Shown here piece after piece: positions 1 through 64,000 of a DNA stretch of 64,000 nt. The stretch's first letter is position 1. Every line of letters starts with the position of its first letter. The DNA lies in the NCBI RefSeq assembly GCF_008040105.1, contig NZ_VRMG01000005.1:558001-622000 (forward strand). Direction: 5' to 3'. Made by a program: the position numbers and the translations under genes. This stretch comes from Lacisediminihabitans profunda. Its GTDB lineage: Bacteria; Actinomycetota; Actinomycetes; Actinomycetales; Microbacteriaceae. Under the pieces are notes generated by a model. It was not told the DNA's origin and searched no databases. It was given only the letters and a program-made list of their open reading frames with translations.

Positions 1-1
1 G

Positions 2-376
2 TACGGCGGCACCGCCGGCGTCGTCACTCTCGAGGACCTCGTGGAGGAGCTGGTGGGTGAGGTGTCAGACGAACACGACCGCACCCGCGCGGGCGTCGTG
101 CGATCCCGGGACTGGCTCACCTTCCCCGGAATCCTTCGTCCGGACGAGCTGCTGGAGCGCGCGGATGTCGTGGTGCCGGAGGACGGCCCGTACGAGACCG
201 TCGGTGGCTTCATCATGAGCGAGCTCGGGCGACTCCCGCTGGTCGGCGACGTCGTGGCGATCGAGGGCGGGGAATTCCGGGTGGAGCGGATGGACGGCCG
301 TCGCATCGACCGGGTGCGGTACACCCCCACCGCTGTCGACGACGACGGTGCGGCCGAGGGCGGTGTCCGAGCATGA
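2..376 (+). CDS. CNNM/CorC-family CBS membrane protein, C-terminal part (5' end outside window)
   Basis: This is the 3' end of a hemolysin-like CNNM/CorC (UPF0053) protein; the frame is open from base 2. The first visible residues (GGTAGVVTLEDLVEELVGE) are the end of a second CBS domain with the family's T-x-E-D-x-x-E-E-x-x-G-E signature. The remaining ~85 residues are the CorC/HlyC C-terminal domain (GGFIMSELGRLP, GDVV). Its stop overlaps the next start as ATGA, so the two related genes are translationally coupled. Relatives are implicated in divalent cation (Mg/Co) efflux or homeostasis at the cytoplasmic membrane. The substrate here is not shown by the sequence. Confidence 0.85.
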   Translation, partial: YGGTAGVVTLEDLVEELVGEVSDEHDRTRAGVVRSRDWLTFPGILRPDELLERADVVVPEDGPYETVGGFIMSELGRLPLVGDVVAIEGGEFRVERMDGRRIDRVRYTPTAVDDDGAAEGGVRA

Positions 377-1413
377 GCGATTGGGCAGGACTCGCCTGGC
401 TGGCCGTGCTGCTGCTGGTCAACGCCTTCTTCGTCGGCGCGGAGTTCTCGGTGATCTCCGCCAGGCGGTCGCAGATCGAACCGCGCGCCGAGGCGGGCAG
501 TCGTGCCGCGAAGTCGACCCTGTACGCGATGGAACACGCCACCCTCATGCTCGCCACCAGCCAGCTCGGTATCACCGTGTGCTCGCTGCTCATCCTCAAC
601 GTGTCAGAACCGGCGATCCACCACCTCCTCGAGGCACCGCTCGGGCTCACCGGCTGGCCGGAGGAGGTGATCGGCACCATCGGTTTCGTCATCGCGCTCA
701 TTCTCGTGTCGTTCCTGCACGTGGTATTCGGCGAGATGGTGCCCAAGAACCTCTCCTTCTCGGTTCCGGACCGCGCCGCCCTCCTCCTCGCGCCGCCGCT
801 CGTGTTCCTGTCCATGGTGTTCCGGCCGATCATCTCCGGGCTCAACCACACCGCGAACGGATTCCTCCGGCTGTTCAGGGTCGAACCGAAGAACGAGGCG
901 AACAGTGCCTTCACCGTGGATGAGGTGGCGAACATCGTCGCCCAGTCCACCAAGGAGGGCGTGCTCACCGACAGCATCGGAGCGCTCAACGCGGCCTTCG
1001 AGTTCAGCACCAAGAAGGTGAAGGACATCGCGGTCGGAATGCCGGATCTCGTGAGCCTCTCGGAGGCGGCGACACCGAAGGAGGTGGAGCGCGCGGTGGC
1101 CCGCAGCGGATTCTCTCGCTACGTGCTCGTCAATGACGAGGGCGAACCCACGGGCTACCTGCACCTCAAGGACGTGCTCGACCTGGAGGACCCGGTGGAG
1201 TTCACCGAGCCGGTGCCGCCCAAGCGCATCCGCCAGCTCATCTCCATCTTCCGCGGAACGGATCTCGAGGACGCCCTCGCGGCCATGCGCCGCTCGGGGG
1301 TGCACCTCGCCCGGGTGTTCGACGAGACCGGGGCCACCCGCGGCGTGCTGTTCCTCGAGGACATCATCGAGGAGCTGGTCGGAGAGGTGCAGGACGCGAC
1401 TCGGCGCCGCTAG
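373..1413 (+). CDS. CNNM-domain (DUF21) CBS-pair membrane protein lacking the CorC C-terminal domain
   Basis: A 346-residue paralogue of the preceding gene. The N-terminal ~200 residues form the DUF21/CNNM membrane domain with several hydrophobic helices (start WAGLAWLAVLLLVNAFFVGAEF; conserved GE-M-PKN at about residue 120). Two CBS motifs follow, ending in GVLFLEDIIEELVGE, and the protein stops 7 residues later. It therefore lacks the CorC/HlyC domain present in its partner. The ATGA overlap and shared family suggest the two act together, perhaps as a heteromer, in cation transport. That partnership is inference. The gene is followed by a large inverted repeat. Confidence 0.85.
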   Translation: MSDWAGLAWLAVLLLVNAFFVGAEFSVISARRSQIEPRAEAGSRAAKSTLYAMEHATLMLATSQLGITVCSLLILNVSEPAIHHLLEAPLGLTGWPEEVIGTIGFVIALILVSFLHVVFGEMVPKNLSFSVPDRAALLLAPPLVFLSMVFRPIISGLNHTANGFLRLFRVEPKNEANSAFTVDEVANIVAQSTKEGVLTDSIGALNAAFEFSTKKVKDIAVGMPDLVSLSEAATPKEVERAVARSGFSRYVLVNDEGEPTGYLHLKDVLDLEDPVEFTEPVPPKRIRQLISIFRGTDLEDALAAMRRSGVHLARVFDETGATRGVLFLEDIIEELVGEVQDATRRR

Positions 1414-1437
1414 CTCCTCGCCTCTTCGTCTCTCTGA

Positions 1438-1514
1438 GGGTCTGGGGCTCCGTGCCAAGGGTCGGGGTTCGGCGGGCATCTTTGGGCGGACCCTTGGCTC
1501 GGAGACCCAGACCC
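1438..1514. repeat. 26-bp near-perfect inverted repeat between convergent genes
   Basis: The left arm 1438-1463 (starts GGGTCTGGGGCTCC) and right arm 1489-1514 are complementary except for 2 positions, with a 25-nt loop. It sits between two convergent stops (1413 and 1548). It may act as a bidirectional terminator, although no T-tract follows, or be a remnant of a palindromic mobile repeat. Confidence 0.6.
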
Positions 1515-1547
1515 GACCCCACGCCCTGGTGGGTTGGGGGGTGAGGG

Positions 1548-2636
1548 TCAGACGGCAGGCCACTTGGCGCGGAGGTACTGGGCCGGCCAGTAGTCGAGCT
1601 CGACACCCAGCTCGTGCGCGGCGCGCAGCACGAAGTGCGGATCCCGCATGATCGCGCGGCCGAGCATCACGGCGTCCGCCTTTCCGGAGGAGACGATCTC
1701 CTCGGCCTGGTGGGCGTCGGTGATCAGTCCGACCGCGTTCACCTCCACGCTCGAGGCGTGCTTGACGAAGTCGGCGAGGGGCACCTGGTAGCCGGGTTCG
1801 AGGGGGATGGTGACGCCGGAGACGAGCCCGCCGCTCGACACGTCGAAGAGGTCGGCGCCGGCATCCCTCGCCCAACCCGCGACCGTGGCGACCTGCTCCT
1901 TGTCGAGACCGCCCTCGGCGTAGTCGGTGGCGGAGAATCGCACGAACAGGGGAGCCCGGTCACCGGCCTCCGCGCGAACGGCGCGCACCACCTCGAGCAG
2001 GAGCCGCGCCCGGTTCTCCAGGCTTCCGCCGTACTCGTCGGTGCGCAGGTTCGACAGCGGGGAGAGGAACTGGTGCAGCAGGTAGCCGTGCGCCGCGTGC
2101 ACCTCCAGCACGTCGAATCCGGCTTCGAGGGAGCGTCTGGCCGCCGTGGTGAAGTCGGCGACGACCTGTGCGATGCCGGACGCATCGAGCGCCACCGGGG
2201 TCGCGTAGCCCGCGAAGGCGACGGCGGACGGCGCGACGGTCGGCCACCCGCCGTCATCGACGGCCACGCTGCCATGCTGTGCAGCCCATGGCCGTCGGGT
2301 GGACGCCTTGCGCCCCGCGTGGGCGAGCTGGATGCCGGCGGCGGCGTCCTGCGAGTGGATGAACGCGACGATCCGGGCCCACGCGTCGCGCTGCTCGTCG
2401 GTGTAGATGCCGGTGTCCTGCGGCGAGATGCGGCCGGCGGCGCTCACGGCGGTCGCCTCCGTCATGACGAGGCCGGCGCCGCCCTTCGCGAATCCTCCGA
2501 GGTGCACGAGATGCCAGTCGGTGGGAACTCCGTCCTCCTTCTCCACCGAGTACTCACACATGGGGGACACCCAGAGGCGGTTGCGGAAGGTGACGGAGCG
2601 GATGCTGTACGGAGTGAAGATCGCGGGAGTGGGCAC
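1548..2636 (-). CDS. NADH:flavin oxidoreductase, Old Yellow Enzyme family (YqjM-like)
   Basis: A 362-residue FMN-dependent ene-reductase of the Old Yellow Enzyme superfamily, in the YqjM/thermophilic-like subgroup. Visible signatures are the early MCEY (the redox-tuning Cys of YqjM), QLAHAGRKAS near residue 100, the substrate-binding EVHAAHGYLLHQFLSPLSN, RTDEYGGSLENR, and the phosphate-binding VMLGRAIMRDP near the end. Members reduce activated C=C bonds of enones, nitro compounds or maleimides with NAD(P)H. The physiological substrate is unknown. It starts with GTG three bases after the stop of the upstream HAD gene on the same strand, so the two are likely co-transcribed. Confidence 0.9.
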   Translation of the reverse strand: MPTPAIFTPYSIRSVTFRNRLWVSPMCEYSVEKEDGVPTDWHLVHLGGFAKGGAGLVMTEATAVSAAGRISPQDTGIYTDEQRDAWARIVAFIHSQDAAAGIQLAHAGRKASTRRPWAAQHGSVAVDDGGWPTVAPSAVAFAGYATPVALDASGIAQVVADFTTAARRSLEAGFDVLEVHAAHGYLLHQFLSPLSNLRTDEYGGSLENRARLLLEVVRAVRAEAGDRAPLFVRFSATDYAEGGLDKEQVATVAGWARDAGADLFDVSSGGLVSGVTIPLEPGYQVPLADFVKHASSVEVNAVGLITDAHQAEEIVSSGKADAVMLGRAIMRDPHFVLRAAHELGVELDYWPAQYLRAKWPAV

Positions 2637-2639
2637 GGC

Positions 2640-3260
2640 CTACCTGACTGAGAGGGATTCGAGAAACGTCCGCAGTTCGGCGGCACCGATGAAGTGGTGC
2701 CCGGTGATGCCGAGCGCCTCGGCGCCGTCCACATTGACCTGCTTGTTATCTATGAAGACCATTTGCTGGGGAGTTATTCCGAGCTCGCGGGCCACCTCGA
2801 GGTAGATCTCGGGGTTCGGCTTGATGGTGGAAAGCTCGGCGCTGATGAACATCCGCTCGAAGAAGCGGGCCATCGGGGAGAACCGGAAAGGGCTCGCGAA
2901 GTCGAAGCCCGCGTTCGACAGCAGCGCGACGCGGGTGCCGCCGTCGTGCAGGTCGGCGATCACCTCGAAGGTCGCCGGGTTGACGCTCAGCCAGCCCGTG
3001 AAGTCGGCCACCCACAGTTCGTGGATGGTCGCCTCCGACCACTCCACCCCCAGGTCCGATGCCACGAGCCTCCAGTAGTCGCGAATGCTCGTCCTGCCCT
3101 GGTCGAGCCCGTCGCGGTGCTCCCAGTACGGCGGCCAGAACGCCTCGTCCGACACGCCGGCCACCGCGAGCAGGTCGGCCCGATCGCGCTCGCTCGGGCT
3201 GTGCGAGATGACCTCGCCGTAGTCGAAGACCACCACGCGGTCTCGGATCGTCAGTGCCAT
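2640..3260 (-). CDS. HAD-superfamily hydrolase (YihX-like)
   Basis: A 206-residue haloacid-dehalogenase-type phosphatase. Motif I is VFDYGEV: the nucleophilic Asp is present, but the usual second Asp is Gly, as in the YihX/sugar-phosphatase branch (FDLGNV). Motif II is LLSNAG, motif III is the Lys of IKPNPEIY, and motif IV is VFIDNKQVNVDGAEALG. The ATG at 3260 is chosen because it follows a good AGAGGAG ribosome site and sits directly before the conserved VVFDYG; an in-frame extension to 3404 has no support. The substrate is unknown. It is followed by the OYE gene in an apparent two-gene operon. Confidence 0.85.
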   Translation of the reverse strand: MALTIRDRVVVFDYGEVISHSPSERDRADLLAVAGVSDEAFWPPYWEHRDGLDQGRTSIRDYWRLVASDLGVEWSEATIHELWVADFTGWLSVNPATFEVIADLHDGGTRVALLSNAGFDFASPFRFSPMARFFERMFISAELSTIKPNPEIYLEVARELGITPQQMVFIDNKQVNVDGAEALGITGHHFIGAAELRTFLESLSVR

Positions 3261-3287
3261 AGCGCTCCTCTTGTTCGCCATCCAAAC

Positions 3288-3293
3288 TATCGT
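3288..3293 (+). promoter_or_regulatory. Leaderless -10 box for nnrD
   Basis: TATCGT, 7 nt before the ATG at 3301. No Shine-Dalgarno sequence lies between, which fits a leaderless transcript. Confidence 0.4.
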
Positions 3294-3300
3294 GAGACCC

Positions 3301-4122
3301 ATGAGTACCTTCACCGACTGGACGCCGGAAGACGCTCGCGAGCACATTGCGATGCCGCGGGCCCAGGACGACAAGTACTCGCGGGGCGTGCTCGGCGTGA
3401 TCACCGGGTCCGACGCCTACCCCGGCGCGGCCGTGCTCGGGGTGGAGGCGGCGCTGCGCACCGGAGTGGGGATGGTGCGCTACCTCGGCGACGACCGGCC
3501 GACCCAGCTCGTGCTGCAGCGCCGACCGGAGGCCGTCACCGCGCCCGGCCGGGTGCAGGCCTGGCTGCTCGGCTCGGGGATGGATGCCGCCCAGCGCGAC
3601 GAGGCGACGTCGCGGCGGCTGGCGGCCGCGCTCGCCGACGGCCTCCCCACGGTGATCGACGCCGGTGGCCTCGACCTGATCGGTCGGGCCTCCGGACCCG
3701 TCCTGATCACGCCGCACTTCGGCGAGCTCGCGCGGGTGGTCGGCGCGACGAAGGACCAGGTGGCCTCGAACCCGGCCGCGTGGGCGGTCAGGGCCGCCGA
3801 GGAGCTCGGCGTCACCGTGTTGCTCAAGGGCCACCAGACCTTCGTCGCCGCACCGGATGGCACGCGGATCGTCGCCTCCAGCGCGCCGCCCTGGCTCGCC
3901 ACGGCGGGCGCCGGCGACGCGCTCGGCGGCATTCTCGGCGCTCTTGTCGCGACCCACTCGGCCGAAGTCGCCGCCGACCCGGGCGCACTGGCCAGGCTCG
4001 CGGCCACCGCGGCGGTGATCCACGGGCTCGCGGCCGGCCGTGCGAGCGCGGGCGGTCCCCTCGTCGTGCTGGATGTCGCCGCGGCCGTGCCGCGGGTGAT
4101 CGCCGACCTCGTGCGGCGGTGA
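3301..4122 (+). CDS. nnrD: ADP-dependent (S)-NAD(P)H-hydrate dehydratase
   Basis: A 273-residue ribokinase-fold enzyme of the YjeF C-terminal/NnrD family that dehydrates damaged NADHX/NADPHX back to NAD(P)H using ADP. Typical elements are RGVLGVITGSDAYPGAAVLG near residue 35, VIDAGGLDL, ITPHFGELARV, LLKGHQTFVAAPDG and the catalytic nucleotide-binding ATAGAGDALGGILGAL near residue 200, where the Asp is the base. The N-terminal epimerase domain found in fused homologues is absent. The ATG at 3301 is preferred over an upstream in-frame start because a -10-like TATCGT lies 7 nt upstream. The gene stands alone, facing away from the HAD gene. Confidence 0.92.
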   Translation: MSTFTDWTPEDAREHIAMPRAQDDKYSRGVLGVITGSDAYPGAAVLGVEAALRTGVGMVRYLGDDRPTQLVLQRRPEAVTAPGRVQAWLLGSGMDAAQRDEATSRRLAAALADGLPTVIDAGGLDLIGRASGPVLITPHFGELARVVGATKDQVASNPAAWAVRAAEELGVTVLLKGHQTFVAAPDGTRIVASSAPPWLATAGAGDALGGILGALVATHSAEVAADPGALARLAATAAVIHGLAAGRASAGGPLVVLDVAAAVPRVIADLVRR

Positions 4123-4157
4123 GGATGACCGGGACGCCGCGGGCGAGAATCGCACGA

Positions 4158-4163
4158 TACGCT
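4158..4163 (+). promoter_or_regulatory. Leaderless -10 box for the GT87-like gene
   Basis: TACGCT, 8 nt before the ATG at 4172; no ribosome site between. Confidence 0.3.
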
Positions 4164-4171
4164 GGGCAGTC

Positions 4172-5569
4172 ATGAGCTCCGCGGCACACTCCAGGTCGGA
4201 CTGGGCGTCTTCCGTTCGCGAGATCACGTCGAGCCGCATCCTGCTCTGGATCGCGTTCGTGCTCGTGCACCTCTGGCTCGGCCTCGTCAACCTGAACGGG
4301 CCGGGCCTGCCCCTCGGCGACGTGAGCTACGTCTACAAGTTCTGGACCGACCAGGCCATCGTCTCCCACTACTGGGTCGGCATCGACGGCTCCTGGGTCT
4401 ATCCGATAGTCGCGCTCGTGCCCATGCTGATGGCGCGCGCCTTCGGGCCCGAGCTCTACTCGAGCACCTGGCTCAGCCTCGTGATGGTGCTCGACGCCGT
4501 CGCCCTCGCGTTCATCGTCGGCTGGGGCAGGCAGCGGCGCCACGTCGACGTCGGCTGGTGGTGGGTGCTGTTCCTGCTGCTGCTCGGCCCCATCGCCCTC
4601 GGCCGCATCGACTCGATCACCGTGCCGCTCGCCATCGTGGGCGTGCTCCAGGTGGCGAAGCGGCCGGGTGCGGCCGCGGCGCTGCTCACGATCGCCACCT
4701 GGATCAAGGTCTGGCCGGCCGCGTTGCTCGCGGCGATCGTCATCGCGGTCAGGTCCCGGCTGCGCGTGGTCGCGGTGAGCGTGGCCACGAGTGTCGCCAT
4801 CGTCCTGGCCGCCCTCGCCCTCGGCGCAGGATCCAACGTGTTCAGCTTCGTCGGACAGCAGACCGCCCGGGGCCTGCAGGTCGAGGCGCCGGTCTCCACG
4901 ATCTGGCTCTGGGCGGGCTGGGCGCATGTGCCGAACGTCTACGTCTACTATGACCGGGCCCTGCTCACCTGGCAGGTGCGCGGGCCGGGGGTCTCCACCG
5001 CAAGCGGGCTGATGACCCCGCTGCTCGCCCTCGTGCTGGTCGGGGTCGTCATCGTGGCGGTGCTCGCCGTGCGCCGAGGGGCCCGCGCCCTCGAGGTGCT
5101 CCCCGCCCTCTCCCTCGCGTTCGTCTGTGCGTGCATCGCAGTGAACAAGGTCGGCTCGCCGCAGTACATCACCTGGCTCGCCGTTCCCGTCATCCTCGGC
5201 CTCGTCACCCGCCGGGAGGGGCACGGCCGCTCGTTCCGGATTCCCGCGACAGTGGTGCTCGTGCTCGCCGTGCTCACCCAGGCGATCTACCCCTACCTGT
5301 ACGGCTACCTGATAGGCCTCAACGCCGTCATGCTCCTGGTGTTGAGCGCGCGCAACCTGCTCGTCTTCGTGCTGTTGGGCTGGTCGGTCGTGGCCGTCTG
5401 GCGCGCGCCCGGACTGACGGACGAGCAGTGGTTCACCGGCTCGGCCTCCGAGGCGGCCCTGCCGCGCGCGACCTGGCCCTTCCCGGCCGGCGGGAAGCGC
5501 GCCGATGGTCACCGTACGGCCGAGGGTGACACGCTGGACCCGGAGACCCTGACCGACCGAACACCCTGA
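4172..5569 (+). CDS. Polytopic membrane protein, GT87/DUF2029-like glycosyltransferase
   Basis: A 465-residue integral membrane protein with about 10-12 hydrophobic segments. An early luminal loop contains LPLGDVSYVYKFW; in GT-C/GT87 mannosyltransferases an acidic residue at this place is catalytic. Further along are LGPIALGRIDS, TWIKVWPA (the K-x-W-P motif common in GT87 members) and GSPQYITWLA. GT87 enzymes use polyprenyl-phosphate sugars to extend lipoglycans (PimE is one example). Assignment to the GT-C type is by topology and motifs, and donor and acceptor are unknown. The last ~50 residues are cytoplasmic and end within a 17-bp tandem duplication. Confidence 0.7.
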   Translation: MSSAAHSRSDWASSVREITSSRILLWIAFVLVHLWLGLVNLNGPGLPLGDVSYVYKFWTDQAIVSHYWVGIDGSWVYPIVALVPMLMARAFGPELYSSTWLSLVMVLDAVALAFIVGWGRQRRHVDVGWWWVLFLLLLGPIALGRIDSITVPLAIVGVLQVAKRPGAAAALLTIATWIKVWPAALLAAIVIAVRSRLRVVAVSVATSVAIVLAALALGAGSNVFSFVGQQTARGLQVEAPVSTIWLWAGWAHVPNVYVYYDRALLTWQVRGPGVSTASGLMTPLLALVLVGVVIVAVLAVRRGARALEVLPALSLAFVCACIAVNKVGSPQYITWLAVPVILGLVTRREGHGRSFRIPATVVLVLAVLTQAIYPYLYGYLIGLNAVMLLVLSARNLLVFVLLGWSVVAVWRAPGLTDEQWFTGSASEAALPRATWPFPAGGKRADGHRTAEGDTLDPETLTDRTP

Positions 5570-5579
5570 CCGACCGAAC
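5546..5579 (+). repeat. 17-bp tandem duplication spanning a stop codon
   Basis: ACCCTGACCGACCGAAC occurs twice with no gap (5546-5562, 5563-5579). The second copy supplies the TGA stop of the GT87-like gene in a different frame from the first. Confidence 0.8.
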
Positions 5580-5604
5580 AACCAAAACGAACGAGGGAGT
5601 TACC

Positions 5605-5919
5605 GTGCTTGTGGCATTTTCGATTGCGCCGAGCGGCGGCGCGGAGGGCGACTCTGTGCACGATGCGGTCGCCGCGGCGGTCCGCGTGGTGCGCGAGTCC
5701 GGCCTGCCCAACCACACCGACGCGATGTTCACGACGATCGAGGGGGAGTGGGACGAGGTGTTCGACGTGATCAGGCGTGCGACGGATGCCGTCGGCGCGT
5801 TCGGCACGAGGGTGTCGCTCGTGTTGAAGGCGGACATCCGCCCCGGGCACACGGGGGAGCTCACCGGCAAGGTCGAGCGCCTGGAGCGCGCGATCGAGGC
5901 GGCAGAGCGCGCGGACTGA
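5605..5919 (+). CDS. MTH1187/YkoF-type thiamine-binding protein
   Basis: A 104-residue small ferredoxin-fold protein of the MTH1187/YqgV (DUF77) thiamine-binding group. It shows the canonical N-terminal strand VAFSIAPSG, the acidic substrate loop (GLPNHTDAMFTTIEGEWDEV) and a C-terminal strand and helix (RVSLVLKADIRPG). Homologues bind thiamine or related pyrimidines and often accompany thiamine transport, but no thiamine genes adjoin here. The GTG start follows a GAGGGA ribosome site by 8 nt. Confidence 0.75.
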   Translation: MLVAFSIAPSGGAEGDSVHDAVAAAVRVVRESGLPNHTDAMFTTIEGEWDEVFDVIRRATDAVGAFGTRVSLVLKADIRPGHTGELTGKVERLERAIEAAERAD

Positions 5920-5963
5920 TCGTCGGACGCGCAGCGGGCAACGACGGTCCCGGCGGCGGCCCG

Positions 5964-5986
5964 TATACTGGAGAACGTAGGTTCTC
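5964..5986 (+). promoter_or_regulatory. Promoter -10 and palindromic operator of the TetR gene
   Basis: A TATACT -10 box (5964-5969) is immediately followed by the perfect palindrome GAGAAC-GTAG-GTTCTC (5971-5986), which covers the expected transcription start. It lies 20 bp before the TetR start, which is the classic layout for autorepression. Confidence 0.6.
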
Positions 5987-6006
5987 TGCGGTGGATGGGA
6001 GCAGCG

Positions 6007-6576
6007 ATGGATGACGACAAAGCCCGGGAGCTCGCCCTCGAGGCTGCCGAGCGCCTCTTCACGGCGCGGGGCATCCAGACGGTGGGAATGGACGACCTGC
6101 GTAACGAGGCGGGCATCTCGCTCAAGCGGATCTATGGCCTGTTCCCGTCGAAAGACGCCATCGTGGAGCAGGTGCTCGTGCGGCTCAACCGGTCCTGGAT
6201 GCAGGGCGTTATCGAGTTCGGCGAGCGGGTGGACTCCCCGCGGGACAAGCTGCTCGCGGTCTTCGACTTCCTCGAGGACCGCTTCCGCCAGGGCGACTAC
6301 CGCGGCTGCGTGTTCATCAACGCGTTCGGCGAACTCGGGCCGACCGCCCCGCTCGTGGCGGAGGTAGTCCGGCGGCACAAGGCCGACTTCCAGGGCTATG
6401 TGTCCGGGCTCGTCGAGTCTTCCGGCGCCCCGGCATCCCTCGCCCCCCAGCTCGTGTTGCTCGCCGAGGGAGCCCAGAGCACCGCCGGCATCTTCGGCGA
6501 CCCCGTCGCGGCCGGCCAGGCCCGCGCCGCGGCCGCAACACTCATCGACGCCGCCCTCGTCGGGGCGCGAGCCTGA
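6007..6576 (+). CDS. TetR/AcrR-family transcriptional regulator
   Basis: A 189-residue repressor. The N-terminal helix-turn-helix (ALEAAERLFTARGIQTVGMD, then EAGISLKRIYGLFPSKDAI, residues ~10-55) is typical TetR_N. The C-terminal ligand domain contains DYRGCVFINAFGELG, a pattern seen in TetR proteins with a C-terminal Cys-containing pocket. The ATG at 6007 is chosen for its GGGAG site 5 nt upstream; an in-frame ATG lies at 5995. It is preceded by its own probable palindromic operator and followed 154 bp later by an MFS exporter, a plausible target. The ligand is unknown. Confidence 0.85.
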   Translation: MDDDKARELALEAAERLFTARGIQTVGMDDLRNEAGISLKRIYGLFPSKDAIVEQVLVRLNRSWMQGVIEFGERVDSPRDKLLAVFDFLEDRFRQGDYRGCVFINAFGELGPTAPLVAEVVRRHKADFQGYVSGLVESSGAPASLAPQLVLLAEGAQSTAGIFGDPVAAGQARAAAATLIDAALVGARA

Positions 6577-6730
6577 TTGGTCACGCCACCAGCCGTCGCG
6601 GCGTGACGGTGTCGCGTTCTAGAGTGGTAACGGGCCGTCGCGCACGGCACCGTCGCCGATAGGCACCCCCCCCGTTGCTCGATGAAGAGCCGCCCAGCCA
6701 GCTTCCTCGAGTTCAGAACGGTTCCGCCCC

Positions 6731-7963
6731 ATGCCAGCACTCTCCCCGGCCCGCGTGCGGCTCGCGCTGCTCGCCCTCGCCCTCGGCGGTTTCGCCATCG
6801 GCTCGACCGAGTTCGTGGCGATGGGCCTGCTGCCCAATCTGGCCCACGATCTGCTCCCCGGTCTCTACGCGCACTCCCGCGAGGCGGCAGACGCGCAGGC
6901 CGGCTGGCTCGTGTCCGCCTATGCCCTCGGGGTGGTGGTGGGCGCGCCCACCATCGCCGTGGCGGCCGCGCGCTTCCCGCGCAAGCAGCTCCTGCTCGTG
7001 CTCGTGGCGGCCTTCACGGTGGGCACTGTCGCCTCGGCCCTGCTTCCGAGTTTCGGCCTCGTGCTCGCCGCGCGTTTTCTCGCGGGCCTGCCGCACGGCG
7101 CGTACTTCGGCGTCGCGGCTCTCGTCGCCGCATCCCTCATGGGGCCGGGCAAGCGCGGCAAGGGAGTCGCGATAGTGCTCTCCGGTCTCACCATCGCCAA
7201 CATCGTCGGCGTGCCGTCCATCACCTACCTCGGCCAGGTCACCAACTGGCGGATCGCCTACCTCGCCGTCGCGCTCATCTTCGCGCTCACCTTCGTGGCG
7301 ATCGCCTTCCTGGTGCCCTTCCAGCCGGGGGATGCCGGGGCGACCGTGCGCCGCGAGCTGAAGGCGTTCGGACGGCTGCAGGTGTGGCTCGCGCTGCTGA
7401 TCGGCGCCGTCGGCTTCGGCGGATTCTTCGCCGTGTACACCTACATCTCGCCCATGGTGACGGAGGTCGCCCGGCTCGGGGCGATCGTCGTGCCCCTCGT
7501 GCTCGTCGTCGTGGGGGTCGGAATGACGATCGGCAACCTGATCGGGGGCTGGAGCGCCGACCGAAACGTGATGGGCTCGATCTTCGCCTACTTCGGCGTG
7601 TTCGTCGTGGCCCTCACCGGGCTGGCGCTCACGGCGAACACGGTGGCCGGGCTGCTCGCGTTCACCTTCCTCGTCGGCTTCGGCGCTGCGGCACTGTCAC
7701 CCGCCATCCAGACCAGGCTGATGGATGTCGCCGGCGACAGCCAGACGCTCGCGGCGGCCGTCAACCACGCGGCCCTCAACCTCGGGAACAGCCTCGGCGC
7801 GTTCCTGGGCGGTGTCGCCATCGGTGCGGGTCTCGGCTACCTCTCGCCGAGCTGGATCGGCCTGCTGTTGTGCGTGCCCGGTCTGGGCCTCGCGATCGCG
7901 AGCCTGCTCCTGCAGCGGCGGCGCGGCCGCGGGCAGCTCGGCGAGGCCCCGGCGCTCGCCTGA
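6731..7963 (+). CDS. MFS transporter, DHA1/AraJ-like
   Basis: A 410-residue 12-helix major facilitator. It shows the N-terminal GGFAIGSTEFVAMGLLPNLA motif typical of AraJ/YdhP-like drug:H+ antiporters, VSAYALGVVVGAP in helix 2, FLAGLPHGAYFGVAA in helix 4, and a central loop near residue 200 with a second bundle start (LIGAVGFGGFFAVYTYISP). It probably exports a sugar or drug; the substrate is unknown. It lies downstream of the TetR gene on the same strand and is followed by a long perfect hairpin that may end its transcript. Confidence 0.88.
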   Translation: MPALSPARVRLALLALALGGFAIGSTEFVAMGLLPNLAHDLLPGLYAHSREAADAQAGWLVSAYALGVVVGAPTIAVAAARFPRKQLLLVLVAAFTVGTVASALLPSFGLVLAARFLAGLPHGAYFGVAALVAASLMGPGKRGKGVAIVLSGLTIANIVGVPSITYLGQVTNWRIAYLAVALIFALTFVAIAFLVPFQPGDAGATVRRELKAFGRLQVWLALLIGAVGFGGFFAVYTYISPMVTEVARLGAIVVPLVLVVVGVGMTIGNLIGGWSADRNVMGSIFAYFGVFVVALTGLALTANTVAGLLAFTFLVGFGAAALSPAIQTRLMDVAGDSQTLAAAVNHAALNLGNSLGAFLGGVAIGAGLGYLSPSWIGLLLCVPGLGLAIASLLLQRRRGRGQLGEAPALA

Positions 7964-8019
7964 CCTCGGCGCCGCATCCGCTCTTATCCGCCCTGCCTGC
8001 CTCGATCTGCCTCCTGCCT

Positions 8020-8107
8020 CTTCCGAAATCCATGCATTCCTTGCCGGGCATCGGCGTGTCGCCGAGTAACCGTCGGCGCGCCGCGAAGATTGCATGGATT
8101 TCGGAAG
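8020..8107. repeat. 17-bp perfect inverted repeat with nested hairpin
   Basis: Arms 8020-8036 (CTTCCGAAATCCATGCA) and 8091-8107 are perfectly complementary, with a 54-nt loop. The loop itself holds the hairpin TCGGCG-TGT-CGCCGA (8051-8065). It lies between convergent genes (stops 7963 and 8151). It may terminate transcription from both sides or be a MITE-like palindromic repeat. Confidence 0.6.
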
Positions 8108-8150
8108 GGGCGGAACGGGGCGGGAGCGGAAAGGGCCGGGCGGCGGGCCG

Positions 8151-8837
8151 CTAGAGCGAGTGCTGCGGCCCGTCGTTGGAGATGAGGATGCCGTCCTGGA
8201 TCGCGCGCTTGCGGAGCGCGACCTTCGTGCCGACGTCGATCCCGGCAACCCGGTACTTCTCGCGGATGCGCTTGAGGTACGACTTGGCGGTCTCCTCGGA
8301 GATGCCGAGCTGGTAGGCGACGGCCTTCACTGGCTCGCCGCCGCCGTAGAGCGCCATCACCCGGCGCTCCTGGGCGCTGAGCTTCGGGGCGCCGCCCACG
8401 TCGCTCGCGTTGAGGGCCAGGTCGAGCTCGGCCGACACGTACGACTCGCCCTTGGAGGCGGCCCGGATCGCCTCGACGATCATCTCGGCGTCCTCGCTCT
8501 TCACGAGGTAGCCGAGGGCGCCGGCGGCGAGCGCCTCCCGCACCACATTCGGCTCGGAGTAGGTGCTCATGAGCACCGTCTTGACTCCGGTGGTCTTGAG
8601 GGTGGAGATCTTGAGCGAGATCGGGATGTTGTCCTTGAGATCGAGGTCGAGAAGCACGACATCCACTGGGAACTCGGCGTGGGTGAGCAGGTCGGGCCAG
8701 GTCGACACGGCCGCGACCATGTTGATGTCGCTCGCGGCCCCGCGGATCCACTCGGTCAGCGCCCCAAGCAGCATCTTGTGGTCGTCGACGAGAGCGAGTC
8801 GAATTCGGTTGTCTATGTCCGGCACTGGTAATCCCAT
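8151..8837 (-). CDS. LuxR-type response regulator (receiver + HTH), last gene of signalling block
   Basis: A 228-residue response regulator. The receiver domain has the acidic pair in LALVDDHKML (~18-19), probable phospho-acceptor Asp64 in VVLLDLDL, MSTYSE and the Lys of YLVKSEDAE. The C-terminal HTH is LSAQERRVMALYGGGEPVKAVAYQLGISEETAKSYLKRI. The tail GTKVALRKRAIQDGILISND closely parallels that of the other response regulator at 11485-12192, so the pair are paralogues. It lies in a same-strand block with a histidine kinase and a kinase-like membrane protein. The stimulus is unknown. Confidence 0.85.
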   Translation of the reverse strand: MGLPVPDIDNRIRLALVDDHKMLLGALTEWIRGAASDINMVAAVSTWPDLLTHAEFPVDVVLLDLDLKDNIPISLKISTLKTTGVKTVLMSTYSEPNVVREALAAGALGYLVKSEDAEMIVEAIRAASKGESYVSAELDLALNASDVGGAPKLSAQERRVMALYGGGEPVKAVAYQLGISEETAKSYLKRIREKYRVAGIDVGTKVALRKRAIQDGILISNDGPQHSL

Positions 8838-8861
8838 CCTGTGAACTGCTTGGTGTGCATG

Positions 8862-10115
8862 CTATTGGTCTGCCGGGTTCGCTACGACGCACTCTATCTC
8901 GACCCGCAGGCTCGAGTTCTGCGTCGAATCGATGAAACGCCCCACCTTGCCGATCGCGTCCCAGGTCGCCGGGTCGACCCGGTTCCGGGAGACGCCGGTG
9001 GTGGTGATCACGAGCGGCACCGTGATCGTCTTCGAGCCCGGCTCCCGCGGAGCGGTGACGGGGCCCAGGGTCAGCTGCGCAGTCGGACTCGCCTTGCCCT
9101 GATCGTTGACGAGAAGCCACACCGCGGCGAGGAGTCCGTCCCGCTGCTGCGGGCCGAGCAGACCGGCCAGGCTGCCGCGGTCGGCGAGCGTGACCGACTT
9201 GCCCAGCTGCTCCGACTCCGTGATCGCGTGATACAGCCAGGTCTCCCGGCGGCCCTCGATGAGGTGAAGCCGCAGTTCCGTGGCGAGCGACGCCGCGATC
9301 GACGCCGTCTTCGGGCCGAGCGGGAGGGGGATCCGCCCGTTGGAGACGGAGTCGAGCAATTCCTCCGCGGCGAGGTCGAGTCTGGCGAGCTCCTCCGACG
9401 CGAGCATCCCCACGGCGAACCGCGGCGCGGACACCGTGCTCTGCACGAGCACCCGGTCGAGCTCGAGCTGAACTATGCGTCGGAATCGGCGGATCACGAA
9501 CACCCCGAAGAGGGCGGGCATCACGGCCACCGCCACGGCGATGATCTGCGCCGGTGTCGTCAGCGGGGTGAGCTTGGTGGTGAGCAGGATGGCGGCCACG
9601 AGGCAGAGCCCGAGCAGGGCCGCCGCGGCGAGGATCTCCCGAGCCCGCCGCAGGGTCAGCGCCGCCAGCAGGCCGAACCCGGCGGAGATGGATGCCGTGG
9701 CGAAGGTGCCGACGTCGTGCAGTGGCCAGATGGCGACCAGGTCGAGGCCGACGACGGCGGCGAGCGAGAGAAGGTAGGTGCCGAACATCCAGTTGGGCAT
9801 GCGTTCGCCCCGGGTCGAGATGGACACGGCCACCGCGATGATCGCGATCGCGTAGATGATCCACGCGGCGGCGACCGGCAGCACGTTGGGGTAGTCCTGG
9901 AGACGCAGCACGAACATGCCGACCCCGTACAGTCCCTGCAGCCCGGCGAGTGCCGTCGCCCCGATGCCGAGGTAACCCGTTCCGAGACTCGCCCCGCGCG
10001 CGCTCGCCTGGCGCATGGCCCGACCGGCCGTCGAACCGGCCGGTACCCCGCCGCGATTGCGCCTGCCGAGGATGATGCCGAGGGTGTTCTCCTCCGGCCG
10101 CGCGTACTCGCTCAC
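8862..10115 (-). CDS. Membrane protein, probable degenerate sensor-kinase-like partner
   Basis: A 417-residue protein with about six N-terminal hydrophobic helices (residues ~50-225), then a ~190-residue cytosolic part. That part begins with a helical stretch (LARLDLAAEELLDSVSNGR) where a DesK/NarX kinase would have its phospho-His helix, but the region shows no H-box His-Asp, no N-box Asn and no G-box DxGxG. It starts with GTG overlapping the kinase stop (GTGA), so it is translationally coupled to the true kinase upstream. It may be a non-catalytic sensor or a heterodimer partner. That role is inference, and the family is not recognised by name. Confidence 0.65.
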   Translation of the reverse strand: MSEYARPEENTLGIILGRRNRGGVPAGSTAGRAMRQASARGASLGTGYLGIGATALAGLQGLYGVGMFVLRLQDYPNVLPVAAAWIIYAIAIIAVAVSISTRGERMPNWMFGTYLLSLAAVVGLDLVAIWPLHDVGTFATASISAGFGLLAALTLRRAREILAAAALLGLCLVAAILLTTKLTPLTTPAQIIAVAVAVMPALFGVFVIRRFRRIVQLELDRVLVQSTVSAPRFAVGMLASEELARLDLAAEELLDSVSNGRIPLPLGPKTASIAASLATELRLHLIEGRRETWLYHAITESEQLGKSVTLADRGSLAGLLGPQQRDGLLAAVWLLVNDQGKASPTAQLTLGPVTAPREPGSKTITVPLVITTTGVSRNRVDPATWDAIGKVGRFIDSTQNSSLRVEIECVVANPADQ

Positions 10116-11290
10116 TTAGGCACCTCGAGGACGACGGTCGTTCCGGCCCCGGGTGACGAGAAGAGCCGCGCGTTGCCACCCACGTCCTTGAGCCTGCCGA
10201 CCACCGAGTCCTTGAAGCCGAGGCGTGCCTCGTCGATGTCCTTGAGATCGAAACCGACGCCCGCGTCGGTCACCATCGCCCGCACCGTGAATTCGTCGTC
10301 GGTGATGGTGACGTGGGCGTCGGTGACGCCGGAGTGCCTGCGCACGTTCTCGAGGCACTCGGCGAGTGCGAGCAGAAAGGCGTCGAGCACCTCGCTCGGC
10401 AGCAGCACCTGGCCGGTGCCGTGCCAGCTCACCTCGAGGCCCATGCGGCCGAACCGTTGCTTCACCGACTCCAGGGTGGTGCCGAGCGCGCTCTCCTCGA
10501 CCGGTTCGAGGTTGTAGACGCCCGACGACTGCGGAACGGGGCTCGCGCCCAGCCTCAGCTGACGGAGCAGTCGCGCATCCTCTCCCGCCTGCTGCTGCAG
10601 GGCAGAGGCGGCGACTCCGACCCCCGAGTGGGCGAGCAGGGTGAGCGTGGCGAGCACGGTGTCGTGCAGCAGGCGCGCGCCCTGGCGACGCTGGGCCTCG
10701 GTCTCGCTGGCCTGGCGCTCCGCGCGATGAGCGCGGCCGATGCTGTAGATGCGGCGGGCCGCTCGGGGCACGCTCGCACCGAGCCAGTAGCCGAACACCG
10801 TGGCGAGCAGCCAGCCCAGCAGGATCGCGGCGAGCTCGGGCGAGAAGAAGTTCGGGGCATCGATGAGTAGCCCGGAGAGGGTGGCCGTGGCCACGAACGA
10901 CAGCACGAGCAGGCCGAGGCGTCCGATGCCGTTGACCAGCACGATCGCGAACGAGGCGATCGCGCCGGCGGCGAGCGGCACGATGGCCGTTCCGATCGAC
11001 GCCGCGGGCGGCGCGCCGATCTGCAGTTGCACGACGATCAGGATCGCGAGCCCCGAGGCCACGCCGAGCAGCACCCAGACGACTGACTGGTTCACGCCGA
11101 CTCGGTACTGGCAGAGCGCGAGCAGCAGGAAGAACGGCACCACCGCGATGTAGGTGGGCAGATCCAGGATTCCGGGAACGCTGAAGCACAGCAGGGCGAC
11201 TGCGGTCGAGCCAAGGCCGATTGCCCGAGCGGCACGCTGTAAAAGGCGATCGCGCTCTTTGGCGATGAGTTCCACGTAAGCAATAGTCAC
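10112..11290 (-). CDS. Membrane sensor histidine kinase, HisKA_3 (DesK/NarX) type
   Basis: A 392-residue kinase with 6 hydrophobic helices (residues ~25-170), a linker coiled coil (~180-205), then the H-box LLHDTVLATLTLL with phospho-acceptor His209. The ATPase domain shows the N-box LAECLENVRRHSG, G1 TDAGVGFDL and the late PGAGTTVVLEVP. It should phosphorylate one or both of the neighbouring LuxR-type regulators. The GTG at 11290 is preferred because an AGG-containing site precedes it; in-frame sequence further upstream is antisense of the neighbouring region, and GTG at 11275 is an alternative. Its stop overlaps the next gene's start (GTGA). Confidence 0.88.
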   Translation of the reverse strand: MTIAYVELIAKERDRLLQRAARAIGLGSTAVALLCFSVPGILDLPTYIAVVPFFLLLALCQYRVGVNQSVVWVLLGVASGLAILIVVQLQIGAPPAASIGTAIVPLAAGAIASFAIVLVNGIGRLGLLVLSFVATATLSGLLIDAPNFFSPELAAILLGWLLATVFGYWLGASVPRAARRIYSIGRAHRAERQASETEAQRRQGARLLHDTVLATLTLLAHSGVGVAASALQQQAGEDARLLRQLRLGASPVPQSSGVYNLEPVEESALGTTLESVKQRFGRMGLEVSWHGTGQVLLPSEVLDAFLLALAECLENVRRHSGVTDAHVTITDDEFTVRAMVTDAGVGFDLKDIDEARLGFKDSVVGRLKDVGGNARLFSSPGAGTTVVLEVPK

Positions 11291-11484
11291 ACACTGGCAC
11301 CTAAAGTGGGGGTTAGACACCGCTCGGCACGGCACGCAGATCGCGCTACTTTTGCCTAAGTAACAAGTAAGGAACAAGAGGGGCTCAGCCGAGACATCGG
11401 ACACCACGGTCACAGCCAGACCGTCCCGGGGGATGCGCCGGGGGGAGCCGCGGGAGACCGTGGCCCCCTCGAGCCGGCATCCGG
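11291..11484 (-). other. Gap between response regulator 2 and the kinase, probable internal promoter
   Basis: This 194-bp spacer contains an A/T-richer stretch (about 11345-11382, with repeated AAGTAA/CAAG words) that is unusual in this GC-rich DNA. It may carry a promoter for the kinase, membrane protein and regulator genes. No gene is seen. Confidence 0.3.
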
Positions 11485-12192
11485 CTACTCCGGGGTGAGC
11501 CAGCCTTCGCGGATTCCGTGGCGGCGGAGCAGGATCTTGGTGCCGAGATCCACGCCGATCTCGCGGTATTTCCTGCGCCCGCGCTTGATGTAGGACTTGA
11601 CAGTCTCTTCCGTGGTCCCCATGTCGCTCGCGACCTCGCGGATGGACCGGCCGGAGGCGTAGAGAGTGAGGGCCAGGTGCTCCTGCTTGCCGAGGCCCGG
11701 GTCGTCCGAGGTGGAGATCTCGGCGAGGGCACCGGTGAGGTGCGAATTGCGGAACTGCTTGCCGTCCGCTGCCGAGCGGATGGCGGCGATGAGCTCGTCG
11801 GCGGATTCGGTCTTCGGCACGAAGGCGAGGGCACCGGCCCTGATGGCGCCCTGGATGGACGACGAATCGGCGTGCCGGCTCATCACCACCGTTCGGGTGC
11901 CGGCGGCGCTGAGGGCGCGCACCTTGGTTCCGATGGCGATGCTGTCGTCGAGGTTGAGGTCGAGCACCGTGACGTCGGTGGGGAAGGCGGGATGGGACAG
12001 CAGTCCGGACCAGGTCGACTCGCTGATGACCACCGTGATGCCGAGCCGGCGGGCGGCGATGTGCGCGGCGATCCCGTCCACCACCAGCCGGTGGTCGTCG
12101 ACGATGGCGACACTGATGGCGGAGGGCACTTCCCGCCTGGTCGTGACAGCCAACGCTTCCTCCCGGCGGTCCGTGTGATCGGGTAATGCCAC
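11485..12192 (-). CDS. LuxR-type response regulator, first gene of signalling block
   Basis: A 235-residue response regulator. The receiver shows VAIVDDHRLVVDG (acidic pair ~32-33), probable phospho-acceptor Asp78 in VTVLDLNLDD, VVMSRHAD (switch Ser) and Lys in VPKTESADE. The HTH is LALTLYASGRSIREVASDMG, then TTEETVKSYIKRGRRKYREIG, followed by GTKILLRRHGIREGWL as in its paralogue at 8151-8837. It starts with GTG at 12192; GTG codons slightly downstream are possible. It lies 194 bp upstream of the histidine kinase on the same strand. Confidence 0.85.
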   Translation of the reverse strand: MALPDHTDRREEALAVTTRREVPSAISVAIVDDHRLVVDGIAAHIAARRLGITVVISESTWSGLLSHPAFPTDVTVLDLNLDDSIAIGTKVRALSAAGTRTVVMSRHADSSSIQGAIRAGALAFVPKTESADELIAAIRSAADGKQFRNSHLTGALAEISTSDDPGLGKQEHLALTLYASGRSIREVASDMGTTEETVKSYIKRGRRKYREIGVDLGTKILLRRHGIREGWLTPE

Positions 12193-12248
12193 AGACCGCT
12201 CTGTACACCGAGCATAGTCAAGGTGATAGGAACTCGCTTGTACCCCGT

Positions 12249-13454
12249 TCAGGAGGCGAGCAGCCGCGCGACTTCCGTTCCGACGAGGTCGTCTTCGATG
12301 AGGAAGCCGTCGTGCCCGAATTCGGAGTGGATGACGACGGCCGTGCCGCCGTCGATGTTGTTGGTGAGACGGCTCGCGATCGCCACCTGGTCGGCCACGG
12401 GGAAGAGCCGATCGCTGTCGATGCCCAGCACGAGGCTCTTCGCGGTGACCGCGGCCAGTGCCGCGGCGCTGCCTCCGCGGTCGCGCCCGATGTCGTGCGA
12501 GTTCATCGCCTGCACGAGAAGGATGTAGCTGTTGGCGTCGAAGCGACGGGTGAACTTGTTGCCGTGGAAGTCGAGGTAGCTCTCCACCGCGAACTTACCC
12601 TCGGCGCCGAGCGGACTGATGCTTGACTGCCAGCTGCGTTGGAACCGGTCGTTGAGCTCGGTGGGGGAGCGGTAATTGAGAAGCGCCATGCGCCGGGCGA
12701 GCGCCAGGCCACGGTACGGGCCATCGCCGTCCGCCGCCTCGTAGTATTCGCCATCCGCGAAACCGGGGTCCATGTGGATCGCCTCGATCTGCACCGAGTT
12801 GAGCGCGATCTGGTCGGCGCTGCTCAGGATGGGGGCGGCGATGATCGCCACTCGCTCGAGCCGATCCGGATGCCCGATCGCCCACTCGAGGGACTGCATG
12901 CCGCCCATCGACCCGCCGATCACCGCCGCCCACCGGTCGATGCCGATCGCGTCGGAGAAGGCGACCTGGGCCGCGACCTGGTCGCGGATGGTGAGGTAGG
13001 GGAAACGAGGTCCCCATTCGCGGCCGTCCGGGGCGAGGGACGCCGGGCCGGTGCTGCCCTGGCAGCCGCCGAGCATGTTGGGGGCGACGACATGCCAGCG
13101 GTCGGTGTCGATGTACTTGCCCGGACCGATGATGCCGGACCACCACCCAGCGGTGGGGTGGCCGTGGCCGGGGGCGCCGAGCACATGGCTGTCTCCGGTG
13201 AGGGCGTGCAGCACGAGGATCGCATTGCTGCGGTCGGCGTTGAGTTCACCCCAGGTCTCGTAGGCGATCCTGGCGAACGGCAGAGATCCGCCGCGCTCGA
13301 GCTTCTGCTCGCCGATCGACACGAACTGGCGATCGCCGGGCGCGTCGCCCTCGCGCCAGGCCCCGGTCGCCGACGGCTTGCCGATGATGGCCCTCACGTT
13401 GGCCTCGGTGACGAAGCTCGATGGGACCGTGTCCTCGGGTGTCTGCCAATCCAT
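12249..13454 (-). CDS. metX: Homoserine O-acetyltransferase
   Basis: A 401-residue alpha/beta-hydrolase of the MetX family that acetylates L-homoserine with acetyl-CoA, the first committed step of methionine synthesis. Visible are the family blocks LVLHALTGDSHV, PNMLGGCQGSTGPAS, the nucleophile elbow VIGGSMGGMQSLEWA, the catalytic Asp in LGIDSDRLFP and the catalytic His in EFGHDGFL near the C-terminus. Length is standard (~370-400). It sits downstream of metY on the same strand, separated by a strong hairpin, so it may have its own promoter. Together they give the O-acetylhomoserine sulfhydrylation route. Confidence 0.93.
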   Translation of the reverse strand: MDWQTPEDTVPSSFVTEANVRAIIGKPSATGAWREGDAPGDRQFVSIGEQKLERGGSLPFARIAYETWGELNADRSNAILVLHALTGDSHVLGAPGHGHPTAGWWSGIIGPGKYIDTDRWHVVAPNMLGGCQGSTGPASLAPDGREWGPRFPYLTIRDQVAAQVAFSDAIGIDRWAAVIGGSMGGMQSLEWAIGHPDRLERVAIIAAPILSSADQIALNSVQIEAIHMDPGFADGEYYEAADGDGPYRGLALARRMALLNYRSPTELNDRFQRSWQSSISPLGAEGKFAVESYLDFHGNKFTRRFDANSYILLVQAMNSHDIGRDRGGSAAALAAVTAKSLVLGIDSDRLFPVADQVAIASRLTNNIDGGTAVVIHSEFGHDGFLIEDDLVGTEVARLLAS

Positions 13455-13480
13455 GTCTAGGCAAGTATCCCCAATAGCGC

Positions 13481-13514
13481 GGGGCCCGATGTCATTGTTA
13501 CGACATCGGGCCCC
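13481..13514 (-). terminator. Hairpin terminator between metY and metX
   Basis: A perfect 13-bp stem, GGGGCCCGATGTC (13481-13493) with its complement (13502-13514), and an 8-nt AT-rich loop, just past the metY stop. There is no U-tract, as is common for actinobacterial I-shaped terminators. It may fully or partly separate metY and metX transcription. Confidence 0.75.
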
Positions 13515-13540
13515 GGCAGGGCGGGCGCGTGGCCCCTCGG

Positions 13541-14869
13541 TCAGGCGATCTGGGAGGAACTCGTCGCGGTCCGTGCCGCGGCGAATCCGGCGCTCAGATC
13601 GGCGATGATGTCGTCGATGTTCTCGAGGCCGACCGACAGGCGCACGAGGCCCGGGGTGACGCCCGAGGTGAGCTGCTGCTCCGGGGTGAGCTGCGAGTGG
13701 GTGGTGGACGCCGGGTGGATGATGAGGCTGCGCACATCACCGATGTTGGCGAGGTGGCTGAACAGCGTCACGCTGTTGACGAGGGCGCGGCCGGCCTCCA
13801 CCCCACCCTTGAGCTCGAACGACAGAACGGCACCGACGCCCTTGGGGGCGTACTCGTTGGCCTTGGCGTACCACGGGCTCGATGGCAGTCCCGAGTAGTT
13901 GACCGAGGCCACGTCCGGGTGGTCTTCCAGCCACTCGGCGACGGTCTGCGCGTTCTCCACGTGACGCTCGATGCGGAGGCTGAGCGTCTCGATGCCCTGG
14001 ATCAGCTGCCACGCGCTCGCCGGGGCGATGGCGGAGCCGAGGTCGCGCAGCAGCTGCACGCGCGCCTTGATGATGTACGCGATTCCGTCGCCGAGCACCG
14101 TCGTGTAGCTCGCGCCGTGGTACGAGGGGTCCGGCTCGGTGAGGCCCGGGAACTTCTCCACGTTCTTCGACCACTCGAACTTTCCGCCGTCGACGATCAC
14201 GCCGCCGATGACCGCACCGTGGCCGCCGAGGAACTTGGTGGCCGAGTGCACGATGATGTCCGCGCCATGCTCGAACGGACGGATCAGGTAGGGGGTGGCG
14301 ATCGTGTTGTCCACGATCAGCGGCACGCCGGCGCCATGGGCGATGTCGGCGACGAGCCGGATGTCGAGGATGTTGACCTTGGGGTTGCCGATGGTCTCCG
14401 CGAAGAAGAGCTTCGTGTTCGGACGAACGGCGCGCGCCCACTCGTCGGCGTCATCCTGGTTCTCCACGAAGGTGGTCTCGATGCCCAGCTTGGCGAGGGT
14501 GTACTTGAAGAGGTTGTACGTTCCGCCATAGATCGACGAGGACGAGACGATGTGGTCGCCGGCCTGGGCGATGTTGAGCACCGCGAAGACCTCGGCGGCC
14601 TGGCCGGAGGAGACGAGGAGGGCCGCGGTGCCTCCCTCGAGCGCCGCGACGCGCTCCTCGACGACGGCCTGGGTGGGGTTCTGGATGCGGGTGTAGATGT
14701 TGCCGAACTCGGCGAGGGCGAAGAGGTTCTGGGCGTGCTCCGCGCTGTTGAACACGTAGGAGGTGGTCTGGTAGATCGGCGTGGCGCGAGCATTGGTGGT
14801 CGGGTCCGGCGAGGCTCCCGAGTGGATCTGCTTGGTCTCGAACTTCCAGTCGGCGGCGTTGTCGCTCAT
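13541..14869 (-). CDS. metY: O-acetylhomoserine sulfhydrylase
   Basis: A 442-residue PLP enzyme of the Cys/Met metabolism family (MetY) making homocysteine from O-acetylhomoserine and sulfide. Signatures include [63 protein letters not shown] and the PLP-Lys block [15 protein letters not shown]. The length matches long MetY proteins rather than MetB/MetZ (~380-400). The ATG at 14869 has an AGGAG site 8 nt upstream. No known SAM riboswitch consensus could be recognised in the upstream 170 bp. Confidence 0.93.
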
Positions 14870-15016
14870 GTCGGGTGCTCCTTGGTCGGTGTGCGGCGCT
14901 GGTCGCGATTCTCTGGCAAACAAACGCCTCGTGGCATGCAGCCTAGGAAGCATGGCTGGGAGACGGCAATGGGCGCGACACACGGCGTAATGATTTCGGC
15001 CGACCGAATTGTTCGA

Positions 15017-15044
15017 CGCGACTAGTCGTGCGAGAGTAGTCGCG
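15017..15044 (+). promoter_or_regulatory. Inverted repeat upstream of the padR-type gene (probable operator)
   Basis: CGCGACTA (15017-15024) and TAGTCGCG (15037-15044) form a perfect 8-bp inverted repeat with a 12-bp spacer, abutting the GTG start at 15044. Position suggests autorepression by the PadR protein. Confidence 0.5.
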
Positions 15045-15616
15045 TGTCATCCATCCGCCTCTTCATCCTGGGCTCGCTCGCGCAGCGCGGACCCATGCAC
15101 GGGCACGCCCTGCTCCTGCTCGCCGAGGAGGAACACATCGACGAATGGACAGACTTCGCGGCGAGCGCCGTCTACGGGGCCATGAAACGCCTCGCGGCCG
15201 AGGGGCTCATCGAGGGCGAGCGGCTGGAGAAGCAGGGGAACTACCCGGAGCGGCAGGTCTACCGCATCACGGTCGACGGGGTCCGGGCACTCGACCAGCT
15301 CCGGCTGCACGGGCTCACCGAGATCGTGATCAAACCCGACCCCCTCGACCTCGCCCTCGCACGGCTCGACCCGGAGCGGCTCGATCGGCTGCCGGCGCTG
15401 ATCGAAGAACGCCTCGGTCGCCTGCGCGCCACCGCCGAGACGAACGAGGCGCACCTCGAGTCCATCAGGCAGCACCTCACCCTCGCCGAAACCTGGTCCA
15501 TGCGGCATCAGCTCTCCCGCTGGCGCGGAGAGATCGCCTGGCACGAACAGCTCCTCGCAGCACTACCCGACATCATCGCGGACGAACTGTCCAGAAGGGA
15601 CGCCCCTCATGAGTGA
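15044..15616 (+). CDS. PadR-family transcriptional regulator
   Basis: A 190-residue regulator. The N-terminal winged helix begins IRLFILGSLAQRGPMHGHAL and continues with SAVYGAMKRLAAEGLIEGER and YRITVDGVRAL (residues ~1-85), as in PadR_N. The C-terminal half is helical (Vir_act_alpha_C-like), with RLGRLRATAETNEAHLESI, and serves dimerisation. It overlaps the start of an MFS drug exporter by 8 bp, the standard PadR-exporter arrangement, so it most likely represses this operon in response to an exporter substrate. Confidence 0.88.
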   Translation: MSSIRLFILGSLAQRGPMHGHALLLLAEEEHIDEWTDFAASAVYGAMKRLAAEGLIEGERLEKQGNYPERQVYRITVDGVRALDQLRLHGLTEIVIKPDPLDLALARLDPERLDRLPALIEERLGRLRATAETNEAHLESIRQHLTLAETWSMRHQLSRWRGEIAWHEQLLAALPDIIADELSRRDAPHE

Positions 15617-17126
15617 GACCGCCGCGGCCGGGGCTCCGGCCCTGGCCGTCGCCCCCCGCCGAGCCTGGCAGGCCCTCGGCGTGCTCCTGATCGGGATGTT
15701 CATGTCCCTGCTCGACGCCACGATCGTGAACGTGGCCCTGCCGACCATCCGCACGAGCCTCGACGCGAACGAGGCGACCCTGTCCTGGATCATCTCCGGG
15801 TACGCCCTCGCCTTCGGACTCGTGCTCATCCCGGCCGGCCGCCTCGGCGACCGGTTCGGCCACAAGTGGATCTTCTTCACCGGTCTCGCCCTCTTCACCG
15901 CCGCGAGCCTCGCCTGCGGCCTCGCGCAGGACAGCACCCAACTCGTCGTCGCGCGGGTGATCCAGGGCCTCGCCGGGGGAATCTACCTCCCGGCCGTGAC
16001 GGCGTTCATCCAGTTGCTCTTCCCGCCGCGAGTCCGAGGCAAGGCCTTCGCCATCATGGGCGCGGTCATCGGTGTCTCCTCGGCTCTCGGGCCGATCGTC
16101 GGCGGCCTGCTCATCCAGGCCTTCGGCGAGAAGGAGGGCTGGCGATACGTCTTCGACGTCAACCTGCCGATCGGCATCATCGCCCTTGTCGCGGCCGCCT
16201 TCCTGCTGCCGCGGGGCGCCGCGGGCACGAGGAGCTCCGGCGGGGGCGACTGGATCGGCCTGCTGCTTCTCGCCGGCGGCCTAGTGGCCATCCTCGTGCC
16301 GCTCATCGAGGGGCAGACCGTGGGCTGGAAGCCCTGGACGTTCATCTCGCTCGGTGGTGGAGTGGCGCTGATCGTGCTCTTCGCGTTCTGGGAGGTCTTC
16401 TACACGAAACGGGGCAAGAGCCCCCTCGTACCACCGCACCTCTACAGCCACCCGGCGTTCACGGGAGGCACCATCCTCGCCCTCGTCTATTTCGCGGCCT
16501 TCACGAGCATCTTCTTCTCCATCTCGATCCTCTGGCAGTCCGGGCTCGGGCACACGGCGCTCGAGTCTGGCCTCGTCTCCATCCCGTTCGCGATCGGCAG
16601 CATCGTCGGCGCCTCGCAGAGCAACCGGTTCGCGGCACGGCTCGGCCGCACGGTGCTGGTGATCGGGGTCGGGATGCTGACCGTCGGCCTGGCCGCGGTG
16701 TGGATCATCCTGCTCACCGTTCCGGCCGCGGATCTGACCAACTGGGCGCTGCTGCTGCCGCTCCTCGTCGCCGGGGTGGGAAGCGGCCTGTTCATCGCGC
16801 CGAACGCGCAGTTCATCGTCGCGACGGTCGACCCGCAGGAGGCCGGCGCCGCGAGCGGAGTGATCGGCACGATGCAGCGGCTCGGCAGCGCGATCGGGAT
16901 CGCGGTGATCGGCAGCGTCTTGTTCGGCACCCTCGTGATCGAGAAGCCCACCTTCACGGGTCGTCCGAGCGCCGCCGAGATCAAGGCCGCCGTGGCCCAG
17001 AACGTGGCCATCGGTTTCACCGCCAGCGCCGCCTCGGCGATCGCGCTGAGTGCGCTGTTCGCCCTCGTCGCGTTCAGTCTCGTCTTCGCCCTGCCGAAGC
17101 GGGTCAACCGCGGCTTCGCGGAGTAG
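15609..17126 (+). CDS. MFS drug exporter, DHA2 (EmrB/QacA) family
   Basis: A 505-residue, probably 14-helix major facilitator. Features include LLDATIVNVALPTIRTSLDA in helix 1 (the D-x-T-I-V-N-V-A-L-P motif of the DHA2 group), SWIISGYALAFG, motif A GRLGDRFGHKWIF and motif C-like IGVSSALGPIVGGLL. It is a proton-coupled multidrug or small-molecule exporter; the substrate is unknown. It is translationally coupled to the PadR regulator by an 8-bp overlap. Confidence 0.9.
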   Translation: MSETAAAGAPALAVAPRRAWQALGVLLIGMFMSLLDATIVNVALPTIRTSLDANEATLSWIISGYALAFGLVLIPAGRLGDRFGHKWIFFTGLALFTAASLACGLAQDSTQLVVARVIQGLAGGIYLPAVTAFIQLLFPPRVRGKAFAIMGAVIGVSSALGPIVGGLLIQAFGEKEGWRYVFDVNLPIGIIALVAAAFLLPRGAAGTRSSGGGDWIGLLLLAGGLVAILVPLIEGQTVGWKPWTFISLGGGVALIVLFAFWEVFYTKRGKSPLVPPHLYSHPAFTGGTILALVYFAAFTSIFFSISILWQSGLGHTALESGLVSIPFAIGSIVGASQSNRFAARLGRTVLVIGVGMLTVGLAAVWIILLTVPAADLTNWALLLPLLVAGVGSGLFIAPNAQFIVATVDPQEAGAASGVIGTMQRLGSAIGIAVIGSVLFGTLVIEKPTFTGRPSAAEIKAAVAQNVAIGFTASAASAIALSALFALVAFSLVFALPKRVNRGFAE

Positions 17127-17209
17127 CGGCTACCGGCTGCGCCGCGACCCGGTGGGGTCTGTGCCGTGCGGCAGTCGGGGCGGTCGTCACCCGAGAACCC
17201 CAGCCGCGC

Positions 17210-17215
17210 TACGGT
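17210..17215 (+). promoter_or_regulatory. Possible -10 box for the SDR gene
   Basis: TACGGT, 27 nt before the GTG at 17243. A GAGGGAG ribosome site lies in the short leader. No -35 is obvious. Confidence 0.25.
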
Positions 17216-17242
17216 TGAGACGAACCGACCGAGGGAGTGGAT

Positions 17243-18022
17243 GTGGCCGAGCGACGTGTAGTGGTGACCGGGGCGAGTTCGGGCATCGGGGCCGCGACCG
17301 TTCGACTGTTCCGCGAACGCGGCTGGAGCGTGGTCGGCGTGGCTCGGCGCACGGACCGGCTCGAGGAACTCGCGGCCGAGACCGGGTGCGACGTCTTCAC
17401 CGCCGATCTGACGGACCAGGCCCAGGTCGACGCGCTGCGCGACCATCTCGCCGGCCTCGGCGCCGTGCACGCCCTCGTCAACAACGCCGGCGGCGCCTTC
17501 GGCATGGCTTCGGTCGAGGCGAGCGAAGCGGAGGACTGGGCGCGGATGTTCGACGTCAACGTCGTCGCCGTCAAGCGCGTCACGAGTGCGTTGCTACCCC
17601 TGCTGAGGGCCGCGGCGGCCGCGGACGGCCACGCCGACATCCTCACCGTCACCTCCATCGCCGGTCACGTGGCCTACGAGGGCGGGGGCGGCTACAACGC
17701 CTCCAAGTTCGCGGCCCGCGCCCTGGTCGCGGTGCTTCGACTCGAGCTCGCTGGCGAGCCGATCCGCGTGCTCGAGATCGCGCCAGGGATGGTCAAGACC
17801 GACGAGTTCTCGCTCGTGCGCTTCGGCGGCGACCGGGCGCGCGCCGACTCGGTGTACGAGAACGTGCCGAATCCGCTCCACGCGGAGGACATCGCCGAGG
17901 CCATCGTGCACTCGATCGAGCTGCCCGGCCACGTGAATCTCGACCTGGTGACCATCAAGCCGGTCGCGCAGGCGGCGCCCCACAAGGTGATCCGGGGCGA
18001 GCTGCGACCGAAGGGCTACTAG
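17243..18022 (+). CDS. SDR-family NAD(P)-dependent oxidoreductase (YdfG-like)
   Basis: A 259-residue classical short-chain dehydrogenase. It has the nucleotide loop TGASSGIGAATV, NNAGGAFG, the catalytic Ser in TVTSIAGHVAYEGGGGYNASK, where YNASK supplies the Tyr/Lys, and the post-catalytic IAPGMVKTDEF. It resembles serine/3-hydroxy acid dehydrogenase YdfG-like members. The GTG at 17243 is preferred because GAGGGAG (17231-17237) then has a 5-nt spacing; the GTG at 17237 would sit on the ribosome site. Its stop overlaps the convergent M20 gene by 4 bp. Confidence 0.85.
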   Translation: MAERRVVVTGASSGIGAATVRLFRERGWSVVGVARRTDRLEELAAETGCDVFTADLTDQAQVDALRDHLAGLGAVHALVNNAGGAFGMASVEASEAEDWARMFDVNVVAVKRVTSALLPLLRAAAAADGHADILTVTSIAGHVAYEGGGGYNASKFAARALVAVLRLELAGEPIRVLEIAPGMVKTDEFSLVRFGGDRARADSVYENVPNPLHAEDIAEAIVHSIELPGHVNLDLVTIKPVAQAAPHKVIRGELRPKGY

Positions 18023-19251
18023 CCCCCGGCGACCTCGTCGAGCCGGGCGAAGGCGAGCGCGGCGAGGTAGGCGGCGGCGGCCGGCAGCACTCCGTCGTCG
18101 AACCTGGCGAGGTTCGAGTGGTTGTACGGAGCGGTCGCCGGATCGAGCTCAGGCGGGCACGCCCCCACGAACACGAAGGCCCCAGGCACGGCCCCCAGGA
18201 TGGCGGCGAAGTCCTCCGCGCCGCCGATCGGGGTCGGCATCTCGCGATAGCCGTCCGGGCCGAACATCTCCACGGCCACGCGCTCCGCGAGCGCGGCGTG
18301 TTCCGCGGCGTTGACCACCGGTTCGGTCACCGAAAGGAATTCGACGTCGGCGGTGAGGCCGTGGGCCGCGGCGATTCCCTCGACGAGTTCGCGGCTGAAT
18401 CGCTCGACGTTGGCCAGGCTCTCGAGCGAGAATGTGCGCACCGTCGCGCCGAACGACGAGGTGCTCGGGATGACGTTGTTGGTTCCCTCCTCGCCGCCGC
18501 GGATCCAGCCGACGGTGACGATCACCGGGTCGAAGGCGTTGAACCGGCGGGTGACCATCGTCTGCAGCCCCGTCACGATCTCGGCGAGCGCCTGGTTGGG
18601 ATCGAGCGCCAGGTGCGGGGCCGAACCGTGGCCGCCGGCTCCCCGCAGGGTCACGTCGAGAATCGCCGATCCTGCCATCAGCGGGCCAGGGCGCGTGGAG
18701 ACGACTCCGCTCGGCGCCGCGGTGGTCACGTGCACGGCGTAGGCGCCGACGAGTTCGCCGCGTGCGAGCTCGAGCGCGCCCTCCTCGAGCATGCGGTCCG
18801 CGCCGTTGTCGCCCTCTTCCCCGGGCTGGAAGAGGAACAGCACCTCCCCGGCGAGCCGGTCCTTGTGGGTCGCCAGCAGATGGATGGCGCCGACCCCGAT
18901 CGCGGCGTGCAGGTCGTGGCCGCAGGCATGCATCCTGCCGGGGATGTCCGAGGTGAACTCCTCGCCGGAATCCTCGGTGAGCGCGAGCGCGTCGAGGTCC
19001 GCGCGAAGCACCACCGTGGGACCGGGCAGGTCGCCGACGATGCGCACGACCGCGGAGGAGATGCTCGGGGACTGGTGGGTCTCGAGCCCGAGTTCGCTGA
19101 TCGACGCGAGCACCCTGGCGAGGGTCTGCGGCAGGTCGAGTCCGAGTTCCGGCCGGCGGTGGATGTCGCGGCGGATGGAGCGCAACGGCTCCCGGTAGTT
19201 GGCGGCCTCGACGGCGAGTTCCCTCAGATCCATGCTGACAGTCTCACTCAC
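18019..19251 (-). CDS. M20-family amidohydrolase (aminoacylase/IAA-amino acid hydrolase type)
   Basis: A 410-residue zinc amidohydrolase of the M20D group (hippurate/N-acyl-amino acid hydrolases). Motifs include RRDIHRRPELG, LRADLDALAL, the metal ligand block MHACGHDLHAA, FLFQPGEEGDNGA with catalytic Glu, the dimerisation domain with GAGGHGSAPH, and C-terminal PIGGAEDFA. The GTG at 19251 is chosen because GAGGGA lies 6 nt upstream; the ATG at 19233 is in frame. The substrate is probably an N-acyl amino acid. A 15-bp tandem repeat separates it from the upstream MFS gene on the same strand. Confidence 0.88.
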   Translation of the reverse strand: MSETVSMDLRELAVEAANYREPLRSIRRDIHRRPELGLDLPQTLARVLASISELGLETHQSPSISSAVVRIVGDLPGPTVVLRADLDALALTEDSGEEFTSDIPGRMHACGHDLHAAIGVGAIHLLATHKDRLAGEVLFLFQPGEEGDNGADRMLEEGALELARGELVGAYAVHVTTAAPSGVVSTRPGPLMAGSAILDVTLRGAGGHGSAPHLALDPNQALAEIVTGLQTMVTRRFNAFDPVIVTVGWIRGGEEGTNNVIPSTSSFGATVRTFSLESLANVERFSRELVEGIAAAHGLTADVEFLSVTEPVVNAAEHAALAERVAVEMFGPDGYREMPTPIGGAEDFAAILGAVPGAFVFVGACPPELDPATAPYNHSNLARFDDGVLPAAAAYLAALAFARLDEVAGG

Positions 19252-19261
19252 CGCGCGTCCC

Positions 19262-19318
19262 TCACGAAACGCCCGATCACGAAACGCCCGATCACGAAAC
19301 GCCCGATCACGAAACGGC
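19262..19318. repeat. 15-bp tandem repeat, 3.8 copies
   Basis: The unit TCACGAAACGCCCGA occurs at 19262, 19277 and 19292, with a degenerate fourth copy from 19307. It lies in the short gap between the M20 gene start and the MFS stop. Confidence 0.85.
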
Positions 19319-19328
19319 CGGCCGCCGG

Positions 19329-20825
19329 CTACGCGACCGGGGGCCGAGAGGCCGTCGGTTCGGTCAGGTCGGCCGCCGAGGCATCCGTCTCGTCGTCGAG
19401 CGTGTCGGCGAAGGCGAGCTTCGGCACGAAGAAGAGCAGCACCGCCGCGACGAGCGCCCCCACCCCGCAGATCACCCAAACGGTCATGTAGCCGGCGAGG
19501 CTCGACGCGGTGGACCCGACCGCGGTGAGCACCCCGGCGGCGAGCACGATGCCGAAGACCGCGGAGGCGAAGGAGCCGCCGATGGTCTTGGTGGTGTTGG
19601 TGAGGGCCGCCGCGATGCCGGTCTGGCCGCGCGGGGCGGCCGCAGCGGCCGCCGCCGGCAACGCGCCGACGAGGGCACCCGATCCGAGCCCGGCGACGCA
19701 CATGTTGAGGAACACCTGCCAGGTCTCGAGGTGGAACGGCAGGAAGAGCAGGTAGCCGATCGCCACCAGGAAGGCCGCAATGATCAGGGCCACCCGCGGG
19801 GAGAGTCGACGGGAGACCACGGGGAAGAGCAGCGCCCCCACGATCATCGAGATGAGGTAGACGCCGATCAGGGTGGAGCGGTCGGCGGCGTCGAGGCCGA
19901 GCCCGTAGCCGTTCGCCTGGTTCGTGCCGGCGTAGGCGCTCAGCGGCGCCTGGGCGCCGAGGAGGCTGATGCCGATGAGGGCCGCGGTGAGCTGCACCGG
20001 CCACATGTTCGGCTGGCGCAGCACGCGAAGGTCGATCGCGGGGTCCCGGTGCCGCAGCTCGACGATTCCGAAGGGCAGGAACACGAGCACCCCCGCCACG
20101 AGGAGCAGGTAGACCCACCAGGTGGCCGGACCGTTGAGCCGGAGGAAGGTGAGTCCGGAGGTGATCAGCAGAAGGGCGATCGTGAGAAGGCTGAACCCCA
20201 CGACATCGAGGGACCTGCCGGGCAGGGGAGTCGACTCCGGCACGCCGAAGAGGATGGCGAAGAAGACGAGCGTGACGGCGATCGCCGGCACGGACAGCGT
20301 GAGCGGCACGTTCTCGCCGAACCAGCCGAAGACGCGGCCACCGAGCAGGGCCCCGACGATGGCGCCGGTCTCGAGCGCCACGACGAGGAACCCGGCCGCC
20401 CGACGGGTCTGCGAGGCGCCTCGACCGGTGCGCCGGCCCCGGTCGAAGATCAGGGCGACCTCGAGCGGGAGCCAGACCACGTAGAACCCCTGGAGCGCCC
20501 AGGCGGCGAGGAAGGTCCAGAAGTTGTCGGCGAACACGAGCGCCCAGCTCGCGAGTGCCGTGAGCACCGTGGAGACGAGGAGGATGCGCTTGTGGCCGAA
20601 CATGTCGCCGAGTTTGGCGAGGATCGGCACCACGAGGGCCGAGACCAGCAGTTGGGCGGCCTCGAACCAGTTGAAGTCGGCGTCCCGGATGCCCAGGTAC
20701 TTGACGAGGTCGCTGATGAGCGGCACGTAGTAGCCCTGCAGGATTCCACTGACGATCTCGACGAGGAAGAGATAGCCGATCAGTCCGAGGGTGATGGCGC
20801 CTGACTTGCCTCGAAGGGTGCTCAT
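19329..20825 (-). CDS. MFS transporter
   Basis: A 498-residue major facilitator with 12-14 hydrophobic segments. Recognisable are FNWFEAAQLLVSALVVPILA in helix 2, motif A KLGDMFGHKRIL, FWTFLAAWALQGFYVVWLP, VALETGAIVGALLGG (motif C-like) and the late GLGSGALVGALPAAAAAAAP. The C-terminus is hydrophilic. Substrate unknown; drug-type export is likely. A TAGCAT box 6 nt before the ATG suggests a leaderless mRNA, divergent from the phosphoribosyltransferase gene. Confidence 0.85.
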   Translation of the reverse strand: MSTLRGKSGAITLGLIGYLFLVEIVSGILQGYYVPLISDLVKYLGIRDADFNWFEAAQLLVSALVVPILAKLGDMFGHKRILLVSTVLTALASWALVFADNFWTFLAAWALQGFYVVWLPLEVALIFDRGRRTGRGASQTRRAAGFLVVALETGAIVGALLGGRVFGWFGENVPLTLSVPAIAVTLVFFAILFGVPESTPLPGRSLDVVGFSLLTIALLLITSGLTFLRLNGPATWWVYLLLVAGVLVFLPFGIVELRHRDPAIDLRVLRQPNMWPVQLTAALIGISLLGAQAPLSAYAGTNQANGYGLGLDAADRSTLIGVYLISMIVGALLFPVVSRRLSPRVALIIAAFLVAIGYLLFLPFHLETWQVFLNMCVAGLGSGALVGALPAAAAAAAPRGQTGIAAALTNTTKTIGGSFASAVFGIVLAAGVLTAVGSTASSLAGYMTVWVICGVGALVAAVLLFFVPKLAFADTLDDETDASAADLTEPTASRPPVA

Positions 20826-20831
20826 GAACGG

Positions 20832-20837
20832 ATGCTA
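20832..20837 (-). promoter_or_regulatory. Leaderless -10 box for the MFS gene
   Basis: TAGCAT on the minus strand, exactly 6 nt before the ATG at 20825; no ribosome site. Confidence 0.45.
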
Positions 20838-20865
20838 CTGGCTGGGTCGCCGACGCGGGTGCCGG

Positions 20866-20871
20866 TAGCGT
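20866..20871 (+). promoter_or_regulatory. Leaderless -10 box for the phosphoribosyltransferase gene
   Basis: TAGCGT, 6 nt before the ATG at 20878. It is divergent from the MFS promoter 28 bp away. Confidence 0.45.
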
Positions 20872-20877
20872 TGGCAC

Positions 20878-21354
20878 ATGGCAAATGTCGAGCGCGAGAT
20901 TCTGGGTTGGGACGAGTTCGGGGGCGCGGTACGCGAACTCGCGGCGACGGTGCACGGGAGCGGCTTCGCGCCGGACATCGTCGTGGCGATCGCGCGCGGC
21001 GGGCTGTTGCTCGCCGGAGCCATCGCCTACGCGCTCGACGTGAAGAGCTGCGGGGCACTCAACGCCGAGTTCTACACGGGCGTCGACGAGCGCCTGGACG
21101 AGCCGATCATCCTCGCCCCCATGCTCGACGAGGAATCGATGCGCGGCAAGCGGGTGCTCCTGGTGGACGACGTCTCGGACTCGGGGCGCACCCTCGCCAT
21201 GGTGCTCGCCCTGCTGGTTCGCGCGGGTGCCGAGGTTCGCACGGTGTGCCTGTACTCGAAGCCGGCGACGGTGCTCGAGCCCGACTACGTCTGGCGCAAG
21301 ACCTCGCGCTGGATAGCCTTCCCCTGGTCGTCGCTTCCCCCCGTGACCGCGTAG
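20878..21354 (+). CDS. Purine-type phosphoribosyltransferase
   Basis: A 158-residue type I phosphoribosyltransferase. The PRPP-binding loop is VLLVDDVSDSGRTLAMVL (two acidic residues followed by S-G-R-T) near residue 95, and IVVAIARGGLLLAGAIAYAL forms the pyrophosphate-binding loop. It resembles Gpt/HGPRT-like proteins of actinobacteria and archaea that salvage hypoxanthine, guanine or xanthine; the base cannot be decided. It appears to start a rightward run with ung, three bases downstream. Confidence 0.8.
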   Translation: MANVEREILGWDEFGGAVRELAATVHGSGFAPDIVVAIARGGLLLAGAIAYALDVKSCGALNAEFYTGVDERLDEPIILAPMLDEESMRGKRVLLVDDVSDSGRTLAMVLALLVRAGAEVRTVCLYSKPATVLEPDYVWRKTSRWIAFPWSSLPPVTA

Positions 21355-21357
21355 GCG

Positions 21358-22062
21358 ATGGCGCCGCACCCGCTCGCCGAGCTGATCGACCCCGGGTGGG
21401 CCGCCGCCCTGCAACCCGTGGCGGGCACGATCGCGTCGATGGGGGAGTTCCTGCGCTCCGAGGACGCCGCCGGCCGCGGCTACCTCCCGGCCGGGGGCGC
21501 CGTGCTGCGCGCGTTCGAGTACCCGTTCTCCCAGGTGCGCGTTCTCATCATCGGCCAGGATCCGTACCCGACTCCGGGGCATCCGATCGGCCTGTCGTTC
21601 GCCGTGGACCGCGCGGTGCGCCCGGTGCCGCGCAGCCTGCAGAACATCTACCGGGAGCTGCACGACGACCTCGGCATCGTGGCGCCGCCCCACGGCGACC
21701 TCACCGCGTGGTCCCAGCGGGGAGTGATGCTGCTCAACCGGGTTCTCACGGTGCGACCGGGGGAGCCCGGGTCGCACCGCCGGCGCGGCTGGGAGGCGGT
21801 GACGGAGGCCGCGATCCGTGCCCTCGTGGCGCGTGGGACGCCCCTCGTGGCGATCCTCTGGGGCAAGGATGCGCTCGCTCTCGAGCCGATGCTCGGAGAC
21901 ACTCCCATCGTGAAGTCCGCGCATCCGAGTCCCCTCTCGGCCTCCCGGGGGTTCTTCGGCTCCCGGCCCTTCAGCCGCGCAAATGCCCTGCTGAAGGCCC
22001 AGGGCGCCGAGCCGATCGACTGGTCGCTCGGGCCGCAGCCGCCGGTGGCGAACCGGACGTAG
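21358..22062 (+). CDS. ung: Uracil-DNA glycosylase, family 1
   Basis: A 234-residue base-excision repair enzyme that removes uracil from DNA. The water-activating motif is [20 protein letters not shown] near residue 65, with catalytic Asp; the usual GQDPYHGPGQAHG is altered, as in other actinobacterial Ung proteins. The DNA-intercalation loop with catalytic His is [20 protein letters not shown] near residue 190, and the uracil-specific Asn is in [10 protein letters not shown]. It starts 3 bp after the phosphoribosyltransferase stop, so the two are co-transcribed. Confidence 0.93.
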
Positions 22063-22071
22063 GATTTGCTC

Positions 22072-22650
22072 ATGCTCGAGGAGGAATACCAGGCGACCCA
22101 CCGGCCCAAGGAGGCCCAGCGCAACCTGCCGCCGTTGCAGGTGCCGTTCGAGTACACCATCCGCGACGCCCGCCTGCAGGACCTGCCGGACGTGCGTGAG
22201 ATCTACAACCACTATGTGGCCAATTCCACGGTGACCTTCGACGAGAAGCCCATGACGCTGCGGGAGATCCGGTCGAAGTTCCAGCACATCGTGAAACTCG
22301 GCATGCCCTTCCTGGTCGCGGAGAGCCCGAGCGAGCAGATCCTCGGTTACGCCTACGTCTACCCGTGGAAGGAGAAGGCGGCCTACCGGTTCACGGTGGA
22401 GAACTCCATCTACCTGCGCGCGGCGGCAACGAGCAAGGGGCTCGGCAAGGCCCTGCTCGCGGAGCTCATCACGCGTTCCAAGGCGGCCGGCCTCAAGGAG
22501 ATGATCGCGGTGATCGCCGACAAGGGGGCAGACGCGTCGATCGCGATCCACAAGAACTTCGGGTTCAAGGAGATCGGCCACATGGGTAAGGTCGGCTACA
22601 AGTTCGACCGCTGGCTCGGCACGGTCCTCATGCAGAAGTCGCTCAAATAA
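22072..22650 (+). CDS. GNAT N-acetyltransferase, phosphinothricin-acetyltransferase-like
   Basis: A 192-residue acetyl-CoA-dependent acetyltransferase. After a ~25-residue leader, the fold starts with YTIRDARLQDLPDVREIYNH, then NSTVTFDEKPMTL, YAYVYPWKEKAAYRFTVENS, the acetyl-CoA loop SKGLGKALLAELI and IAIHKNFGFKEIGHMGKVGY. This order matches the phosphinothricin/methionine sulfoximine acetyltransferase group. The ATG at 22072 has AGGAT 6 nt upstream. The true acceptor is unknown; amino acid analogues are likely. Confidence 0.85.
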   Translation: MLEEEYQATHRPKEAQRNLPPLQVPFEYTIRDARLQDLPDVREIYNHYVANSTVTFDEKPMTLREIRSKFQHIVKLGMPFLVAESPSEQILGYAYVYPWKEKAAYRFTVENSIYLRAAATSKGLGKALLAELITRSKAAGLKEMIAVIADKGADASIAIHKNFGFKEIGHMGKVGYKFDRWLGTVLMQKSLK

Positions 22651-22665
22651 CCGCTAGGAGCACAC

Positions 22666-22977
22666 ATGTCTCTCATCGTCGTCGCCACCCTCACCCCCGC
22701 GCCAGGACGCACCCAGGACGTGCTCGACGCGTTCAGCGCCGTGTCGCCCCTCGTGCACGAGGAGCCCGGTTGCGAGCTCTACGCCGCGCACACCGACGGC
22801 AACCTCGTGATCATGGTCGAGCGCTGGCGTAGCCGGGAGGACCTGGACGCGCACGCGGCCGGCGCGGCTCTCGTGGAGTTGAACCGGCTCAACGAGGGGG
22901 CGCTCGCCGCGGAGACCGTCGTGCACGTGCTGCGCAACGTGCCGATGGGCGACCCGGTGAAGGGCACGATTCAGTAG
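22666..22977 (+). CDS. ABM (antibiotic biosynthesis monooxygenase) domain protein
   Basis: A 103-residue dimeric alpha/beta-barrel protein of the ABM/YgiN group. It begins SLIVVATLTPAPGRTQDVLD and has the conserved HEEPGCELYAAHTDG and the aromatic VERWRSREDLDAH. Members are quinol monooxygenases or heme-degrading-like proteins; many have unknown substrates. The ATG follows GGAG by 7 nt. Its 3' end overlaps that of the convergent mftG by 7 bp. Confidence 0.8.
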   Translation: MSLIVVATLTPAPGRTQDVLDAFSAVSPLVHEEPGCELYAAHTDGNLVIMVERWRSREDLDAHAAGAALVELNRLNEGALAAETVVHVLRNVPMGDPVKGTIQ

Positions 22978-24647
22978 TCGGCGCCCCGCCGCATGACGTG
23001 GGCGATCAGTTCGCCCACGAGCATCGCGGTCGCCGCCGGTCCACGCACGGGGGTGTCGGGCAGGATCGAGGTGTCGGCCACCCGCAGTCCGTCGACGCCG
23101 TGCACCCGTCCGTACTGGTCGACGACAGCACCCGGGTCGTCCGCGCCGCCGAACCTCGCGCTTCCGCACAGGTGGATGGCGGTGCCGAGGTGGCCGAGCG
23201 CCCACGCGTCCAGGCGGGAGTCGTCGTCGAGCGTCGAGTCGTCGAGCTCGGAGAGCCGGCGGAAGAGGCGGGAGAACGCCTCGGTGCGCAGCAGCGCGAC
23301 GGCCGTGCGGATGGCCTGTCGCATCCGGCGGCGGTCACTCTCGGTCGAGAGGTAGTGGTAGTCGATCCGCGGAGGAACGGCGGGGTCGGCCGACTCGAGG
23401 CTGATCCGGCCGCGCGAGGTCTCGGCCTGCACGGCGACGAGCATCGCCAGGTCGCCCTGGTGCGCGACCTGTTCGGCGAACCGTCGGAGTGAGATGCCGC
23501 GCAACGCCGAGACCGATCGCCGGGGGTGGCGAAGCAGGGTGCCGAGAGCGCTCGCCGTCGCCGCGCGGCGCCCGGTGAGCAGGTAGCCCATGGGCTTGAT
23601 GAGGGGCAGGATCTCCAGGTCGCCTGGGCCGCCGACCCCGGCCGTTCCCGATTCGGCCGTCCCGGTCGTGGCCGAGTCGAAGTTGAGGCAGGACGCCATC
23701 GACTGGCTCGTGCGGTAGTCCACGACGTGGCGCCGCGGCTGCCAAAGCACCGGGATATCCGGGTGATCGCTGAATCCGTCGCCGACCCCGGGCAGATCCT
23801 TCACCACGGTGATCCCGAGCTCCTCGAGGTCGACCCGCGGGCCGATTCCCGAGACGAGGAGCAGGTGGGGAGACTTGACTCCTCCCGCACACAGCACCAC
23901 CTCGCGGGCGCGGATCACCGAGATCACGCCGGCGGTCTGCACCTCGACCCCCACCGCCCGGCTGCCCTCGAACACGACCCGCCGCACGCAGCTGTCTCCG
24001 CGCACGGTGAGGTTTCCGCGCCCCCGGACCGGATTGAGGTAGGCGATGCCGGTGTTGACGCGAATCCCGTCCTCCACGTTCATCGGAAGCGGGCCGACCC
24101 CCGGGTCGCCCTGGTCGTTCTTGTCTGGTTCGCGCGCGAAACCGAGCTCCGCGGCGGCGGCCGCGAAGGCGACGGTCACCGGATGGTCCTGCGCCGGCCG
24201 AGTCACGGGAATCGGTCCAGACCCCCCGTGCACCGCGGTCTCGCCGAACTGCCGGTCGGCCTCGATGCGGCGGTAGAACGGCAGCACTCGGTCCCAGGTC
24301 CACTCGTCGTTTCCGTCGGCCGACCAGCGGTCGAAGTCCTGGCGCCTGGCGCGGATGAAGTACGCCCCGTTGATCGTCGTCGAGCCGCCGAGGATGCGCC
24401 CGCGCGCGATCGAATAGGGAAGGCCGGGCGTGAGGTGCCCGAGGAACGACCAGTTGGCCGGATGTCCGGGAGCGGCCCCACGCACGGTTCCGGAGTCGAG
24501 GAGGTCCGCCGGAAATTCCTCGGTGCTGCCGGGCACCGGGCCGGCCTCGAGCAGCAGCACGGTGCGCCCGGGGTCCTCGGTCAGCCGCGCGGCGAGCGGC
24601 GCCCCGGCGGCGCCCGCCCCCACGACGATCACGTCGAAGGGCGTCAT
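22971..24647 (-). CDS. mftG: Mycofactocin-associated GMC oxidoreductase MftG
   Basis: A 558-residue FAD enzyme of the glucose-methanol-choline oxidoreductase family. The N-terminal Rossmann loop is VIVVGAGAAGAPLAARL, followed by the FAD motif LGGSTTINGAYFIRAR, GGVKSPHLLLVSGIG, and the C-terminal substrate domain HLCGSARFGG with catalytic His and VDGLRVADTSILP. In mycobacteria MftG is reported to re-oxidise mycofactocinol by passing electrons to the respiratory chain. Here it is coupled to mftR by an ATGA overlap and points away from mftA, so it is the outer-left gene of the mycofactocin locus. Confidence 0.9.
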   Translation of the reverse strand: MTPFDVIVVGAGAAGAPLAARLTEDPGRTVLLLEAGPVPGSTEEFPADLLDSGTVRGAAPGHPANWSFLGHLTPGLPYSIARGRILGGSTTINGAYFIRARRQDFDRWSADGNDEWTWDRVLPFYRRIEADRQFGETAVHGGSGPIPVTRPAQDHPVTVAFAAAAAELGFAREPDKNDQGDPGVGPLPMNVEDGIRVNTGIAYLNPVRGRGNLTVRGDSCVRRVVFEGSRAVGVEVQTAGVISVIRAREVVLCAGGVKSPHLLLVSGIGPRVDLEELGITVVKDLPGVGDGFSDHPDIPVLWQPRRHVVDYRTSQSMASCLNFDSATTGTAESGTAGVGGPGDLEILPLIKPMGYLLTGRRAATASALGTLLRHPRRSVSALRGISLRRFAEQVAHQGDLAMLVAVQAETSRGRISLESADPAVPPRIDYHYLSTESDRRRMRQAIRTAVALLRTEAFSRLFRRLSELDDSTLDDDSRLDAWALGHLGTAIHLCGSARFGGADDPGAVVDQYGRVHGVDGLRVADTSILPDTPVRGPAATAMLVGELIAHVMRRGADY

Positions 24648-25225
24648 CCGTGCTCGCGGAGCCGGAAGGCGCTGTCGAGGGTGCGGAACGCGGCCGCGAG
24701 CAGCTCCAGAAGGTCCGCATCCTCCGTCTTGAGCCATTGCTCGTAGGCCGACAGGGAGACGGCGAGGAAGGCCCAGGCGATGGCCTGCGGTTCGAGGCTG
24801 TCTTCCGGCACCTGGAGCCGGTCGGCCACGAACTCGGCGACGACCTGTCGCCAGGAGGCGTACCGCAGAGTCGAGTGGGCGAGGAGCGAGGGTACGTGCA
24901 ACAGCAGCTCCATGCGCTCACGGTGGTACGGGATCTCCGAGGCCGGTAGTCGGTTGAACTCGATCACCGAGGCGCAGAGCGCCTCGACGAGCGGCAGGTC
25001 GCTCGGCAGACTGGCGAGGTGCTCCCTCATGCGCTCGAGCAGTGTCTCGAAGTCGCCCCACGGCAGGTCGTTCTTCGACGGGAAGTAGCGGAAGAAGGTG
25101 CGTCGACCGATTCCGGCGGCCGCCACGATGTCGTCCACCGTCGTGCGGTCGAACCCGCGCACGCGGAAGAGCTCGAGGGCCACATGGCTCAGTTCGGCGT
25201 GGGAGGTGGACGGTTGCCTGCCCAT
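24644..25225 (-). CDS. mftR: Mycofactocin system TetR-family regulator MftR
   Basis: A 193-residue TetR protein. The N-terminal HTH reads ELSHVALELFRVRGFDRTTV, then AAAGIGRRTFFRYFPSKNDL, a form closely typical of MftR. Downstream are LPASEIPYHRERMELLLHVP and a helical ligand domain ending in RTLDSAFRLREHG. MftR is described as an acyl-CoA-responsive repressor of the mft operon. The ATG at 25225 is chosen by alignment to the family's short N-terminus; it lacks a strong ribosome site, and TTG 25261 or ATG 25288 are alternatives. The stop overlaps mftG (ATGA). The 136-bp divergent region to mftA should hold its operator. Confidence 0.88.
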   Translation of the reverse strand: MGRQPSTSHAELSHVALELFRVRGFDRTTVDDIVAAAGIGRRTFFRYFPSKNDLPWGDFETLLERMREHLASLPSDLPLVEALCASVIEFNRLPASEIPYHRERMELLLHVPSLLAHSTLRYASWRQVVAEFVADRLQVPEDSLEPQAIAWAFLAVSLSAYEQWLKTEDADLLELLAAAFRTLDSAFRLREHG

Positions 25226-25275
25226 GCGTGAGGTGGTCTTCAGTTCGCCCGTCGTACTCAACTTCCGCTCACCCC

Positions 25276-25304
25276 TTCCATTCGGCACTCGGTGTCATTA
25301 GTAT
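25276..25304 (+). promoter_or_regulatory. Candidate promoter of mftA
   Basis: TTCCAT (25276-25281) and TAGTAT (25299-25304) are separated by 17 bp in the most A/T-rich part of the mftR-mftA gap. This gives a leader of about 50 nt before mftA. An MftR operator is expected nearby, but no clear palindrome stands out. Confidence 0.3.
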
Positions 25305-25361
25305 CATCCACATCACAGGAATTCGCCGTCGTCGTCGGTTTTCTACCATGAGGAGCATCCC

Positions 25362-25493
25362 ATGAGTGTCAGTGAGAATAAGGATTTTGGCGCACGGACT
25401 GACGCAAATGATGCGTCGGATGCCGGGGCCGTGATCGAGGCCGATTCGCTCGTCGAAGAGGTATCGATCGACGGCATGTGCGGCGTCTACTAA
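25362..25493 (+). CDS. mftA: Mycofactocin precursor peptide MftA
   Basis: A 43-residue ribosomal peptide ending VEEVSIDGMCGVY, the hallmark C-terminus of mycofactocin precursors. MftC acts on the final Val-Tyr: it oxidatively decarboxylates the Tyr and crosslinks it to the Val. MftE then cleaves and MftD deaminates to give the redox core. The acidic leader (residues 1-30; ADSLVEE) is the part recognised by MftB. The ATG follows AGGAG by 6 nt. It lies 9 bp before mftB and is first in the operon. Confidence 0.96.
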   Translation: MSVSENKDFGARTDANDASDAGAVIEADSLVEEVSIDGMCGVY

Positions 25494-25502
25494 GTCCGTG
25501 AC

Positions 25503-25778
25503 ATGTCGTCGATCGATCTCGACACCGCGTGGGACCTCCATCCGAAGGTCTCGGTAAGGCCGGAACCGTTCGGCGCACTGCTCTACCACTTCGGTACCAG
25601 ACGCCTCTCGTTCCTCAAGGACCGCACCCTGCTGAGCGTGGTGCAGGGGCTGGCCGCCGCCCCCACCGTGCGCGCCGCGTGCGCCGCGGCCGGCATCGAC
25701 GATCACGACCTTCCGCGCTACCACCGCGCACTCGGCGTGCTCGCCGACTCCTCCATGGTCATCGAGAGGCACCAATGA
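25503..25778 (+). CDS. mftB: Mycofactocin precursor-binding chaperone MftB (RRE/PqqD-like)
   Basis: A 91-residue winged-helix RiPP recognition element related to PqqD. It starts with DTAWDLHPKVSVRPEPFGAL, continues with LYHFGTRRLSFLKDRTLLSV, and has the helical tail RYHRALGVLADSSMVIE. It binds the MftA leader and presents it to MftC. It begins 9 bp after mftA and overlaps mftC by ATGA, as expected for stoichiometric partners. The length matches the family (~90-110). Confidence 0.94.
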   Translation: MSSIDLDTAWDLHPKVSVRPEPFGALLYHFGTRRLSFLKDRTLLSVVQGLAAAPTVRAACAAAGIDDHDLPRYHRALGVLADSSMVIERHQ

Positions 25779-27004
25779 CGCTGCTCCAGCCCGCCACCCG
25801 GCCGACCCGCCTGGTCGACCTGTTCGAATATGGGCTCGATGCCCCGATCTGCCTCACCTGGGAGCTCACCTACGCGTGCAACCTCTCCTGCGTGCACTGC
25901 CTCTCGAGTTCCGGGCGTCGCGATCCGCGCGAGCTCACGACGGCCGAGGCCAAGGCCGTGATCGACGAGCTCCAGCGGATGCAGGTGTTCTACGTGAACA
26001 TCGGCGGCGGGGAGCCAACGGTGCGGCCCGACTTCTGGGAGCTCGTCGACTACGCCACGGACCACCAGGTGGGGGTGAAGTTCTCGACAAACGGAGTGAA
26101 GATCTCCCCGGAGGTCGCGCGCCGGCTGACGGCGAGCGACTACGTGGACGTGCAGATCTCGCTTGACGGGGCGACCGCCGAGGTGAACGACCACGTGCGC
26201 GGCCCCGGCTCCTACGACACGGCCCTGCGCGCCATGCAGAACCTCTTCGACGCCGGGTTCGAGGGGTTCAAGATCTCGGTCGTCTGCACGAGGCAGAACA
26301 TCTGTCAGCTCGACGAATTCAAGGCCATCGCCGATCGCTTCAAGGCTCAGCTTCGCCTGACCAGGCTGCGGCCGTCCGGGCGGGGCGCCGATGTGTGGGA
26401 CGAACTGCATCCGCTGCCGGAGCAGCAGCGCGAACTCTACGACTGGCTGGTGCTGCACGGCGAGGAGGTGCTCACCGGAGACTCGTTCTTCCATCTCTCG
26501 GCGTTCGGCGGCGCCCTCCCCGGGCTCAACCTCTGCGGGGCGGGCCGGGTGGTGTGCCTGATCGACCCGATCGGCGACGTGTACGCGTGTCCCTTCGCGA
26601 TCCACGAGGAGTTCCTCGCGGGCAACGTGCGCTCGCCGGGCGGCTTCCAGACGGTCTGGAAGACCTCCGAGCTGTTCCTGCGGCTCCGTAATCCGCAGAA
26701 CGGCGGCGCATGCAGCTCATGCGCCTTCTTCGACAGCTGCAAGGGCGGCTGCATGGCCGCCAAGTTCTTCACCGGATTGCCCATCGACGGGCCGGACCCC
26801 GAGTGCGTGCAGGGCTACGGTGAGCAACTGCTGAAGAACCGCCCGCAGAAGGGCGGGCTTCCCCAGCCGTCTGACGACCACTCCCATCGCACGACGAGGG
26901 CGCCTCGGCCGGTTCCGATCACCCTCTCGGTGCGGCGGGTGGACCGACCTCCGGTGAGCGCGTGCGCCGAAGATCCGCTCGCCGGGTTCGAACCCGTCCG
27001 GTAG
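25775..27004 (+). CDS. mftC: Mycofactocin radical SAM maturase MftC
   Basis: A 409-residue SPASM-type radical SAM enzyme. The [4Fe-4S]/SAM triad is Cys35, Cys39 and Cys42 in YACNLSCVHC, with the glycine-rich NIGGGEPTVRPDF near residue 85. The C-terminal SPASM domain has CSSCAFFDSCKGGCMAAKF plus upstream Cys residues (LNLCGAGRVVC, YACPF) for auxiliary clusters. It decarboxylates the MftA C-terminal Tyr and forms the Val-Tyr C-C bond. A ~50-residue Pro/Arg-rich tail after NRPQKGG is longer than usual and looks disordered. The ATG overlaps the mftB stop. Confidence 0.95.
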   Translation: MTLLQPATRPTRLVDLFEYGLDAPICLTWELTYACNLSCVHCLSSSGRRDPRELTTAEAKAVIDELQRMQVFYVNIGGGEPTVRPDFWELVDYATDHQVGVKFSTNGVKISPEVARRLTASDYVDVQISLDGATAEVNDHVRGPGSYDTALRAMQNLFDAGFEGFKISVVCTRQNICQLDEFKAIADRFKAQLRLTRLRPSGRGADVWDELHPLPEQQRELYDWLVLHGEEVLTGDSFFHLSAFGGALPGLNLCGAGRVVCLIDPIGDVYACPFAIHEEFLAGNVRSPGGFQTVWKTSELFLRLRNPQNGGACSSCAFFDSCKGGCMAAKFFTGLPIDGPDPECVQGYGEQLLKNRPQKGGLPQPSDDHSHRTTRAPRPVPITLSVRRVDRPPVSACAEDPLAGFEPVR

Positions 27005-27060
27005 CGGGCCGCGACCGACCAGAACCTCACAAATCCACAACCCGAACAAAGGAGCAGGCA

Positions 27061-27876
27061 ATGGGGCGTGTAGAAGGAAAAGTGGCATTCATCACCGGTG
27101 CGGCGAGGGGACAGGGCCGCAGTCATGCGGTGCGACTCGCGCAAGAGGGAGCCGACATCATCGCGATCGACATCTGTGAAGCCGTCCCGGGAGTGGGCTA
27201 CCCCGCCGCGACCGAGGAAGACCTCGCCGAGACGGTGCGGCAGGTCGAGGCTCTCGACCGACGCATCATCGCCACCAAGGCCGACGTGCGAGATCGCGCG
27301 GGGCTCAAGGCGGCCATCGACACGGGCGTCGCCGAACTCGGCCACCTCGACATCGTGCTGGGCAACGCCGGGATCTGCATCCTCGGGCCGTGGGACGAGA
27401 TCACCCCGGAGGTCTACCAGACCACCATCGACATCAACCTCACGGGCAACTGGAACCTCATCCAGCTGACCGCGCCGCACCTCATCGCGGCCGGCGGGGG
27501 ATCGATCGTGCTCACCAGTTCCGCCGCGGGGCTCAAGGGTCTGCCCTTCCTCACGCCCTATGTCACCTCCAAGCACGGGGTTGTGGGCCTCATGCGCGCC
27601 TTCGCCTCGGAGCTTGCCGAGTACAACATCCGGGTGAACACGGTGCACCCCACCGGCGTCGACACGCCGATGGGAGCCGACCCCAGCATGGGAGAGAAGT
27701 TCGGCGAATGGTTCGCGGCCCATCCGAAGCTCGGAGGAATGATGGTCAACATGTTGCCGGTCGAGGTCACGCAGCCGGTGGACATCAGCAACGCGGTGCT
27801 CTTTCTCGCCTCCGACGAGGCGCGGTACATCACGTCACTCGCGATGGCGGTCGACGCCGGAAACACCCAGTACTGA
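27061..27876 (+). CDS. Mycofactocin-coupled SDR dehydrogenase 1
   Basis: A 271-residue short-chain dehydrogenase of the mycofactocin-coupled subfamily. It has the signature start [20 protein letters not shown], the extra segment [20 protein letters not shown] between strand 2 and the DVRD strand, NAGICILG, catalytic Ser in SSAAGLKG and YVTSK. That insertion is linked in this family to a non-exchangeable NAD, which is why the enzymes need mycofactocin as external electron acceptor. The likely substrate is an alcohol or terpenoid-type secondary alcohol; unknown here. The ATG follows AAAGGAG. It is the most divergent of three tandem copies. Confidence 0.9.
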
Positions 27877-27921
27877 CCCGACAAGAAGACAAGAGGACGA
27901 CAGAACGAAGGAGGACACGCA

Positions 27922-28752
27922 ATGGGGCGGGTAGAGGGAAAGGTTGCATTCATCACGGGCGCCGCGCGGGGCCAGGGGCGCAGCCACGCGCTGCGGCTCG
28001 CGCAGGAGGGCGCCGACATCATCGCGGTGGACATCTGCGCGCAGATGGACTCCGTGCCGTACGCGATGTCCACGCCGGACGACCTCGCGGAGACGGTGAA
28101 GCAGGTCGAGGCCCTCGACCGGCGGATCGTCGCCAGCGAGGCCGACGTTCGGGATTATGGCGCGCTCAAGTCGGCGCTCGATGCGGGGGTCGCCCAGCTG
28201 GGCCGCCTCGACATCGTGAGCGCGAACGCGGGAATCGCGAGCTTCGGGATGCTCGAGGACATGAGCGAGGAGACCTGGCAGGAAATGCTCGACGTGAACC
28301 TCACGGGCGTGTGGCACGCCGCCAAGGCGGCGATCCCGCACCTCAAGGCGGGCGGCCGAGGCGGGTCGATCATCCTCACGAGTTCGGCGGCCGGGCTCAT
28401 GGCCTACCCGGGGGCCGGCCACTACGTGTCAGCGAAGCACGGGGTGGTGGGTCTCATGCGCACGCTCGCGCTCGAGCTCGCGCCGGACATGATCCGGGTC
28501 AACAGCCTGCATCCCACCCAGGTGGACACCCCGATGATCATGAACGAGGGCGTGTACAAGCTCTTCCGGCCCGACCTCGAACACCCCACCAAGGCCGACT
28601 TCGAGCCGGCCTCGCAGGCGATGAACGCCCTGCCCATCCCCTGGGTGGAGGCCGTCGACATCTCGAACGCCCTGCTGTTCCTGGCGTCGGACGAGGCGAG
28701 GTACATCACCGGGGTCACCCTGCCCGTGGACGCGGGCGCCGTCATCAAGTAG
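27922..28752 (+). CDS. Mycofactocin-coupled SDR dehydrogenase 2
   Basis: A 276-residue mycofactocin-coupled SDR with the same architecture as its neighbours: [16 protein letters not shown], the insert [30 protein letters not shown], catalytic Ser/Tyr/Lys in [19 protein letters not shown], and TQVDTPM. Bases 27946-28058 are identical, 113 of 113, to 28821-28933 in SDR 3, while the rest of the genes differ widely. That suggests gene conversion or a recent patchy duplication. The ATG follows AAGGAGG. Substrate unknown. Confidence 0.9.
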
Positions 28753-28796
28753 AGAGCAACAACCCGAGCAGTTCAGAGGTTCAAAGGAGAACGGAC

Positions 28797-29630
28797 ATGG
28801 GAAGAGTAGAGGGAAAGGTCGCATTCATCACGGGCGCCGCGCGGGGCCAGGGGCGCAGCCACGCGCTGCGGCTCGCGCAGGAGGGCGCCGACATCATCGC
28901 GGTGGACATCTGCGCGCAGATGGACTCCGTGCCATACGCGATGGCGACGCCGGATGACCTGGCCGAGACCGTGAAGCAGGTGGAGGCCCTCGACCGGCGC
29001 ATCGTCGCCGTGCAGGCCGACGTGCGGGACTACGGCGCGCTCAAGTCGGCGCTGGATGCGGGGGTGGCCCAGCTGGGCCGGCTCGACATCGTCTCGGCCA
29101 ACGCGGGAATCTTCAGCTTCGGCACGTTGGAGGAGCTCTCCGACGAGCAGTGGAAGGACATGCTCGACGTCAACCTCACCGGGGTCTGGCACACCGCGAA
29201 GGCGGCGATCCCGCATCTCCGGGCGGCCGGCGGAGGCTCGATGATCCTCACCAGTTCCGCCGCCGGGCTCATGGGGATGGGCAACATCGGGCACTACGTC
29301 TCGGCGAAGCACGGCGTGGTCGGACTGATGCGCACCCTGGCCCTCGAGCTGGCGCCGGACATGATCCGGGTGAACAGCATCCATCCGACCACGGTGAACA
29401 CCGACATGATCCAGAACGCGGCGGCCTACGAGCTGTTCGCCTCCGACCTGCCGGTGGCCGAGCGCACGCGCGAGGTGCTCGCGCCTCGGTTCCAGTCGCT
29501 CAACGCGCTGCCGATCCCGTGGGTCGAGCCGGTGGACATCTCCAACGCGGTGTTGTGGCTCGCGTCCGACGAGGCACGCTACGTCACGGGGGTGACGCTG
29601 CCGGTCGACGCCGGCGTGCTCGTCAAGTGA
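28797..29630 (+). CDS. Mycofactocin-coupled SDR dehydrogenase 3
   Basis: A 277-residue mycofactocin-coupled [19 protein letters not shown], the insert [49 protein letters not shown] with the catalytic Ser/Tyr/Lys, and a substrate lid around [16 protein letters not shown] that differs from copy 2. The ATG at 28797 has AAAGGAG 9 nt upstream. Its stop overlaps the MoxR ATPase start as GTGA, tying the chaperone-like module to this dehydrogenase translationally. Confidence 0.9.
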
Positions 29631-30532
29631 CCGACATCTCGGACACGCGCGCCAGGGTCGCCTCGCACATCGTCGGCCGCGAGCGTGAGCTCGAACTCAC
29701 GCTCGCGGCCGTCGCGGCCGGGCGGGAGATCGTGCTCGAGGGGCCTCCAGGCACGAGCAAGACCACCATGCTGAAGGCGATCACCCAGGAGTGGGGCATC
29801 CCTCTGCTCTTCGTCGAGGGCAACGCCGACCTCACGCCGGCAAAGCTGGTGGGGCACCACAACCCGGCGCGAGTGCTTCGCGAGGACTACAGCGCGGACA
29901 ACTTCGTGGCCGGGCCACTGGTCGAGGCGATGCAGGAGGGCGGTTTCCTCTACATCGAGGAGTTCAACCGGGCACCGGAGGACACCCTCAACACCCTGCT
30001 CGCGGCGATGGCCGACCGTTCCATCGCGGTGCCGAGGGTCGGCATCATCGTGGCGCGCCCCACCTTCCGGGTGATCGCCTCGATGAACCCGTACGACAAC
30101 GTCGGAACCACCCGGCTGTCGACGAGCGTGCACGACCGGCTCAACCGGCTGTCGATCGGCTACCAGGACGAGGCGGGCGAGCGCGGGATCGTGGCGCTGC
30201 GCACGAGCGTCTCCGGAACGCTCGGCGAACGTTTCATCCGCGACGCCGTCGCGGTGACGCGAGCCACCAGAACCCATCGGGACCTGCGCCAGGGCAGCAG
30301 CGTGCGCGGAGCCATCGACTGCGTGCTCATCGCCCGCGAGCTCGCCGCGCTGCGAGGCGTGACGTCTCCGGACGACGACGAATACGCCGCCCTGTTCTAC
30401 GACGCGATGGTGGTATCGCTCTCCGGCCGGATCCACCTCGACGAGGCGGCGGAGACCACGCCGGAGCGGGTGCTGCGGGAGATCTGGGAAGACCACTTCG
30501 TGCTGCAGCCGGCGATCGCCGAACCGGGCTGA
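29627..30532 (+). CDS. MoxR-family AAA+ ATPase
   Basis: A 301-residue AAA+ ATPase of the MoxR/CoxD-like class. Walker A is [11 protein letters not shown] (residues ~38-48), Walker B with the MoxR signature is [19 protein letters not shown], and sensor 1 lies in [12 protein letters not shown]. MoxR proteins act with a VWA-domain partner to activate or insert cofactor or metal into specific enzymes. The GTG start overlaps the stop of SDR 3, and the next gene encodes the VWA partner. Candidate clients are the adjacent dehydrogenases or an unlinked alcohol dehydrogenase; this is inference. Confidence 0.88.
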
Positions 30533-30634
30533 AGGGATGTCGAGGCCGACTCGCCGGTGACACGCGAGCCCGCGGTGAGGCGGCAGACCCGCCCGCTGCG
30601 GCGCACACCGAAGCAGCTAGAGGAGGAGCCCACC

Positions 30635-31510
30635 GTGTTCGAACCAGTGGCAGGCACCGGCGGCATGGCACTGCGCGCCGAGGGTTCGGGGCGCGACCGC
30701 GCCCGGCCGATGCCGGCGGGCTCGGCGCCCGGCATCACCGACGAGCTCGCCACCCTCGTGGCGGCCGAGGTCGACACGGTGGAGGCGGACCCCACGGTGC
30801 GCGCGAGGGCCAGGCAGATCGCGGCGCGGCTCGCCGTGCGCCGCCCCCGCGCCGACGCCTCGGCGCATCGCGGATCGGGCACTCTCGCGAGCGTTCCCTA
30901 CCGCGGAGGGTCGGACGACATCGATCTGGACCGAACGATCGAGGTGCTCGCCGAGCGACCGCTGCCGGAAGACGAGGACATCATCGTACGGGAGCGCGTG
31001 CGCACGAAGCGCTCGGTCGTGCTCGCGGTCGACGTGTCGGGGTCGATGAAGGGGGAGCGCGTGCACACCGCCGCCGCGACCGTCGGGGCGCTCTCCGCCG
31101 AGTTGCAGCACGATTCCCTCGCGGTGATCGCCTTCTGGTCGGACGCGGCGATCCTCCTGCGCCTCGGCCAGCCGGTGAAGCCGATGGAACTGCTCGACAC
31201 CATGCTGCGCATCCCGGCGCGCGGGCTCACCAACGTGGCGTTCCCGCTCGAGCTCGCCGCCCAACAGCTGGCACGGGTGCCCGCCCGCGACGCGCGGGTG
31301 CTCCTGCTGTCCGACTGTGTGCACAACGCCGGCCCTGATCCGCGGCAGTTCGCCGCGCGCCTGCCGCGCCTCGACATCCTGCTCGACGTGAGCGGCGAGA
31401 AGGACATCGAGCTCGGCCGGGAGCTCGCGAGGGCCGGCCACGGCACGCTGCGCCTGATCCGCACCCATCGCGACATCGCCCCGGCGCTCAGCGCCTTATT
31501 CAGCGCGTGA
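30635..31510 (+). CDS. VWA-domain protein, MoxR partner (CoxE-like)
   Basis: A 291-residue protein with an N-terminal helical region (~1-120) and a C-terminal von Willebrand A domain starting RSVVLAVDVSGSMKGERV, where D-x-S-x-S is the metal-ion-dependent adhesion site; later GLTNVAFPLELAAQQLA supplies the MIDAS Thr and VLLLSDCVHN the Asp. The GTG at 30635 is preferred because AGGAGGAG lies 6 nt upstream. An in-frame GTG at 30557 would add 26 basic residues and overlaps a 7-codon ORF at 30537. With the MoxR ATPase it forms a MoxR/VWA activation pair embedded in the mft operon. Confidence 0.82.
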   Translation: MFEPVAGTGGMALRAEGSGRDRARPMPAGSAPGITDELATLVAAEVDTVEADPTVRARARQIAARLAVRRPRADASAHRGSGTLASVPYRGGSDDIDLDRTIEVLAERPLPEDEDIIVRERVRTKRSVVLAVDVSGSMKGERVHTAAATVGALSAELQHDSLAVIAFWSDAAILLRLGQPVKPMELLDTMLRIPARGLTNVAFPLELAAQQLARVPARDARVLLLSDCVHNAGPDPRQFAARLPRLDILLDVSGEKDIELGRELARAGHGTLRLIRTHRDIAPALSALFSA

Positions 31511-31541
31511 TGGCGCTATCCACGAAGAGAGAGGTTACCCC

Positions 31542-32747
31542 GTGAGCAGGAATGGCTGGTTCGAAACGGTCGCCGAGGCGCAGAGACGTGCCAAGCGGCG
31601 CTTGCCGAGGTCGGTCTACGGCGCGCTCCTCGCCGGGTCGGAGAAGGGGGTCACCTACAGAGACAACACCGCGGCGTTCTCGGAGCTGGGGCTCGCCCCG
31701 CACGTGGCTGGCCATCACGCGGTGCGGGACCTCAGCACCACGGTGATGGGGGAGTCCATCTCCCTTCCGGTGCTGATCTCCCCGACCGGCGTGCAGGCGG
31801 TGCACCCCGATGGCGAGGTCGCGGTCGCGAGGGCGGCTGCCAACCGGGGAACCATCATGGGGCTCAGCTCGTACGCGAGCAAGCCGGTGGAGGAGGTCGT
31901 CGCGGCGAACCCGCAGACCTTCTTCCAGCTCTACTGGTCCGGCTCCCGGGACGCCATCGTCCGCCGGATGGACCGCGCAAGGGCCGCGGGTGCGCGGGGG
32001 CTGATCGTGACCCTCGACTGGTCCTTCTCCAACGGTCGGGACTGGGGGAGCCCGGCGATTCCGGAACGAATGACCCTCAAGGCCATGGCGACCCTCTCGC
32101 CGCAGGTGATCACCCGCCCGCAGTGGCTCCTGGCCTACGCGAGAACGCTCCGCATCCCCGACCTGACGACGCCCAACCTGACCGAACCCGGCCAGGACGC
32201 CCCCACCTTCTTCGGGGCGTACGGCGAATGGATGCAGACCCCACCGGCCACCTGGGCGGACGTCGCCTGGCTGCGCGAACAGTGGGGCGGACCGTTCATG
32301 CTCAAGGGGATCTCGCGCATCGACGACGCGAAGCGGGCGGTGGACGCCGGGGTGACCGCGATCTCGGTCTCCAACCACGGCGGCAACAACCTGGACTCCA
32401 CTCCCGCCACCATCCGGATGCTGCCCTCGGTGGCGGAGGCGGTCGGCGGTCAGGTGGAGATCGTGCTCGACGGCGGGATCCGCCGGGGGAGCGACGTCGC
32501 GAAGGCCCTCGCCCTCGGCGCCCGGGCGGTGATGATCGGCCGGGCGTACCTCTGGGGGCTCGCGGCGAACGGCCAGGCCGGGGTGGAGAACGTGCTCGAC
32601 ATCCTGCGCGGCGGCCTCGACTCGGCAGTGCTCGGGCTCGGCCATGCCTCGATCCACGAACTCGGTCCTGACGACCTCGTGATTCCGCCGGGCTTCACCC
32701 GCACGCTCGGCGCGGCCGCTGCGGTGAAGAATCGACCGCTGCGGTGA
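31542..32747 (+). CDS. mftD: Mycofactocin biosynthesis FMN-dependent deaminase MftD
   Basis: A 401-residue protein of the FMN-dependent alpha-hydroxy-acid dehydrogenase fold. Features include LLAGSEKGVTYRDN, LPVLISPTGVQAVHPDGEVA, catalytic-type His in SVSNHGGNNLDSTPATIRML and phosphate-binding LDGGIRRGSDVAKALALGA. MftD oxidatively deaminates the AHDP intermediate released by MftE to pre-mycofactocin, the redox-active form. The GTG follows an AGAGAGAGG site. The C-terminus runs into a 17-bp direct repeat whose second copy supplies the stop in another frame. Confidence 0.94.
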   Translation: MSRNGWFETVAEAQRRAKRRLPRSVYGALLAGSEKGVTYRDNTAAFSELGLAPHVAGHHAVRDLSTTVMGESISLPVLISPTGVQAVHPDGEVAVARAAANRGTIMGLSSYASKPVEEVVAANPQTFFQLYWSGSRDAIVRRMDRARAAGARGLIVTLDWSFSNGRDWGSPAIPERMTLKAMATLSPQVITRPQWLLAYARTLRIPDLTTPNLTEPGQDAPTFFGAYGEWMQTPPATWADVAWLREQWGGPFMLKGISRIDDAKRAVDAGVTAISVSNHGGNNLDSTPATIRMLPSVAEAVGGQVEIVLDGGIRRGSDVAKALALGARAVMIGRAYLWGLAANGQAGVENVLDILRGGLDSAVLGLGHASIHELGPDDLVIPPGFTRTLGAAAAVKNRPLR

Positions 32748-32753
32748 AGAATG
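32716..32753 (+). repeat. 17-bp direct repeat at the mftD 3' end
   Basis: CCGCTGCGGTGAAGAAT occurs at 32716-32732 and 32737-32753. In the second copy, read in a different frame, TGA becomes the mftD stop, so the duplication appears to have set the current C-terminus. Confidence 0.8.
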
Positions 32754-32788
32754 GGTAGCGCCGTCGTTGACGCGTCGAGGGGAGTGCC

Positions 32789-33505
32789 GTGACTAATCGG
32801 TTGGCCGAGCGGGCGTGGGTCGCCGTGCCCGAGGGTGCGCTCGTGCTGGTGCCCGTCGGGTCGACGGAGCAGCACGGACCGCATCTTCCCCTCGACACCG
32901 ACAGCCGGATCGCGACGGCCGTCGCGGAGGAGGCCGCCCGGCTCCATCGCGGGGCGGGCCCGGTGCTCGTCGCGCCGGTACTGGCCTACGCGGCGAGCGG
33001 CGAGCACCAGTCCTTCCCCGGCACGATGTCGATCGGCCACGAGGCCCTCGAGGTCGTGCTGACCGAACTCGTGCGGTCGCTCTCCCTCTGGGCCCGACGC
33101 ATCGTGATCGTCAACGGGCACGGCGGCAACGTCTCGACCCTCGCGCGCACCGTCCCCCGACTCGTCGCCGAGGGGCGCGACGTGGCCTGGCTGCCGTGCG
33201 CGGCCGAGGGCGATGCCCATGCGGGCCGCACCGAGACTTCCCTCATGCTGCACCTCGATCCCGGAGCCGTGGACCTGTCCGCCGCCGTGGCCGGCAACGT
33301 CGTGCCCGTCGCCGAGCTCATGGCGTCTCTGACCGCGCACGGCGTGCGGTTCGTCTCCCCCTCGGGGATCCTCGGAGACCCGACGGGCGCGAGCGCCGAC
33401 GAGGGACGCGCCATCCTCGAGGCGATGGCGGAGGATGCCGCGCGCAGGATCGACGCGAACAGTGCGGACGCCCAGGGCCGCCTTCGCGACCCGGCGCCCC
33501 CGTGA
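32789..33505 (+). CDS. mftE: Mycofactocin precursor peptidase MftE (creatininase family)
   Basis: A 238-residue metal-dependent amidohydrolase of the creatininase family. The metal ligands are in VGSTEQHGPHLPLDTDSRI (Glu/His/Asp), IVNGHGGN (His) and DAHAGRTETSLML (Glu). MftE cleaves the modified MftA to release AHDP, the Val-Tyr-derived crosslinked core. The GTG follows GAGGGGAG by 4-5 nt. The stop overlaps the mftF start as GTGA. Confidence 0.94.
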   Translation: MTNRLAERAWVAVPEGALVLVPVGSTEQHGPHLPLDTDSRIATAVAEEAARLHRGAGPVLVAPVLAYAASGEHQSFPGTMSIGHEALEVVLTELVRSLSLWARRIVIVNGHGGNVSTLARTVPRLVAEGRDVAWLPCAAEGDAHAGRTETSLMLHLDPGAVDLSAAVAGNVVPVAELMASLTAHGVRFVSPSGILGDPTGASADEGRAILEAMAEDAARRIDANSADAQGRLRDPAPP

Positions 33506-34950
33506 CCCAGCCGGCCGCCCCGCCCGATCTCCCCCTTCCCCCCGGATTCACGGTGCGGCTCGGGCGCACTGTGCGGTCCACGGACGGGGGGCGCGCGCTT
33601 ATCGGCGGGGCCCCCACCCGGGTGCTCTACCTCACCCCCGCCGCGGTGGGGATGATCGAGGATCGGGTGCTGACCGTGACGAGTGCCGCGACGGCCGCCC
33701 TGGCCGACCGCCTGCTCGAGACGGGGATTGCCGACCCGGTCGTCGACCGACTGCCGAGGGCCGATGAGAGTCGGCTGACGGTGGTCGTGCCGGTGCACGG
33801 GCGGCCCGCCGCCCTCGACCGGCTGCTCGCGAGCCTCGGGCCGAACGCGCGGGTGGTGGTCGTCGACGACTGCTCGCCGGCTCCCGAACCGATAGCTGCG
33901 GTGGTCGTCGCCCACGGTGCCGAACTCGTGCGCCTCGAGGCCAACCTGGGGCCGGCCGGCGCCCGCAACGCCGGGCTGGCGCGGGTGACCACGGAGTTCG
34001 TGGCCTTCATCGACGACGACGTTGTCGTCGAGCCGGGCGCCCTCTCCACCATGCTCGGCCACTTCGCCGACCCGCGGGTGGCGCTCGTCGGACCCCGCAT
34101 CCTCGGCACCACCGATGAGGAGCACTCCAACTGGATCGGGCGCTACGAGCAGGCGCGGTCGTCGCTCGACCTGGGCCGCCACCCCGGCATCGTGCGGCCA
34201 CGCGCCCCCGTGTCCTGGCTGCCCGGCGCCTGCCTGGTCGCCCGGGTCTCGGCCATCGGCGAGGGCTTCGCTCCCGGACTGCGGGTGGCGGAAGACGTGG
34301 ACCTGGTCTGGCGGCTCGCCGAGCTGGGCTGGCGTGTGCGCTTCGAGCCGGCGGCGAGCGTGCGGCACGAGCACCGGGTGACGCTCGTCGACTGGCTGTC
34401 TCGAAAGGCGTTCTACGGAACGGGCGCGCAGGCGCTCGCCGCGCGCCATCCCCGGAGCATCGCCCCGGTGGTGCTCGCCCCGTGGAGCGTCGGCGTGATC
34501 CTGGCCCTCCTCGCCCAGAGGCGCTGGTCGATCCCGGTTGCCCTGGGCATCTCGGCCGTCGCTGCGGCGCGCATCGCCCGCAGGCTCGGCCGCAGCGAGC
34601 ACCCGGCACGGGACGGCGTGTGGCTCGTCTCGAACGGCGTGGTCGCGGCGCTGGCGCAGGGGGCCGCCCTGCTCCTGCGGCACTGGTGGCCGCTCGCCGC
34701 GGTGGGCTGCCTCGTCTCGCGCCGGATGCGCCGCGCGGTGCTGGTGGCCGCGATCGCGGACGCCGCGCTCGAGTACCGCCGCACTGACGCGCGGCTCGAG
34801 GCGCGGATCGACCCCCTGCGGTTCGGCCTGGCCCGGCGTCTCGACGATCTGGCCTACGGCGCCGGGGTGTGGCTCGGGGCGATCAGGGGCCGGTCGTTCG
34901 CGCCTCTCCGCCCCGACATCCGGGTTCGGGACTCACGCTCCGAGGGCTGA
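33502..34950 (+). CDS. mftF: Mycofactocin glycosyltransferase MftF
   Basis: A 482-residue GT2-family glycosyltransferase. The catalytic domain (about 95-310) shows LTVVVPVHGRPAALDRLLAS, VVDDCSP, LGPAGARNAGLA, the D-x-D motif FIDDDVVVEPGAL and GLRVAEDVDLVWRLAELGW. The C-terminal third is hydrophobic, with 2-4 membrane helices, then a basic tail. MftF adds beta-1,4-glucan chains to pre-mycofactocin. The N-terminal ~90 residues (LPPGFTVRLGRTVRSTDGG) are the usual MftF cap. Last gene of the rightward mft operon; the convergent TetR gene begins only 10 bp further. Confidence 0.93.
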   Translation: MTQPAAPPDLPLPPGFTVRLGRTVRSTDGGRALIGGAPTRVLYLTPAAVGMIEDRVLTVTSAATAALADRLLETGIADPVVDRLPRADESRLTVVVPVHGRPAALDRLLASLGPNARVVVVDDCSPAPEPIAAVVVAHGAELVRLEANLGPAGARNAGLARVTTEFVAFIDDDVVVEPGALSTMLGHFADPRVALVGPRILGTTDEEHSNWIGRYEQARSSLDLGRHPGIVRPRAPVSWLPGACLVARVSAIGEGFAPGLRVAEDVDLVWRLAELGWRVRFEPAASVRHEHRVTLVDWLSRKAFYGTGAQALAARHPRSIAPVVLAPWSVGVILALLAQRRWSIPVALGISAVAAARIARRLGRSEHPARDGVWLVSNGVVAALAQGAALLLRHWWPLAAVGCLVSRRMRRAVLVAAIADAALEYRRTDARLEARIDPLRFGLARRLDDLAYGAGVWLGAIRGRSFAPLRPDIRVRDSRSEG

Positions 34951-34960
34951 CGTCGCGCTC

Positions 34961-35494
34961 TCAGCCCAGCGCGGCGGCGGCCTCGAAGATGTCCGCGAGC
35001 GCCGCCTCGATGCCGGCCACCGTGGACGGTTCCCCGCTCCAGAGGATGCGCAGGACGAGCCCGTCGATGGCGAGCGCCGCGACCCGCGACCCGCGCCCGC
35101 CGCCGAGCGCGTTCTCGAGGGCGCGGTACCACCGTTCCGCGGCGTCCCGCAGGGCCTCCCGCCGCATGGCGAGGAAGAGCAGTTCGTACTGGGCGATGAC
35201 CGCGGCGCGCCTCGTGTGCGTCCAGTCGTGCAGCATCCGAGCGACCTCTCCGATGCCGGGGGTCTCGAGGCGGGCGAAGAGCTCGACCTGTTCCTCGGTG
35301 GCCTTGAGCAGCGCGCTCACGAGAAGATCGTCGATGTTCGAAAAGTAGTAGGTGGCCGCGGCGAGCGGAACCCCGGCCTCGGCCGCGACGGCCCGATGGG
35401 TGACCGCGCCCGGCCCGCCGCGCTCGAGAACGCGAACGACGGCGTCGAGCAGGGCAGTCCTCCGCGCCTCGCCCTTGGCCGTGCTGCCGGCCAC
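34961..35494 (-). CDS. TetR-family regulator of the SMR exporter
   Basis: A 177-residue TetR repressor. The HTH is TALLDAVVRVLERGGPGAVT, then HRAVAAEAGVPLAAATYYFSN. The C-terminal ligand domain has TRRAAVIAQYELLFLAMRRE, typical of TetR_C regulators of small exporters. It begins with GTG 2 bp after the stop of the SMR gene, so the pair form an operon probably autoregulated through the palindrome at 35842-35857. Confidence 0.87.
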   Translation of the reverse strand: MAGSTAKGEARRTALLDAVVRVLERGGPGAVTHRAVAAEAGVPLAAATYYFSNIDDLLVSALLKATEEQVELFARLETPGIGEVARMLHDWTHTRRAAVIAQYELLFLAMRREALRDAAERWYRALENALGGGRGSRVAALAIDGLVLRILWSGEPSTVAGIEAALADIFEAAAALG

Positions 35495-35496
35495 GA

Positions 35497-35823
35497 TCAG
35501 TGCCTTCCGCCGAGTTCGAGCATCGTGACTCCGCCGACGACGAGCAGCACCCCGCCGATCTGCACGAGGGTGAGGCTCTCGTTGAAGAGCAGCCAGCTGA
35601 TCAGCACGACGAGAACGACCCCGATCGCCGCCCAGATCGCGTAGGCGATGCCCAGGGGCACGCCGGCGCCGAGGCTCAGGGAGAGCAGGGAGAAGGCCGC
35701 GACGTAGCCGACGACCACGACGATGTACGGCACGACCTTGTTCCCCTCGCCGGCCGTGAACCGGAGTGCGGTCGTGCCGATGACCTCGGCGACGATCGCT
35801 CCTGCCAGAAACAGGTATCCCAT
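35497..35823 (-). CDS. SMR-family multidrug/quaternary-ammonium exporter
   Basis: A 108-residue four-helix small multidrug resistance protein (EmrE/QacC type). The essential membrane Glu is in LAGAIVAEVIGTTALRF (helix 1), with SLSLGAGVPLGIAYAIWAAIG in helix 3 (the G-x-A-Y-A-x-W motif) and helix 4 LVQIGGVLLVVGGVTML. It exports lipophilic cations in exchange for protons as an antiparallel dimer. The ATG at 35823 matches the family's N-terminus. It is controlled by the downstream TetR gene and an operator overlapping its promoter. Confidence 0.93.
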   Translation of the reverse strand: MGYLFLAGAIVAEVIGTTALRFTAGEGNKVVPYIVVVVGYVAAFSLLSLSLGAGVPLGIAYAIWAAIGVVLVVLISWLLFNESLTLVQIGGVLLVVGGVTMLELGGRH

Positions 35824-35837
35824 GGGGTTTCCTCTCA

Positions 35838-35857
35838 ATTATGGTACAAATGTACCA
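35838..35857 (-). promoter_or_regulatory. Promoter and TetR operator of the SMR-TetR operon
   Basis: The palindrome TGGTACA-AA-TGTACCA (35842-35857) has perfect 7-bp arms and overlaps a CATAAT -10 box on the minus strand (35838-35843), 14 bp before the ATG at 35823. It also lies just upstream of the divergent VOC gene's promoter. Confidence 0.7.
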
Positions 35858-35870
35858 GAATGGCGCGGAT

Positions 35871-35876
35871 TAGGCT
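35871..35876 (+). promoter_or_regulatory. Leaderless -10 box for the VOC gene
   Basis: TAGGCT, exactly 6 nt before the ATG at 35883; no ribosome site. Confidence 0.5.
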
Positions 35877-35882
35877 CGGATC

Positions 35883-36299
35883 ATGACCGAATCCCGCGTG
35901 ACCCAGCTTCGACTGGTGGCCGAGACCGATGACTACGACGCCACCGTCGCCTTCTATCGAGACGTGCTCGGCCTCACCGAGCAGGAGTCGTACAGCGGCG
36001 AGGGCGGCGCGCAGGTGACGATCCTCGGCATCCCGCGGGCGACGCTCGAGATCGCCAACCGCGCCCAGGTGCGACTCATCGACGACGTGGAGGTGGGTCG
36101 TCCGGTGAGCCGCCCGCCGGCCCTCAGCATCCGCGTGGCCTTCGAGGTGCAGGATGCCGCCTCGACCACCACCGCGCTCGAGGCGGGCGGGGCCGAGGTG
36201 CTCGCCGCGCCGACCCGCACCCCGTGGAATTCGCTCAACGCGAGGCTCGAGGCGCCGGGGGGACTGCAGATCACCGTCTTCCAGGAGCTCGATTCGTGA
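35883..36299 (+). CDS. VOC/glyoxalase-superfamily protein
   Basis: A 138-residue vicinal-oxygen-chelate protein made of two beta-alpha-beta-beta-beta units. It opens with TQLRLVAETDDYDATVAFYRD, then GGAQVTILGIPRATLEI and the second unit LSIRVAFEVQDAASTTTALE. The last part (LNARLEAPGGLQITVFQEL) has the terminal Glu common to these folds. No complete metal triad (His/Glu) is evident, so it may be a binding protein (e.g. drug resistance) rather than a metalloenzyme. Divergent from the SMR operon. Confidence 0.8.
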   Translation: MTESRVTQLRLVAETDDYDATVAFYRDVLGLTEQESYSGEGGAQVTILGIPRATLEIANRAQVRLIDDVEVGRPVSRPPALSIRVAFEVQDAASTTTALEAGGAEVLAAPTRTPWNSLNARLEAPGGLQITVFQELDS

Positions 36300-36558
36300 C
36301 CGCTACCGTCACGAAAGTTAGCAATCCGTAAAGAAGATCGGGATGTCGTGGGCATTGCCTAGGGTGGCATCACGTCAACCGCGGGCCTCCCATCCGGGTG
36401 GTCCCGGCGAGGCGAACGTGTAAGAAAATCGGGGCCGGGCCGGGTGGGTCATCATCACCGGGGCCGGCCTCGTCCACGGGCTTTCGCCTCGCGCGGTGCG
36501 CGCGTGCGGTGCGTCCCCCCGGTGCGTGTCCCGGGTGCTCCGGCGCTACAGTCATTGA
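36300..36558. other. 259-bp gap without recognised gene
   Basis: Contains an A/T-richer start (36310-36345), a TAGGGT word at 36360-36365, then G/C-rich DNA with several short GGCC/GGGCC hairpin-prone words. It could hold a small RNA, but no known RNA family is recognised. Confidence 0.25.
36547..36552 (+). promoter_or_regulatory. Leaderless -10 box for the 36559 gene
   Basis: TACAGT, exactly 6 nt before the ATG at 36559. Confidence 0.5.
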
Positions 36559-36924
36559 ATGCGAGAAGCCCCGCGCCAACGCCCGGCGAACGCCGAACTG
36601 CTCGTCACCCTCGCCGGTCACGTCAAGGCGAGACCCAGGGCCGTCTTCGAGGCCATCGACGCCAGGCTCCGCCCTGCCGAGACCTCGGGCACCCTCTACA
36701 CCGCAGACCCGTTCGCCTTCCTGATCATCGCGCAGGGCGGCTGGTGGTACCGGGGCGAGTACCGCGTCGTGCCGGACCAGTACGGGTCGCACGTGGAGCA
36801 CTACATCCTCAACGTTGCACAGAGGGCCCCGCTGCTCGGCCGCCTCACCGGCCGCTCGGTTCTCAGGAACGCCCCCGCCGAGTTCGAGAAGCTGCTGAGG
36901 CGGCTGCGCGCCGAGCTCGAGTGA
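36559..36924 (+). CDS. Conserved-looking hypothetical protein, possibly SRPBCC/START-like
   Basis: A 121-residue soluble protein. The helix AELLVTLAGHVKARPRAVFEAIDARL, followed by a beta-rich core (FLIIAQGGWWYRGEYRVV, YILNVAQ) and a C-terminal amphipathic helix (EFEKLLRRLRAELE), resembles a short SRPBCC-type ligand-binding fold, but this is only an impression from secondary structure. It appears leaderless (TACAGT box 6 nt upstream). The amidase gene follows on the same strand with its own box. No function is assigned. Confidence 0.6.
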   Translation: MREAPRQRPANAELLVTLAGHVKARPRAVFEAIDARLRPAETSGTLYTADPFAFLIIAQGGWWYRGEYRVVPDQYGSHVEHYILNVAQRAPLLGRLTGRSVLRNAPAEFEKLLRRLRAELE

Positions 36925-36964
36925 CCATTGCGGAGCCGGCGCCGCCGGGGTGATCTGGCGGCTC

Positions 36965-36970
36965 TAGGCT
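36965..36970 (+). promoter_or_regulatory. Leaderless -10 box for the amidase gene
   Basis: TAGGCT, exactly 6 nt before the GTG at 36977. Confidence 0.45.
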
Positions 36971-36976
36971 CGAGGG

Positions 36977-38392
36977 GTGTTCGAACTCCATCACCTGACC
37001 GCTCAAGAACAATGGGACTGGCTGCAGCGCGGGGAGGTGACGCCCGTCGAACTCGCCGAGCATTACCTGGAGCGCATCGAGCGGCTGGACGGCGGCCTCG
37101 GCGCCTTCGTGACCGTGACCGCGGATGCGGCGCTCGAGCGGGCGCGCGCCGTCGCCGAGACGGTGCCGAGGACCGCGCAGCTCTGGGGACTTCCGTTCGG
37201 TGACAAGGACCTGGTGAACCGCGCCGGTGTCCCCACCGGATTCGGTTCGCGCCTGATGCGCGGCTTCGTTCCAGACACCTCGGACGAGATCGTCGAGGTG
37301 CTGGATGCGGCGGGCGGGGTGAGCCTCGGCAAGACGAACGCGCCGGAATTCGGTCTGCCGAGCTACACCGAGAGCCTCGTCGCCCCACCGGCGCGAAACC
37401 CGTGGGACCCCTCGCTGGGCGCGGGGGGATCGAGCGGCGGCGCAGCGGTCGCCGTGTCCGCCGGGCTGCTGCCGTTCGCTCCCGGGTCCGACGGCGGAGG
37501 CTCGGTGCGCATCCCCGCCGCGGCCTGCGGGCTCGTGGGTCTCAAGCCCTCGCGCGGACTGGTGCCGAGCGGCACCGGCCTCGACAAGCTCGCCGGGCTC
37601 GTCGTGCCCGGGCCCCTCGCGCGCACCGTCGCGGATGCCGCCATGATGCTCGACGCGATGGTCGCCGGTGGCGACTACCCGTTCTCCCTCCGCGCGCCCC
37701 GCTGGGACGGCGGCGCCCTGCTCAACGCCGCCGTGCGGGGCGAGGGCCGGTTCCAGCTGGGGGTGATGACCAGCTCGCCGTGGGACGACGCCTACGACGT
37801 GCGGGTCTCCGTCGAGGCATCCGACGCGCTCGCCATCGCCGTCGCCGAACTCGATGCCATCGGGCATGGAATCGAGGAGATGCGGCTCGAGCCCGACCCG
37901 AGCTATGCGCCGAACTTCCGCACCATCTGGCAGGCCGGGGCGTCCGGCATCCCCGCCGAGGGCGCCGAGCTCGACTCGCTCGAGCCCCTCACTCGCTGGC
38001 TGGTCGAGCGCGGCCGGGCAATCTCGGCGCGCGAGCTGATCGCCGCCCTCGCCGCCCTGACGACCTTCGAACGGTCCATCATCCGCCAGTTCTCGCGTTT
38101 CGACGCCGTGCTCACCCCGGCTCTCGCACTGACACCGCGACCCGTCGGCTGGTACGACGCCGAGGATGCCGAACTCAACTTCGCCCAGCAGGTGCAGTAC
38201 ACGCCGTTCACCTCCTTCGCGAACGTGACCGGACTCCCCGCGATCACGCTTCCCGTCGCCCAGACCGCGGACGGCATCCCGATGGGAGTGCAACTCGTCG
38301 GACGGCCGGGCGGCGAGGCGACCCTCCTCGCGATCGGCGCCCAGCTCGAGCGCCGGCTGCTCTGGCAACGGCGGCACCCGCCGCAGTGGTAG
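36977..38392 (+). CDS. Amidase-signature hydrolase
   Basis: A 471-residue amidase-signature enzyme. The catalytic triad is visible: Lys in PFGDKDL (~75), the cis-Ser in GGSSGGAAVAVSAGLLP (~152) and the nucleophilic Ser in GSDGGGSVRIPAAACGLVG (~176). The rest matches bacterial amidase and GatA-like lengths, ending with VTGLPAITLPVAQTADGIPMG and QLVGRPGGEATLL. It hydrolyses an amide of unknown identity; GatA is unlikely because gatB/C are not nearby. The GTG start fits the leaderless box. Confidence 0.9.
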   Translation: MFELHHLTAQEQWDWLQRGEVTPVELAEHYLERIERLDGGLGAFVTVTADAALERARAVAETVPRTAQLWGLPFGDKDLVNRAGVPTGFGSRLMRGFVPDTSDEIVEVLDAAGGVSLGKTNAPEFGLPSYTESLVAPPARNPWDPSLGAGGSSGGAAVAVSAGLLPFAPGSDGGGSVRIPAAACGLVGLKPSRGLVPSGTGLDKLAGLVVPGPLARTVADAAMMLDAMVAGGDYPFSLRAPRWDGGALLNAAVRGEGRFQLGVMTSSPWDDAYDVRVSVEASDALAIAVAELDAIGHGIEEMRLEPDPSYAPNFRTIWQAGASGIPAEGAELDSLEPLTRWLVERGRAISARELIAALAALTTFERSIIRQFSRFDAVLTPALALTPRPVGWYDAEDAELNFAQQVQYTPFTSFANVTGLPAITLPVAQTADGIPMGVQLVGRPGGEATLLAIGAQLERRLLWQRRHPPQW

Positions 38393-38398
38393 CGGGCG

Positions 38399-38956
38399 TC
38401 ACAGGGCGAAGTCGGCGAGGGCAGACCCGTCGAGCGCGAAGCGCCAGTTGCCCGGCCGGAACACGTACACGGGCTCGTTGCCCAGGTACTTCTCGGTGTT
38501 CGTCGTCGTCCAGCTTTCGCTTCCGTCCGGGGCGACCTTCGCGACCCATCCTTCGGCGGTCAGCCTCTGTTTCTGGGCCATCGCCTGGGCAGCGGTGATG
38601 GGCGAATATCCGAGCACCACACTCGCATCGCTCTCGGGGTATCCCCACTGGCACAGGATGCCTCCAAGGTCGAGAAAGGCCGCCAGTTCGTTTCCCTCCT
38701 CGCGCATCCTCGTCGCGAAGCCTTCGGTGAACACCGAGCCGCCGGACGTCAGGCGGGAGAGCGCGGTCGGGGTGACGAGGGTGTCGCAGGCCAGCGACGC
38801 GGTCGGCGTCGGAGTGAGCGACGGGCCGGGACTCGCGGACGACACCGAGGGCGACGCGGGTGGCGTCGGCGTCTGGGCCGACCACGTGCAGGCCGAGAGG
38901 GCGAGTACAGCCAGGGCCACGATCGCCGTGCCGACTCCGCTCCGTCGCATGGTCAT
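38399..38956 (-). CDS. Secreted lipoprotein of unknown function
   Basis: A 185-residue lipoprotein. The signal peptide MTMRRSGVGTAIVALAVLAL ends in the lipobox LSAC (Cys at residue 22). A Pro/Ser/Thr-rich linker (~25-55) follows, then a soluble domain with two Cys residues (SLACDTL and GILCQWG) that could form a disulfide. This pattern occurs in many actinobacterial cell-surface proteins. A TAGAGT -10-like word lies 18 nt before the ATG, with AAGGGG as ribosome site. It converges with the amidase, 6 bp apart. Confidence 0.8.
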   Translation of the reverse strand: MTMRRSGVGTAIVALAVLALSACTWSAQTPTPPASPSVSSASPGPSLTPTPTASLACDTLVTPTALSRLTSGGSVFTEGFATRMREEGNELAAFLDLGGILCQWGYPESDASVVLGYSPITAAQAMAQKQRLTAEGWVAKVAPDGSESWTTTNTEKYLGNEPVYVFRPGNWRFALDGSALADFAL

Positions 38957-39031
38957 CCCCTTACCGTGAGGATGACTCTAGGGAGTGATCGGCCGGAGGG
39001 CCAGCTTCGTTACGCAAGCGATAGCGGGTGG

Positions 39032-39868
39032 CTACACACCGACGAGCGCGGCGCTCTCCTCCCACAGCCGGGCGGCGACGGCGTCGTCCGACGCGAGTCG
39101 GTGGGTGCGGCCGTTCGGGGTGAGACCGTCGAAGTAGGTGCCGCTCGGCGCCCCGACGTCGTCGACCGAGGCGAGGTGCACGAGGGGAGCGGCACCCTGC
39201 TCGGGGCTGATTCCGAGGCTGCCGCGACTGACGAACTCGCCGAACCGCTTGAACGCCGAATCGCTGCCGAAACTCGTGATCACGTAGCCGGGGTGGAACG
39301 AGTACGCGGTGAGGCCGGTCCGGGCGGTGCGGCGGGCGAGTTCGCGGATGAAGAGGATCGTCTCCAGCTTTACCGTGGCGTATTCCTGCCAGCCGCCGAG
39401 CCAGGCGCGTCTCTCGAACTGCAGGTCGTTCAGGTCGAGGTGCGCGAACCGGTTCGCGACGCTCGCCGTGGAGATCACCCGCGCACCGTTCTCCACGAGC
39501 CTCGGCAGGAGCAGGTTGGTGAGCAGAAAGGGGGCGAGGTGGTTGTGCTGCAGGGCCCGGTCGAGGCCGTCAGCCGACCGGCCGCGCTTCGACACGAGGC
39601 CGCCCGCGTTGTTGGCGAGGGCGTCGATGCGTGGATACCGCGCGAGAAGGCTCGCGGCGAGGGCCCGCACCTCGTCGAGGCTGTCGAAGTCGGCGACGAA
39701 CGGCGCGCCGCCGACGCGGGCGGCGACGGCGTGGGTGCGCTCCGAGTTGCGCCCCACCACGGCGATGTGCGCCCCTCGCTCGGCGAGGGCGATGGCGGCC
39801 GCCCGCCCGACGCCGGAACTCGCGCCGGTGATGACGATCGTGCGTCCGTGCAGGTCACTCTGGGTCAC
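39032..39868 (-). CDS. SDR-family oxidoreductase (retinol-dehydrogenase-like)
   Basis: A 278-residue short-chain dehydrogenase of the extended WWOX/RDH-like branch. It has IVITGASSGVGRAAAIAL, VVGRNSER (NADP-type Arg), DFDSLDEVRA, LANNAGGLVSKRG, NHLAPFLLTNLLLPRL, catalytic Ser in ISTASVANRF and the motif YATVKLETILF (Tyr-x-x-x-Lys), then YSFHPGYVITSFG. Substrate unknown. The GTG at 39868 overlaps the TGA of the frameshifted upstream gene (GTGA), supporting that gene's reality and coupling. Confidence 0.87.
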   Translation of the reverse strand: MTQSDLHGRTIVITGASSGVGRAAAIALAERGAHIAVVGRNSERTHAVAARVGGAPFVADFDSLDEVRALAASLLARYPRIDALANNAGGLVSKRGRSADGLDRALQHNHLAPFLLTNLLLPRLVENGARVISTASVANRFAHLDLNDLQFERRAWLGGWQEYATVKLETILFIRELARRTARTGLTAYSFHPGYVITSFGSDSAFKRFGEFVSRGSLGISPEQGAAPLVHLASVDDVGAPSGTYFDGLTPNGRTHRLASDDAVAARLWEESAALVGV

Positions 39869-40306
39869 CGATATCCGCCATTCTCCAGTCCGGCCTCGAT
39901 CTCGAAGCGGTTGTCTGCCGCGTCCTGCCCGGCCGCGACGTAGAGCGGAATGAAGGCGCCCGTAGTGCTTCCATTGTGCACGGTGCACCGCCTCGTGCCG
40001 GAGCACCGCCGGGCCGACGTGATCGTGGGTGAGGTAGACAGCACCCACCGTGGTGCCGCCCCGGCCGAACGCCCACCGCGGACAGCCCGCGGCCACGATG
40101 AGACCGCCCCGGCCGTGCAGCCGACCGCGGCTGAGGATGCCGCCCCAGACCAGCGCGCACCCGGTGGCGAACCAATAGCCCGGCCGCGCGACGACGGGGG
40201 AGAGCAGCAGCGCTCGCGCCCCGGGCACGGACCTCGCCCACGCCTCGAGCCGCACGGCCGCCGCGGTCGCTCGCGCCATCATCCGGCTCATCGCTCCTCG
40301 GCCCAT
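39865..40306 (-). pseudogene. Frameshifted small protein with HEAVH motif
   Basis: From ATG 40306 one frame encodes ~115 residues ending AVYLTHDHVGPAVLRHEAVH, then RAQWKHYG. The natural continuation (FIPLYVAAGQDAADNRFEIE, then AGLENGGYR and TGA at 39865) lies in another frame, so a frameshift occurs at about 39953-39962. The restored protein (~147 residues) matches a common actinobacterial family with H-E-x-x-H and N-R-F-E-I-E-A-G motifs, whose function is not established. The restored stop overlaps the SDR start exactly (GTGA), which favours a recent mutation or sequencing error over long decay. Confidence 0.7.
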
Positions 40307-40369
40307 TCGTCACCCCACCCTAGGACCGCGCGCGCACAATCCGTTCAGCCGGCAGGCAGGGCGAGCCAA

Positions 40370-40375
40370 TACAGT
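40370..40375 (+). promoter_or_regulatory. Leaderless -10 box for the MshA-like gene
   Basis: TACAGT, exactly 6 nt before the ATG at 40382. Confidence 0.5.
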
Positions 40376-40381
40376 GACAGC

Positions 40382-41617
40382 ATGGCCGTGAAGCTGGAAC
40401 GCGTGGCGATGGTGTCGATGCACACCTCGCCGATCGCGCCGGCCGGCACCGGGGATTCCGGCGGAATGAACATCGCCATCCTCTCGATCGCGGCCCAACT
40501 CGCCCACCGCGGCATCGAGGTGGACCTGATCACCCGCGCGATCGACCGTCCGGCGGTGACCGAGGTCGCCGAGGGCGTCACCCTGCACGAGCTCGCGGCC
40601 GGCCCCGTCGGCGAGCTTCCCAAGAGCCGGCTGCCCGAGGTCGCCGACGAGTTCGGCGAGGCCGTGGCCGATCTCGCCGGTCGCGTCGAGGGACGCTACG
40701 ACGTGGTCCACGCCCACTATTGGCTCAGCGGGCTCGCGACGCTGCCGGTGGCGCTCGAACTCGGGCTCCCCTTCGTGCAGAGCTTCCACACCGTGGCCGC
40801 GATGAAGAACCGCACGCTCGGCGCCGGCCAGCCGGCCGAGTCCGAGCAGCGGGTGCGCACGGAGATGTACCTCGCCAATCAGGCGAGCGCGATCGTCGCC
40901 TCCTCGTCCGCGGAGGTCACCGCCCTCATCGACGACGTTCGCGCCCCCACCGAACGGCTCTGGGTGATTCCGCCGGGGGTCGACGTCGGGCTCTTCTCTC
41001 CCACTCGGACGGATGCCGCCGAGCTCGCGGTGCGTGAGCAGCTCGCGATCGCCCCCGGCCGCCCGATCATCGCCGTGGTGGGCCGGGTGCAGCAGTTCAA
41101 GGACCAGGAACTGGCCATCCGGGCGCTCGCCGAACTGCACGCGATGCGCGGCTGGGCACCGGTGCTCGTGATCGCGGGGGACGCGACGCCGGGCGACGAG
41201 GGCTACGCGGCCTCTCTGCGGGTGCTCGCGACCGAACTCGGCGTGCGCGACGACGTGCGGTTCGCCGGGGCGGTCTCGCGGGAATGGCTCGCCAACGTGC
41301 TCGCGGCGGCGACGGTGACCCTCGTGCCGTCCCGCTCGGAGACCTTCGGCCTCGTCGCCCTCGAGTCGGCCGCGAGCGGCACGCCGGTGGTGGCGTTCCG
41401 CGGGGGCGGCCTCGTCGAATCCGTGTCGGCCGGAGTCTCCGGTTTGCTCGTCGACTCCCGCGAGCCCCGCGTCTGGGCGGTCACGATCGCGCAGTTGCTC
41501 GATGACGCGGCGGGGCTCGAGACCCTGTCGCTCAGCGCCCGACACTTCGCGGAGGGCTTCACCTGGGCATCGTCGACCACCGCGCTCATCGGAGTGTATG
41601 CCGGTCTGCTGTCCTAG
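40382..41617 (+). CDS. GT4 glycosyltransferase, MshA-like
   Basis: A 411-residue retaining GT4 glycosyltransferase. The N-terminal domain has SPIAPAGTGDSGGMNIAILS, nearly the P-G-T-x-D-A-G-G-M-N-V signature of MshA (D-inositol-3-phosphate GlcNAc transferase), and VVHAHYWLSG. The C-terminal domain has WVIPPGVDVGLFSP, VVGRVQQFKDQELAI and the donor-binding SRSETFGLVALESAASGTPV. It may be the mycothiol-pathway MshA or a paralogue for another glycolipid; no msh genes are nearby. The ATG fits the leaderless box, and a longer in-frame start (39950) is rejected. Confidence 0.8.
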   Translation: MAVKLERVAMVSMHTSPIAPAGTGDSGGMNIAILSIAAQLAHRGIEVDLITRAIDRPAVTEVAEGVTLHELAAGPVGELPKSRLPEVADEFGEAVADLAGRVEGRYDVVHAHYWLSGLATLPVALELGLPFVQSFHTVAAMKNRTLGAGQPAESEQRVRTEMYLANQASAIVASSSAEVTALIDDVRAPTERLWVIPPGVDVGLFSPTRTDAAELAVREQLAIAPGRPIIAVVGRVQQFKDQELAIRALAELHAMRGWAPVLVIAGDATPGDEGYAASLRVLATELGVRDDVRFAGAVSREWLANVLAAATVTLVPSRSETFGLVALESAASGTPVVAFRGGGLVESVSAGVSGLLVDSREPRVWAVTIAQLLDDAAGLETLSLSARHFAEGFTWASSTTALIGVYAGLLS

Positions 41618-41641
41618 GGCCGCTCTGCTGTCCTAGGGCCG
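41605..41641. repeat. 18-bp direct repeat (19-bp period) containing CCTAGG stops of both convergent genes
   Basis: TCTGCTGTCCTAGGGCCG occurs at 41605-41622 and 41624-41641. CCTAGG encodes TAG on both strands: the first copy ends the MshA-like gene and the second ends the convergent flavoprotein gene. Confidence 0.8.
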
Positions 41642-43033
41642 ACCGTAGGTCTCGAGCAGCCGCAGCCAGATCTCGTTCATCGTGGGGTAGGCGGGAACGG
41701 CGTGCCAGAGCCTCGAGATCGGCACCTCCCCGACGATCGCCGTGGTCGCCGCGTGGATCATCTCCGAGACGTCCTGGCCCACGAAGGTCACCCCGAGGAT
41801 CACCCCGCGCTTCTCGTCGACCACCATGCGGGCCCGACCGGCGTAGTCGTCCGCGTGCACCGAACTGCCGGCGACCCAGCCGAGGTCGTAGTCGACGACG
41901 CGGATCTCGTAGCCGGCCTTCGTGGCCGCCGCGGCGGTGAGTCCGGCAGCGGCGACCTCCGGGTCGCTGAAGGTCACCTGCGGAACGGCCTGGTGGTCGG
42001 CGGTGGCCACGTGCGTGCCCCATGGCTCATCAGAGACGGGCTGGCCGGTGGCCCTCGCCACGATCACATCGCCGGCGGCCCGGGCCTGGTACTTGCCCTG
42101 GTGGGTGAGGAGCGCGCGGTGGTTCACGTCACCGCAGGCGTAAAGCCAGTCGAACCCGGAGACGAGCATGGTGTCGTCCACGTGCAGCCAGTCGCCGGGG
42201 GTCAGGCCGATCGTCTCGAAGCCGAGATCCGAGGTGCGCGGCGTGCGGCCGATCGCCACCAGCACCTCGTCGGCGACGAGGGTCGAGCCGTCGCCGAGGG
42301 TGAGCTCGACGCCAGACTCTGTGCGCCGAACCGAGCTCACCGACGCGTCCAGGCGCACGTCGGCGCCGAGCGCCGCGAGGCTCTTGGCGACGATCTCCCC
42401 GGCGAACGGCTCCTGGTTCGAGAGCAGCGAGCTCCGCGCCACCACGGTGACCCGGGTGCCGAAGGTGGCGTAGGCGGTGGCCATCTCCACGGCGACGACG
42501 CCTCCGCCGAGGATCGCGAGGCTCGTCGGCGCCTTCTTGGCGCTCGTCGCGTCCCGGCTGGTCCAGGGGCCGGCCTCGGCCAGTCCCGGGATGTCGGGCA
42601 GCAGGGAGTCCGAGCCGACGCTCACGGCGACGGCGTGACGGGCCGTGTACACCGTCTCGCCCACGGTCACCTGCTTCTCGCCGGAGATGCGGGCGTGGCC
42701 GCGCACGAGGTCGATGCCCGCTCCAGCGACCCACGCGACCTGGCTGTCGTCGTTCCAGTCGTGGGTGAAGGAATTGCGGCGGGCGAAGACGGCCGCGACA
42801 TCCAGCTCTCCGACGGCCTCTCGTGCACCGCCGACGGCCTTCGCCGCCCGCAGCGCGATTCCGCTGCGCAGCAGCACCTTCGACGGGATGCAGGCCCAGT
42901 ACGAACACTCGCCACCGACGAGCTCGCTCTCGATGATGAGGGCGGTGAGGCCGCCCTGCACGGCGCGGTCGGCGATGTTCTCGCCCACCGCGCCCGCGCC
43001 GATCACGATGACGTCGTAGCTGGTTTCGGTCAT
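41633..43033 (-). CDS. FAD-dependent pyridine nucleotide-disulfide oxidoreductase homologue (LpdA/mercuric-reductase-like)
   Basis: A 466-residue flavoprotein. The FAD loop is IVIGAGAVGENIADRAVQGG, the redox pair is in GGECSYWACIPSKVLLRS (Cys-x4-Cys), the NAD(P) loop is LAILGGGVVAVEMATAYA, and the second FAD motif is WLYACGDVNHRALLTHQGKY. At the C-terminus, where lipoamide and glutathione reductases have H-x-H-P-T-x-x-E, this protein has AVPAYPTMNEIWLRLLE: the catalytic His is replaced by Tyr. It is therefore more likely an NAD(P)H:quinone or metal reductase of the LpdA type than a true disulfide reductase. Confidence 0.85.
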   Translation of the reverse strand: MTETSYDVIVIGAGAVGENIADRAVQGGLTALIIESELVGGECSYWACIPSKVLLRSGIALRAAKAVGGAREAVGELDVAAVFARRNSFTHDWNDDSQVAWVAGAGIDLVRGHARISGEKQVTVGETVYTARHAVAVSVGSDSLLPDIPGLAEAGPWTSRDATSAKKAPTSLAILGGGVVAVEMATAYATFGTRVTVVARSSLLSNQEPFAGEIVAKSLAALGADVRLDASVSSVRRTESGVELTLGDGSTLVADEVLVAIGRTPRTSDLGFETIGLTPGDWLHVDDTMLVSGFDWLYACGDVNHRALLTHQGKYQARAAGDVIVARATGQPVSDEPWGTHVATADHQAVPQVTFSDPEVAAAGLTAAAATKAGYEIRVVDYDLGWVAGSSVHADDYAGRARMVVDEKRGVILGVTFVGQDVSEMIHAATTAIVGEVPISRLWHAVPAYPTMNEIWLRLLETYGRP

Positions 43034-43054
43034 GGGCTTCTCCTTGGCGTCGAT

Positions 43055-43843
43055 TCAGCGGCCGACGAACTCGGCCTCGGTGCGGGTGACGAAAGCGGTC
43101 ATTCCGATCCGGGCGTCCTCGCTCGAGGCGAGCCGAACCAGGGCGGGCTGCAGCGCCGCCTCGGCCGCCGCATCCCCCTCGCGCACGGCGAGCCTCGCGT
43201 TGGCGAGGGCGGCCTGCACGGCGAGGGGCGCCTGCGCGGCAACCCGGCGGGCGAGTTCGAGGCCGCGGTCGAACTGGGTTCCGTCTGGCACGACCTCTTG
43301 CACCAGTCCGATGCGGTGAGCCTCCGCCGCGTCGAAGCTGTCGCCGGTGAGGATCCAGCGCATGGCGTTCCCCCAGCCCACGGCCCGCGGGAAGCGGATC
43401 GTCGCCCCGCCGAACGGCAGGATGCCGCGAGCGACCTCGATCTGGCCGAAGGTCGTCGACTCGGCGGCGACGGCGATGTCGCTGGCGAGGATCAGTTCGA
43501 TTCCGAGGGTGAGGCAGGTGCCCTGCACCGCGATCACCACCGGCTTCGAGAGCTGGCGCCCCGACACCTGCCAGGGGTTGATGCCGCCGTCCGGGGCGAT
43601 CTCCAGTCCGTCCGCCCCGATGCGCGGGGCGACGTCGGCGAGGTCGAGGCCGCCGGTGAAGTGGTCGCCATGCGCGAACACGAAGCCGACCCTCAGCTCG
43701 GGATCGTTCTCGAGTTCGCCGTAGGCGACCGCGAGCTCGGACAACAGCCGGTAGTCGGCCGCGTTGCGCTTCTCCGGACGGTTGAAGCCGATCCTCAGAA
43801 CGTGGCCGTCCCGCTCGACGGTGATACGTGGGGTCTCGGTCAA
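43055..43843 (-). CDS. Enoyl-CoA hydratase/isomerase family protein (crotonase)
   Basis: A 262-residue crotonase-fold enzyme. It has RIGFNRPEKRNA, the oxyanion-hole loop FAHGDHFTGGLDLAD, VIAVQGTCLTLGIELILASD (second oxyanion Gly) and EVARGILPFGGATIRFPRAVG with one catalytic Glu. Hydratase, isomerase or another acyl-CoA activity is possible. The TTG at 43843 is preferred: AGAGG lies 6 nt upstream, while a -10-like TAGCAT lies only 3 nt before the alternative ATG at 43873, which would place that ATG at the transcript's 5' end. The 22-bp gap to the flavoprotein gene suggests an operon. Confidence 0.85.
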   Translation of the reverse strand: MTETPRITVERDGHVLRIGFNRPEKRNAADYRLLSELAVAYGELENDPELRVGFVFAHGDHFTGGLDLADVAPRIGADGLEIAPDGGINPWQVSGRQLSKPVVIAVQGTCLTLGIELILASDIAVAAESTTFGQIEVARGILPFGGATIRFPRAVGWGNAMRWILTGDSFDAAEAHRIGLVQEVVPDGTQFDRGLELARRVAAQAPLAVQAALANARLAVREGDAAAEAALQPALVRLASSEDARIGMTAFVTRTEAEFVGR

Positions 43844-43902
43844 CGCTGGCCTCTGTTCGGTCGGTCGGATCATCCCATGCTACGGCGGGCGGCGGTCGGC
43901 CG

Positions 43903-44727
43903 TCAGGTGCTGCTGACGGCCCCGATGATGCGCAGGATGCTGCCGAGGTCGTCCCCGGCGGCCGTCGCGTTGCGCGGAGCGAATTCGGTGATGCCGGCGC
44001 CGGCCAGCGGCAGGGCCGCCTTCACCGCCGCGATGACCTCGAGCAGCGACTGGAGCGTGACCCCGAACGGCTCCGGGAAGCCGAGGCCGGTGAACTCCGC
44101 AGGGTCGAGCACGTCGAGGTCGACGTGGAGGTAGACCGAGGTGGCCCCTGAGGCGGTGAGCGCGTCCCTGATCGACTCGGCGGTGAGCTGCTCCGGCGCG
44201 ATCAGGCGCACGCCGGCCGAGTCGACGAAGGCAGCCTCGGCGTCGTCGAGGGCACGGGTTCCGGCGAGGATCAGCCGGCCGACCTCGAGCGGTGTCGTCG
44301 GGGTGAGCGACGGGTCACCCTCGCCGAGGAGAGTGCGCAACACCATGCCGTGGAAGGCGTGACTGGGCGAGGACTCTGCCGTGTGCAGGTCGGGGTGGGC
44401 GTCGAGCCAGACCACCGCCATGGCGTCGTTGACGGCGGCGGCGTGCTGGATCGAGGCCAGCTCGACCCCGCAATCGCCGCCGATCGTCACCGCGAGGCCG
44501 CTGATCGAGCCGAGGGCGATGAGCTGGGCATCCCGCACCGCCTGCAAAGAGCTCAGGCGACTCACCCGGGTGCCCTCGTCGTTGCCCGCGCCGAGCGGCA
44601 CGTCGATCAGCACAGTGGATGTGGTGGGCAGATCCCCGCGGATCGCCTCCGCCCCATCTACCAGTCGCATCGCGCGCGATGAGCCAGAGCCTTGCCATTG
44701 GGGGACGACGAGAAAAGTGGCAGCCAC
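43903..44727 (-). CDS. Arginase/agmatinase (ureohydrolase) family protein
   Basis: A 274-residue ureohydrolase-fold protein. The metal motifs are VWLDAHPDLHT (D-A-H-x-D) and YLHVDLDVLDPAEF (D-x-D-x-x-D-P). The first motif, normally G-G-D-H-S, is TIGGDCGVELAS, so the MnA-ligand His is replaced by Cys; a shift to another metal or altered activity is possible. Arginase, formiminoglutamase or another guanidine hydrolase cannot be told apart. The GTG at 44727 is chosen because a CATACT box lies 6 nt upstream (leaderless). Confidence 0.82.
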   Translation of the reverse strand: MAATFLVVPQWQGSGSSRAMRLVDGAEAIRGDLPTTSTVLIDVPLGAGNDEGTRVSRLSSLQAVRDAQLIALGSISGLAVTIGGDCGVELASIQHAAAVNDAMAVVWLDAHPDLHTAESSPSHAFHGMVLRTLLGEGDPSLTPTTPLEVGRLILAGTRALDDAEAAFVDSAGVRLIAPEQLTAESIRDALTASGATSVYLHVDLDVLDPAEFTGLGFPEPFGVTLQSLLEVIAAVKAALPLAGAGITEFAPRNATAAGDDLGSILRIIGAVSST

Positions 44728-44733
44728 ACGTCC

Positions 44734-44739
44734 AGTATG
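44734..44739 (-). promoter_or_regulatory. Leaderless -10 box for the ureohydrolase gene
   Basis: CATACT on the minus strand, exactly 6 nt before the GTG at 44727. Confidence 0.4.
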
Positions 44740-44767
44740 GCTGCCACCGAGGGATTGCGAGTGATCG

Positions 44768-45409
44768 TTAGAGCGTGCGCGGCGCGATCGCGAGGTTCGC
44801 GACGAGCTCGGCCGCGTTCTGGCGAACGACATAGGCGGGGCGGTCACGCTCGAAGCGCCAGCTCTCGGAGAGCGGGCCGACGTTCACCGCGTCGAAACCG
44901 AACTCGTCGTAGAGCCTCGTGAGCAGCTCCGTGGCATCCTCGAAATCGGACGAAACGCCCAGGGCGCGGCGGTTCGGCGTGCCGGCCGGGCGCGAGTCCG
45001 CGGTGATGTCGGCCGAGGTGATGTGATTGAACCCCTTGACCACCCGCGACTGCGGCAGGTGCTCCTGGAGCAACCCGGAGACCGTCGCGGTGCCGTTGTC
45101 GAGCGCCGCATAGTGGCCGTCACGCTCGAAGTAGTAGTTGTTGGTGTCGATCACGACCTTGCCGGCGAGCGGCTCGACCGGCACGTCCGCGTAGTTCTTG
45201 AACGGCACCGTCACGACCACGAAGTCGCCGGCCTCCGCCGCCTCGACCGGGGTGGCCGCCCGAGCCTTCGGTCCGAGCTCCTCGATGAGCGCGGACAGGG
45301 TCTCCGGTCCGCGTGAGTTGCTGATCACCACGTCATAGCCGTTCTCGATCGCCTTGCGCGCGAGCTGGCCGCCAATGTTTCCTGCACCGATGAATCCGAT
45401 TGTTGTCAT
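44768..45409 (-). CDS. NAD(P)-binding F420-reductase-like protein
   Basis: A 213-residue Rossmann protein of the NADPH-dependent F420 reductase/ProC-N type. It has TTIGFIGAGNIGGQLARKAI, ISNSRGPETL (NADP-type Ser-Arg), VVVTVPFKNYADVP, VIDTNNYYFERDG, VVKGFNHITSADI and the C-terminal ESWRFERDRPAYV. Related proteins are often annotated as NADPH-dependent F420 reductase, but many are simple NADPH oxidoreductases. No F420 gene is nearby, so cofactor use is open. GGAG lies 6 nt before the ATG. Confidence 0.8.
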   Translation of the reverse strand: MTTIGFIGAGNIGGQLARKAIENGYDVVISNSRGPETLSALIEELGPKARAATPVEAAEAGDFVVVTVPFKNYADVPVEPLAGKVVIDTNNYYFERDGHYAALDNGTATVSGLLQEHLPQSRVVKGFNHITSADITADSRPAGTPNRRALGVSSDFEDATELLTRLYDEFGFDAVNVGPLSESWRFERDRPAYVVRQNAAELVANLAIAPRTL

Positions 45410-45454
45410 GGCGACTCCAACTGACCGGCCGAGGAATTTGTTCCCGGCGGAGCG

Positions 45455-46198
45455 TCAGGCTCCGGAGGTGATCGCCGACGGCGGCGGCGAGCCCGCCTTG
45501 AGGGCGGCGAGTCGAGCGTCGAGCTCGACCTCGTCGTCCGAGGCGTCGAGCTGTTCGAACTGCGCGTCGAGACTGGATGCCGCGAGCTCCTGCTGGCCCA
45601 TCACCACGGCCTCCTGGCGGCGGATCTTGTCTTCGAACCGGCTGATCTCGCTGGTCGGGTCGAGCAGGTCGATCGACTTCACCGCGTCCTGCACCTGGCG
45701 CTGGGCATCCGCCGTCTTCGACCGCGCGATGAGTTCGTCGCGCTTGGACGACAGCTGGCTCAGCTTGCCGCGCATCGCGTCGAGGCCCTTCTTGAGCTGG
45801 TCGACCACCGCCGTCTGGGACGCGATCGTCGGCTCGGCATCCCGTGCCTCCTTCTCCGCGGAGAGCTGACGGCCGAGGGCCACCTTGGCGAGGTTGTCGA
45901 ACTTGTCGGCGTCGACCGTGTTGCCGGCGGCGCGAAGCTCGTCCGCCTTGCGGCTCGCCGCGAGTGCCTTGTTCCCCCAGTCGCCTGCGTTGCGCACGTC
46001 TTCCGCGTGGTCCTGCTCGAGCAGTCGGAGGTTGCCGATCGTCTGGGCCACGGCGCCCTCGGCCTCGGCGATGCTGTTGGTGTAGTCCCGCACCATCTGG
46101 TCGAGCATGAGGCCGGGGTCTTCCGCCGAATCGATCAGCGCGTTGATGTTCGCCTTCGCGAGCTGGGCGATCCTGCCGAAGATTGACTGCTTTACCAT
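45455..46198 (-). CDS. PspA/IM30-family envelope stress protein
   Basis: A 247-residue coiled-coil protein starting with FGRIAQLAKANINALIDSAED and LMLDQMVRDYTNSIAEAEGA, the amphipathic helix and helix 1 typical of PspA/Vipp1. It continues as long alpha-helical hairpins (~25-215). These proteins form ESCRT-III-like scaffolds that protect the cytoplasmic membrane. GGAAGGAAGAG precedes the ATG. It lies directly downstream of a TPM-domain protein on the same strand, a frequent and conserved pairing in actinobacteria. Confidence 0.9.
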   Translation of the reverse strand: MVKQSIFGRIAQLAKANINALIDSAEDPGLMLDQMVRDYTNSIAEAEGAVAQTIGNLRLLEQDHAEDVRNAGDWGNKALAASRKADELRAAGNTVDADKFDNLAKVALGRQLSAEKEARDAEPTIASQTAVVDQLKKGLDAMRGKLSQLSSKRDELIARSKTADAQRQVQDAVKSIDLLDPTSEISRFEDKIRRQEAVVMGQQELAASSLDAQFEQLDASDDEVELDARLAALKAGSPPPSAITSGA

Positions 46199-46210
46199 TT
46201 CTCTTCCTTC

Positions 46211-46246
46211 CCGTTGTGAATCGTTTGCCCGTTGTGAATCGTTGGC
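46211..46246. repeat. 18-bp tandem duplication
   Basis: CCCGTTGTGAATCGTTTG (46211-46228) is repeated at 46229-46246 with a single change, in the gap between the TPM and PspA genes. Confidence 0.75.
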
Positions 46247-46251
46247 GGCAA

Positions 46252-48330
46252 CTAGAACCTGCCGCCGCTCGACCGTCCGCCGCCGCCGAATCCTCCGCCG
46301 CTCGACCGACCTCCGCCGGAGCCGCCGAAGCCCCCGCCGAATCCGCCGCCCCCGAATCCGCCCCCGCCGAATCCGCCCCCGCCGAATCCGCCGAACCCGC
46401 CTCCGCCGAAGCCCCCGCCGCGCCCGCCACCGCTCAGGAGCCCGCCGATGATGCCGCCGAGGATGGCGCCCCCGATTCCGTTGAGGCCGGACCCGCCGCC
46501 CGCGCCGGGGCCCTGGAACGAGTCGACGTCGTCCTGGGCCGCCGAAAGGGCCTCCCTCGAGAGCCGGATCGCGGCGGTCGCCTCGGTGAGCGCCTGCACC
46601 GGGTCGGTGGAGGAGAGCGAAACGGCGACCTCGAGGTGCCTGGTGGCCTCAGAGACCCGCGTGCGGGCCGTGCTGCCGACTCCGCCGCGACGGGTCGTGA
46701 TGAAGTCGTTGGCGGCGGAGATCTGGCTCGACGCCGTGCTGATCGCGGAGGGCAGTTGGGCCGCCGCCGTGCGCACCTTCTCCTGCTCGTCGCGCACCGC
46801 GTCGAGCACCCGGTCGAGTTGCGCGTTCGCGGTGCCCAGCGTGCCGAGGCTCGAGAGCGGGTCGCCGGCGTTGCCGGCTTCGGTCGCGGCGGCGAGGGCG
46901 GTCTCCGCGGCCGCGATCGACGGGGCCAGCTCGTCGGATGCCGCCGCCGGCAACGCCTTCGCCGTCGCGAGGTCCTGGCGGGTGTCGGTGATCGCCGCGT
47001 CGAGCTTCGACTTCGCGTCGGCGAGCCCCAGCGCGAGGGAGTCGATCGCGTCGAGAAGCTGGGCGGTCTGGCCGAGGCTCGCCTGCCCCGCCCGCACGTT
47101 GACGGCGGCCGTGCTCAGGTCGTTCTTCGCTAGCGCGTCCCGCGCCGTCGCTGCCGTCGTGTCCACGAAGGCGAGGAGCTTGTCGGCCTGCTCCGGGTTG
47201 GTGGCGACTGTCGCGAGCGCCTTCGGCGAGTAGGACGAAGCGAGACCGGCGAGCTTCTCCCGGGAGGCGGCGAGGCGGGTGGCGGCCGCCGAGGCATCCG
47301 CCACCACCTTCTCCAGGTCCTGGGGCGCCGACTTCTCCAGCTCGCGCAGGTCGTCGAAGGCGTCGGCCTGTTCGTCGAGCTCGCGGTCGGCGGTCTCGCA
47401 CAGTTCGATGATCCGCGTGGTCATCGCCCGCTTCTCCTCCGGGGTCTCCGGCACGGCGTCGTCGAGCTTCTGCTTGATGGCGAAGGCCTCCTTCACCTCG
47501 GCCTGCGCCTTGGCGAGAGTGGCGCTGAACGGGGTGGTGACCTCGTTGCCGAACTGGGCGATCGCGAAGCCGAGCTCCTGCTCGCTCGACTTGAGCGAGT
47601 CGTCGAGCTGCACGAGCAGGCTGCTCGCCTTCGCGTCGAGCTGGTCGAGGGAGAGCTGCGCCGTGCGGGCGGCGGCGAGTTGCCCCGCCCTTCTGCGGCG
47701 CGAGCGGATGAACAGGACGAGGCCGAGGCCGAGGAACAGCAGCACGATGATGACGACGATCGTGACGAGGGCGGCCTGGAGGGCGCCACCGGCGATGGCG
47801 CTCCCGGTGCCGCCCGATCCGGTCCCGTTCGACCCGGTGCCGCCCGATCCGCCGGCCATCGCGGCGTCGAAACCGTCGGCGGCAGCGATCGCGGCGCCGG
47901 CCCAGTCATCGGCCTTCAGCTTCGGCACGACCTCGTTGGTCTCGATGGAGTCCGTCTGCTGCGCGCTGAGCGGCACGGACCCGTCGTAGAAGACGTTGTA
48001 GACGCGGTCACTCACGGCGACCGCCAGGAGGATGTTGTTCTTGCCGAGCCCGTTCTTCCTGGCGGTGGCAGCGGCCCAGGCCTGCGGATCGCTCACCCCG
48101 GTGAAGCTGTCGACGTAGACCACGAAGAGCTGGACCTTGCTGTCCGCGTAGAGCTTGTCGATGGCCGAGTTGACCTCGGCCTGCCGGCCGCCGAGGGCAC
48201 CGACCTGGTCGACCACATACCCGCCGGCGAGGTCGACCGGGGGAGTGGCGACGGCGGCGGTTGGTGCGACCAGGCCGATTCCGAGCGCAATGGCCACCGC
48301 CGCCAGGGTGGCGAAGAGTCGGTTGCGCAT
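46252..48330 (-). CDS. TPM-domain membrane protein with glycine-rich tail
   Basis: A 692-residue protein. The signal peptide (1-29) ends near AAVATPPVDL. A TPM domain (~35-160) follows, including KVQLFVVYVDSFTGVSDPQAW and NNILLAVAVSDRVYN. A Gly/Ser/Thr linker leads to one membrane helix (~188-212, TIVVIIVLLFLGLGLVLFI), then ~430 residues of mainly coiled-coil cytoplasmic sequence. The last ~75 residues are almost pure Gly/Phe/Ser with arginines, encoded by repeated CCGCCGAA-type DNA. TPM proteins are linked to photosystem repair or envelope maintenance. With PspA it probably forms an envelope-stress module. Confidence 0.85.
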   Translation of the reverse strand: MRNRLFATLAAVAIALGIGLVAPTAAVATPPVDLAGGYVVDQVGALGGRQAEVNSAIDKLYADSKVQLFVVYVDSFTGVSDPQAWAAATARKNGLGKNNILLAVAVSDRVYNVFYDGSVPLSAQQTDSIETNEVVPKLKADDWAGAAIAAADGFDAAMAGGSGGTGSNGTGSGGTGSAIAGGALQAALVTIVVIIVLLFLGLGLVLFIRSRRRRAGQLAAARTAQLSLDQLDAKASSLLVQLDDSLKSSEQELGFAIAQFGNEVTTPFSATLAKAQAEVKEAFAIKQKLDDAVPETPEEKRAMTTRIIELCETADRELDEQADAFDDLRELEKSAPQDLEKVVADASAAATRLAASREKLAGLASSYSPKALATVATNPEQADKLLAFVDTTAATARDALAKNDLSTAAVNVRAGQASLGQTAQLLDAIDSLALGLADAKSKLDAAITDTRQDLATAKALPAAASDELAPSIAAAETALAAATEAGNAGDPLSSLGTLGTANAQLDRVLDAVRDEQEKVRTAAAQLPSAISTASSQISAANDFITTRRGGVGSTARTRVSEATRHLEVAVSLSSTDPVQALTEATAAIRLSREALSAAQDDVDSFQGPGAGGGSGLNGIGGAILGGIIGGLLSGGGRGGGFGGGGFGGFGGGGFGGGGFGGGGFGGGFGGSGGGRSSGGGFGGGGRSSGGRF
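46255..46440 (-). repeat. Low-complexity glycine-rich coding repeat
   Basis: The minus strand encodes runs of GGGFGGGGFGG within the TPM gene tail. The DNA is a degenerate 9-15 bp repeat, prone to slippage and length change. Confidence 0.75.
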
Positions 48331-48368
48331 CGAGAGTCGGATGATCTGCCCCTTTGCCGCACGGGTGA

Positions 48369-48374
48369 ATTTTA
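48369..48374 (-). promoter_or_regulatory. -10 box for the TPM-PspA genes
   Basis: TAAAAT on the minus strand, 38 nt before the ATG at 48330. It stands out in GC-rich DNA; no certain -35. Confidence 0.4.
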
Positions 48375-48420
48375 GGATTCTACCGACACCCGATGTGGCG
48401 ATGGGGCTAAAGAGGTTAAT

Positions 48421-49182
48421 TCACTTGAGCCTGAGGGAACTGAGCGGTCCGGTCACGAGGTCGGTCGTCACGGGGTCCCCCTCGGTCACGAGATCGATCG
48501 CCGCCGAGACCTGGTAGACGCCGGGCGCGACGTGTGGCAGGTCGGTGCGGAAGCTCCCGGCTGAATCGTCCTCGATGCCGCAGGTCACCGGCACGAGGGT
48601 GGCACGATAGCTCATCGACGCCCCGGGTTCGAGGTCGACGACGGCGGCCATCGCGATCATCGGGCCATTGCTGTGCCAGAGGGTGATGCCGTCCCTCGAG
48701 AGGGTGATGGCGGGCGAGGCCGCCGTCGTGCCGCGCACGCGCGTCGACCCCGTGTTGGTGAGCGTGACCGTGCCCGGCACGCTCTCCGCCGAGGCCGACG
48801 CGGCGGGGAAGTCGGCGGTGAGCACCAGGCCGGCAGGGTTGGGGGCCACCTGCGCAAGCTCTCTGCCGCAGGGGTTGAGCTTCTCGGCCGGGGCCCGCTG
48901 GATGCCCGGAGCGCCCGTGGCGATCTCCGGCGCGGTCGCTCCGGAGTCGGAGGCACCCGATCCGGCACTCATGGTCGACGGAGGCTGGAAGACTGCCCGC
49001 AGGCCGGCGACGCTCGCCACGCCGATGCCCGCGACGGCGAGGGTCGTCGCGCTCCCCAGCGCGAGTTGCTGGCCCAGGCGGCGGCGGGAGCTTCGGCGGA
49101 TCACGGTCGCGGTGTCGATTCCGCGGGCCGGAGTGGCGGCCGCGCACGCGAACAGGTTCTTCAGGTCAGACTCTGTGGACAT
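48421..49182 (-). CDS. Single-pass membrane protein, putative partner of the ECF sigma factor
   Basis: A 253-residue protein with a ~42-residue cytoplasmic N-terminus (STESDLKNLFACAAATPA, then RRSSRRRLGQQ), one membrane helix (~43-65, LGSATTLAVAGIGVASVAGL) and an extracellular domain with two Cys residues (NPCGREL and VTCGIED). It overlaps the sigma gene by 17 bp, the usual place for an anti-sigma factor, but no zinc-type HxxxCxxC motif is visible in the short cytoplasmic part. It may be a noncanonical anti-sigma or an exported partner. Function unknown. Confidence 0.7.
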   Translation of the reverse strand: MSTESDLKNLFACAAATPARGIDTATVIRRSSRRRLGQQLALGSATTLAVAGIGVASVAGLRAVFQPPSTMSAGSGASDSGATAPEIATGAPGIQRAPAEKLNPCGRELAQVAPNPAGLVLTADFPAASASAESVPGTVTLTNTGSTRVRGTTAASPAITLSRDGITLWHSNGPMIAMAAVVDLEPGASMSYRATLVPVTCGIEDDSAGSFRTDLPHVAPGVYQVSAAIDLVTEGDPVTTDLVTGPLSSLRLK

Positions 49183-49765
49183 GGGGGGCTCCCTGCGCGC
49201 TATCGATGGGCTTGGTGGTCGACTGGTGCGTGTCGGTTGGTTCTGCCGCGGCTGGCCCTTCGGCCAGCGCGACCGCCATCTTCGCGAGCCCGTCGCTCAG
49301 GTAGCGCTTCACAGTGCCCGGGCTGATGGCGAGCCACTCGGCGATGTCGTCGACCTTGAGGTCTTCGTAGTAGCGCAGCACGAGGCAGGCGCGTTCGCGG
49401 GGGCTCAGCTTGCCCAACTCGCCGTGCAGGTCGAGTCGGCTCTCGGCAGCGGGCACGGCGGAGTCGTCGGCCTCCGGCACCACGGTGAGATGGGCGATCT
49501 TGCGCCAGCGGGTGGTGCGGCGTCCTCCGTCGAGGTAGGTGTTGAGGATCGCCCGGCGCACGTAGGCCTCGGCGCTCGTGACGGTGAAGCCGTTGCGCAG
49601 CCGGCCGAACGTCTTGACCAGGGCGTCCTGCACGAGGTCGGCCGCGTCATCCGGGCTCCCGCAGATCAGGTGCGCGTAGCGCGTGAGGGCGTCACCCCGC
49701 TCGGCGACGAGGGTCGTGACGACGTCCCGCCAGCCATCGCCGTGTGCTGCCTGCTGCGTTGCCAC
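49166..49765 (-). CDS. ECF sigma factor (SigE-like family)
   Basis: A 199-residue extracytoplasmic-function sigma factor. Region 2 has TRYAHLICGSPDDAADLVQD and AEAYVRRAILNTYLDG; region 4 is LSPRERACLVLRYYEDLKVD, then DIAEWLAISPGTVKRYLSDG. These features match the actinobacterial SigE-family subgroup (the 50S-type R-A-C-L-V-L-R-Y-Y-E-D). A His/Ser-rich tail (~175-199) follows. The GTG has AAGGGG 7 nt upstream. The promoter region contains a perfect 27-bp tandem duplication. It is coupled to the membrane protein downstream. Confidence 0.88.
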   Translation of the reverse strand: MATQQAAHGDGWRDVVTTLVAERGDALTRYAHLICGSPDDAADLVQDALVKTFGRLRNGFTVTSAEAYVRRAILNTYLDGGRRTTRWRKIAHLTVVPEADDSAVPAAESRLDLHGELGKLSPRERACLVLRYYEDLKVDDIAEWLAISPGTVKRYLSDGLAKMAVALAEGPAAAEPTDTHQSTTKPIDSAQGAPHVHRV

Positions 49766-49783
49766 TCGTGTCCCCTTGCCTGC

Positions 49784-49837
49784 GTCGGTTCTACTCTCTA
49801 CCCCCTAAGAGTCGGTTCTACTCTCTACCCCCTAAGA
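49784..49837. repeat. Perfect 27-bp tandem duplication in the sigma-factor promoter region
   Basis: The unit (starts GTCGGTTCTACTCTCTACCC) occurs at 49784-49810 and 49811-49837. On the minus strand each copy contains TAGAGAGTAGAAC, so promoter or operator elements are doubled 19 bp upstream of the sigma GTG. Confidence 0.85.
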
Positions 49838-49919
49838 CGCACGGCGCGCGCAAAACGTTGTGTCTGGTCCCTTCCCGCCTCCGCCGCACGCCTCCGCCGC
49901 ACGCGCTCGCCGCACGCGC

Positions 49920-50016
49920 GACTGTGCCCGTTTGTCGTCTCCGTGCCACGTCGAGCGGGCACAGAAACGACAAACGGGCACAGTCACGAAACGGGCACTA
50001 CCAAACGGGCACAGTC
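49920..50016. repeat. Palindromic repeat cluster (19-bp perfect inverted repeat plus extra half-copies)
   Basis: GACTGTGCCCGTTTGTCGT (49920-49938) and its exact complement (49967-49985) flank a 28-bp loop. The half-site AAACGGGCAC recurs at 49972, 49989 and 50003, and a variant GCGGGCACAG at about 49955. It lies beyond the 3' end of pckG and has the look of a REP-like or BIME-like element. Confidence 0.75.
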
Positions 50017-50044
50017 ACCCCACGGGGCGGTCCGCCTGCCCGGG

Positions 50045-51928
50045 TCAGTTCTCCCTGGACAACTTCAGACGGCGGCGGATGTCGGCAAGTTGCGTGGTGA
50101 GCGCCTCCGGCAGCCGGTCGCCGAAGCCGGCGAAGAACTCCTCGGTCGAGACGAGCTCCTCGAGCCACGCCTCCGGGTCCACCTCGAACAGTTGCTCCCA
50201 CTGTGCAGCGGTGATGTCCAGGCCCTCGGTGTTGATGCCGTCGGCGACGGGCTTCCAGCCCAGAGGGGTGTCCGCGCCGGCAGCCCGGCCGTCCACGCGA
50301 TCCAGGATCCAGGCCAGCACGCGGGAGTTCTCCGCGAAGCCCGGCCAGAGGAATCCGCCCTCGTCGTCCTTGCGGAACCAGTTGACCTGGAAGATGCGCG
50401 GCGCGGTGCCGCTCGAACGCAGCTTCGCGCCCATCTCGAGCCAGTGCGACCAGTAGTCGGCCATGTTGTAGCCGCAGAACGGCATCATGGCGAACGGGTC
50501 GCGGCGAAGCTCGCCGACGGTTCCCTCGGCCGCCGCCGTGCGCTCCGACGACACGGTCGCGCCCACGTAGACGCCGTGCTCCCAGTCGCGCGCCTCCACG
50601 ACGAGTGGCACGTTCGTGGCGCGGCGCCCGCCGAAGATTATCGCGTCGATCACCACTCCGTCCGGGTCGTTCCAGTCTCCCGAGATCGACGGGCACTGCG
50701 CGGCGGCGACGGTGAAGCGAGAGTTGGGGTGGGCGGCGAGGGTGCCGGATCCGGGGGTCCAGTGATTGCCCTGCCAGTCCATGAGGTGGTCGGGGGTCTT
50801 CTCCGTGAGCCCCTCCCACCACACGTCGCCGTCGTCGCGGAGGGCGACGTTCGTGAAGATGGTGTTGCCCCAGAGCGTCTCGATCGCTGTGGCGTTGGTC
50901 TTCACTCCGGTTCCGGGAGCGACGCCGAAGAAGCCTGCCTCCGGATTGATCGCGCGAAGGCGCCCGTCGGGGCCGGGCTTCAGCCACGCGATGTCATCGC
51001 CGATGGTTTCCACGGTCCAGCCGGGGATCGACGGGGTGAGCATCGCGAGATTGGTCTTGCCGCAGGCCGAGGGGAACGCGGCGGCGACGTGGAAGGCCTT
51101 GCCGCGGGGGTTGGTCACCTTGAGGATGAGCATGTGCTCGGCGAGCCAGCCCTCGTCCTTCGCGATCACCGAGGCGATTCGCAGCGCAAACGACTTCTTG
51201 GCGAGCAGGGCGTTTCCGCCGTACGCCGAACCGAACGACCAGATCTCGCGGGTCTCCGGAAAGTGCGAGATGTACTTGGTCTCGTTGCACGGCCACGGCA
51301 CATCGGCCGCTCCATCGACGAGGGGAGCGCCGACGCTGTGCACGGCGGGAACCCACTCGGTGTCAGCGGTGATGAGCCGGAGCGCATCCGTGCCCATGCG
51401 GGTCATGATGCCCATGCTGGCGACGACGTACGGCGAGTCGGTCACCTGCACGCCGAGCTTGGCGAGCGGGCTGCCGAGCGGACCCATCGAGAACGGGATG
51501 ACGTACATGGTGCGTCCGCGCATGCTGCCGTCGAAGAGCTTGGCCAGCACCGGGCGCATCTCTGCCGGCGAACGCCAGTTGTTGGTGGGGCCGGCGTCAT
51601 CCTCGTCCTCCGAGCAGATGAAGGTGCGGGCCTCGACACGGGCGACGTCGCTCGGGTCGCTCCTGGCGAGGAAGCTGTACGGACGGTGTTCCGGATTCAG
51701 GCGCAGGATGGTGCCGGCGTCGACCATGATCCTGGTGAGCCGGTCGTACTCGACAGCCGAGCCGTCGCACCACTGGATGGCGTCCGGCCTGGTGACGGCG
51801 GCGATCGACTCCACCCACGCGACGATGCGGGGGTCGGCGAAGGCCGGAGGGGTGGAGGCTGCGGGCGACGGGGCGGGCGTGAGGTTCTGCGCGGGCGCCG
51901 AACCGTGGCGGGTGGGGGTGAGTGTCAT
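50045..51928 (-). CDS. pckG: Phosphoenolpyruvate carboxykinase (GTP)
   Basis: A 627-residue GTP-type PEPCK, the gluconeogenic enzyme converting oxaloacetate and GTP to PEP and CO2. The P-loop with the family's reactive Cys is [15 protein letters not shown], kinase-2 is [13 protein letters not shown], and metal/substrate loops appear in [31 protein letters not shown] and MRPFCGYNM-type sequence ([12 protein letters not shown]). The full length matches the family. The ATG at 51928 follows GAGGA by 8 nt. It is divergent from a RamB-like acetate/carbon regulator 120 bp away, which probably regulates it. Confidence 0.95.
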
Positions 51929-52014
51929 TGCGAACCGTCCTCGAGGTGGGAGAAAATCCTGTCGTGATGCAAGCCTGCGCCACATTTTCGGCATCATTCG
52001 AGAAAAGTGGGTTT

Positions 52015-52041
52015 AAAGAATGGCATTTCTTTCACTAATAT
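52015..52041 (+). promoter_or_regulatory. Operator and leaderless promoter of the RamB-like gene
   Basis: The inverted repeat AAAGAA-TGGCAT-TTCTTT (52015-52032) has perfect 6-bp arms and is followed by TAATAT (52036-52041), 7 nt before the ATG at 52049. The position suits autoregulation and could also affect pckG in the shared 120-bp gap. Confidence 0.55.
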
Positions 52042-52048
52042 CAATTCC

Positions 52049-53479
52049 ATGACCGATCTCGCAACGCTGGGCCAACGCATCCGTCACTTTCGAAACGAGG
52101 CGGGTCTGACTCTCGATCAGCTGGGCAGCGCCGTCGGCATCGCGGGCAGCCAGCTCTCGCTGATGGAGAACGGACGGCGGGAGCCGAGGCTCTCGCTGCT
52201 TCAGGGGATCGCCGGAACCGTGGGCGTGCCGGTCTCCGACCTGCTCAGCGAACAGCCGCCCACGCCGCGGGCCGCCCTCGAGATCGAGCTCGACCGGATG
52301 CAGAAGTCGGCCGTGTACCAGGGGCTGGGGCTTCCGGCCATCCGGCCCTCCCGCACGATGCCCGACGAGACCCTCGCCTCCCTCGTCGGGCTGCACCGAG
52401 AACTGGCCAGGCGGGCCCGCGAGGCCATCGCGACTCCCGAGGAGGCGAGGCGGGCCAACACCGAGTTGCGCCAGTTCATGCGCACCCAGGACAACTACAT
52501 GCCGGAGATCGAGGAGCTCGCCGAGGAGGCGGTGCGCGGCGTCGGTCACGTCAATGGCGCCCTCACCCACCGCTCGGTCAACCTCATGGCGAAGAAGCTC
52601 GGGTTCGAACTCATCTTCGTCAATGACCTCCCGCACTCCACGCGCTCGGTGACGGACCTCGAGAACGGCCGGATCTACCTGCCGCCGGCGTCGATCCCCG
52701 GCGGCCACGGCCTGCGGTCGATGGCCCTGCAGGCGCTCGCACACCGGTTGCTCGACCACCAGGAGCCGTCGAGCTACGCGGAGTTCCTGCGCCAGCGCCT
52801 GGAGATCAACTACTTCGCCGCGGCCTGCCTGATGCCGCTCACCCAGTCGGTCGAGTTCCTCTCCGCGGCCAAGGCGGAGCGCAACCTCGCGGTCGAGGAC
52901 TTCCGCGACGCGTTCGGGGTGACCCACGAGGCGGCCGCGCTGCGCTTCACCAACCTGGCGACCTCCCACCTGGGGATGCCCGTGCACTTCCTGCGAGTCG
53001 GCGAAGACGGCGCCCTCTACAAGGGCTACGAGAACGACGGGCTCCAACTGCCGACCGACGTGACGGGCTCCACCGAGGGCCAGCTCGTCTGTCGGCACTG
53101 GAGCGCTCGCACCGCCTTCGGGCGGGCGAGCCGCACCACCGAGTTCTACCAGTACACCGACACACCCACCGGTACCTACTGGTGTTCCACCCAGACCGGC
53201 ACGGCGTCGAGCGAGGAGTTCTCGATCACCTTCGGCGTGCCGTTCGCCGACTCCAAGTGGTTCCGCGGGCGCGAGACCACCAACCGCGCCACGTCGACCT
53301 GTCCGGACGAGAATTGCTGCCGGCGCCCCGCCGCCGACGTCTCGAAGCGCTGGGTGCACAAGGCCTGGCCGAGCGCCAAGCTGCACGCGCACATCCTCGC
53401 GCCGCTGCCCTCCGGCACCTTCCCGGGGGTGGACGACACCGAGCTCTACGCGTTCCTCGACGCGCACTCGGGGGAGTAG
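52049..53479 (+). CDS. XRE-family regulator with IrrE-like and DUF2083 domains, RamB-like
   Basis: A 476-residue regulator. The N-terminal HTH is LGQRIRHFRNEAGLTLDQLG, then IAGSQLSLMENGRREPRLSL (~5-60). A central IrrE/ImmA-like region holds ALAHRLLDHQE where the zinc H-E-x-x-H would be, so it is not a peptidase. The C-terminal short-chain fatty-acyl regulator domain has Cys-rich TCPDENCCRRPAAD and WPSAKLHAHILAPLP. This is the architecture of RamB, which controls acetate and propionate metabolism in corynebacteria. It is divergent from pckG, consistent with carbon-flux control. Confidence 0.85.
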   Translation: MTDLATLGQRIRHFRNEAGLTLDQLGSAVGIAGSQLSLMENGRREPRLSLLQGIAGTVGVPVSDLLSEQPPTPRAALEIELDRMQKSAVYQGLGLPAIRPSRTMPDETLASLVGLHRELARRAREAIATPEEARRANTELRQFMRTQDNYMPEIEELAEEAVRGVGHVNGALTHRSVNLMAKKLGFELIFVNDLPHSTRSVTDLENGRIYLPPASIPGGHGLRSMALQALAHRLLDHQEPSSYAEFLRQRLEINYFAAACLMPLTQSVEFLSAAKAERNLAVEDFRDAFGVTHEAAALRFTNLATSHLGMPVHFLRVGEDGALYKGYENDGLQLPTDVTGSTEGQLVCRHWSARTAFGRASRTTEFYQYTDTPTGTYWCSTQTGTASSEEFSITFGVPFADSKWFRGRETTNRATSTCPDENCCRRPAADVSKRWVHKAWPSAKLHAHILAPLPSGTFPGVDDTELYAFLDAHSGE

Positions 53480-53560
53480 CGCCCCGCCCCGGTCTCGGCT
53501 GCGGCGAGCGGGTTGTGCGACCGGGCGAAGCCCCGTGGAGAGTCGCGCGGCCGGCTGCGG

Positions 53561-54676
53561 CTAGGAGTTGTCGACGAGCTCGCGCGCGGATGCCGCTGCC
53601 GCGCCGGCCTCGCGCAGCCAGCGGACGGGATCGGCCATGGCCGCATCGGCCGAGCCGGCCAGGTCGGCGAGTGCGGCGGCCCAGAGCGCGCTGCCATCGG
53701 CGGCCCGCGGAGGCACGGCCAGTTGCCCCGCGATCACGGCGACCCGAACTCCGCGGTCGCCGGCGAGGCCGATGAGCATGCCGACGATCTTTCCGGTGCC
53801 GGATGTCGCGTCGAACCGCCCCTCGCCGGTGACGAGCACGTCGGCCCCCGCGATCGCCTGCGGCACCCCGGCGAGGGCGGACAGGTAGTCGGCCCCCGCC
53901 TCGATCCCGGCCCCCCAGGCGGCCGTGAATCCGTAGGCGGCGCCCCCGGCCGCCCCCGTGCCGGGCAGCGAGGGGTCGGCGCCGAGCAGGCCGGCGAACC
54001 GGGCGAGGGCGGCGTCGAGCAGCGCGACCTCGGCCGGACCGGCACCCTTCTGCGGACCGAACACCGCCGCGGCGCCGGTGGGTCCGAGCAGGGGAGCGGC
54101 GACATCGGTGAGCAACGTGACGCCGCCGGAGGGCGGAGCCAGGAGGGCCGAGCGGTCGAGCGATCGGAGAGCGGCGAGCGCGCCGCCGCCGGCCCCGAGC
54201 GGCGCGTCGCCGCGCAGGCCGAGGGCCGCCAGTGCGCCGGCCGCGCCATCCGTGGAGGCGGAGCCGCCGAGACCGATCACCAGCCGGGATGCCCCGGCGG
54301 CGAGGGCCGCGCGGATGACCTCGCCGAGTCCCACCGTCGTGGCGCCGAGCGGGTCGAGCTCGGCCATGAGCGGCAGGCCGGACATCTGGGCGAGTTCGAC
54401 GACGGCGATCTCACCCGGAAGTTCGAGCCAGACGCCGGGGGTCGCGCGCCCATCCGGCCCGGTCACCGGACCGACGTCGTGGCGACGCGCGCCGGGCACC
54501 GCCGCCGCGATCGCGTCGAGGGTGCCCTCCCCGCCGTCGGCCTGGGGGATGAGGGAGACCGCGTCCGTCGGGCGCACGGACAGCCAGCCCTCGGCGATCG
54601 CCGTGGCGACCTCGAGTGCACCCAGCGAGCCCTTGAACGAGTCGGGGGCGATGACCACTCGGAGTCGATCGGCCAT
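53561..54676 (-). CDS. Glycerate kinase (GarK/GlxK type)
   Basis: A 371-residue class II-like glycerate kinase. It begins RVVIAPDSFKGSLGALEVA (family signature A-P-D-S-F-K-G-S) and has LIPQADGGEGTLDAI, LVIGLGGSASTDGAAGALAA, VFGPQKGAG and DVLVTGEGRFDATSGTGKI. It phosphorylates glycerate, feeding glyoxylate or serine-derived carbon into glycolysis and gluconeogenesis. This fits next to pckG and the RamB-like regulator, though it runs convergent with the regulator. The ATG at 54676 follows GAGGA. Confidence 0.92.
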   Translation of the reverse strand: MADRLRVVIAPDSFKGSLGALEVATAIAEGWLSVRPTDAVSLIPQADGGEGTLDAIAAAVPGARRHDVGPVTGPDGRATPGVWLELPGEIAVVELAQMSGLPLMAELDPLGATTVGLGEVIRAALAAGASRLVIGLGGSASTDGAAGALAALGLRGDAPLGAGGGALAALRSLDRSALLAPPSGGVTLLTDVAAPLLGPTGAAAVFGPQKGAGPAEVALLDAALARFAGLLGADPSLPGTGAAGGAAYGFTAAWGAGIEAGADYLSALAGVPQAIAGADVLVTGEGRFDATSGTGKIVGMLIGLAGDRGVRVAVIAGQLAVPPRAADGSALWAAALADLAGSADAAMADPVRWLREAGAAAASARELVDNS

Positions 54677-54762
54677 TGCTGTCTTCCTCACCTGGGCGGT
54701 TGCGTCCCGCACCACAGGGTATTGCAGAAGCTCCGCCCCGGTCAGCGCCTCCCTCGAGCTCG

Positions 54763-56033
54763 CTACAGGTGCGCGCCGCAGCGGCGAACGGCCAGGAGCG
54801 TGAGCGCGCGGGCGACGGCGAACAACTCGTCGAGGTCCACCTGCTCGCGCGGCGCATGCGCGAAATTGACGTCGCCCGGGCCGAAGTGCAGGGTGGGGAT
54901 GCCACCGAGCCCCGAGTACAGCCGGAGGTCACTCCCGTACGGCGCCGCGGTTCTTTCCGGGGCCGCGCGCCCCGAGAGGGTCGTGATGGCGTTCGACACC
55001 TCGTCGATGAAGGCGTGATCGTCGGCGATGTGCCCGCTCGCGAACTGCCCGCCGGGCCAGGAGACCACGGCCGGGTAGTCCCGCAGCCAGGGGTCGGCGG
55101 CACAGGCGTCTCCGACCGCTCGCTCGAGGGCGGCGCGGGCGGCCGCCGGGTGCTCGCCCAGTTGCACGCCCATCCGCCCCTCCGCCACCAGGAGGTCGGG
55201 GACGCTGCTGGCCCAGTCCCCGGATCGCACCCGCCCGATGGAGATCGGATACGGCAGCGTCGTCGTGCGGAAGCGCGGGTCCGGCCTCGCGTTGCGCTCC
55301 GCCTCGAGAGCGGAGAGTGCGGCGTTCACCGGGAGGAAGGCGTCGAAGGCGCTCATGCCCTGGAGCCTCGTGCTGCCGTGGGCGGCCCGACCGTGAATCG
55401 CGAGGGCGAAGGTGAGGGCGCCCGCGCACGCGGTGACGATGCGATTGCTCGTCGGTTCGGTGAGCACGGCGGCGTCACCGCGGTGCCCGCGCAGCATCGT
55501 CCCGAACGCGCCGAGGCCGCCGTCCTCCTCGCTGATCACGGAATGGATGGCGAGCGGACGCTCGAGGGTGACGCCGGAGACGAGGATCGCGCGAAGCACG
55601 GCGAGGTTGGCCGCGACGCCCGCCTTCATGTCGCACGCGCCCCTCCCGTGAAGCACCCGGCCCCGGATCGCCCCGCTGAACGGGTCGCCATCGTGCCACT
55701 GCTCGCGATCGCCGGTGGGCACCACGTCGATGTGACCCTGCAGGACGAGCGCGGGCGTGCCGTAGCCCGTGGTTCCGACCACCCGTAGCCCTCGGTGCGC
55801 CCGGTCTCCTCTCCGGGGAAGCCCGGGTCGGCGCGCAGCTCGTCCAGGTCGAACTTCCAGGCGTCCACATCGAGGCCGCTCTGTTCGAGCAGTGTCGCCT
55901 GGGCGTGTTGAAGCTCGGACTCGGCATCCGTGCCCGTGACGCTCGGAACGCGGATGAGCGCCACGAGGGTGTCGACCAGCGTCTGTTCATCGAAGCTGTC
56001 CAGCACGCGGGACTCGATCGGGGTGAGTTCCAT
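54763..56033 (-). pseudogene. M20-family peptidase/deacetylase (ArgE/DapE-like), frameshifted
   Basis: The N-terminal frame from ATG 56033 (LTPIESRVLDSFDEQTLVDT, LIRVPSVTGTDAESELQHAQ) runs to EETGRTEGYG, then turns to nonsense. The continuation LRVVGTTGYGTPALVLQGHI, then DVVPTGDREQWHD, lies in the frame that stops at 54763. A single base lost in the run GAGGGC at about 55789-55793 explains the break. The restored ~423-residue enzyme has metal ligands HIDVVP, GACDMKAG and ISEEDGG as in ArgE/DapE-like peptidases. It is either a recent pseudogene or a sequencing error. The start fits a leaderless TAGGAT box. Confidence 0.8.
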
Positions 56034-56039
56034 CGCTGA

Positions 56040-56045
56040 ATCCTA
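56040..56045 (-). promoter_or_regulatory. Leaderless -10 box for the M20 gene
   Basis: TAGGAT on the minus strand, exactly 6 nt before the ATG at 56033. Confidence 0.45.
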
Positions 56046-56076
56046 GTCGCGCGTCGGACGTGCGATGCGTGGTCCG

Positions 56077-57615
56077 TCAGTAGGCCTGGGGCTGGCTGAA
56101 GAGGCCCAGCGGGTCGTACTTCGACCGGATGGCGGCGAGGCGACCGGCGTTGCCGGCGAAGTAGGCCTTTGCCGGGTCGGTGAGGGTCGCATCCGCGTAG
56201 TTGACGTACGCCCCGTGCCCCCACGAGCCGATGAGCGAATCACGAAACCCGCGCACGTAGGCGTCGAACGGGGCGGGGTCGCCGCCGTTCACGAAGGTCG
56301 CGGTGTACTGCACTGTCGCGAGCGCCGTGCGGTGCGGGAAGGCCGTGGCGTCCGGCGCGACGTCGCCGACCGCTCCGCCGAGGGCATCGATGGAGATGCC
56401 GCCCTCCTTCAGGCCGGGAAGCCCCCGCGCGGCCGAGACGTGATCGGTGATGGCCCGGATGCCGGCGGCGTCGAGCGCCGTGTACGCCACGTGGGAGGTG
56501 GCCGAGAATGACTCCCGGGTGAGCCTGCCGCCGGGGCCGGTCTGGCATGCCGCGACCGGAATATCGGAGCAGCCGGCGTAGCTGGCCATCGCGTCCCGGT
56601 AGCTGTGCTGTGAGACGCCCCGGGTGCGCGGCGCCCCGGCCGAGGCGAGGAACGGGGCGAGCACGGAGTCGAGGGCGGCCGGGTCGCCCAGCCAGGTGCC
56701 GGAAACGAAGACGCGGGGGCCGGCCGTGTATGCCGGCCCGTTGAGCAGCTTCAGCGTGGACCAGAGGCGGGCATCGGCCGCGGGCGCCCAGGCCTGCCAC
56801 GCCGTGATCACGGCCGACGCGGAGGCGAACGCCCAGCTCAGCGAGAACATCGTCACCTCGGGCGCTGGTTTGGTGGCGAAGGTCAGGGCCGTGACGACGC
56901 CGAGGTGGCCGCCGCCTCCGCCGCGGCACGCCCAGAAGAGGTCGGGGTTCGTGATGGCGTTGGCGGTGAGCACTCGGGCGTCCGCCGTGACGATCTCCAC
57001 CTCGGTGAGCGAGTCGCAGGTGAGCCCGTAGGCGCGCACGAGCACGCCGACGCCCCCGCCGAGGGTGAGGCCGGTGATGCCGACGGTGGCGCAGGAGCCG
57101 CCCGCGATGGCCCGGCCGTGGGCGCCGATCCCGTCGTAGACCTGGGCGAGCGACGCGCCGGCCCCGATCCGCACGGTGTTGTCGGCGGCGAGTGCCACGG
57201 CCGTCATCCCGCGGCTGTCGATCACGAGGGACGGCTTCACCCCGGTGCCCGCCGCGCCGCCGGCGGAGTATCCCGGGTAGCTGTGGCCGCCGGAGCGGAG
57301 GGCGATCGGCAGCCGGTACCTCGTGGCGAAGGCGAGGCCGGCCGCGACATCCCGCGCGTCGCCGGCGGTGAGCACGGCGAGCGGCCGCGCATCGTCCCAG
57401 CGGGGATTCTCGGTCACCCTCACCGAGTCGTAGTCGGCGTCTCCCGGCCGGGCGAGCGATCCGCCGATCCGTGCCGCGAGCGCCGACCAGTCGGGTGGAC
57501 CGACCGGAGTCGCGGTCGGGGTGGGCGCGGGTTCCGGCGCACAGCCCGTCGCGACGAGGCCGACGGCTCCCGCCGCCCCCGCGGCGAGGAAGCGACGACG
57601 GGAGAGGGGGCTCAC
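56077..57615 (-). CDS. Secreted FAD-linked oxidase with bicovalent FAD (BBE-like)
   Basis: A 512-residue exported flavoprotein. The N-terminus has a twin-arginine signal (SRRRFLAAGAAGAVGL) overlapping a lipobox (ATGC at ~25), so it is probably a Tat-exported lipoprotein. The FAD-binding PCMH domain includes RSGGHSYPGYS, whose His is the usual 8-alpha-histidyl link, and AGGSCATVGITGLTLGGGVG, whose Cys is the 6-S-cysteinyl link. The BBE C-terminus ends GNAGRLAAIRSKYDPLGLF. It likely oxidises a sugar or alcohol at the cell surface; substrate unknown. The GTG fits a leaderless box. Confidence 0.88.
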   Translation of the reverse strand: MSPLSRRRFLAAGAAGAVGLVATGCAPEPAPTPTATPVGPPDWSALAARIGGSLARPGDADYDSVRVTENPRWDDARPLAVLTAGDARDVAAGLAFATRYRLPIALRSGGHSYPGYSAGGAAGTGVKPSLVIDSRGMTAVALAADNTVRIGAGASLAQVYDGIGAHGRAIAGGSCATVGITGLTLGGGVGVLVRAYGLTCDSLTEVEIVTADARVLTANAITNPDLFWACRGGGGGHLGVVTALTFATKPAPEVTMFSLSWAFASASAVITAWQAWAPAADARLWSTLKLLNGPAYTAGPRVFVSGTWLGDPAALDSVLAPFLASAGAPRTRGVSQHSYRDAMASYAGCSDIPVAACQTGPGGRLTRESFSATSHVAYTALDAAGIRAITDHVSAARGLPGLKEGGISIDALGGAVGDVAPDATAFPHRTALATVQYTATFVNGGDPAPFDAYVRGFRDSLIGSWGHGAYVNYADATLTDPAKAYFAGNAGRLAAIRSKYDPLGLFSQPQAY

Positions 57616-57621
57616 CGCTCC

Positions 57622-57627
57622 ATCGTA
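57622..57627 (-). promoter_or_regulatory. Leaderless -10 box for the FAD oxidase gene
   Basis: TACGAT on the minus strand, exactly 6 nt before the GTG at 57615. Confidence 0.5.
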
Positions 57628-57651
57628 GGCTCGGGCCGCGCTGGGGCCGGG

Positions 57652-58014
57652 TCAGTGACCGATCGGATGATCCGTGATCCCGCCGAGCGCGATGCCGAAC
57701 GCGAGCCAGAGGGCGGTGATCGGGACGGGCGCGAATCCGAGGAGTGTGCCCCAGAGCGCCTCGGTGTGCCGCAGACCATTCAGGCTTCTCGCGGTGCGCA
57801 GCGAGAGGAACCCGAAGACGATCGCGAGCAGCGCCGGCAGCCAGCAGAGGAACGGACCGGCGACCGGGATGAGCGAGAGCGCGGCGCCGGCGATGCCGAG
57901 GTAGAGCGAGGCCGGGGCCAGGCGGTTGGTGCCGCGCGGCGCGTCGTGGTCGTCGACGTCGGCGATCGGCTCGCCGGCGGTGAGGGAGGGGAGGCTCGGC
58001 TGCTGGTCGCTCAT
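57652..58014 (-). CDS. DUF4190-like small membrane protein
   Basis: A 120-residue protein with a ~33-residue polar N-terminus, two or three hydrophobic segments (LAPASLYLGIAGAALSLIPV, LLAIVFGFLSLRTAR, LWGTLLGFAPVPITALWLAF) and a short tail. The pattern L-G-I-x-x-x-x-L-x-L-I-P then F-G-x-L-S-L matches DUF4190 domains. Function unknown. A CAAACT word lies 6 nt before the ATG. Confidence 0.7.
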   Translation of the reverse strand: MSDQQPSLPSLTAGEPIADVDDHDAPRGTNRLAPASLYLGIAGAALSLIPVAGPFLCWLPALLAIVFGFLSLRTARSLNGLRHTEALWGTLLGFAPVPITALWLAFGIALGGITDHPIGH

Positions 58015-58077
58015 GGGGCGAGTTTGTCATCCGGAGCGGCCGCCGCCAATCTCCGAGCCGCCGTGTCGTGCGGCGGA

Positions 58078-58521
58078 TCAGCCGCCTGGGGGCGGTGCGG
58101 GGGGTACCGCGACGACGGTCCCGTGCACCTCGCAGACGGCGGCGAGGGTGTTGTAGACGGTGCCGAACTGGCGGAGGTTGCGGTGCACGAGGTCGACCCG
58201 TCGCTGTTCCTCCCCGGTCACGATGCGCAACTCGTATTCGATTCCGACAAAGCGGGGTGGCGCATCCTGTCGCCGTGCGCGGACGGTGACCTCGGCGCTG
58301 TCGTAACGGAAGGGCAGCATGGAACTCGCCCGCTCGAGGTTCTTGATGAGGCAGGCGGCAAAGGCCGACGCGAGCAGCTCTGCCGGTCCGGGGTCGCCAG
58401 ACGGTTCACCCGCCGGCCAGCGCGCGTCGATCGGGATGTCGCGGAGGCCCGCGCGGACGGAGGCCGAGCCTCCCGCGGTGCTGGTGCCGTGGACCTCATA
58501 GGACAGTGGTGCTGGGGTCAC
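58078..58521 (-). CDS. OsmC-family protein
   Basis: A 147-residue OsmC/Ohr-fold protein. PAELLASAFAACLIKNLERA holds the peroxidatic-type Cys (~60), and the second Cys is in NTLAAVCEVHGTV (~131); such pairs reduce organic hydroperoxides in the Ohr/OsmC family. The expected Arg/Glu around the active site cannot be confirmed by eye. The GTG start has AGAGG 7 nt upstream. Followed closely by the DUF4190 gene. Confidence 0.82.
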   Translation of the reverse strand: MTPAPLSYEVHGTSTAGGSASVRAGLRDIPIDARWPAGEPSGDPGPAELLASAFAACLIKNLERASSMLPFRYDSAEVTVRARRQDAPPRFVGIEYELRIVTGEEQRRVDLVHRNLRQFGTVYNTLAAVCEVHGTVVAVPPAPPPGG

Positions 58522-58888
58522 GAAGGGCCTCTTCTCGTCTGGACGGCGCCCGGCCGCCCTGCGCTGTCGCCCGGTCGCGCGCGCATTCTCGTGGGTTGAT
58601 CCTCGTCCCCCTCGCCGTGGCGCCGTGGGGACAAAGTCCCGACTCCGTTCCCGACCCCGACTGCCGATTCCCTCGCGGCGGGATTCCCTCGCGGCGGGGA
58701 AACGACGTCGTGGCGGGGGTTACGACTCCCTCCGCGAGCACATTTCCCCGCCGCGAGATGGCATATCTCCCTCCGCGGGCAGGTGTCCCCGCCGCGGGGT
58801 GGCCAGACTCCCTCCGCGAGCACGGGCAGCCGCTCCGGACCTCGGCCGGGAAGCCGGGCTGGGCTGCCGGGCGAGTCGCGCAGCGCGC
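58522..58888. other. 367-bp repeat-rich gap without a supported gene
   Basis: Open frames here on both strands are Arg/Pro-rich and show no family signature. The right half is made of tandem repeats (58665-58823, listed separately). No promoter or RNA family is recognised. Confidence 0.6.
58665..58823. repeat. Tandem repeats: 16-bp x2, then 41-bp x2.4
   Basis: A ~16-bp unit ATTCCCTCGCGGCGGG is doubled near 58667-58698. Then a 41-bp unit starting GACTCCCTCCGCGAGCAC runs 58724-58764, is repeated with changes at 58765-58805, and begins again at 58806-58823. Each unit contains the words CTCCCTCCGCG and CCCCGCCGCG. Confidence 0.75.
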
Positions 58889-60142
58889 CTAGTCGACGCC
58901 GGTCACCCGGCGGCGTTCGAGCAGGCGCGCGACCGCGATCGATCCGGCGACGGCGATCATCGCCGGCACGAGCATGCCCGGCTGCTGGTCGGTGAACTCG
59001 AACACGAGCACCAGGGCGGTGATCGGCGCCCGAAGGGATGCCGCGAGAAAGGCCGCGGCCGCCACCAGCACGAACGACCCGACCGGTGTGCCGGGCCAGA
59101 CGTGGCTCCAGACGGCGCCACCGACCATGCCGAGGGCCGCGCCGATCGCGAGAGACGGTGTGAGGGTGCCTCCGGATGCGCCGCTGCCGATGGTCGCGAG
59201 AGCGACGACCGCCTTGAGCACGAGCAGGAGGGCGATGGTGGCGGTGGGCAGCGCCACGTCGAACGCCACCTGCCCGAGCGCGCGGCCGTTGCCGAGGAGT
59301 TGCGGAAAGGCCAGGGCGACGGCTCCGATGCCCGTGAAGACGAGCGGCATCACCACGGCGAGCCGCCATCCCGTCGGCCGGTGGTCCCTGGCGAGCTCGA
59401 CGGCGCGCACGAAGCCCGCGCCGGCGAGTCCGAGCACCGGTCCGGCGAGGCAGGCCCAGACGATCAGCGACGGCGTGACCGGCAGCGAGGGCAACGCGTA
59501 GAGCGGCTCGTTCGGCACGACGATTCTGGCGACGAGGGTCGCGACGGCGGACGTGGCCAGCGCCACGATCACGGCCGTGATGCTGAGGTCGAGCAACAGC
59601 ACCTCGAGGGTGAAGATCGCCCCGCCGAGCGGCACGTTGTACACCGCGGCCAGGCCGGCCCCGGCCCCCGCGGCCACGAGCATGCGCCGGTCGCGCGCGC
59701 TCAACCCGGCCCGGTCGCTCAGCCAGGAACCGAAGAGGGCGCCGAGCTCCCGGGGGGCCAGCTCCCGGCCGATCGACGCGCCGAGCCCCACGATGACGAT
59801 CTGCAGGGCGGCGTGCAGCAGCGCTGAGAAGCCGGGCATCCGGGCCCCGTCCACGACGTCGGCGACGGGCACCACGGCTCGGCCCCACCGCCGGAGCGCC
59901 CACCAGCCGACGCCGCCGATGACGCCGGCCGCGGCGAGGGCGACGACGCGGCGCCAGGGTTCCGCACCGAGCACGCCCTCGAGAAAGGTGCCGTCGGAGT
60001 ATCCGAAGGCCAGGTGCTGGGTCACGCGCAGCAGGAGGGTCACGGCGATTCCGGCGACTCCGCTGCCGACGCCCACGAGCACCGTGACAACGGTGAGCCG
60101 CATGAACCAGGATGCCCGGGTTCTGCTCGTCGCCTGCGTCAC
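58889..60142 (-). CDS. ClC-family chloride channel/antiporter
   Basis: A 417-residue ClC protein with about 10-11 membrane helices. The selectivity motifs are IVGLGASIGRELAPRELGAL (the G-K/R-E-G-P region with gating Glu), AAVYNVPLGGAIFTLEVLLL and GSGASGGTLTPSLAIGAALG (the G-x-F-x-P region, here G-G-T-L-T-P). C-terminal CBS domains are absent. It moves chloride, possibly coupled to protons, across the inner membrane. The GTG at 60142 rather than the longer ATG at 60172 is supported by a TACGAT box 6 nt upstream. Gene order is unlinked to acid-resistance functions. Confidence 0.9.
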   Translation of the reverse strand: MTQATSRTRASWFMRLTVVTVLVGVGSGVAGIAVTLLLRVTQHLAFGYSDGTFLEGVLGAEPWRRVVALAAAGVIGGVGWWALRRWGRAVVPVADVVDGARMPGFSALLHAALQIVIVGLGASIGRELAPRELGALFGSWLSDRAGLSARDRRMLVAAGAGAGLAAVYNVPLGGAIFTLEVLLLDLSITAVIVALATSAVATLVARIVVPNEPLYALPSLPVTPSLIVWACLAGPVLGLAGAGFVRAVELARDHRPTGWRLAVVMPLVFTGIGAVALAFPQLLGNGRALGQVAFDVALPTATIALLLVLKAVVALATIGSGASGGTLTPSLAIGAALGMVGGAVWSHVWPGTPVGSFVLVAAAAFLAASLRAPITALVLVFEFTDQQPGMLVPAMIAVAGSIAVARLLERRRVTGVD

Positions 60143-60148
60143 GATTCG

Positions 60149-60154
60149 ATCGTA
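60149..60154 (-). promoter_or_regulatory. Leaderless -10 box for the ClC gene
   Basis: TACGAT on the minus strand, exactly 6 nt before the GTG at 60142. Confidence 0.5.
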
Positions 60155-60197
60155 TGGGTCGAGGCGGCTCACGGCCGACGTTCACCCCGGGCGCGGG

Positions 60198-60203
60198 TAA
60201 ACT
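60198..60203 (+). promoter_or_regulatory. -10 box for lgt
   Basis: TAAACT in the divergent ClC-lgt gap. It would give an lgt leader of about 78 nt; the ribosome site AAAGAG is at 60275-60280. Confidence 0.35.
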
Positions 60204-60287
60204 TGCCGCCGGTGGGCGAGGGACGGTTGTCGCCTCGATCCGTCACGTCAGGTTCAACGGCGCCGTGGTGCGCGAAAGAGAGTGGCC

Positions 60288-61262
60288 GTGTTTCCCGCGA
60301 GCATCCCCAGCCCCCCGATCAGCTCTTTCGAAGTCGGACCGCTGACCATCCACTTCTACGCCCTCTGCATCCTCACCGGCATCGTCATCGCCGTCTGGCT
60401 CACCCAGCGCCGGCTCAGCCGGCGGGGCGCCGAGAGCGGACTCGTGCTCGACGTGGCCCTCTGGGCCGTGCCGTTCGGAATCGTGGGCGGCCGTTTCTAT
60501 CACGTCGTCACCCACCCGGGCGACTACTTCTTCCCCGGCGCGAACCTGCTCAAGACGCTCTACGTGTGGGAGGGGGGCCTCGCCATCTTCGGCGCGATCA
60601 TCTTCGGCGGCATCGGCGCCTACATCGCCTGCCGGCGCCGCGGCCTTCGCTTCACCGCCTTCGCGGACGCGCTCGTGCCCGGACTGCTGTTCGCGCAGGC
60701 CTTCGGCCGCTTCGGCAACTACTTCAACCACGAGCTCTTCGGCGGGCCGACCACGCTGCCCTGGGGCCTGCAGATCGAGTCGACGAACGCCGCCTTCCCT
60801 CCCGGTCTGCCGGCCGGCACGCTGTTCCACCCCCTGTTCCTCTACGAGATGATCTGGAACACGATCGGCGCGTTCCTCATCATCTACCTCGAGCGTCGCC
60901 TGCGACTGCACTCCGGCAGAACCCTCGCGCTGTACTTCATCTGGTACGGCGTGGGTCGTGCCTGGTTCGAGTCGCTGCGGCTCGACCCCACGGAGTTCGT
61001 CTACCTCGGCCTCAAGGCCAATGTGATCGCCGCCCTGCTGCTCGCCGTGCTGGGCGTGATCGTGCTCGTGGTGCAGGCGCGCCGGCATGTGCCGAGGCCC
61101 GATGGGCCCTACCTTCCCGGCCGGGGGCCGGCTGCCAGGGCGGATGCCGTGGCGGCGTCGGACCAGACTGCCGAGATTGCCTCGCCGGACGAATCGGGCG
61201 CCGCCCATGTCGGCGCTCCGCCGGCACCGCCGGTGGCGTCGGGCGAGGACCCCCAGCCGTAG
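60288..61262 (+). CDS. lgt: Prolipoprotein diacylglyceryl transferase
   Basis: A 324-residue inner-membrane enzyme with about seven helices that transfers diacylglyceryl from phosphatidylglycerol to lipobox Cys residues. Diagnostic motifs are IVGGRFYHVVTHPGDYF, LFAQAFGRFGNYFNHELFGG (Lgt signature G-R-x-G-N-F-x-N) and YFIWYGVGRAWFESLRLDP. The last ~65 residues are a polar Ala/Pro/Asp tail common in actinobacterial Lgt. The GTG at 60288 has AAAGAG 7 nt upstream; an in-frame GTG at 60282 is possible. It would process the lipoproteins at 38399 and 56077. Confidence 0.95.
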   Translation: MFPASIPSPPISSFEVGPLTIHFYALCILTGIVIAVWLTQRRLSRRGAESGLVLDVALWAVPFGIVGGRFYHVVTHPGDYFFPGANLLKTLYVWEGGLAIFGAIIFGGIGAYIACRRRGLRFTAFADALVPGLLFAQAFGRFGNYFNHELFGGPTTLPWGLQIESTNAAFPPGLPAGTLFHPLFLYEMIWNTIGAFLIIYLERRLRLHSGRTLALYFIWYGVGRAWFESLRLDPTEFVYLGLKANVIAALLLAVLGVIVLVVQARRHVPRPDGPYLPGRGPAARADAVAASDQTAEIASPDESGAAHVGAPPAPPVASGEDPQP

Positions 61263-61275
61263 TCCGGGCGCGGCG

Positions 61276-61833
61276 CTATCCTCGGTGCACGTCGTAGCTG
61301 AGGTGAGCGAACTGCCCTCGCTGTTCGACGCTCCGAAGCGACAGCGTTCTGGCGCCGACCACCCGGGGAAGCAGCGGGGCGCCCCCGGTGACGGCCGCGG
61401 GGGCGATCGAGACCTGGATCTCGTCGAGGGCACCGGCGTCGAGGAACTGGCCAGCGAGATCCCCGCCGCCCACGACCCAGACGTCGCGTTCGCCGGCGGC
61501 GTCGATGATCGCCGGGAGGGCGTCCTGGACCGGTCCGGCGACGAACCGCACGTCCGCGCCTTCCGGCACCGGCAGGTCGCGGGAGGTGAACACGTAGGTC
61601 GGCCGGTCTCCGTAGAAGCCGGCCCACCTGTGCGGTTCTTCGAGCAACCGCTCCTGGCGGAGCACCCACTCGTAGGTGGTCGAACCCTCCACGAACACCC
61701 CGATTCCTTGCAGGAACGACTCGAGCTCGCCGCCATCCGGGCTCTCCACCTCGAAGAGCCAGTCGAGAGAGTTGTTGTCGTCGGCGATGAACCCGTTGAG
61801 GGTGCTCGCGGTGTTGTAGATCACTCTGGCCAT
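61276..61833 (-). CDS. Dihydrofolate reductase-like (RibD C-terminal domain) protein
   Basis: A 185-residue NADPH-binding reductase of the DHFR/RibD-C superfamily. It begins RVIYNTASTLNGFIADDNNS (strand and loop with conserved G-F-I-A), has VFVEGSTTYEWVL, RPTYVFTSRDLPVP, then the NADPH loop VWVVGGGDLAGQFLDAG and ISIAP-type sequence (VSIAPAAVTGGAPLLP). Such proteins are widespread and mostly uncharacterised; riboflavin or folate roles are possible. The ATG at 61833 has a TAGGGT box 7 nt upstream. It converges with lgt. Confidence 0.85.
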   Translation of the reverse strand: MARVIYNTASTLNGFIADDNNSLDWLFEVESPDGGELESFLQGIGVFVEGSTTYEWVLRQERLLEEPHRWAGFYGDRPTYVFTSRDLPVPEGADVRFVAGPVQDALPAIIDAAGERDVWVVGGGDLAGQFLDAGALDEIQVSIAPAAVTGGAPLLPRVVGARTLSLRSVEQRGQFAHLSYDVHRG

Positions 61834-61840
61834 GGTCGGA

Positions 61841-61846
61841 ACCCTA
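61841..61846 (-). promoter_or_regulatory. Leaderless -10 box for the DHFR-like gene
   Basis: TAGGGT on the minus strand, 7 nt before the ATG at 61833. Confidence 0.4.
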
Positions 61847-61859
61847 GCCGCGGCCACCG

Positions 61860-62503
<644 letters not shown>

Positions 62504-62553
62504 TGCTGGTCCTTTCTTGATGATGCGGTGGGTCTGGATGATGCGGTGCTGAG

Positions 62554-64000
62554 TCAGGCGAGGGCCGGCACGGCCGCGAAGGCGGAGACCCCGGCGAGCC
62601 AGGTGGCGTAGCCGCCGTCGAGGTTGCGCACATCGAAGCCGTGCTGGCCGAGGAGCCGAGCGGCGGTGTGTCCGCGCTGGCCCACCTGGCAGTGCACGAT
62701 GAGCGAGCCGACCGGCAGCTCGTCGAGACGTCCGCGAAGCTCATCGAGGGGCACGTTCACGGCGCCCGGGATGTGGCCGGCCGCGAACTCGTCCGGTCGG
62801 CGCACGTCGATGAGCCGGGCCCCGGCCTCGCGCTCGGTGTCGAGCTCGTGCCACTGGATGCTGCGGGTGGCACCGGAGGCGAGGTTGTCCGCGACGTAGC
62901 CGAGCTGGTTGATCGGGTCCTTCGCGGAACCGAACTGCGGCGCGTAGGCGAGCTCGAGCCGGCTGAGACCGGAGGCAGTGATGCCGCCGGACATCGCCGT
63001 GGCGATCACGTCGATGCGCTTGTCGACGCCGGCCCCGCCCACGATCTGGGCTCCGAGGATGGCGTCGCTCTCCGGGTCGACGAGCAGCTTGATGTGCATC
63101 TGCTCGGCGCCGGGGTAGTAGGTGGCGTGCGAGTCGGGATGGGTGTGGATCACTCGGTGGGCGCGTCCGGCGGCGGCGAGGCGACGCTCGCTCCAGCCGA
63201 CCATGGCGACCGTCGTCTCGAACAGCCCGACGATCGCCGTGCCGAGCGCGGGTTCGACCGGCAGGGGCACGCCGGCGATGCTGTCCGCGGCCGCCCGGCC
63301 GTGGCGATTCGCCAGGCCGGCCATCGTCACGAGGATCCCGCCCGAGTCTGCATCGGTCGTCACGGCGTCCATCTTTTCGGCGCCATCGCCGACCGCATAG
63401 ATCGCCGGGTCGCTCGTGCGCTGTTCGGCATCCACCCACACTCCGCCGCTCGATCCGATGGCGAGGCCGGCGGCCGCGGCGATCGTGGTGTCGGGATGCA
63501 CCCCGCTCGCGTCGATGATGATCGAGGCGGCGACAACGGTTCCGTCACTGAGCGTGGCCACGCCGTTCTCGGCCGCGACGACGGTCGTGTTCGTGCGCAC
63601 GTCGACGCCGTGCGCCCGCAGCTCCCGCTCGACGAGAGAGGACATCTCCACGTCGAGCGGGCGCAGAACGTGCGGTCCCCGCTGCACGAGGGTGACATCG
63701 AGGCCGCGCCGCACCAGGTTCTCGACCGCCTCGACCCCGATGAAACCGCCACCGATCACGACGGCGGACGCGGGGGAGCCGGTTGCGGCGAGCGTGCCCG
63801 TGATGTGGTCGACGTCGTCGATGGTGCGCAGCGTGTGGGTTGGGATGGAGGACGACGCCCGCTCGTGGGATGTCGTGGCCCCACCCGCGAGGATGAGGCG
63901 GTCGTAGCGTTCGACCGTGAGCGCGCCGGTGCGGACGTTGCGCACCTCCACCGTGTGTGCCGCCCGATCGATCGACACGACCTCGTGATCGACGCGCACG
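62554..64000 (-). CDS. CoA-disulfide reductase/NADH-dependent persulfide reductase-rhodanese fusion (5' end beyond window)
   Basis: At least 482 residues of a two-domain flavoprotein; the N-terminal FAD loop and redox Cys (about 75-80 residues) lie past base 64000. Visible parts are LILAGGATTSHERA, the NAD loop AVVIGGGFIGVEAVENLVRR, IIIDASGVHPDT, AIYAVGDGAEKMDAV and the dimerisation domain with YYPGAEQMHIKLLVDPESD. A C-terminal rhodanese domain (~380-470) has VRRPDEFAAGHIPGAVNVPL and the active-site VHCQVGQRGHTAARLL. It should reduce CoA- or low-molecular-weight persulfides. First visible gene of the sulfur-stress operon. Confidence 0.9.
   Translation of the reverse strand, partial: VRVDHEVVSIDRAAHTVEVRNVRTGALTVERYDRLILAGGATTSHERASSSIPTHTLRTIDDVDHITGTLAATGSPASAVVIGGGFIGVEAVENLVRRGLDVTLVQRGPHVLRPLDVEMSSLVERELRAHGVDVRTNTTVVAAENGVATLSDGTVVAASIIIDASGVHPDTTIAAAAGLAIGSSGGVWVDAEQRTSDPAIYAVGDGAEKMDAVTTDADSGGILVTMAGLANRHGRAAADSIAGVPLPVEPALGTAIVGLFETTVAMVGWSERRLAAAGRAHRVIHTHPDSHATYYPGAEQMHIKLLVDPESDAILGAQIVGGAGVDKRIDVIATAMSGGITASGLSRLELAYAPQFGSAKDPINQLGYVADNLASGATRSIQWHELDTEREAGARLIDVRRPDEFAAGHIPGAVNVPLDELRGRLDELPVGSLIVHCQVGQRGHTAARLLGQHGFDVRNLDGGYATWLAGVSAFAAVPALA

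Follow-up and report, generated by a model that had tools for sequence, protein, structure and literature searches.

The window, a 64,000-nucleotide stretch of Lacisediminihabitans profunda contig NZ_VRMG01000005.1, contains a mycofactocin biosynthesis locus (Table 1), in which mftA, whose product ends in IDGxCGVY, is accompanied by mftB and mftC and also by mftD, mftE and mftF. NCBIfam matches above curated cut-offs, on which the mft and SDR assignments rest, together with Pfam matches bear out the gene order of the initial annotation: mftR and mftG divergent from mftA-B-C, followed by three TIGR03971 SDRs, MoxR, a VWA protein and mftD-E-F. The GTGA overlap that it had placed between SDR3 and MoxR is likewise found (29627-29630). 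At E <= 1e-60, SDR1, SDR2 and SDR3 are the only TIGR03971 matches in the source genome, which is 99% complete.

Table 1. Genes and sites of the mycofactocin locus, in window coordinates.
Feature	Position	Strand	Description
mftG	22971..24650	-	GMC dehydrogenase re-oxidising mycofactocin; TIGR03970 448 bits (cut-off 387)
mftR	24644..25246	-	TetR-type regulator; TIGR03968 270 bits (cut-off 225)
mftA	25362..25493	+	Precursor peptide, 43 aa, C-terminal IDGMCGVY; TIGR03969
mftB	25503..25778	+	TIGR03967
mftC	25775..27004	+	Radical SAM maturase; TIGR03962 647 bits
SDR1	27061..27876	+	Mycofactocin-coupled dehydrogenase; TIGR03971 376 bits (cut-off 300)
SDR2	27922..28752	+	Mycofactocin-coupled dehydrogenase; TIGR03971 424 bits (cut-off 300)
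SDR3	28797..29630	+	Mycofactocin-coupled dehydrogenase directly 5' of MoxR; TIGR03971 422 bits (cut-off 300)
MoxR AAA+ ATPase	29627..30532	+	Short product of predicted recoded gene; Pfam AAA_5, AAA_3
MoxR Walker A	29738..29767	+	Residues 38-43, 45 and 47 invariant, 44 nearly so, 46 variable (alignment of 58 relatives)
Predicted readthrough ORF MoxR-VWA	29627..31510	+	627 aa, internal TGA counted as one residue
Predicted readthrough site	30530..30532	+	TGA then A
VWA part, ORF-finder call	30557..31510	+	VWA_2, VWA_CoxE; GTG start not kept in relatives
VWA MIDAS D469 codon	31031	+	From alignment
mftD	31542..32747	+	TIGR03966 710 bits
mftE	32789..33505	+	TIGR03964 306 bits
mftF	33502..34950	+	TIGR03965 441 bits

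MoxR has a MoxR-class AAA+ fold with Walker motifs, and NorQ and CbbQ chains occupy ranks 1-21 of its Foldseek matches. By sequence profile its highest-scoring PDB matches are midasin AAA+ domains (194 bits, spread over several stretches), and its similarity to NorQ is remote (about 71 bits). The ATPase families GvpN and MadB possess a related AAA+ domain, but MoxR falls far below their curated cut-offs (81 bits against 267 for GvpN, 50 bits against 475 for MadB), and membership of either family was rejected. The MIDAS residues of the VWA domain (D-x-S-x-S, T, D) are complete, being invariant in alignments of 16 and of 58 sequences. A single-chain model of MoxR-VWA has a pTM of 0.50, with a partly disordered linker.

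New here, and overlooked in the initial annotation, is that MoxR and VWA share one reading frame, interrupted by a lone TGA. A TGA followed by VWA in the same frame, with no further stop, was found in 80 of 80 pairs; among 137 MoxR-bearing stretches, 89 place VWA in the same frame after a stop codon, with the sequence TGAA in all 89. The +4 base is A in all 80 pairs versus 4 of 67 upstream SDR genes, and AGR follows UGA-A in 79 of the 80. For codons +1 to +8, the synonymous share of single-base codon differences is 0.72 in frame, versus 0.29 and 0.09 in the other two frames. On a tree of MoxR from which near-copies were dropped (104 of 137 kept), the TGA changes 0 times and nearby third positions change 11-28 times; the UGA rows form one clade, so that conservation of UGA represents one history. 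The frame is preserved across 12 linker lengths at 74 loci (six of 80 were dropped from this test and that of start codons, the exact DxSGSM being absent or the contig cut). Because a single in-frame UGA-A is present in every one of the 80 pairs, with no other stop and with codon-level conservation immediately after it, readthrough that would yield MoxR plus a MoxR-VWA fusion is strongly implied, and MoxR and VWA probably come from a single recoded gene. UGA-A is described in the pertinent passage of PMC5289835 as a context prone to misreading by tRNA-Trp in E. coli. A search 3' of the UGA for an RNA structure that stimulates readthrough found none.

Translation of VWA from weak or scattered starts of its own by translational coupling, with no readthrough and with subunits of the NorQ/NorD type, is unlikely. 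A canonical in-frame start does lie at most nine codons from the UGA at 26 of the 74 loci, including the GTG at 30557 of the window (8 of the 26 have it at codon 3 and 18 at codon 9), so that some VWA may be made separately there, and the AAGR at the stop appears to resemble a ribosome-binding site; however, a conserved VWA start codon was rejected, since canonical starts share an alignment column at no more than 50 of the 74 loci, and the best column falls inside the VWA domain, immediately N-terminal to the MIDAS motif. The first start is 88 or more codons in at 8 of the 74 loci, codon 3 is GTC, not a usual start, in 47 of 80, and the coding evolution of codons +1 to +8 and the preserved frame argue against a separate start as well. 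An invariant UGA with conserved flanks would also suit full decoding of the codon as an amino acid (selenocysteine or a reassigned codon) with the fusion as sole product, a reading made scarcely credible by the use of TGA as terminator at the same loci (41 of 67 SDRs, and 62 of the 76 VWA parts whose stop is present), by two loci without Cys at the site (L083 and L096) and by the lone MoxR genes that occur beside fusions. Selenocysteine was rejected, with SelB over the cut-off in 0 of 12 UGA-carrying genomes and weaker partial matches in all 12.

In 29 stretches from other relatives, a slippery heptamer sits in the right register for a -1 ORF, and in most of them a predicted hairpin follows closely. 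In the first 17 of these -1 cases the heptamer is GGGAAAA in 16 and GGGGGAA, which is not a standard slippery heptamer, in one (L090; L197 also has it), and VWA is in the -1 frame in 16, those where the VWA motif was seen. The mean z of the hairpin is -1.66 for GGGAAAA (n = 19), -2.69 for GGGGGAA (n = 2), -1.03 for GGGGGGA (n = 5) and -0.11 for TTTTTTC (n = 3), with a control of -0.21; a predicted hairpin 3' of the slippery site is thus supported for the G sites and not for TTTTTTC. The codon test on the first 10 codons 3' of the -1 site, where two frames overlap, gave 0.45, 0.42 and 0.35. Some relatives possess a MoxR-VWA gene fusion, and in some this fusion lies 3' of a separate MoxR gene. 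One locus, L088, is an open ORF of 703 aa, yet was scored as frame 1 in the frame survey; L096 changes frame within the 3' part of MoxR, through a sequence error or another site. We infer that relatives may reach the same two products by -1 frameshifting, by fusing the genes, or by keeping a separate MoxR gene next to a fused one. The swapping of readthrough, -1 sites, fusion and duplication suggests that having both AAA+ alone and AAA+-VWA matters.

A mycofactocin-type dehydrogenase is encoded directly 5' of MoxR at every one of the 28 loci drawn from the phylum sample and from the genus of the window: all 16 pair-holding mft loci (48 mft loci were read) and all 12 further MoxR loci of genomes with mftC, nine of which have no mftA-F match in the stretch. 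By tblastn, chosen because gene calling had missed some SDRs masked by antisense ORFs, a TIGR03971-type SDR is directly 5' in 67 of 80 named loci, which are the best 80 of 522 confirmed matches and so are biased towards window-like pairs. In the class sample a dehydrogenase is directly 5' at 18 of 24 MoxR loci; neither an SDR nor a Zn-ADH is so placed in 13 of the 80 named and 6 of the 24 class-sample loci. Scanning SDR3 of the window and 64 of the 67 SDRs (3 short ones were left out), TIGR03971 was matched at E <= 1e-60 by 65 of 65. The alcohol dehydrogenases found adjoining MoxR are of the Zn type, and 14 of 14 that were scanned match, at E <= 1e-60, TIGR03989, one of Haft's three nicotinoprotein families. 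Of the 67 named loci with an SDR, 16 list no mft gene, one of the 16 (L103) being on a 3.4-kb contig. The module had been considered an unusual insertion between mftC and mftD; instead it travels with dehydrogenases, often away from mft genes, and an insertion peculiar to the window was rejected, the same MoxR occurring with dehydrogenases in other genomes and loci.

MoxR was found in 24 of 295 other genomes of the phylum (profile A1, at least 398 bits), all 24 among the 45 with mftC, and in 18 of 392 other genomes of the class (profile A3), all 18 among the 111 with mftC; the association of MoxR with mftC would have probabilities of 3e-23 and 5e-11, respectively, if genomes were independent. 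That MoxR/VWA might adjoin mft genes only here, with no co-conservation, is contradicted by the presence of mftC in every MoxR genome of both samples. MoxR is absent from 21 of 45 mftC-positive genomes in the phylum sample and from 93 of 111 in the class sample, so using mycofactocin does not generally require it. Of 11 mftC-positive phylum-sample genomes of family f22, which we guess to be the mycobacterial family, 0 have MoxR at a score of at least 398 bits, whereas in the class sample it was found in one f22 genome (G566).

It is quite unlikely that MoxR/VWA matures MftC or MftD rather than dehydrogenases and is near SDRs through one regulon. The window and many loci do have the module between mftC and mftD, 55 of the 80 named loci have one or more of mftC, D, E and F within reach, and MoxR is found only with mftC; against this, many modules located away from mft genes are still behind a dehydrogenase, 21 of the 45 mftC-positive genomes manage without MoxR, and MoxR copy number tracks dehydrogenase modules (G109, G264 and G317, the last with a Zn-ADH module, an SDR module and a separate MoxR for each).

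The earlier suggestion that MoxR/VWA serves a mycofactocin-dependent dehydrogenase is thus supported, by co-occurrence with mftC and by the dehydrogenases located 5'. Delivering a metal is an unlikely task for it to perform on all of its putative clients, since these are either Zn-ADHs or SDRs, and SDRs are metal-free enzymes. Insertion of metal into the dehydrogenase, in the manner of NorQD in nitric oxide reductase, would have a model in the insertion of iron by NorQD (as reported in part of PMC13036017) and a suitable target in the Zn-ADHs, but the same MoxR family is found behind SDRs, and even the ADH-type clade of the MoxR tree includes SDR clients (L076, L078), making this reading very improbable. 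SDR3 has 10 PDB matches at E <= 1e-40, identical to the 10 entries in the relevant section of PMC5264612, and by homology to these entries SDR3 is predicted to hold a buried, non-exchangeable NAD. The trait common to the putative clients is predicted to be tightly held NAD, not metal.

We consider it fairly probable that MoxR/VWA is a dedicated AAA+ activase of mycofactocin dehydrogenases, a remodelling chaperone akin to NorQD and CbbQO, made as MoxR and MoxR-VWA by UGA readthrough. From sequence comparison we infer that both products would arise from one mRNA, on which most ribosomes would stop at the UGA at 30530 and few would read through, probably by tRNA-Trp, adding VWA; that MoxR would build a motor ring with the VWA domain on a minority of its subunits; that the MIDAS site of VWA would grip the dehydrogenase, which ATP hydrolysis would pull open; and that the buried, non-exchangeable NAD(H) would then be loaded or replaced, or become accessible to mycofactocin. 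If true, this would explain how non-exchangeable NAD enters or is renewed in mycofactocin dehydrogenases. With likely clients of two unrelated folds, one of them metal-free, a non-metal role of a MoxR/VWA pair becomes testable; purified SDRs and ADHs of such hosts may be inactive without the activase, and annotated moxR/vwa pairs may conceal recoded fusions.

Among the open-licence literature matches listed, none linked mycofactocin or nicotinoproteins to MoxR/VWA, or MoxR to recoding. Mycofactocin and MoxR appear together, among the matches listed, only in work on Mycobacterium chelonae prophages. The chances are about even that mycofactocin dehydrogenases have an activase of their own that is the first AAA+ machine for nicotinoproteins, its AAA+:VWA ratio being set by recoding: readthrough in one large actinomycete clade, and -1 frameshifting, fusion and duplication elsewhere.

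The mycobacterial mft locus resembles that of the window in mftA-F, MftR, MftG and TIGR03971 SDRs. CbbQ/CbbO is a Rubisco activase, a MoxR/VWA pair that remodels an enzyme with a tight ligand; CbbQ is among the top folds of the window MoxR, the client differs, and we know of no recoding for this pair. NorQ/NorD likewise combines a MoxR-class AAA+ protein with a VWA partner, NorQ being among the top Foldseek matches of the window MoxR and the MIDAS motif being intact, but consists of separate genes with a membrane metalloenzyme as client, whereas here the client is likely a nicotinoprotein dehydrogenase and VWA is fused or recoded onto MoxR. According to portions of PMC13036017, NorD acts via a finger in the pore of the NorQ ring, CbbQ/CbbO is a close homologue of NorQD, and midasin (Rea1/Mdn1) likewise unites AAA+ and VWA domains in one chain. 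Midasin differs in being a giant eukaryotic ribosome-assembly motor. ChlD, too, carries a VWA domain. The known precedent for recoded AAA+/AAA+-VWA is fs-chlD of Mg/Co chelatases, one gene from which programmed frameshifting yields both an AAA+ protein and an AAA+-VWA protein (in the relevant parts of PMC9227772 and PMC5009743). It encodes chelatase subunits outside the family of the window MoxR and, as described in that part of PMC9227772, uses frameshifting only, unlike MoxR/VWA, where UGA readthrough, gene fusion, gene duplication and -1 sites of several kinds appear to stand in for one another. Retroviral gag-pol, in the section of PMC5009743 that treats it, yields a short and a fused product, some lineages using readthrough and others -1 frameshifting; gag-pol is viral and MoxR/VWA a putative bacterial enzyme activator, which, if the proposal is true, would be a bacterial system that swaps readthrough and frameshifting for the same protein pair.

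The mycofactocin (mft) region of the window has the gene order described in the initial annotation, with minus-strand mftG and mftR followed by mftA, mftB, mftC, three mycofactocin-type SDRs (TIGR03971), the AAA+ ATPase gene MoxR, the VWA part, mftD, mftE and mftF. The mft locus and the SDRs are ordinary components. Because the window genome holds no TIGR03971 match at E <= 1e-60 besides the three operon SDRs, and no TIGR03989 alcohol dehydrogenase (Zn-ADH) over the cut-off, no likely client of either type was seen in the organism apart from these three. A small gene with an antibiotic biosynthesis monooxygenase (ABM) domain is convergent with mftG, and two ARAGORN calls elsewhere in the window are long for tRNA-Ala and may be false or odd.

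Coordinates of features in the window and in one related locus (L099)
Feature	Sequence	Coordinates	Strand	Remark
tRNA-Ala call	window	5369-5460		92 bases
tRNA-Ala call	window	15710-15800		91 bases
ABM-domain gene	window	22666-22977
mft region	window	22971-34950
MoxR	window	29627-30532	+
TGA ending MoxR	window	30530-30532	+
VWA part	window	30557-31510	+
Molybdenum-hydroxylase-like protein	L099	1951-4734		927 aa

The initial annotation called the MoxR/VWA insertion between mftC and mftD unusual relative to the mycobacterial order and proposed a survey of its co-occurrence; the insertion is not local. MoxR is present in 24 of 295 other genomes of the phylum sample (296 when the window's own is counted) and in 18 of 392 other genomes of the class sample, and every carrier is mftC-positive (24/24 and 18/18). 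Scores of a profile (A1) built from 17 MoxR proteins and run over the phylum sample are clearly separated: 24 genomes reach >= 398 bits, a middle tier of four (G100, G090, G312 and G347, all without mftC) scores 266-329 bits, and the remainder lie at <= 167. The 24 top-tier genomes, all outside the window's class, fall among the 45 with an MftC family match, and the 18 of the class sample among 111; hypergeometric values are 3e-23 (phylum) and 5e-11 (class), treating as independent genomes that are not. Some genomes, such as those of family f22, are common to both samples, and no MoxR carrier is. The converse fails, with MoxR absent from 21/45 (phylum) and 93/111 (class) mftC-positive genomes. 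Near the window mftC is sporadic (3/59 other genomes checked, two of the same genus and one of the same family), which suggests transfer or repeated loss in the window's family. In a locus of genome G264 (L082), MftC matches are split into three pieces in different frames, reflecting a broken gene or sequence errors. MoxR-VWA fusions of the mftC-negative middle tier (L099, L100) adjoin a 927-aa protein, assigned as molybdenum-hydroxylase-like in L099; sister MoxR-VWA machines may therefore serve molybdenum enzymes.

MoxR and VWA occur within about 10 kb in 16 of the 48 mft loci fetched (45 from mftC-positive phylum genomes, three from relatives), and the gene directly upstream of MoxR is a dehydrogenase in all 16 (13 Zn-ADH, three SDR). 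The same is true of 12/12 further MoxR loci of mftC-positive genomes (L083, L086-L096; eight Zn-ADH, four SDR), nine of which show no mftA-F match within the stretch; L083 lies on the same contig as its mft genes, about 10 kb away. TIGR03989 is matched by 14/14 Zn-ADHs scanned. Genome G317 holds two modules, Zn-ADH-MoxR-VWA and SDR-SDR-SDR-MoxR-VWA, and in G109 and in G264 three MoxR copies are spread over two modules. A collection of named hosts gave at least 522 confirmed matches, and the best 80, a set biased toward window-like pairs because only these were kept, have a TIGR03971-type SDR directly upstream in 67 and VWA downstream in 77, the other three stopping at a contig edge; the 13 without an upstream SDR have mftC (L110), mftB (L142), an ORF judged oxidoreductase-like by eye (L177, L179) or nothing recognisable (nine). 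Named hosts include Microbacteriaceae, Micrococcaceae, Streptomycetaceae, Kineosporiaceae, Jiangellaceae, Geodermatophilaceae, Nocardiaceae and Gordoniaceae. In the class sample an SDR or Zn-ADH is directly upstream in 18 of 24 loci besides the window, and neither is in L193, L195, L200, L201, L204 and L205. Two Cryobacterium loci (L111, L170) have a Zn-ADH-like gene upstream of the SDR genes that precede MoxR, forming mixed client sets in one operon. Such a close association of a single MoxR/VWA family with mycofactocin dehydrogenases is striking, and the dehydrogenase is rather likely the client.

The two putative client types have unrelated folds, and only the Zn-ADH uses a metal. TIGR03989 is presumably one of Haft's three nicotinoprotein families. 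Mycofactocin was tied to those families by Haft (PMC3023750), and PMC5264612 describes NAD as held by mycofactocin SDRs, with exchange not seen; SDR3, directly upstream of MoxR in the window, matches ten PDB sequences at E <= 1e-40, the same ten entries given in that paper. Because the putative clients are unrelated folds, only one of them metal-using, that share tightly held NAD, metal insertion is disfavoured, and MoxR/VWA more likely acts in common on the NAD/mycofactocin side of these enzymes. The MoxR tree separates the ADH-type from the SDR-type groups; the exceptions are L076 and L078, which have an SDR client and fall inside the ADH-type.

In the window the VWA frame carries on past the MoxR TGA without a shift. 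In all 80 pairs of a stop-codon test (78 named loci, the window and locus L036) the stop is TGA, VWA is in the same frame and no second stop occurs up to the VWA end or contig edge; the flanking residues are PG*R-x-V-x-A-D-S-P. The base after UGA is A in 80/80, versus 4/67 for the upstream SDR genes (TGA stop in 41/67), and 79 have AGA or AGG as codon +1. Among pairwise single-base codon differences in codons +1 to +8, 72% are synonymous in frame, against 29% and 9% when the other two frames are read; the last eight MoxR codons give 82%. In the 74 loci with DxSGSM (the other six are cut or have no exact match to it), the spacing between TGA and this motif takes 12 different lengths, from 147 to 179 codons, in frame every time. 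No alignment column has a canonical VWA start in more than 50 of these 74, the best column lying inside the VWA domain; the first canonical start is at least 88 codons past UGA in eight loci, and one lies within nine codons in 26. Across 61 UGA rows of the MoxR tree no change falls on any of the three TGA positions, and third positions change 14 to 28 times (nine codons after UGA) and 11 to 27 times (six before). Taken from sequence, these patterns make recoding of the MoxR-VWA gene likely. PMC5289835 describes UGA followed by A as readily misread by tRNA-Trp in E. coli; SelB was over the cut-off in 0/12 UGA-carrying genomes tested, and no unusual RNA structure was found after UGA. Sense codons occupy the site in L083 (fused) and L096 (frame disturbed).

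The UGA arrangement is present in 89 of 137 MoxR-bearing stretches, some of them duplicates (L182 is the window), with TGAA in 89/89. Five Geodermatophilaceae stretches (L150, L155, L156, L157, L178) have MoxR-VWA with UGA-A and, within the stretch, neither an adjoining SDR or ADH nor mft genes. UGA rows form one clade (61 plus three truncated at contig ends; support 100/97), next to which stands the TTTTTTC pair, so a single origin of UGA readthrough here, followed by its retention, is probable.

Of the 17 ADH-type or related pairs looked at first, 16 carry GGGAAAA in register and L090 carries GGGGGAA, and VWA is in the -1 frame in the 16 where its motif was seen; the class sample adds GGGGGGA in ADH-type pairs. 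Three SDR-type-group pairs (L194, L200, L201; SDR directly upstream in L194 only) have TTTTTTC followed immediately by TGA; there the -1 slippery site T TTT TTC runs right up to the stop codon. A slippery heptamer is found in 29 stretches altogether, with a hairpin starting a few bases downstream in most (mean z -1.66 for GGGAAAA, n=19; -2.69 for GGGGGAA, n=2; -1.03 for GGGGGGA, n=5; -0.11 for TTTTTTC, n=3; -0.21 for 87 control windows). MoxR-VWA is a single ORF in L044, L054, L055, L083, L091 and L198, and L087 and L089 have a lone MoxR gene followed by a complete MoxR-VWA fusion gene. Frameshift, fusion and duplication each appear to offer an alternative way of making both products, and the apparent interchange between these and readthrough in this family is striking.

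Recoding would yield a MoxR ring with few VWA domains, and we infer that this ring may open the dehydrogenase so that its buried NAD(H) can be loaded, renewed or exposed. The MoxR-VWA structure model has a pLDDT of 81 and a pTM of 0.50, with the linker disordered at 302-320 and 354-384. By fold, MoxR is like NorQ and CbbQ, with which it groups (Foldseek ranks 1-21); by sequence profile it is like midasin, whose domains are its best PDB matches. For NorQD, PMC13036017 describes how the VWA protein inserts a finger into the ring, and proposes that this protein twists the client open. A precedent for two AAA+ products of one gene is chlD of the chelatase, which gives both the AAA+ alone and a longer AAA+ subunit (PMC9227772).
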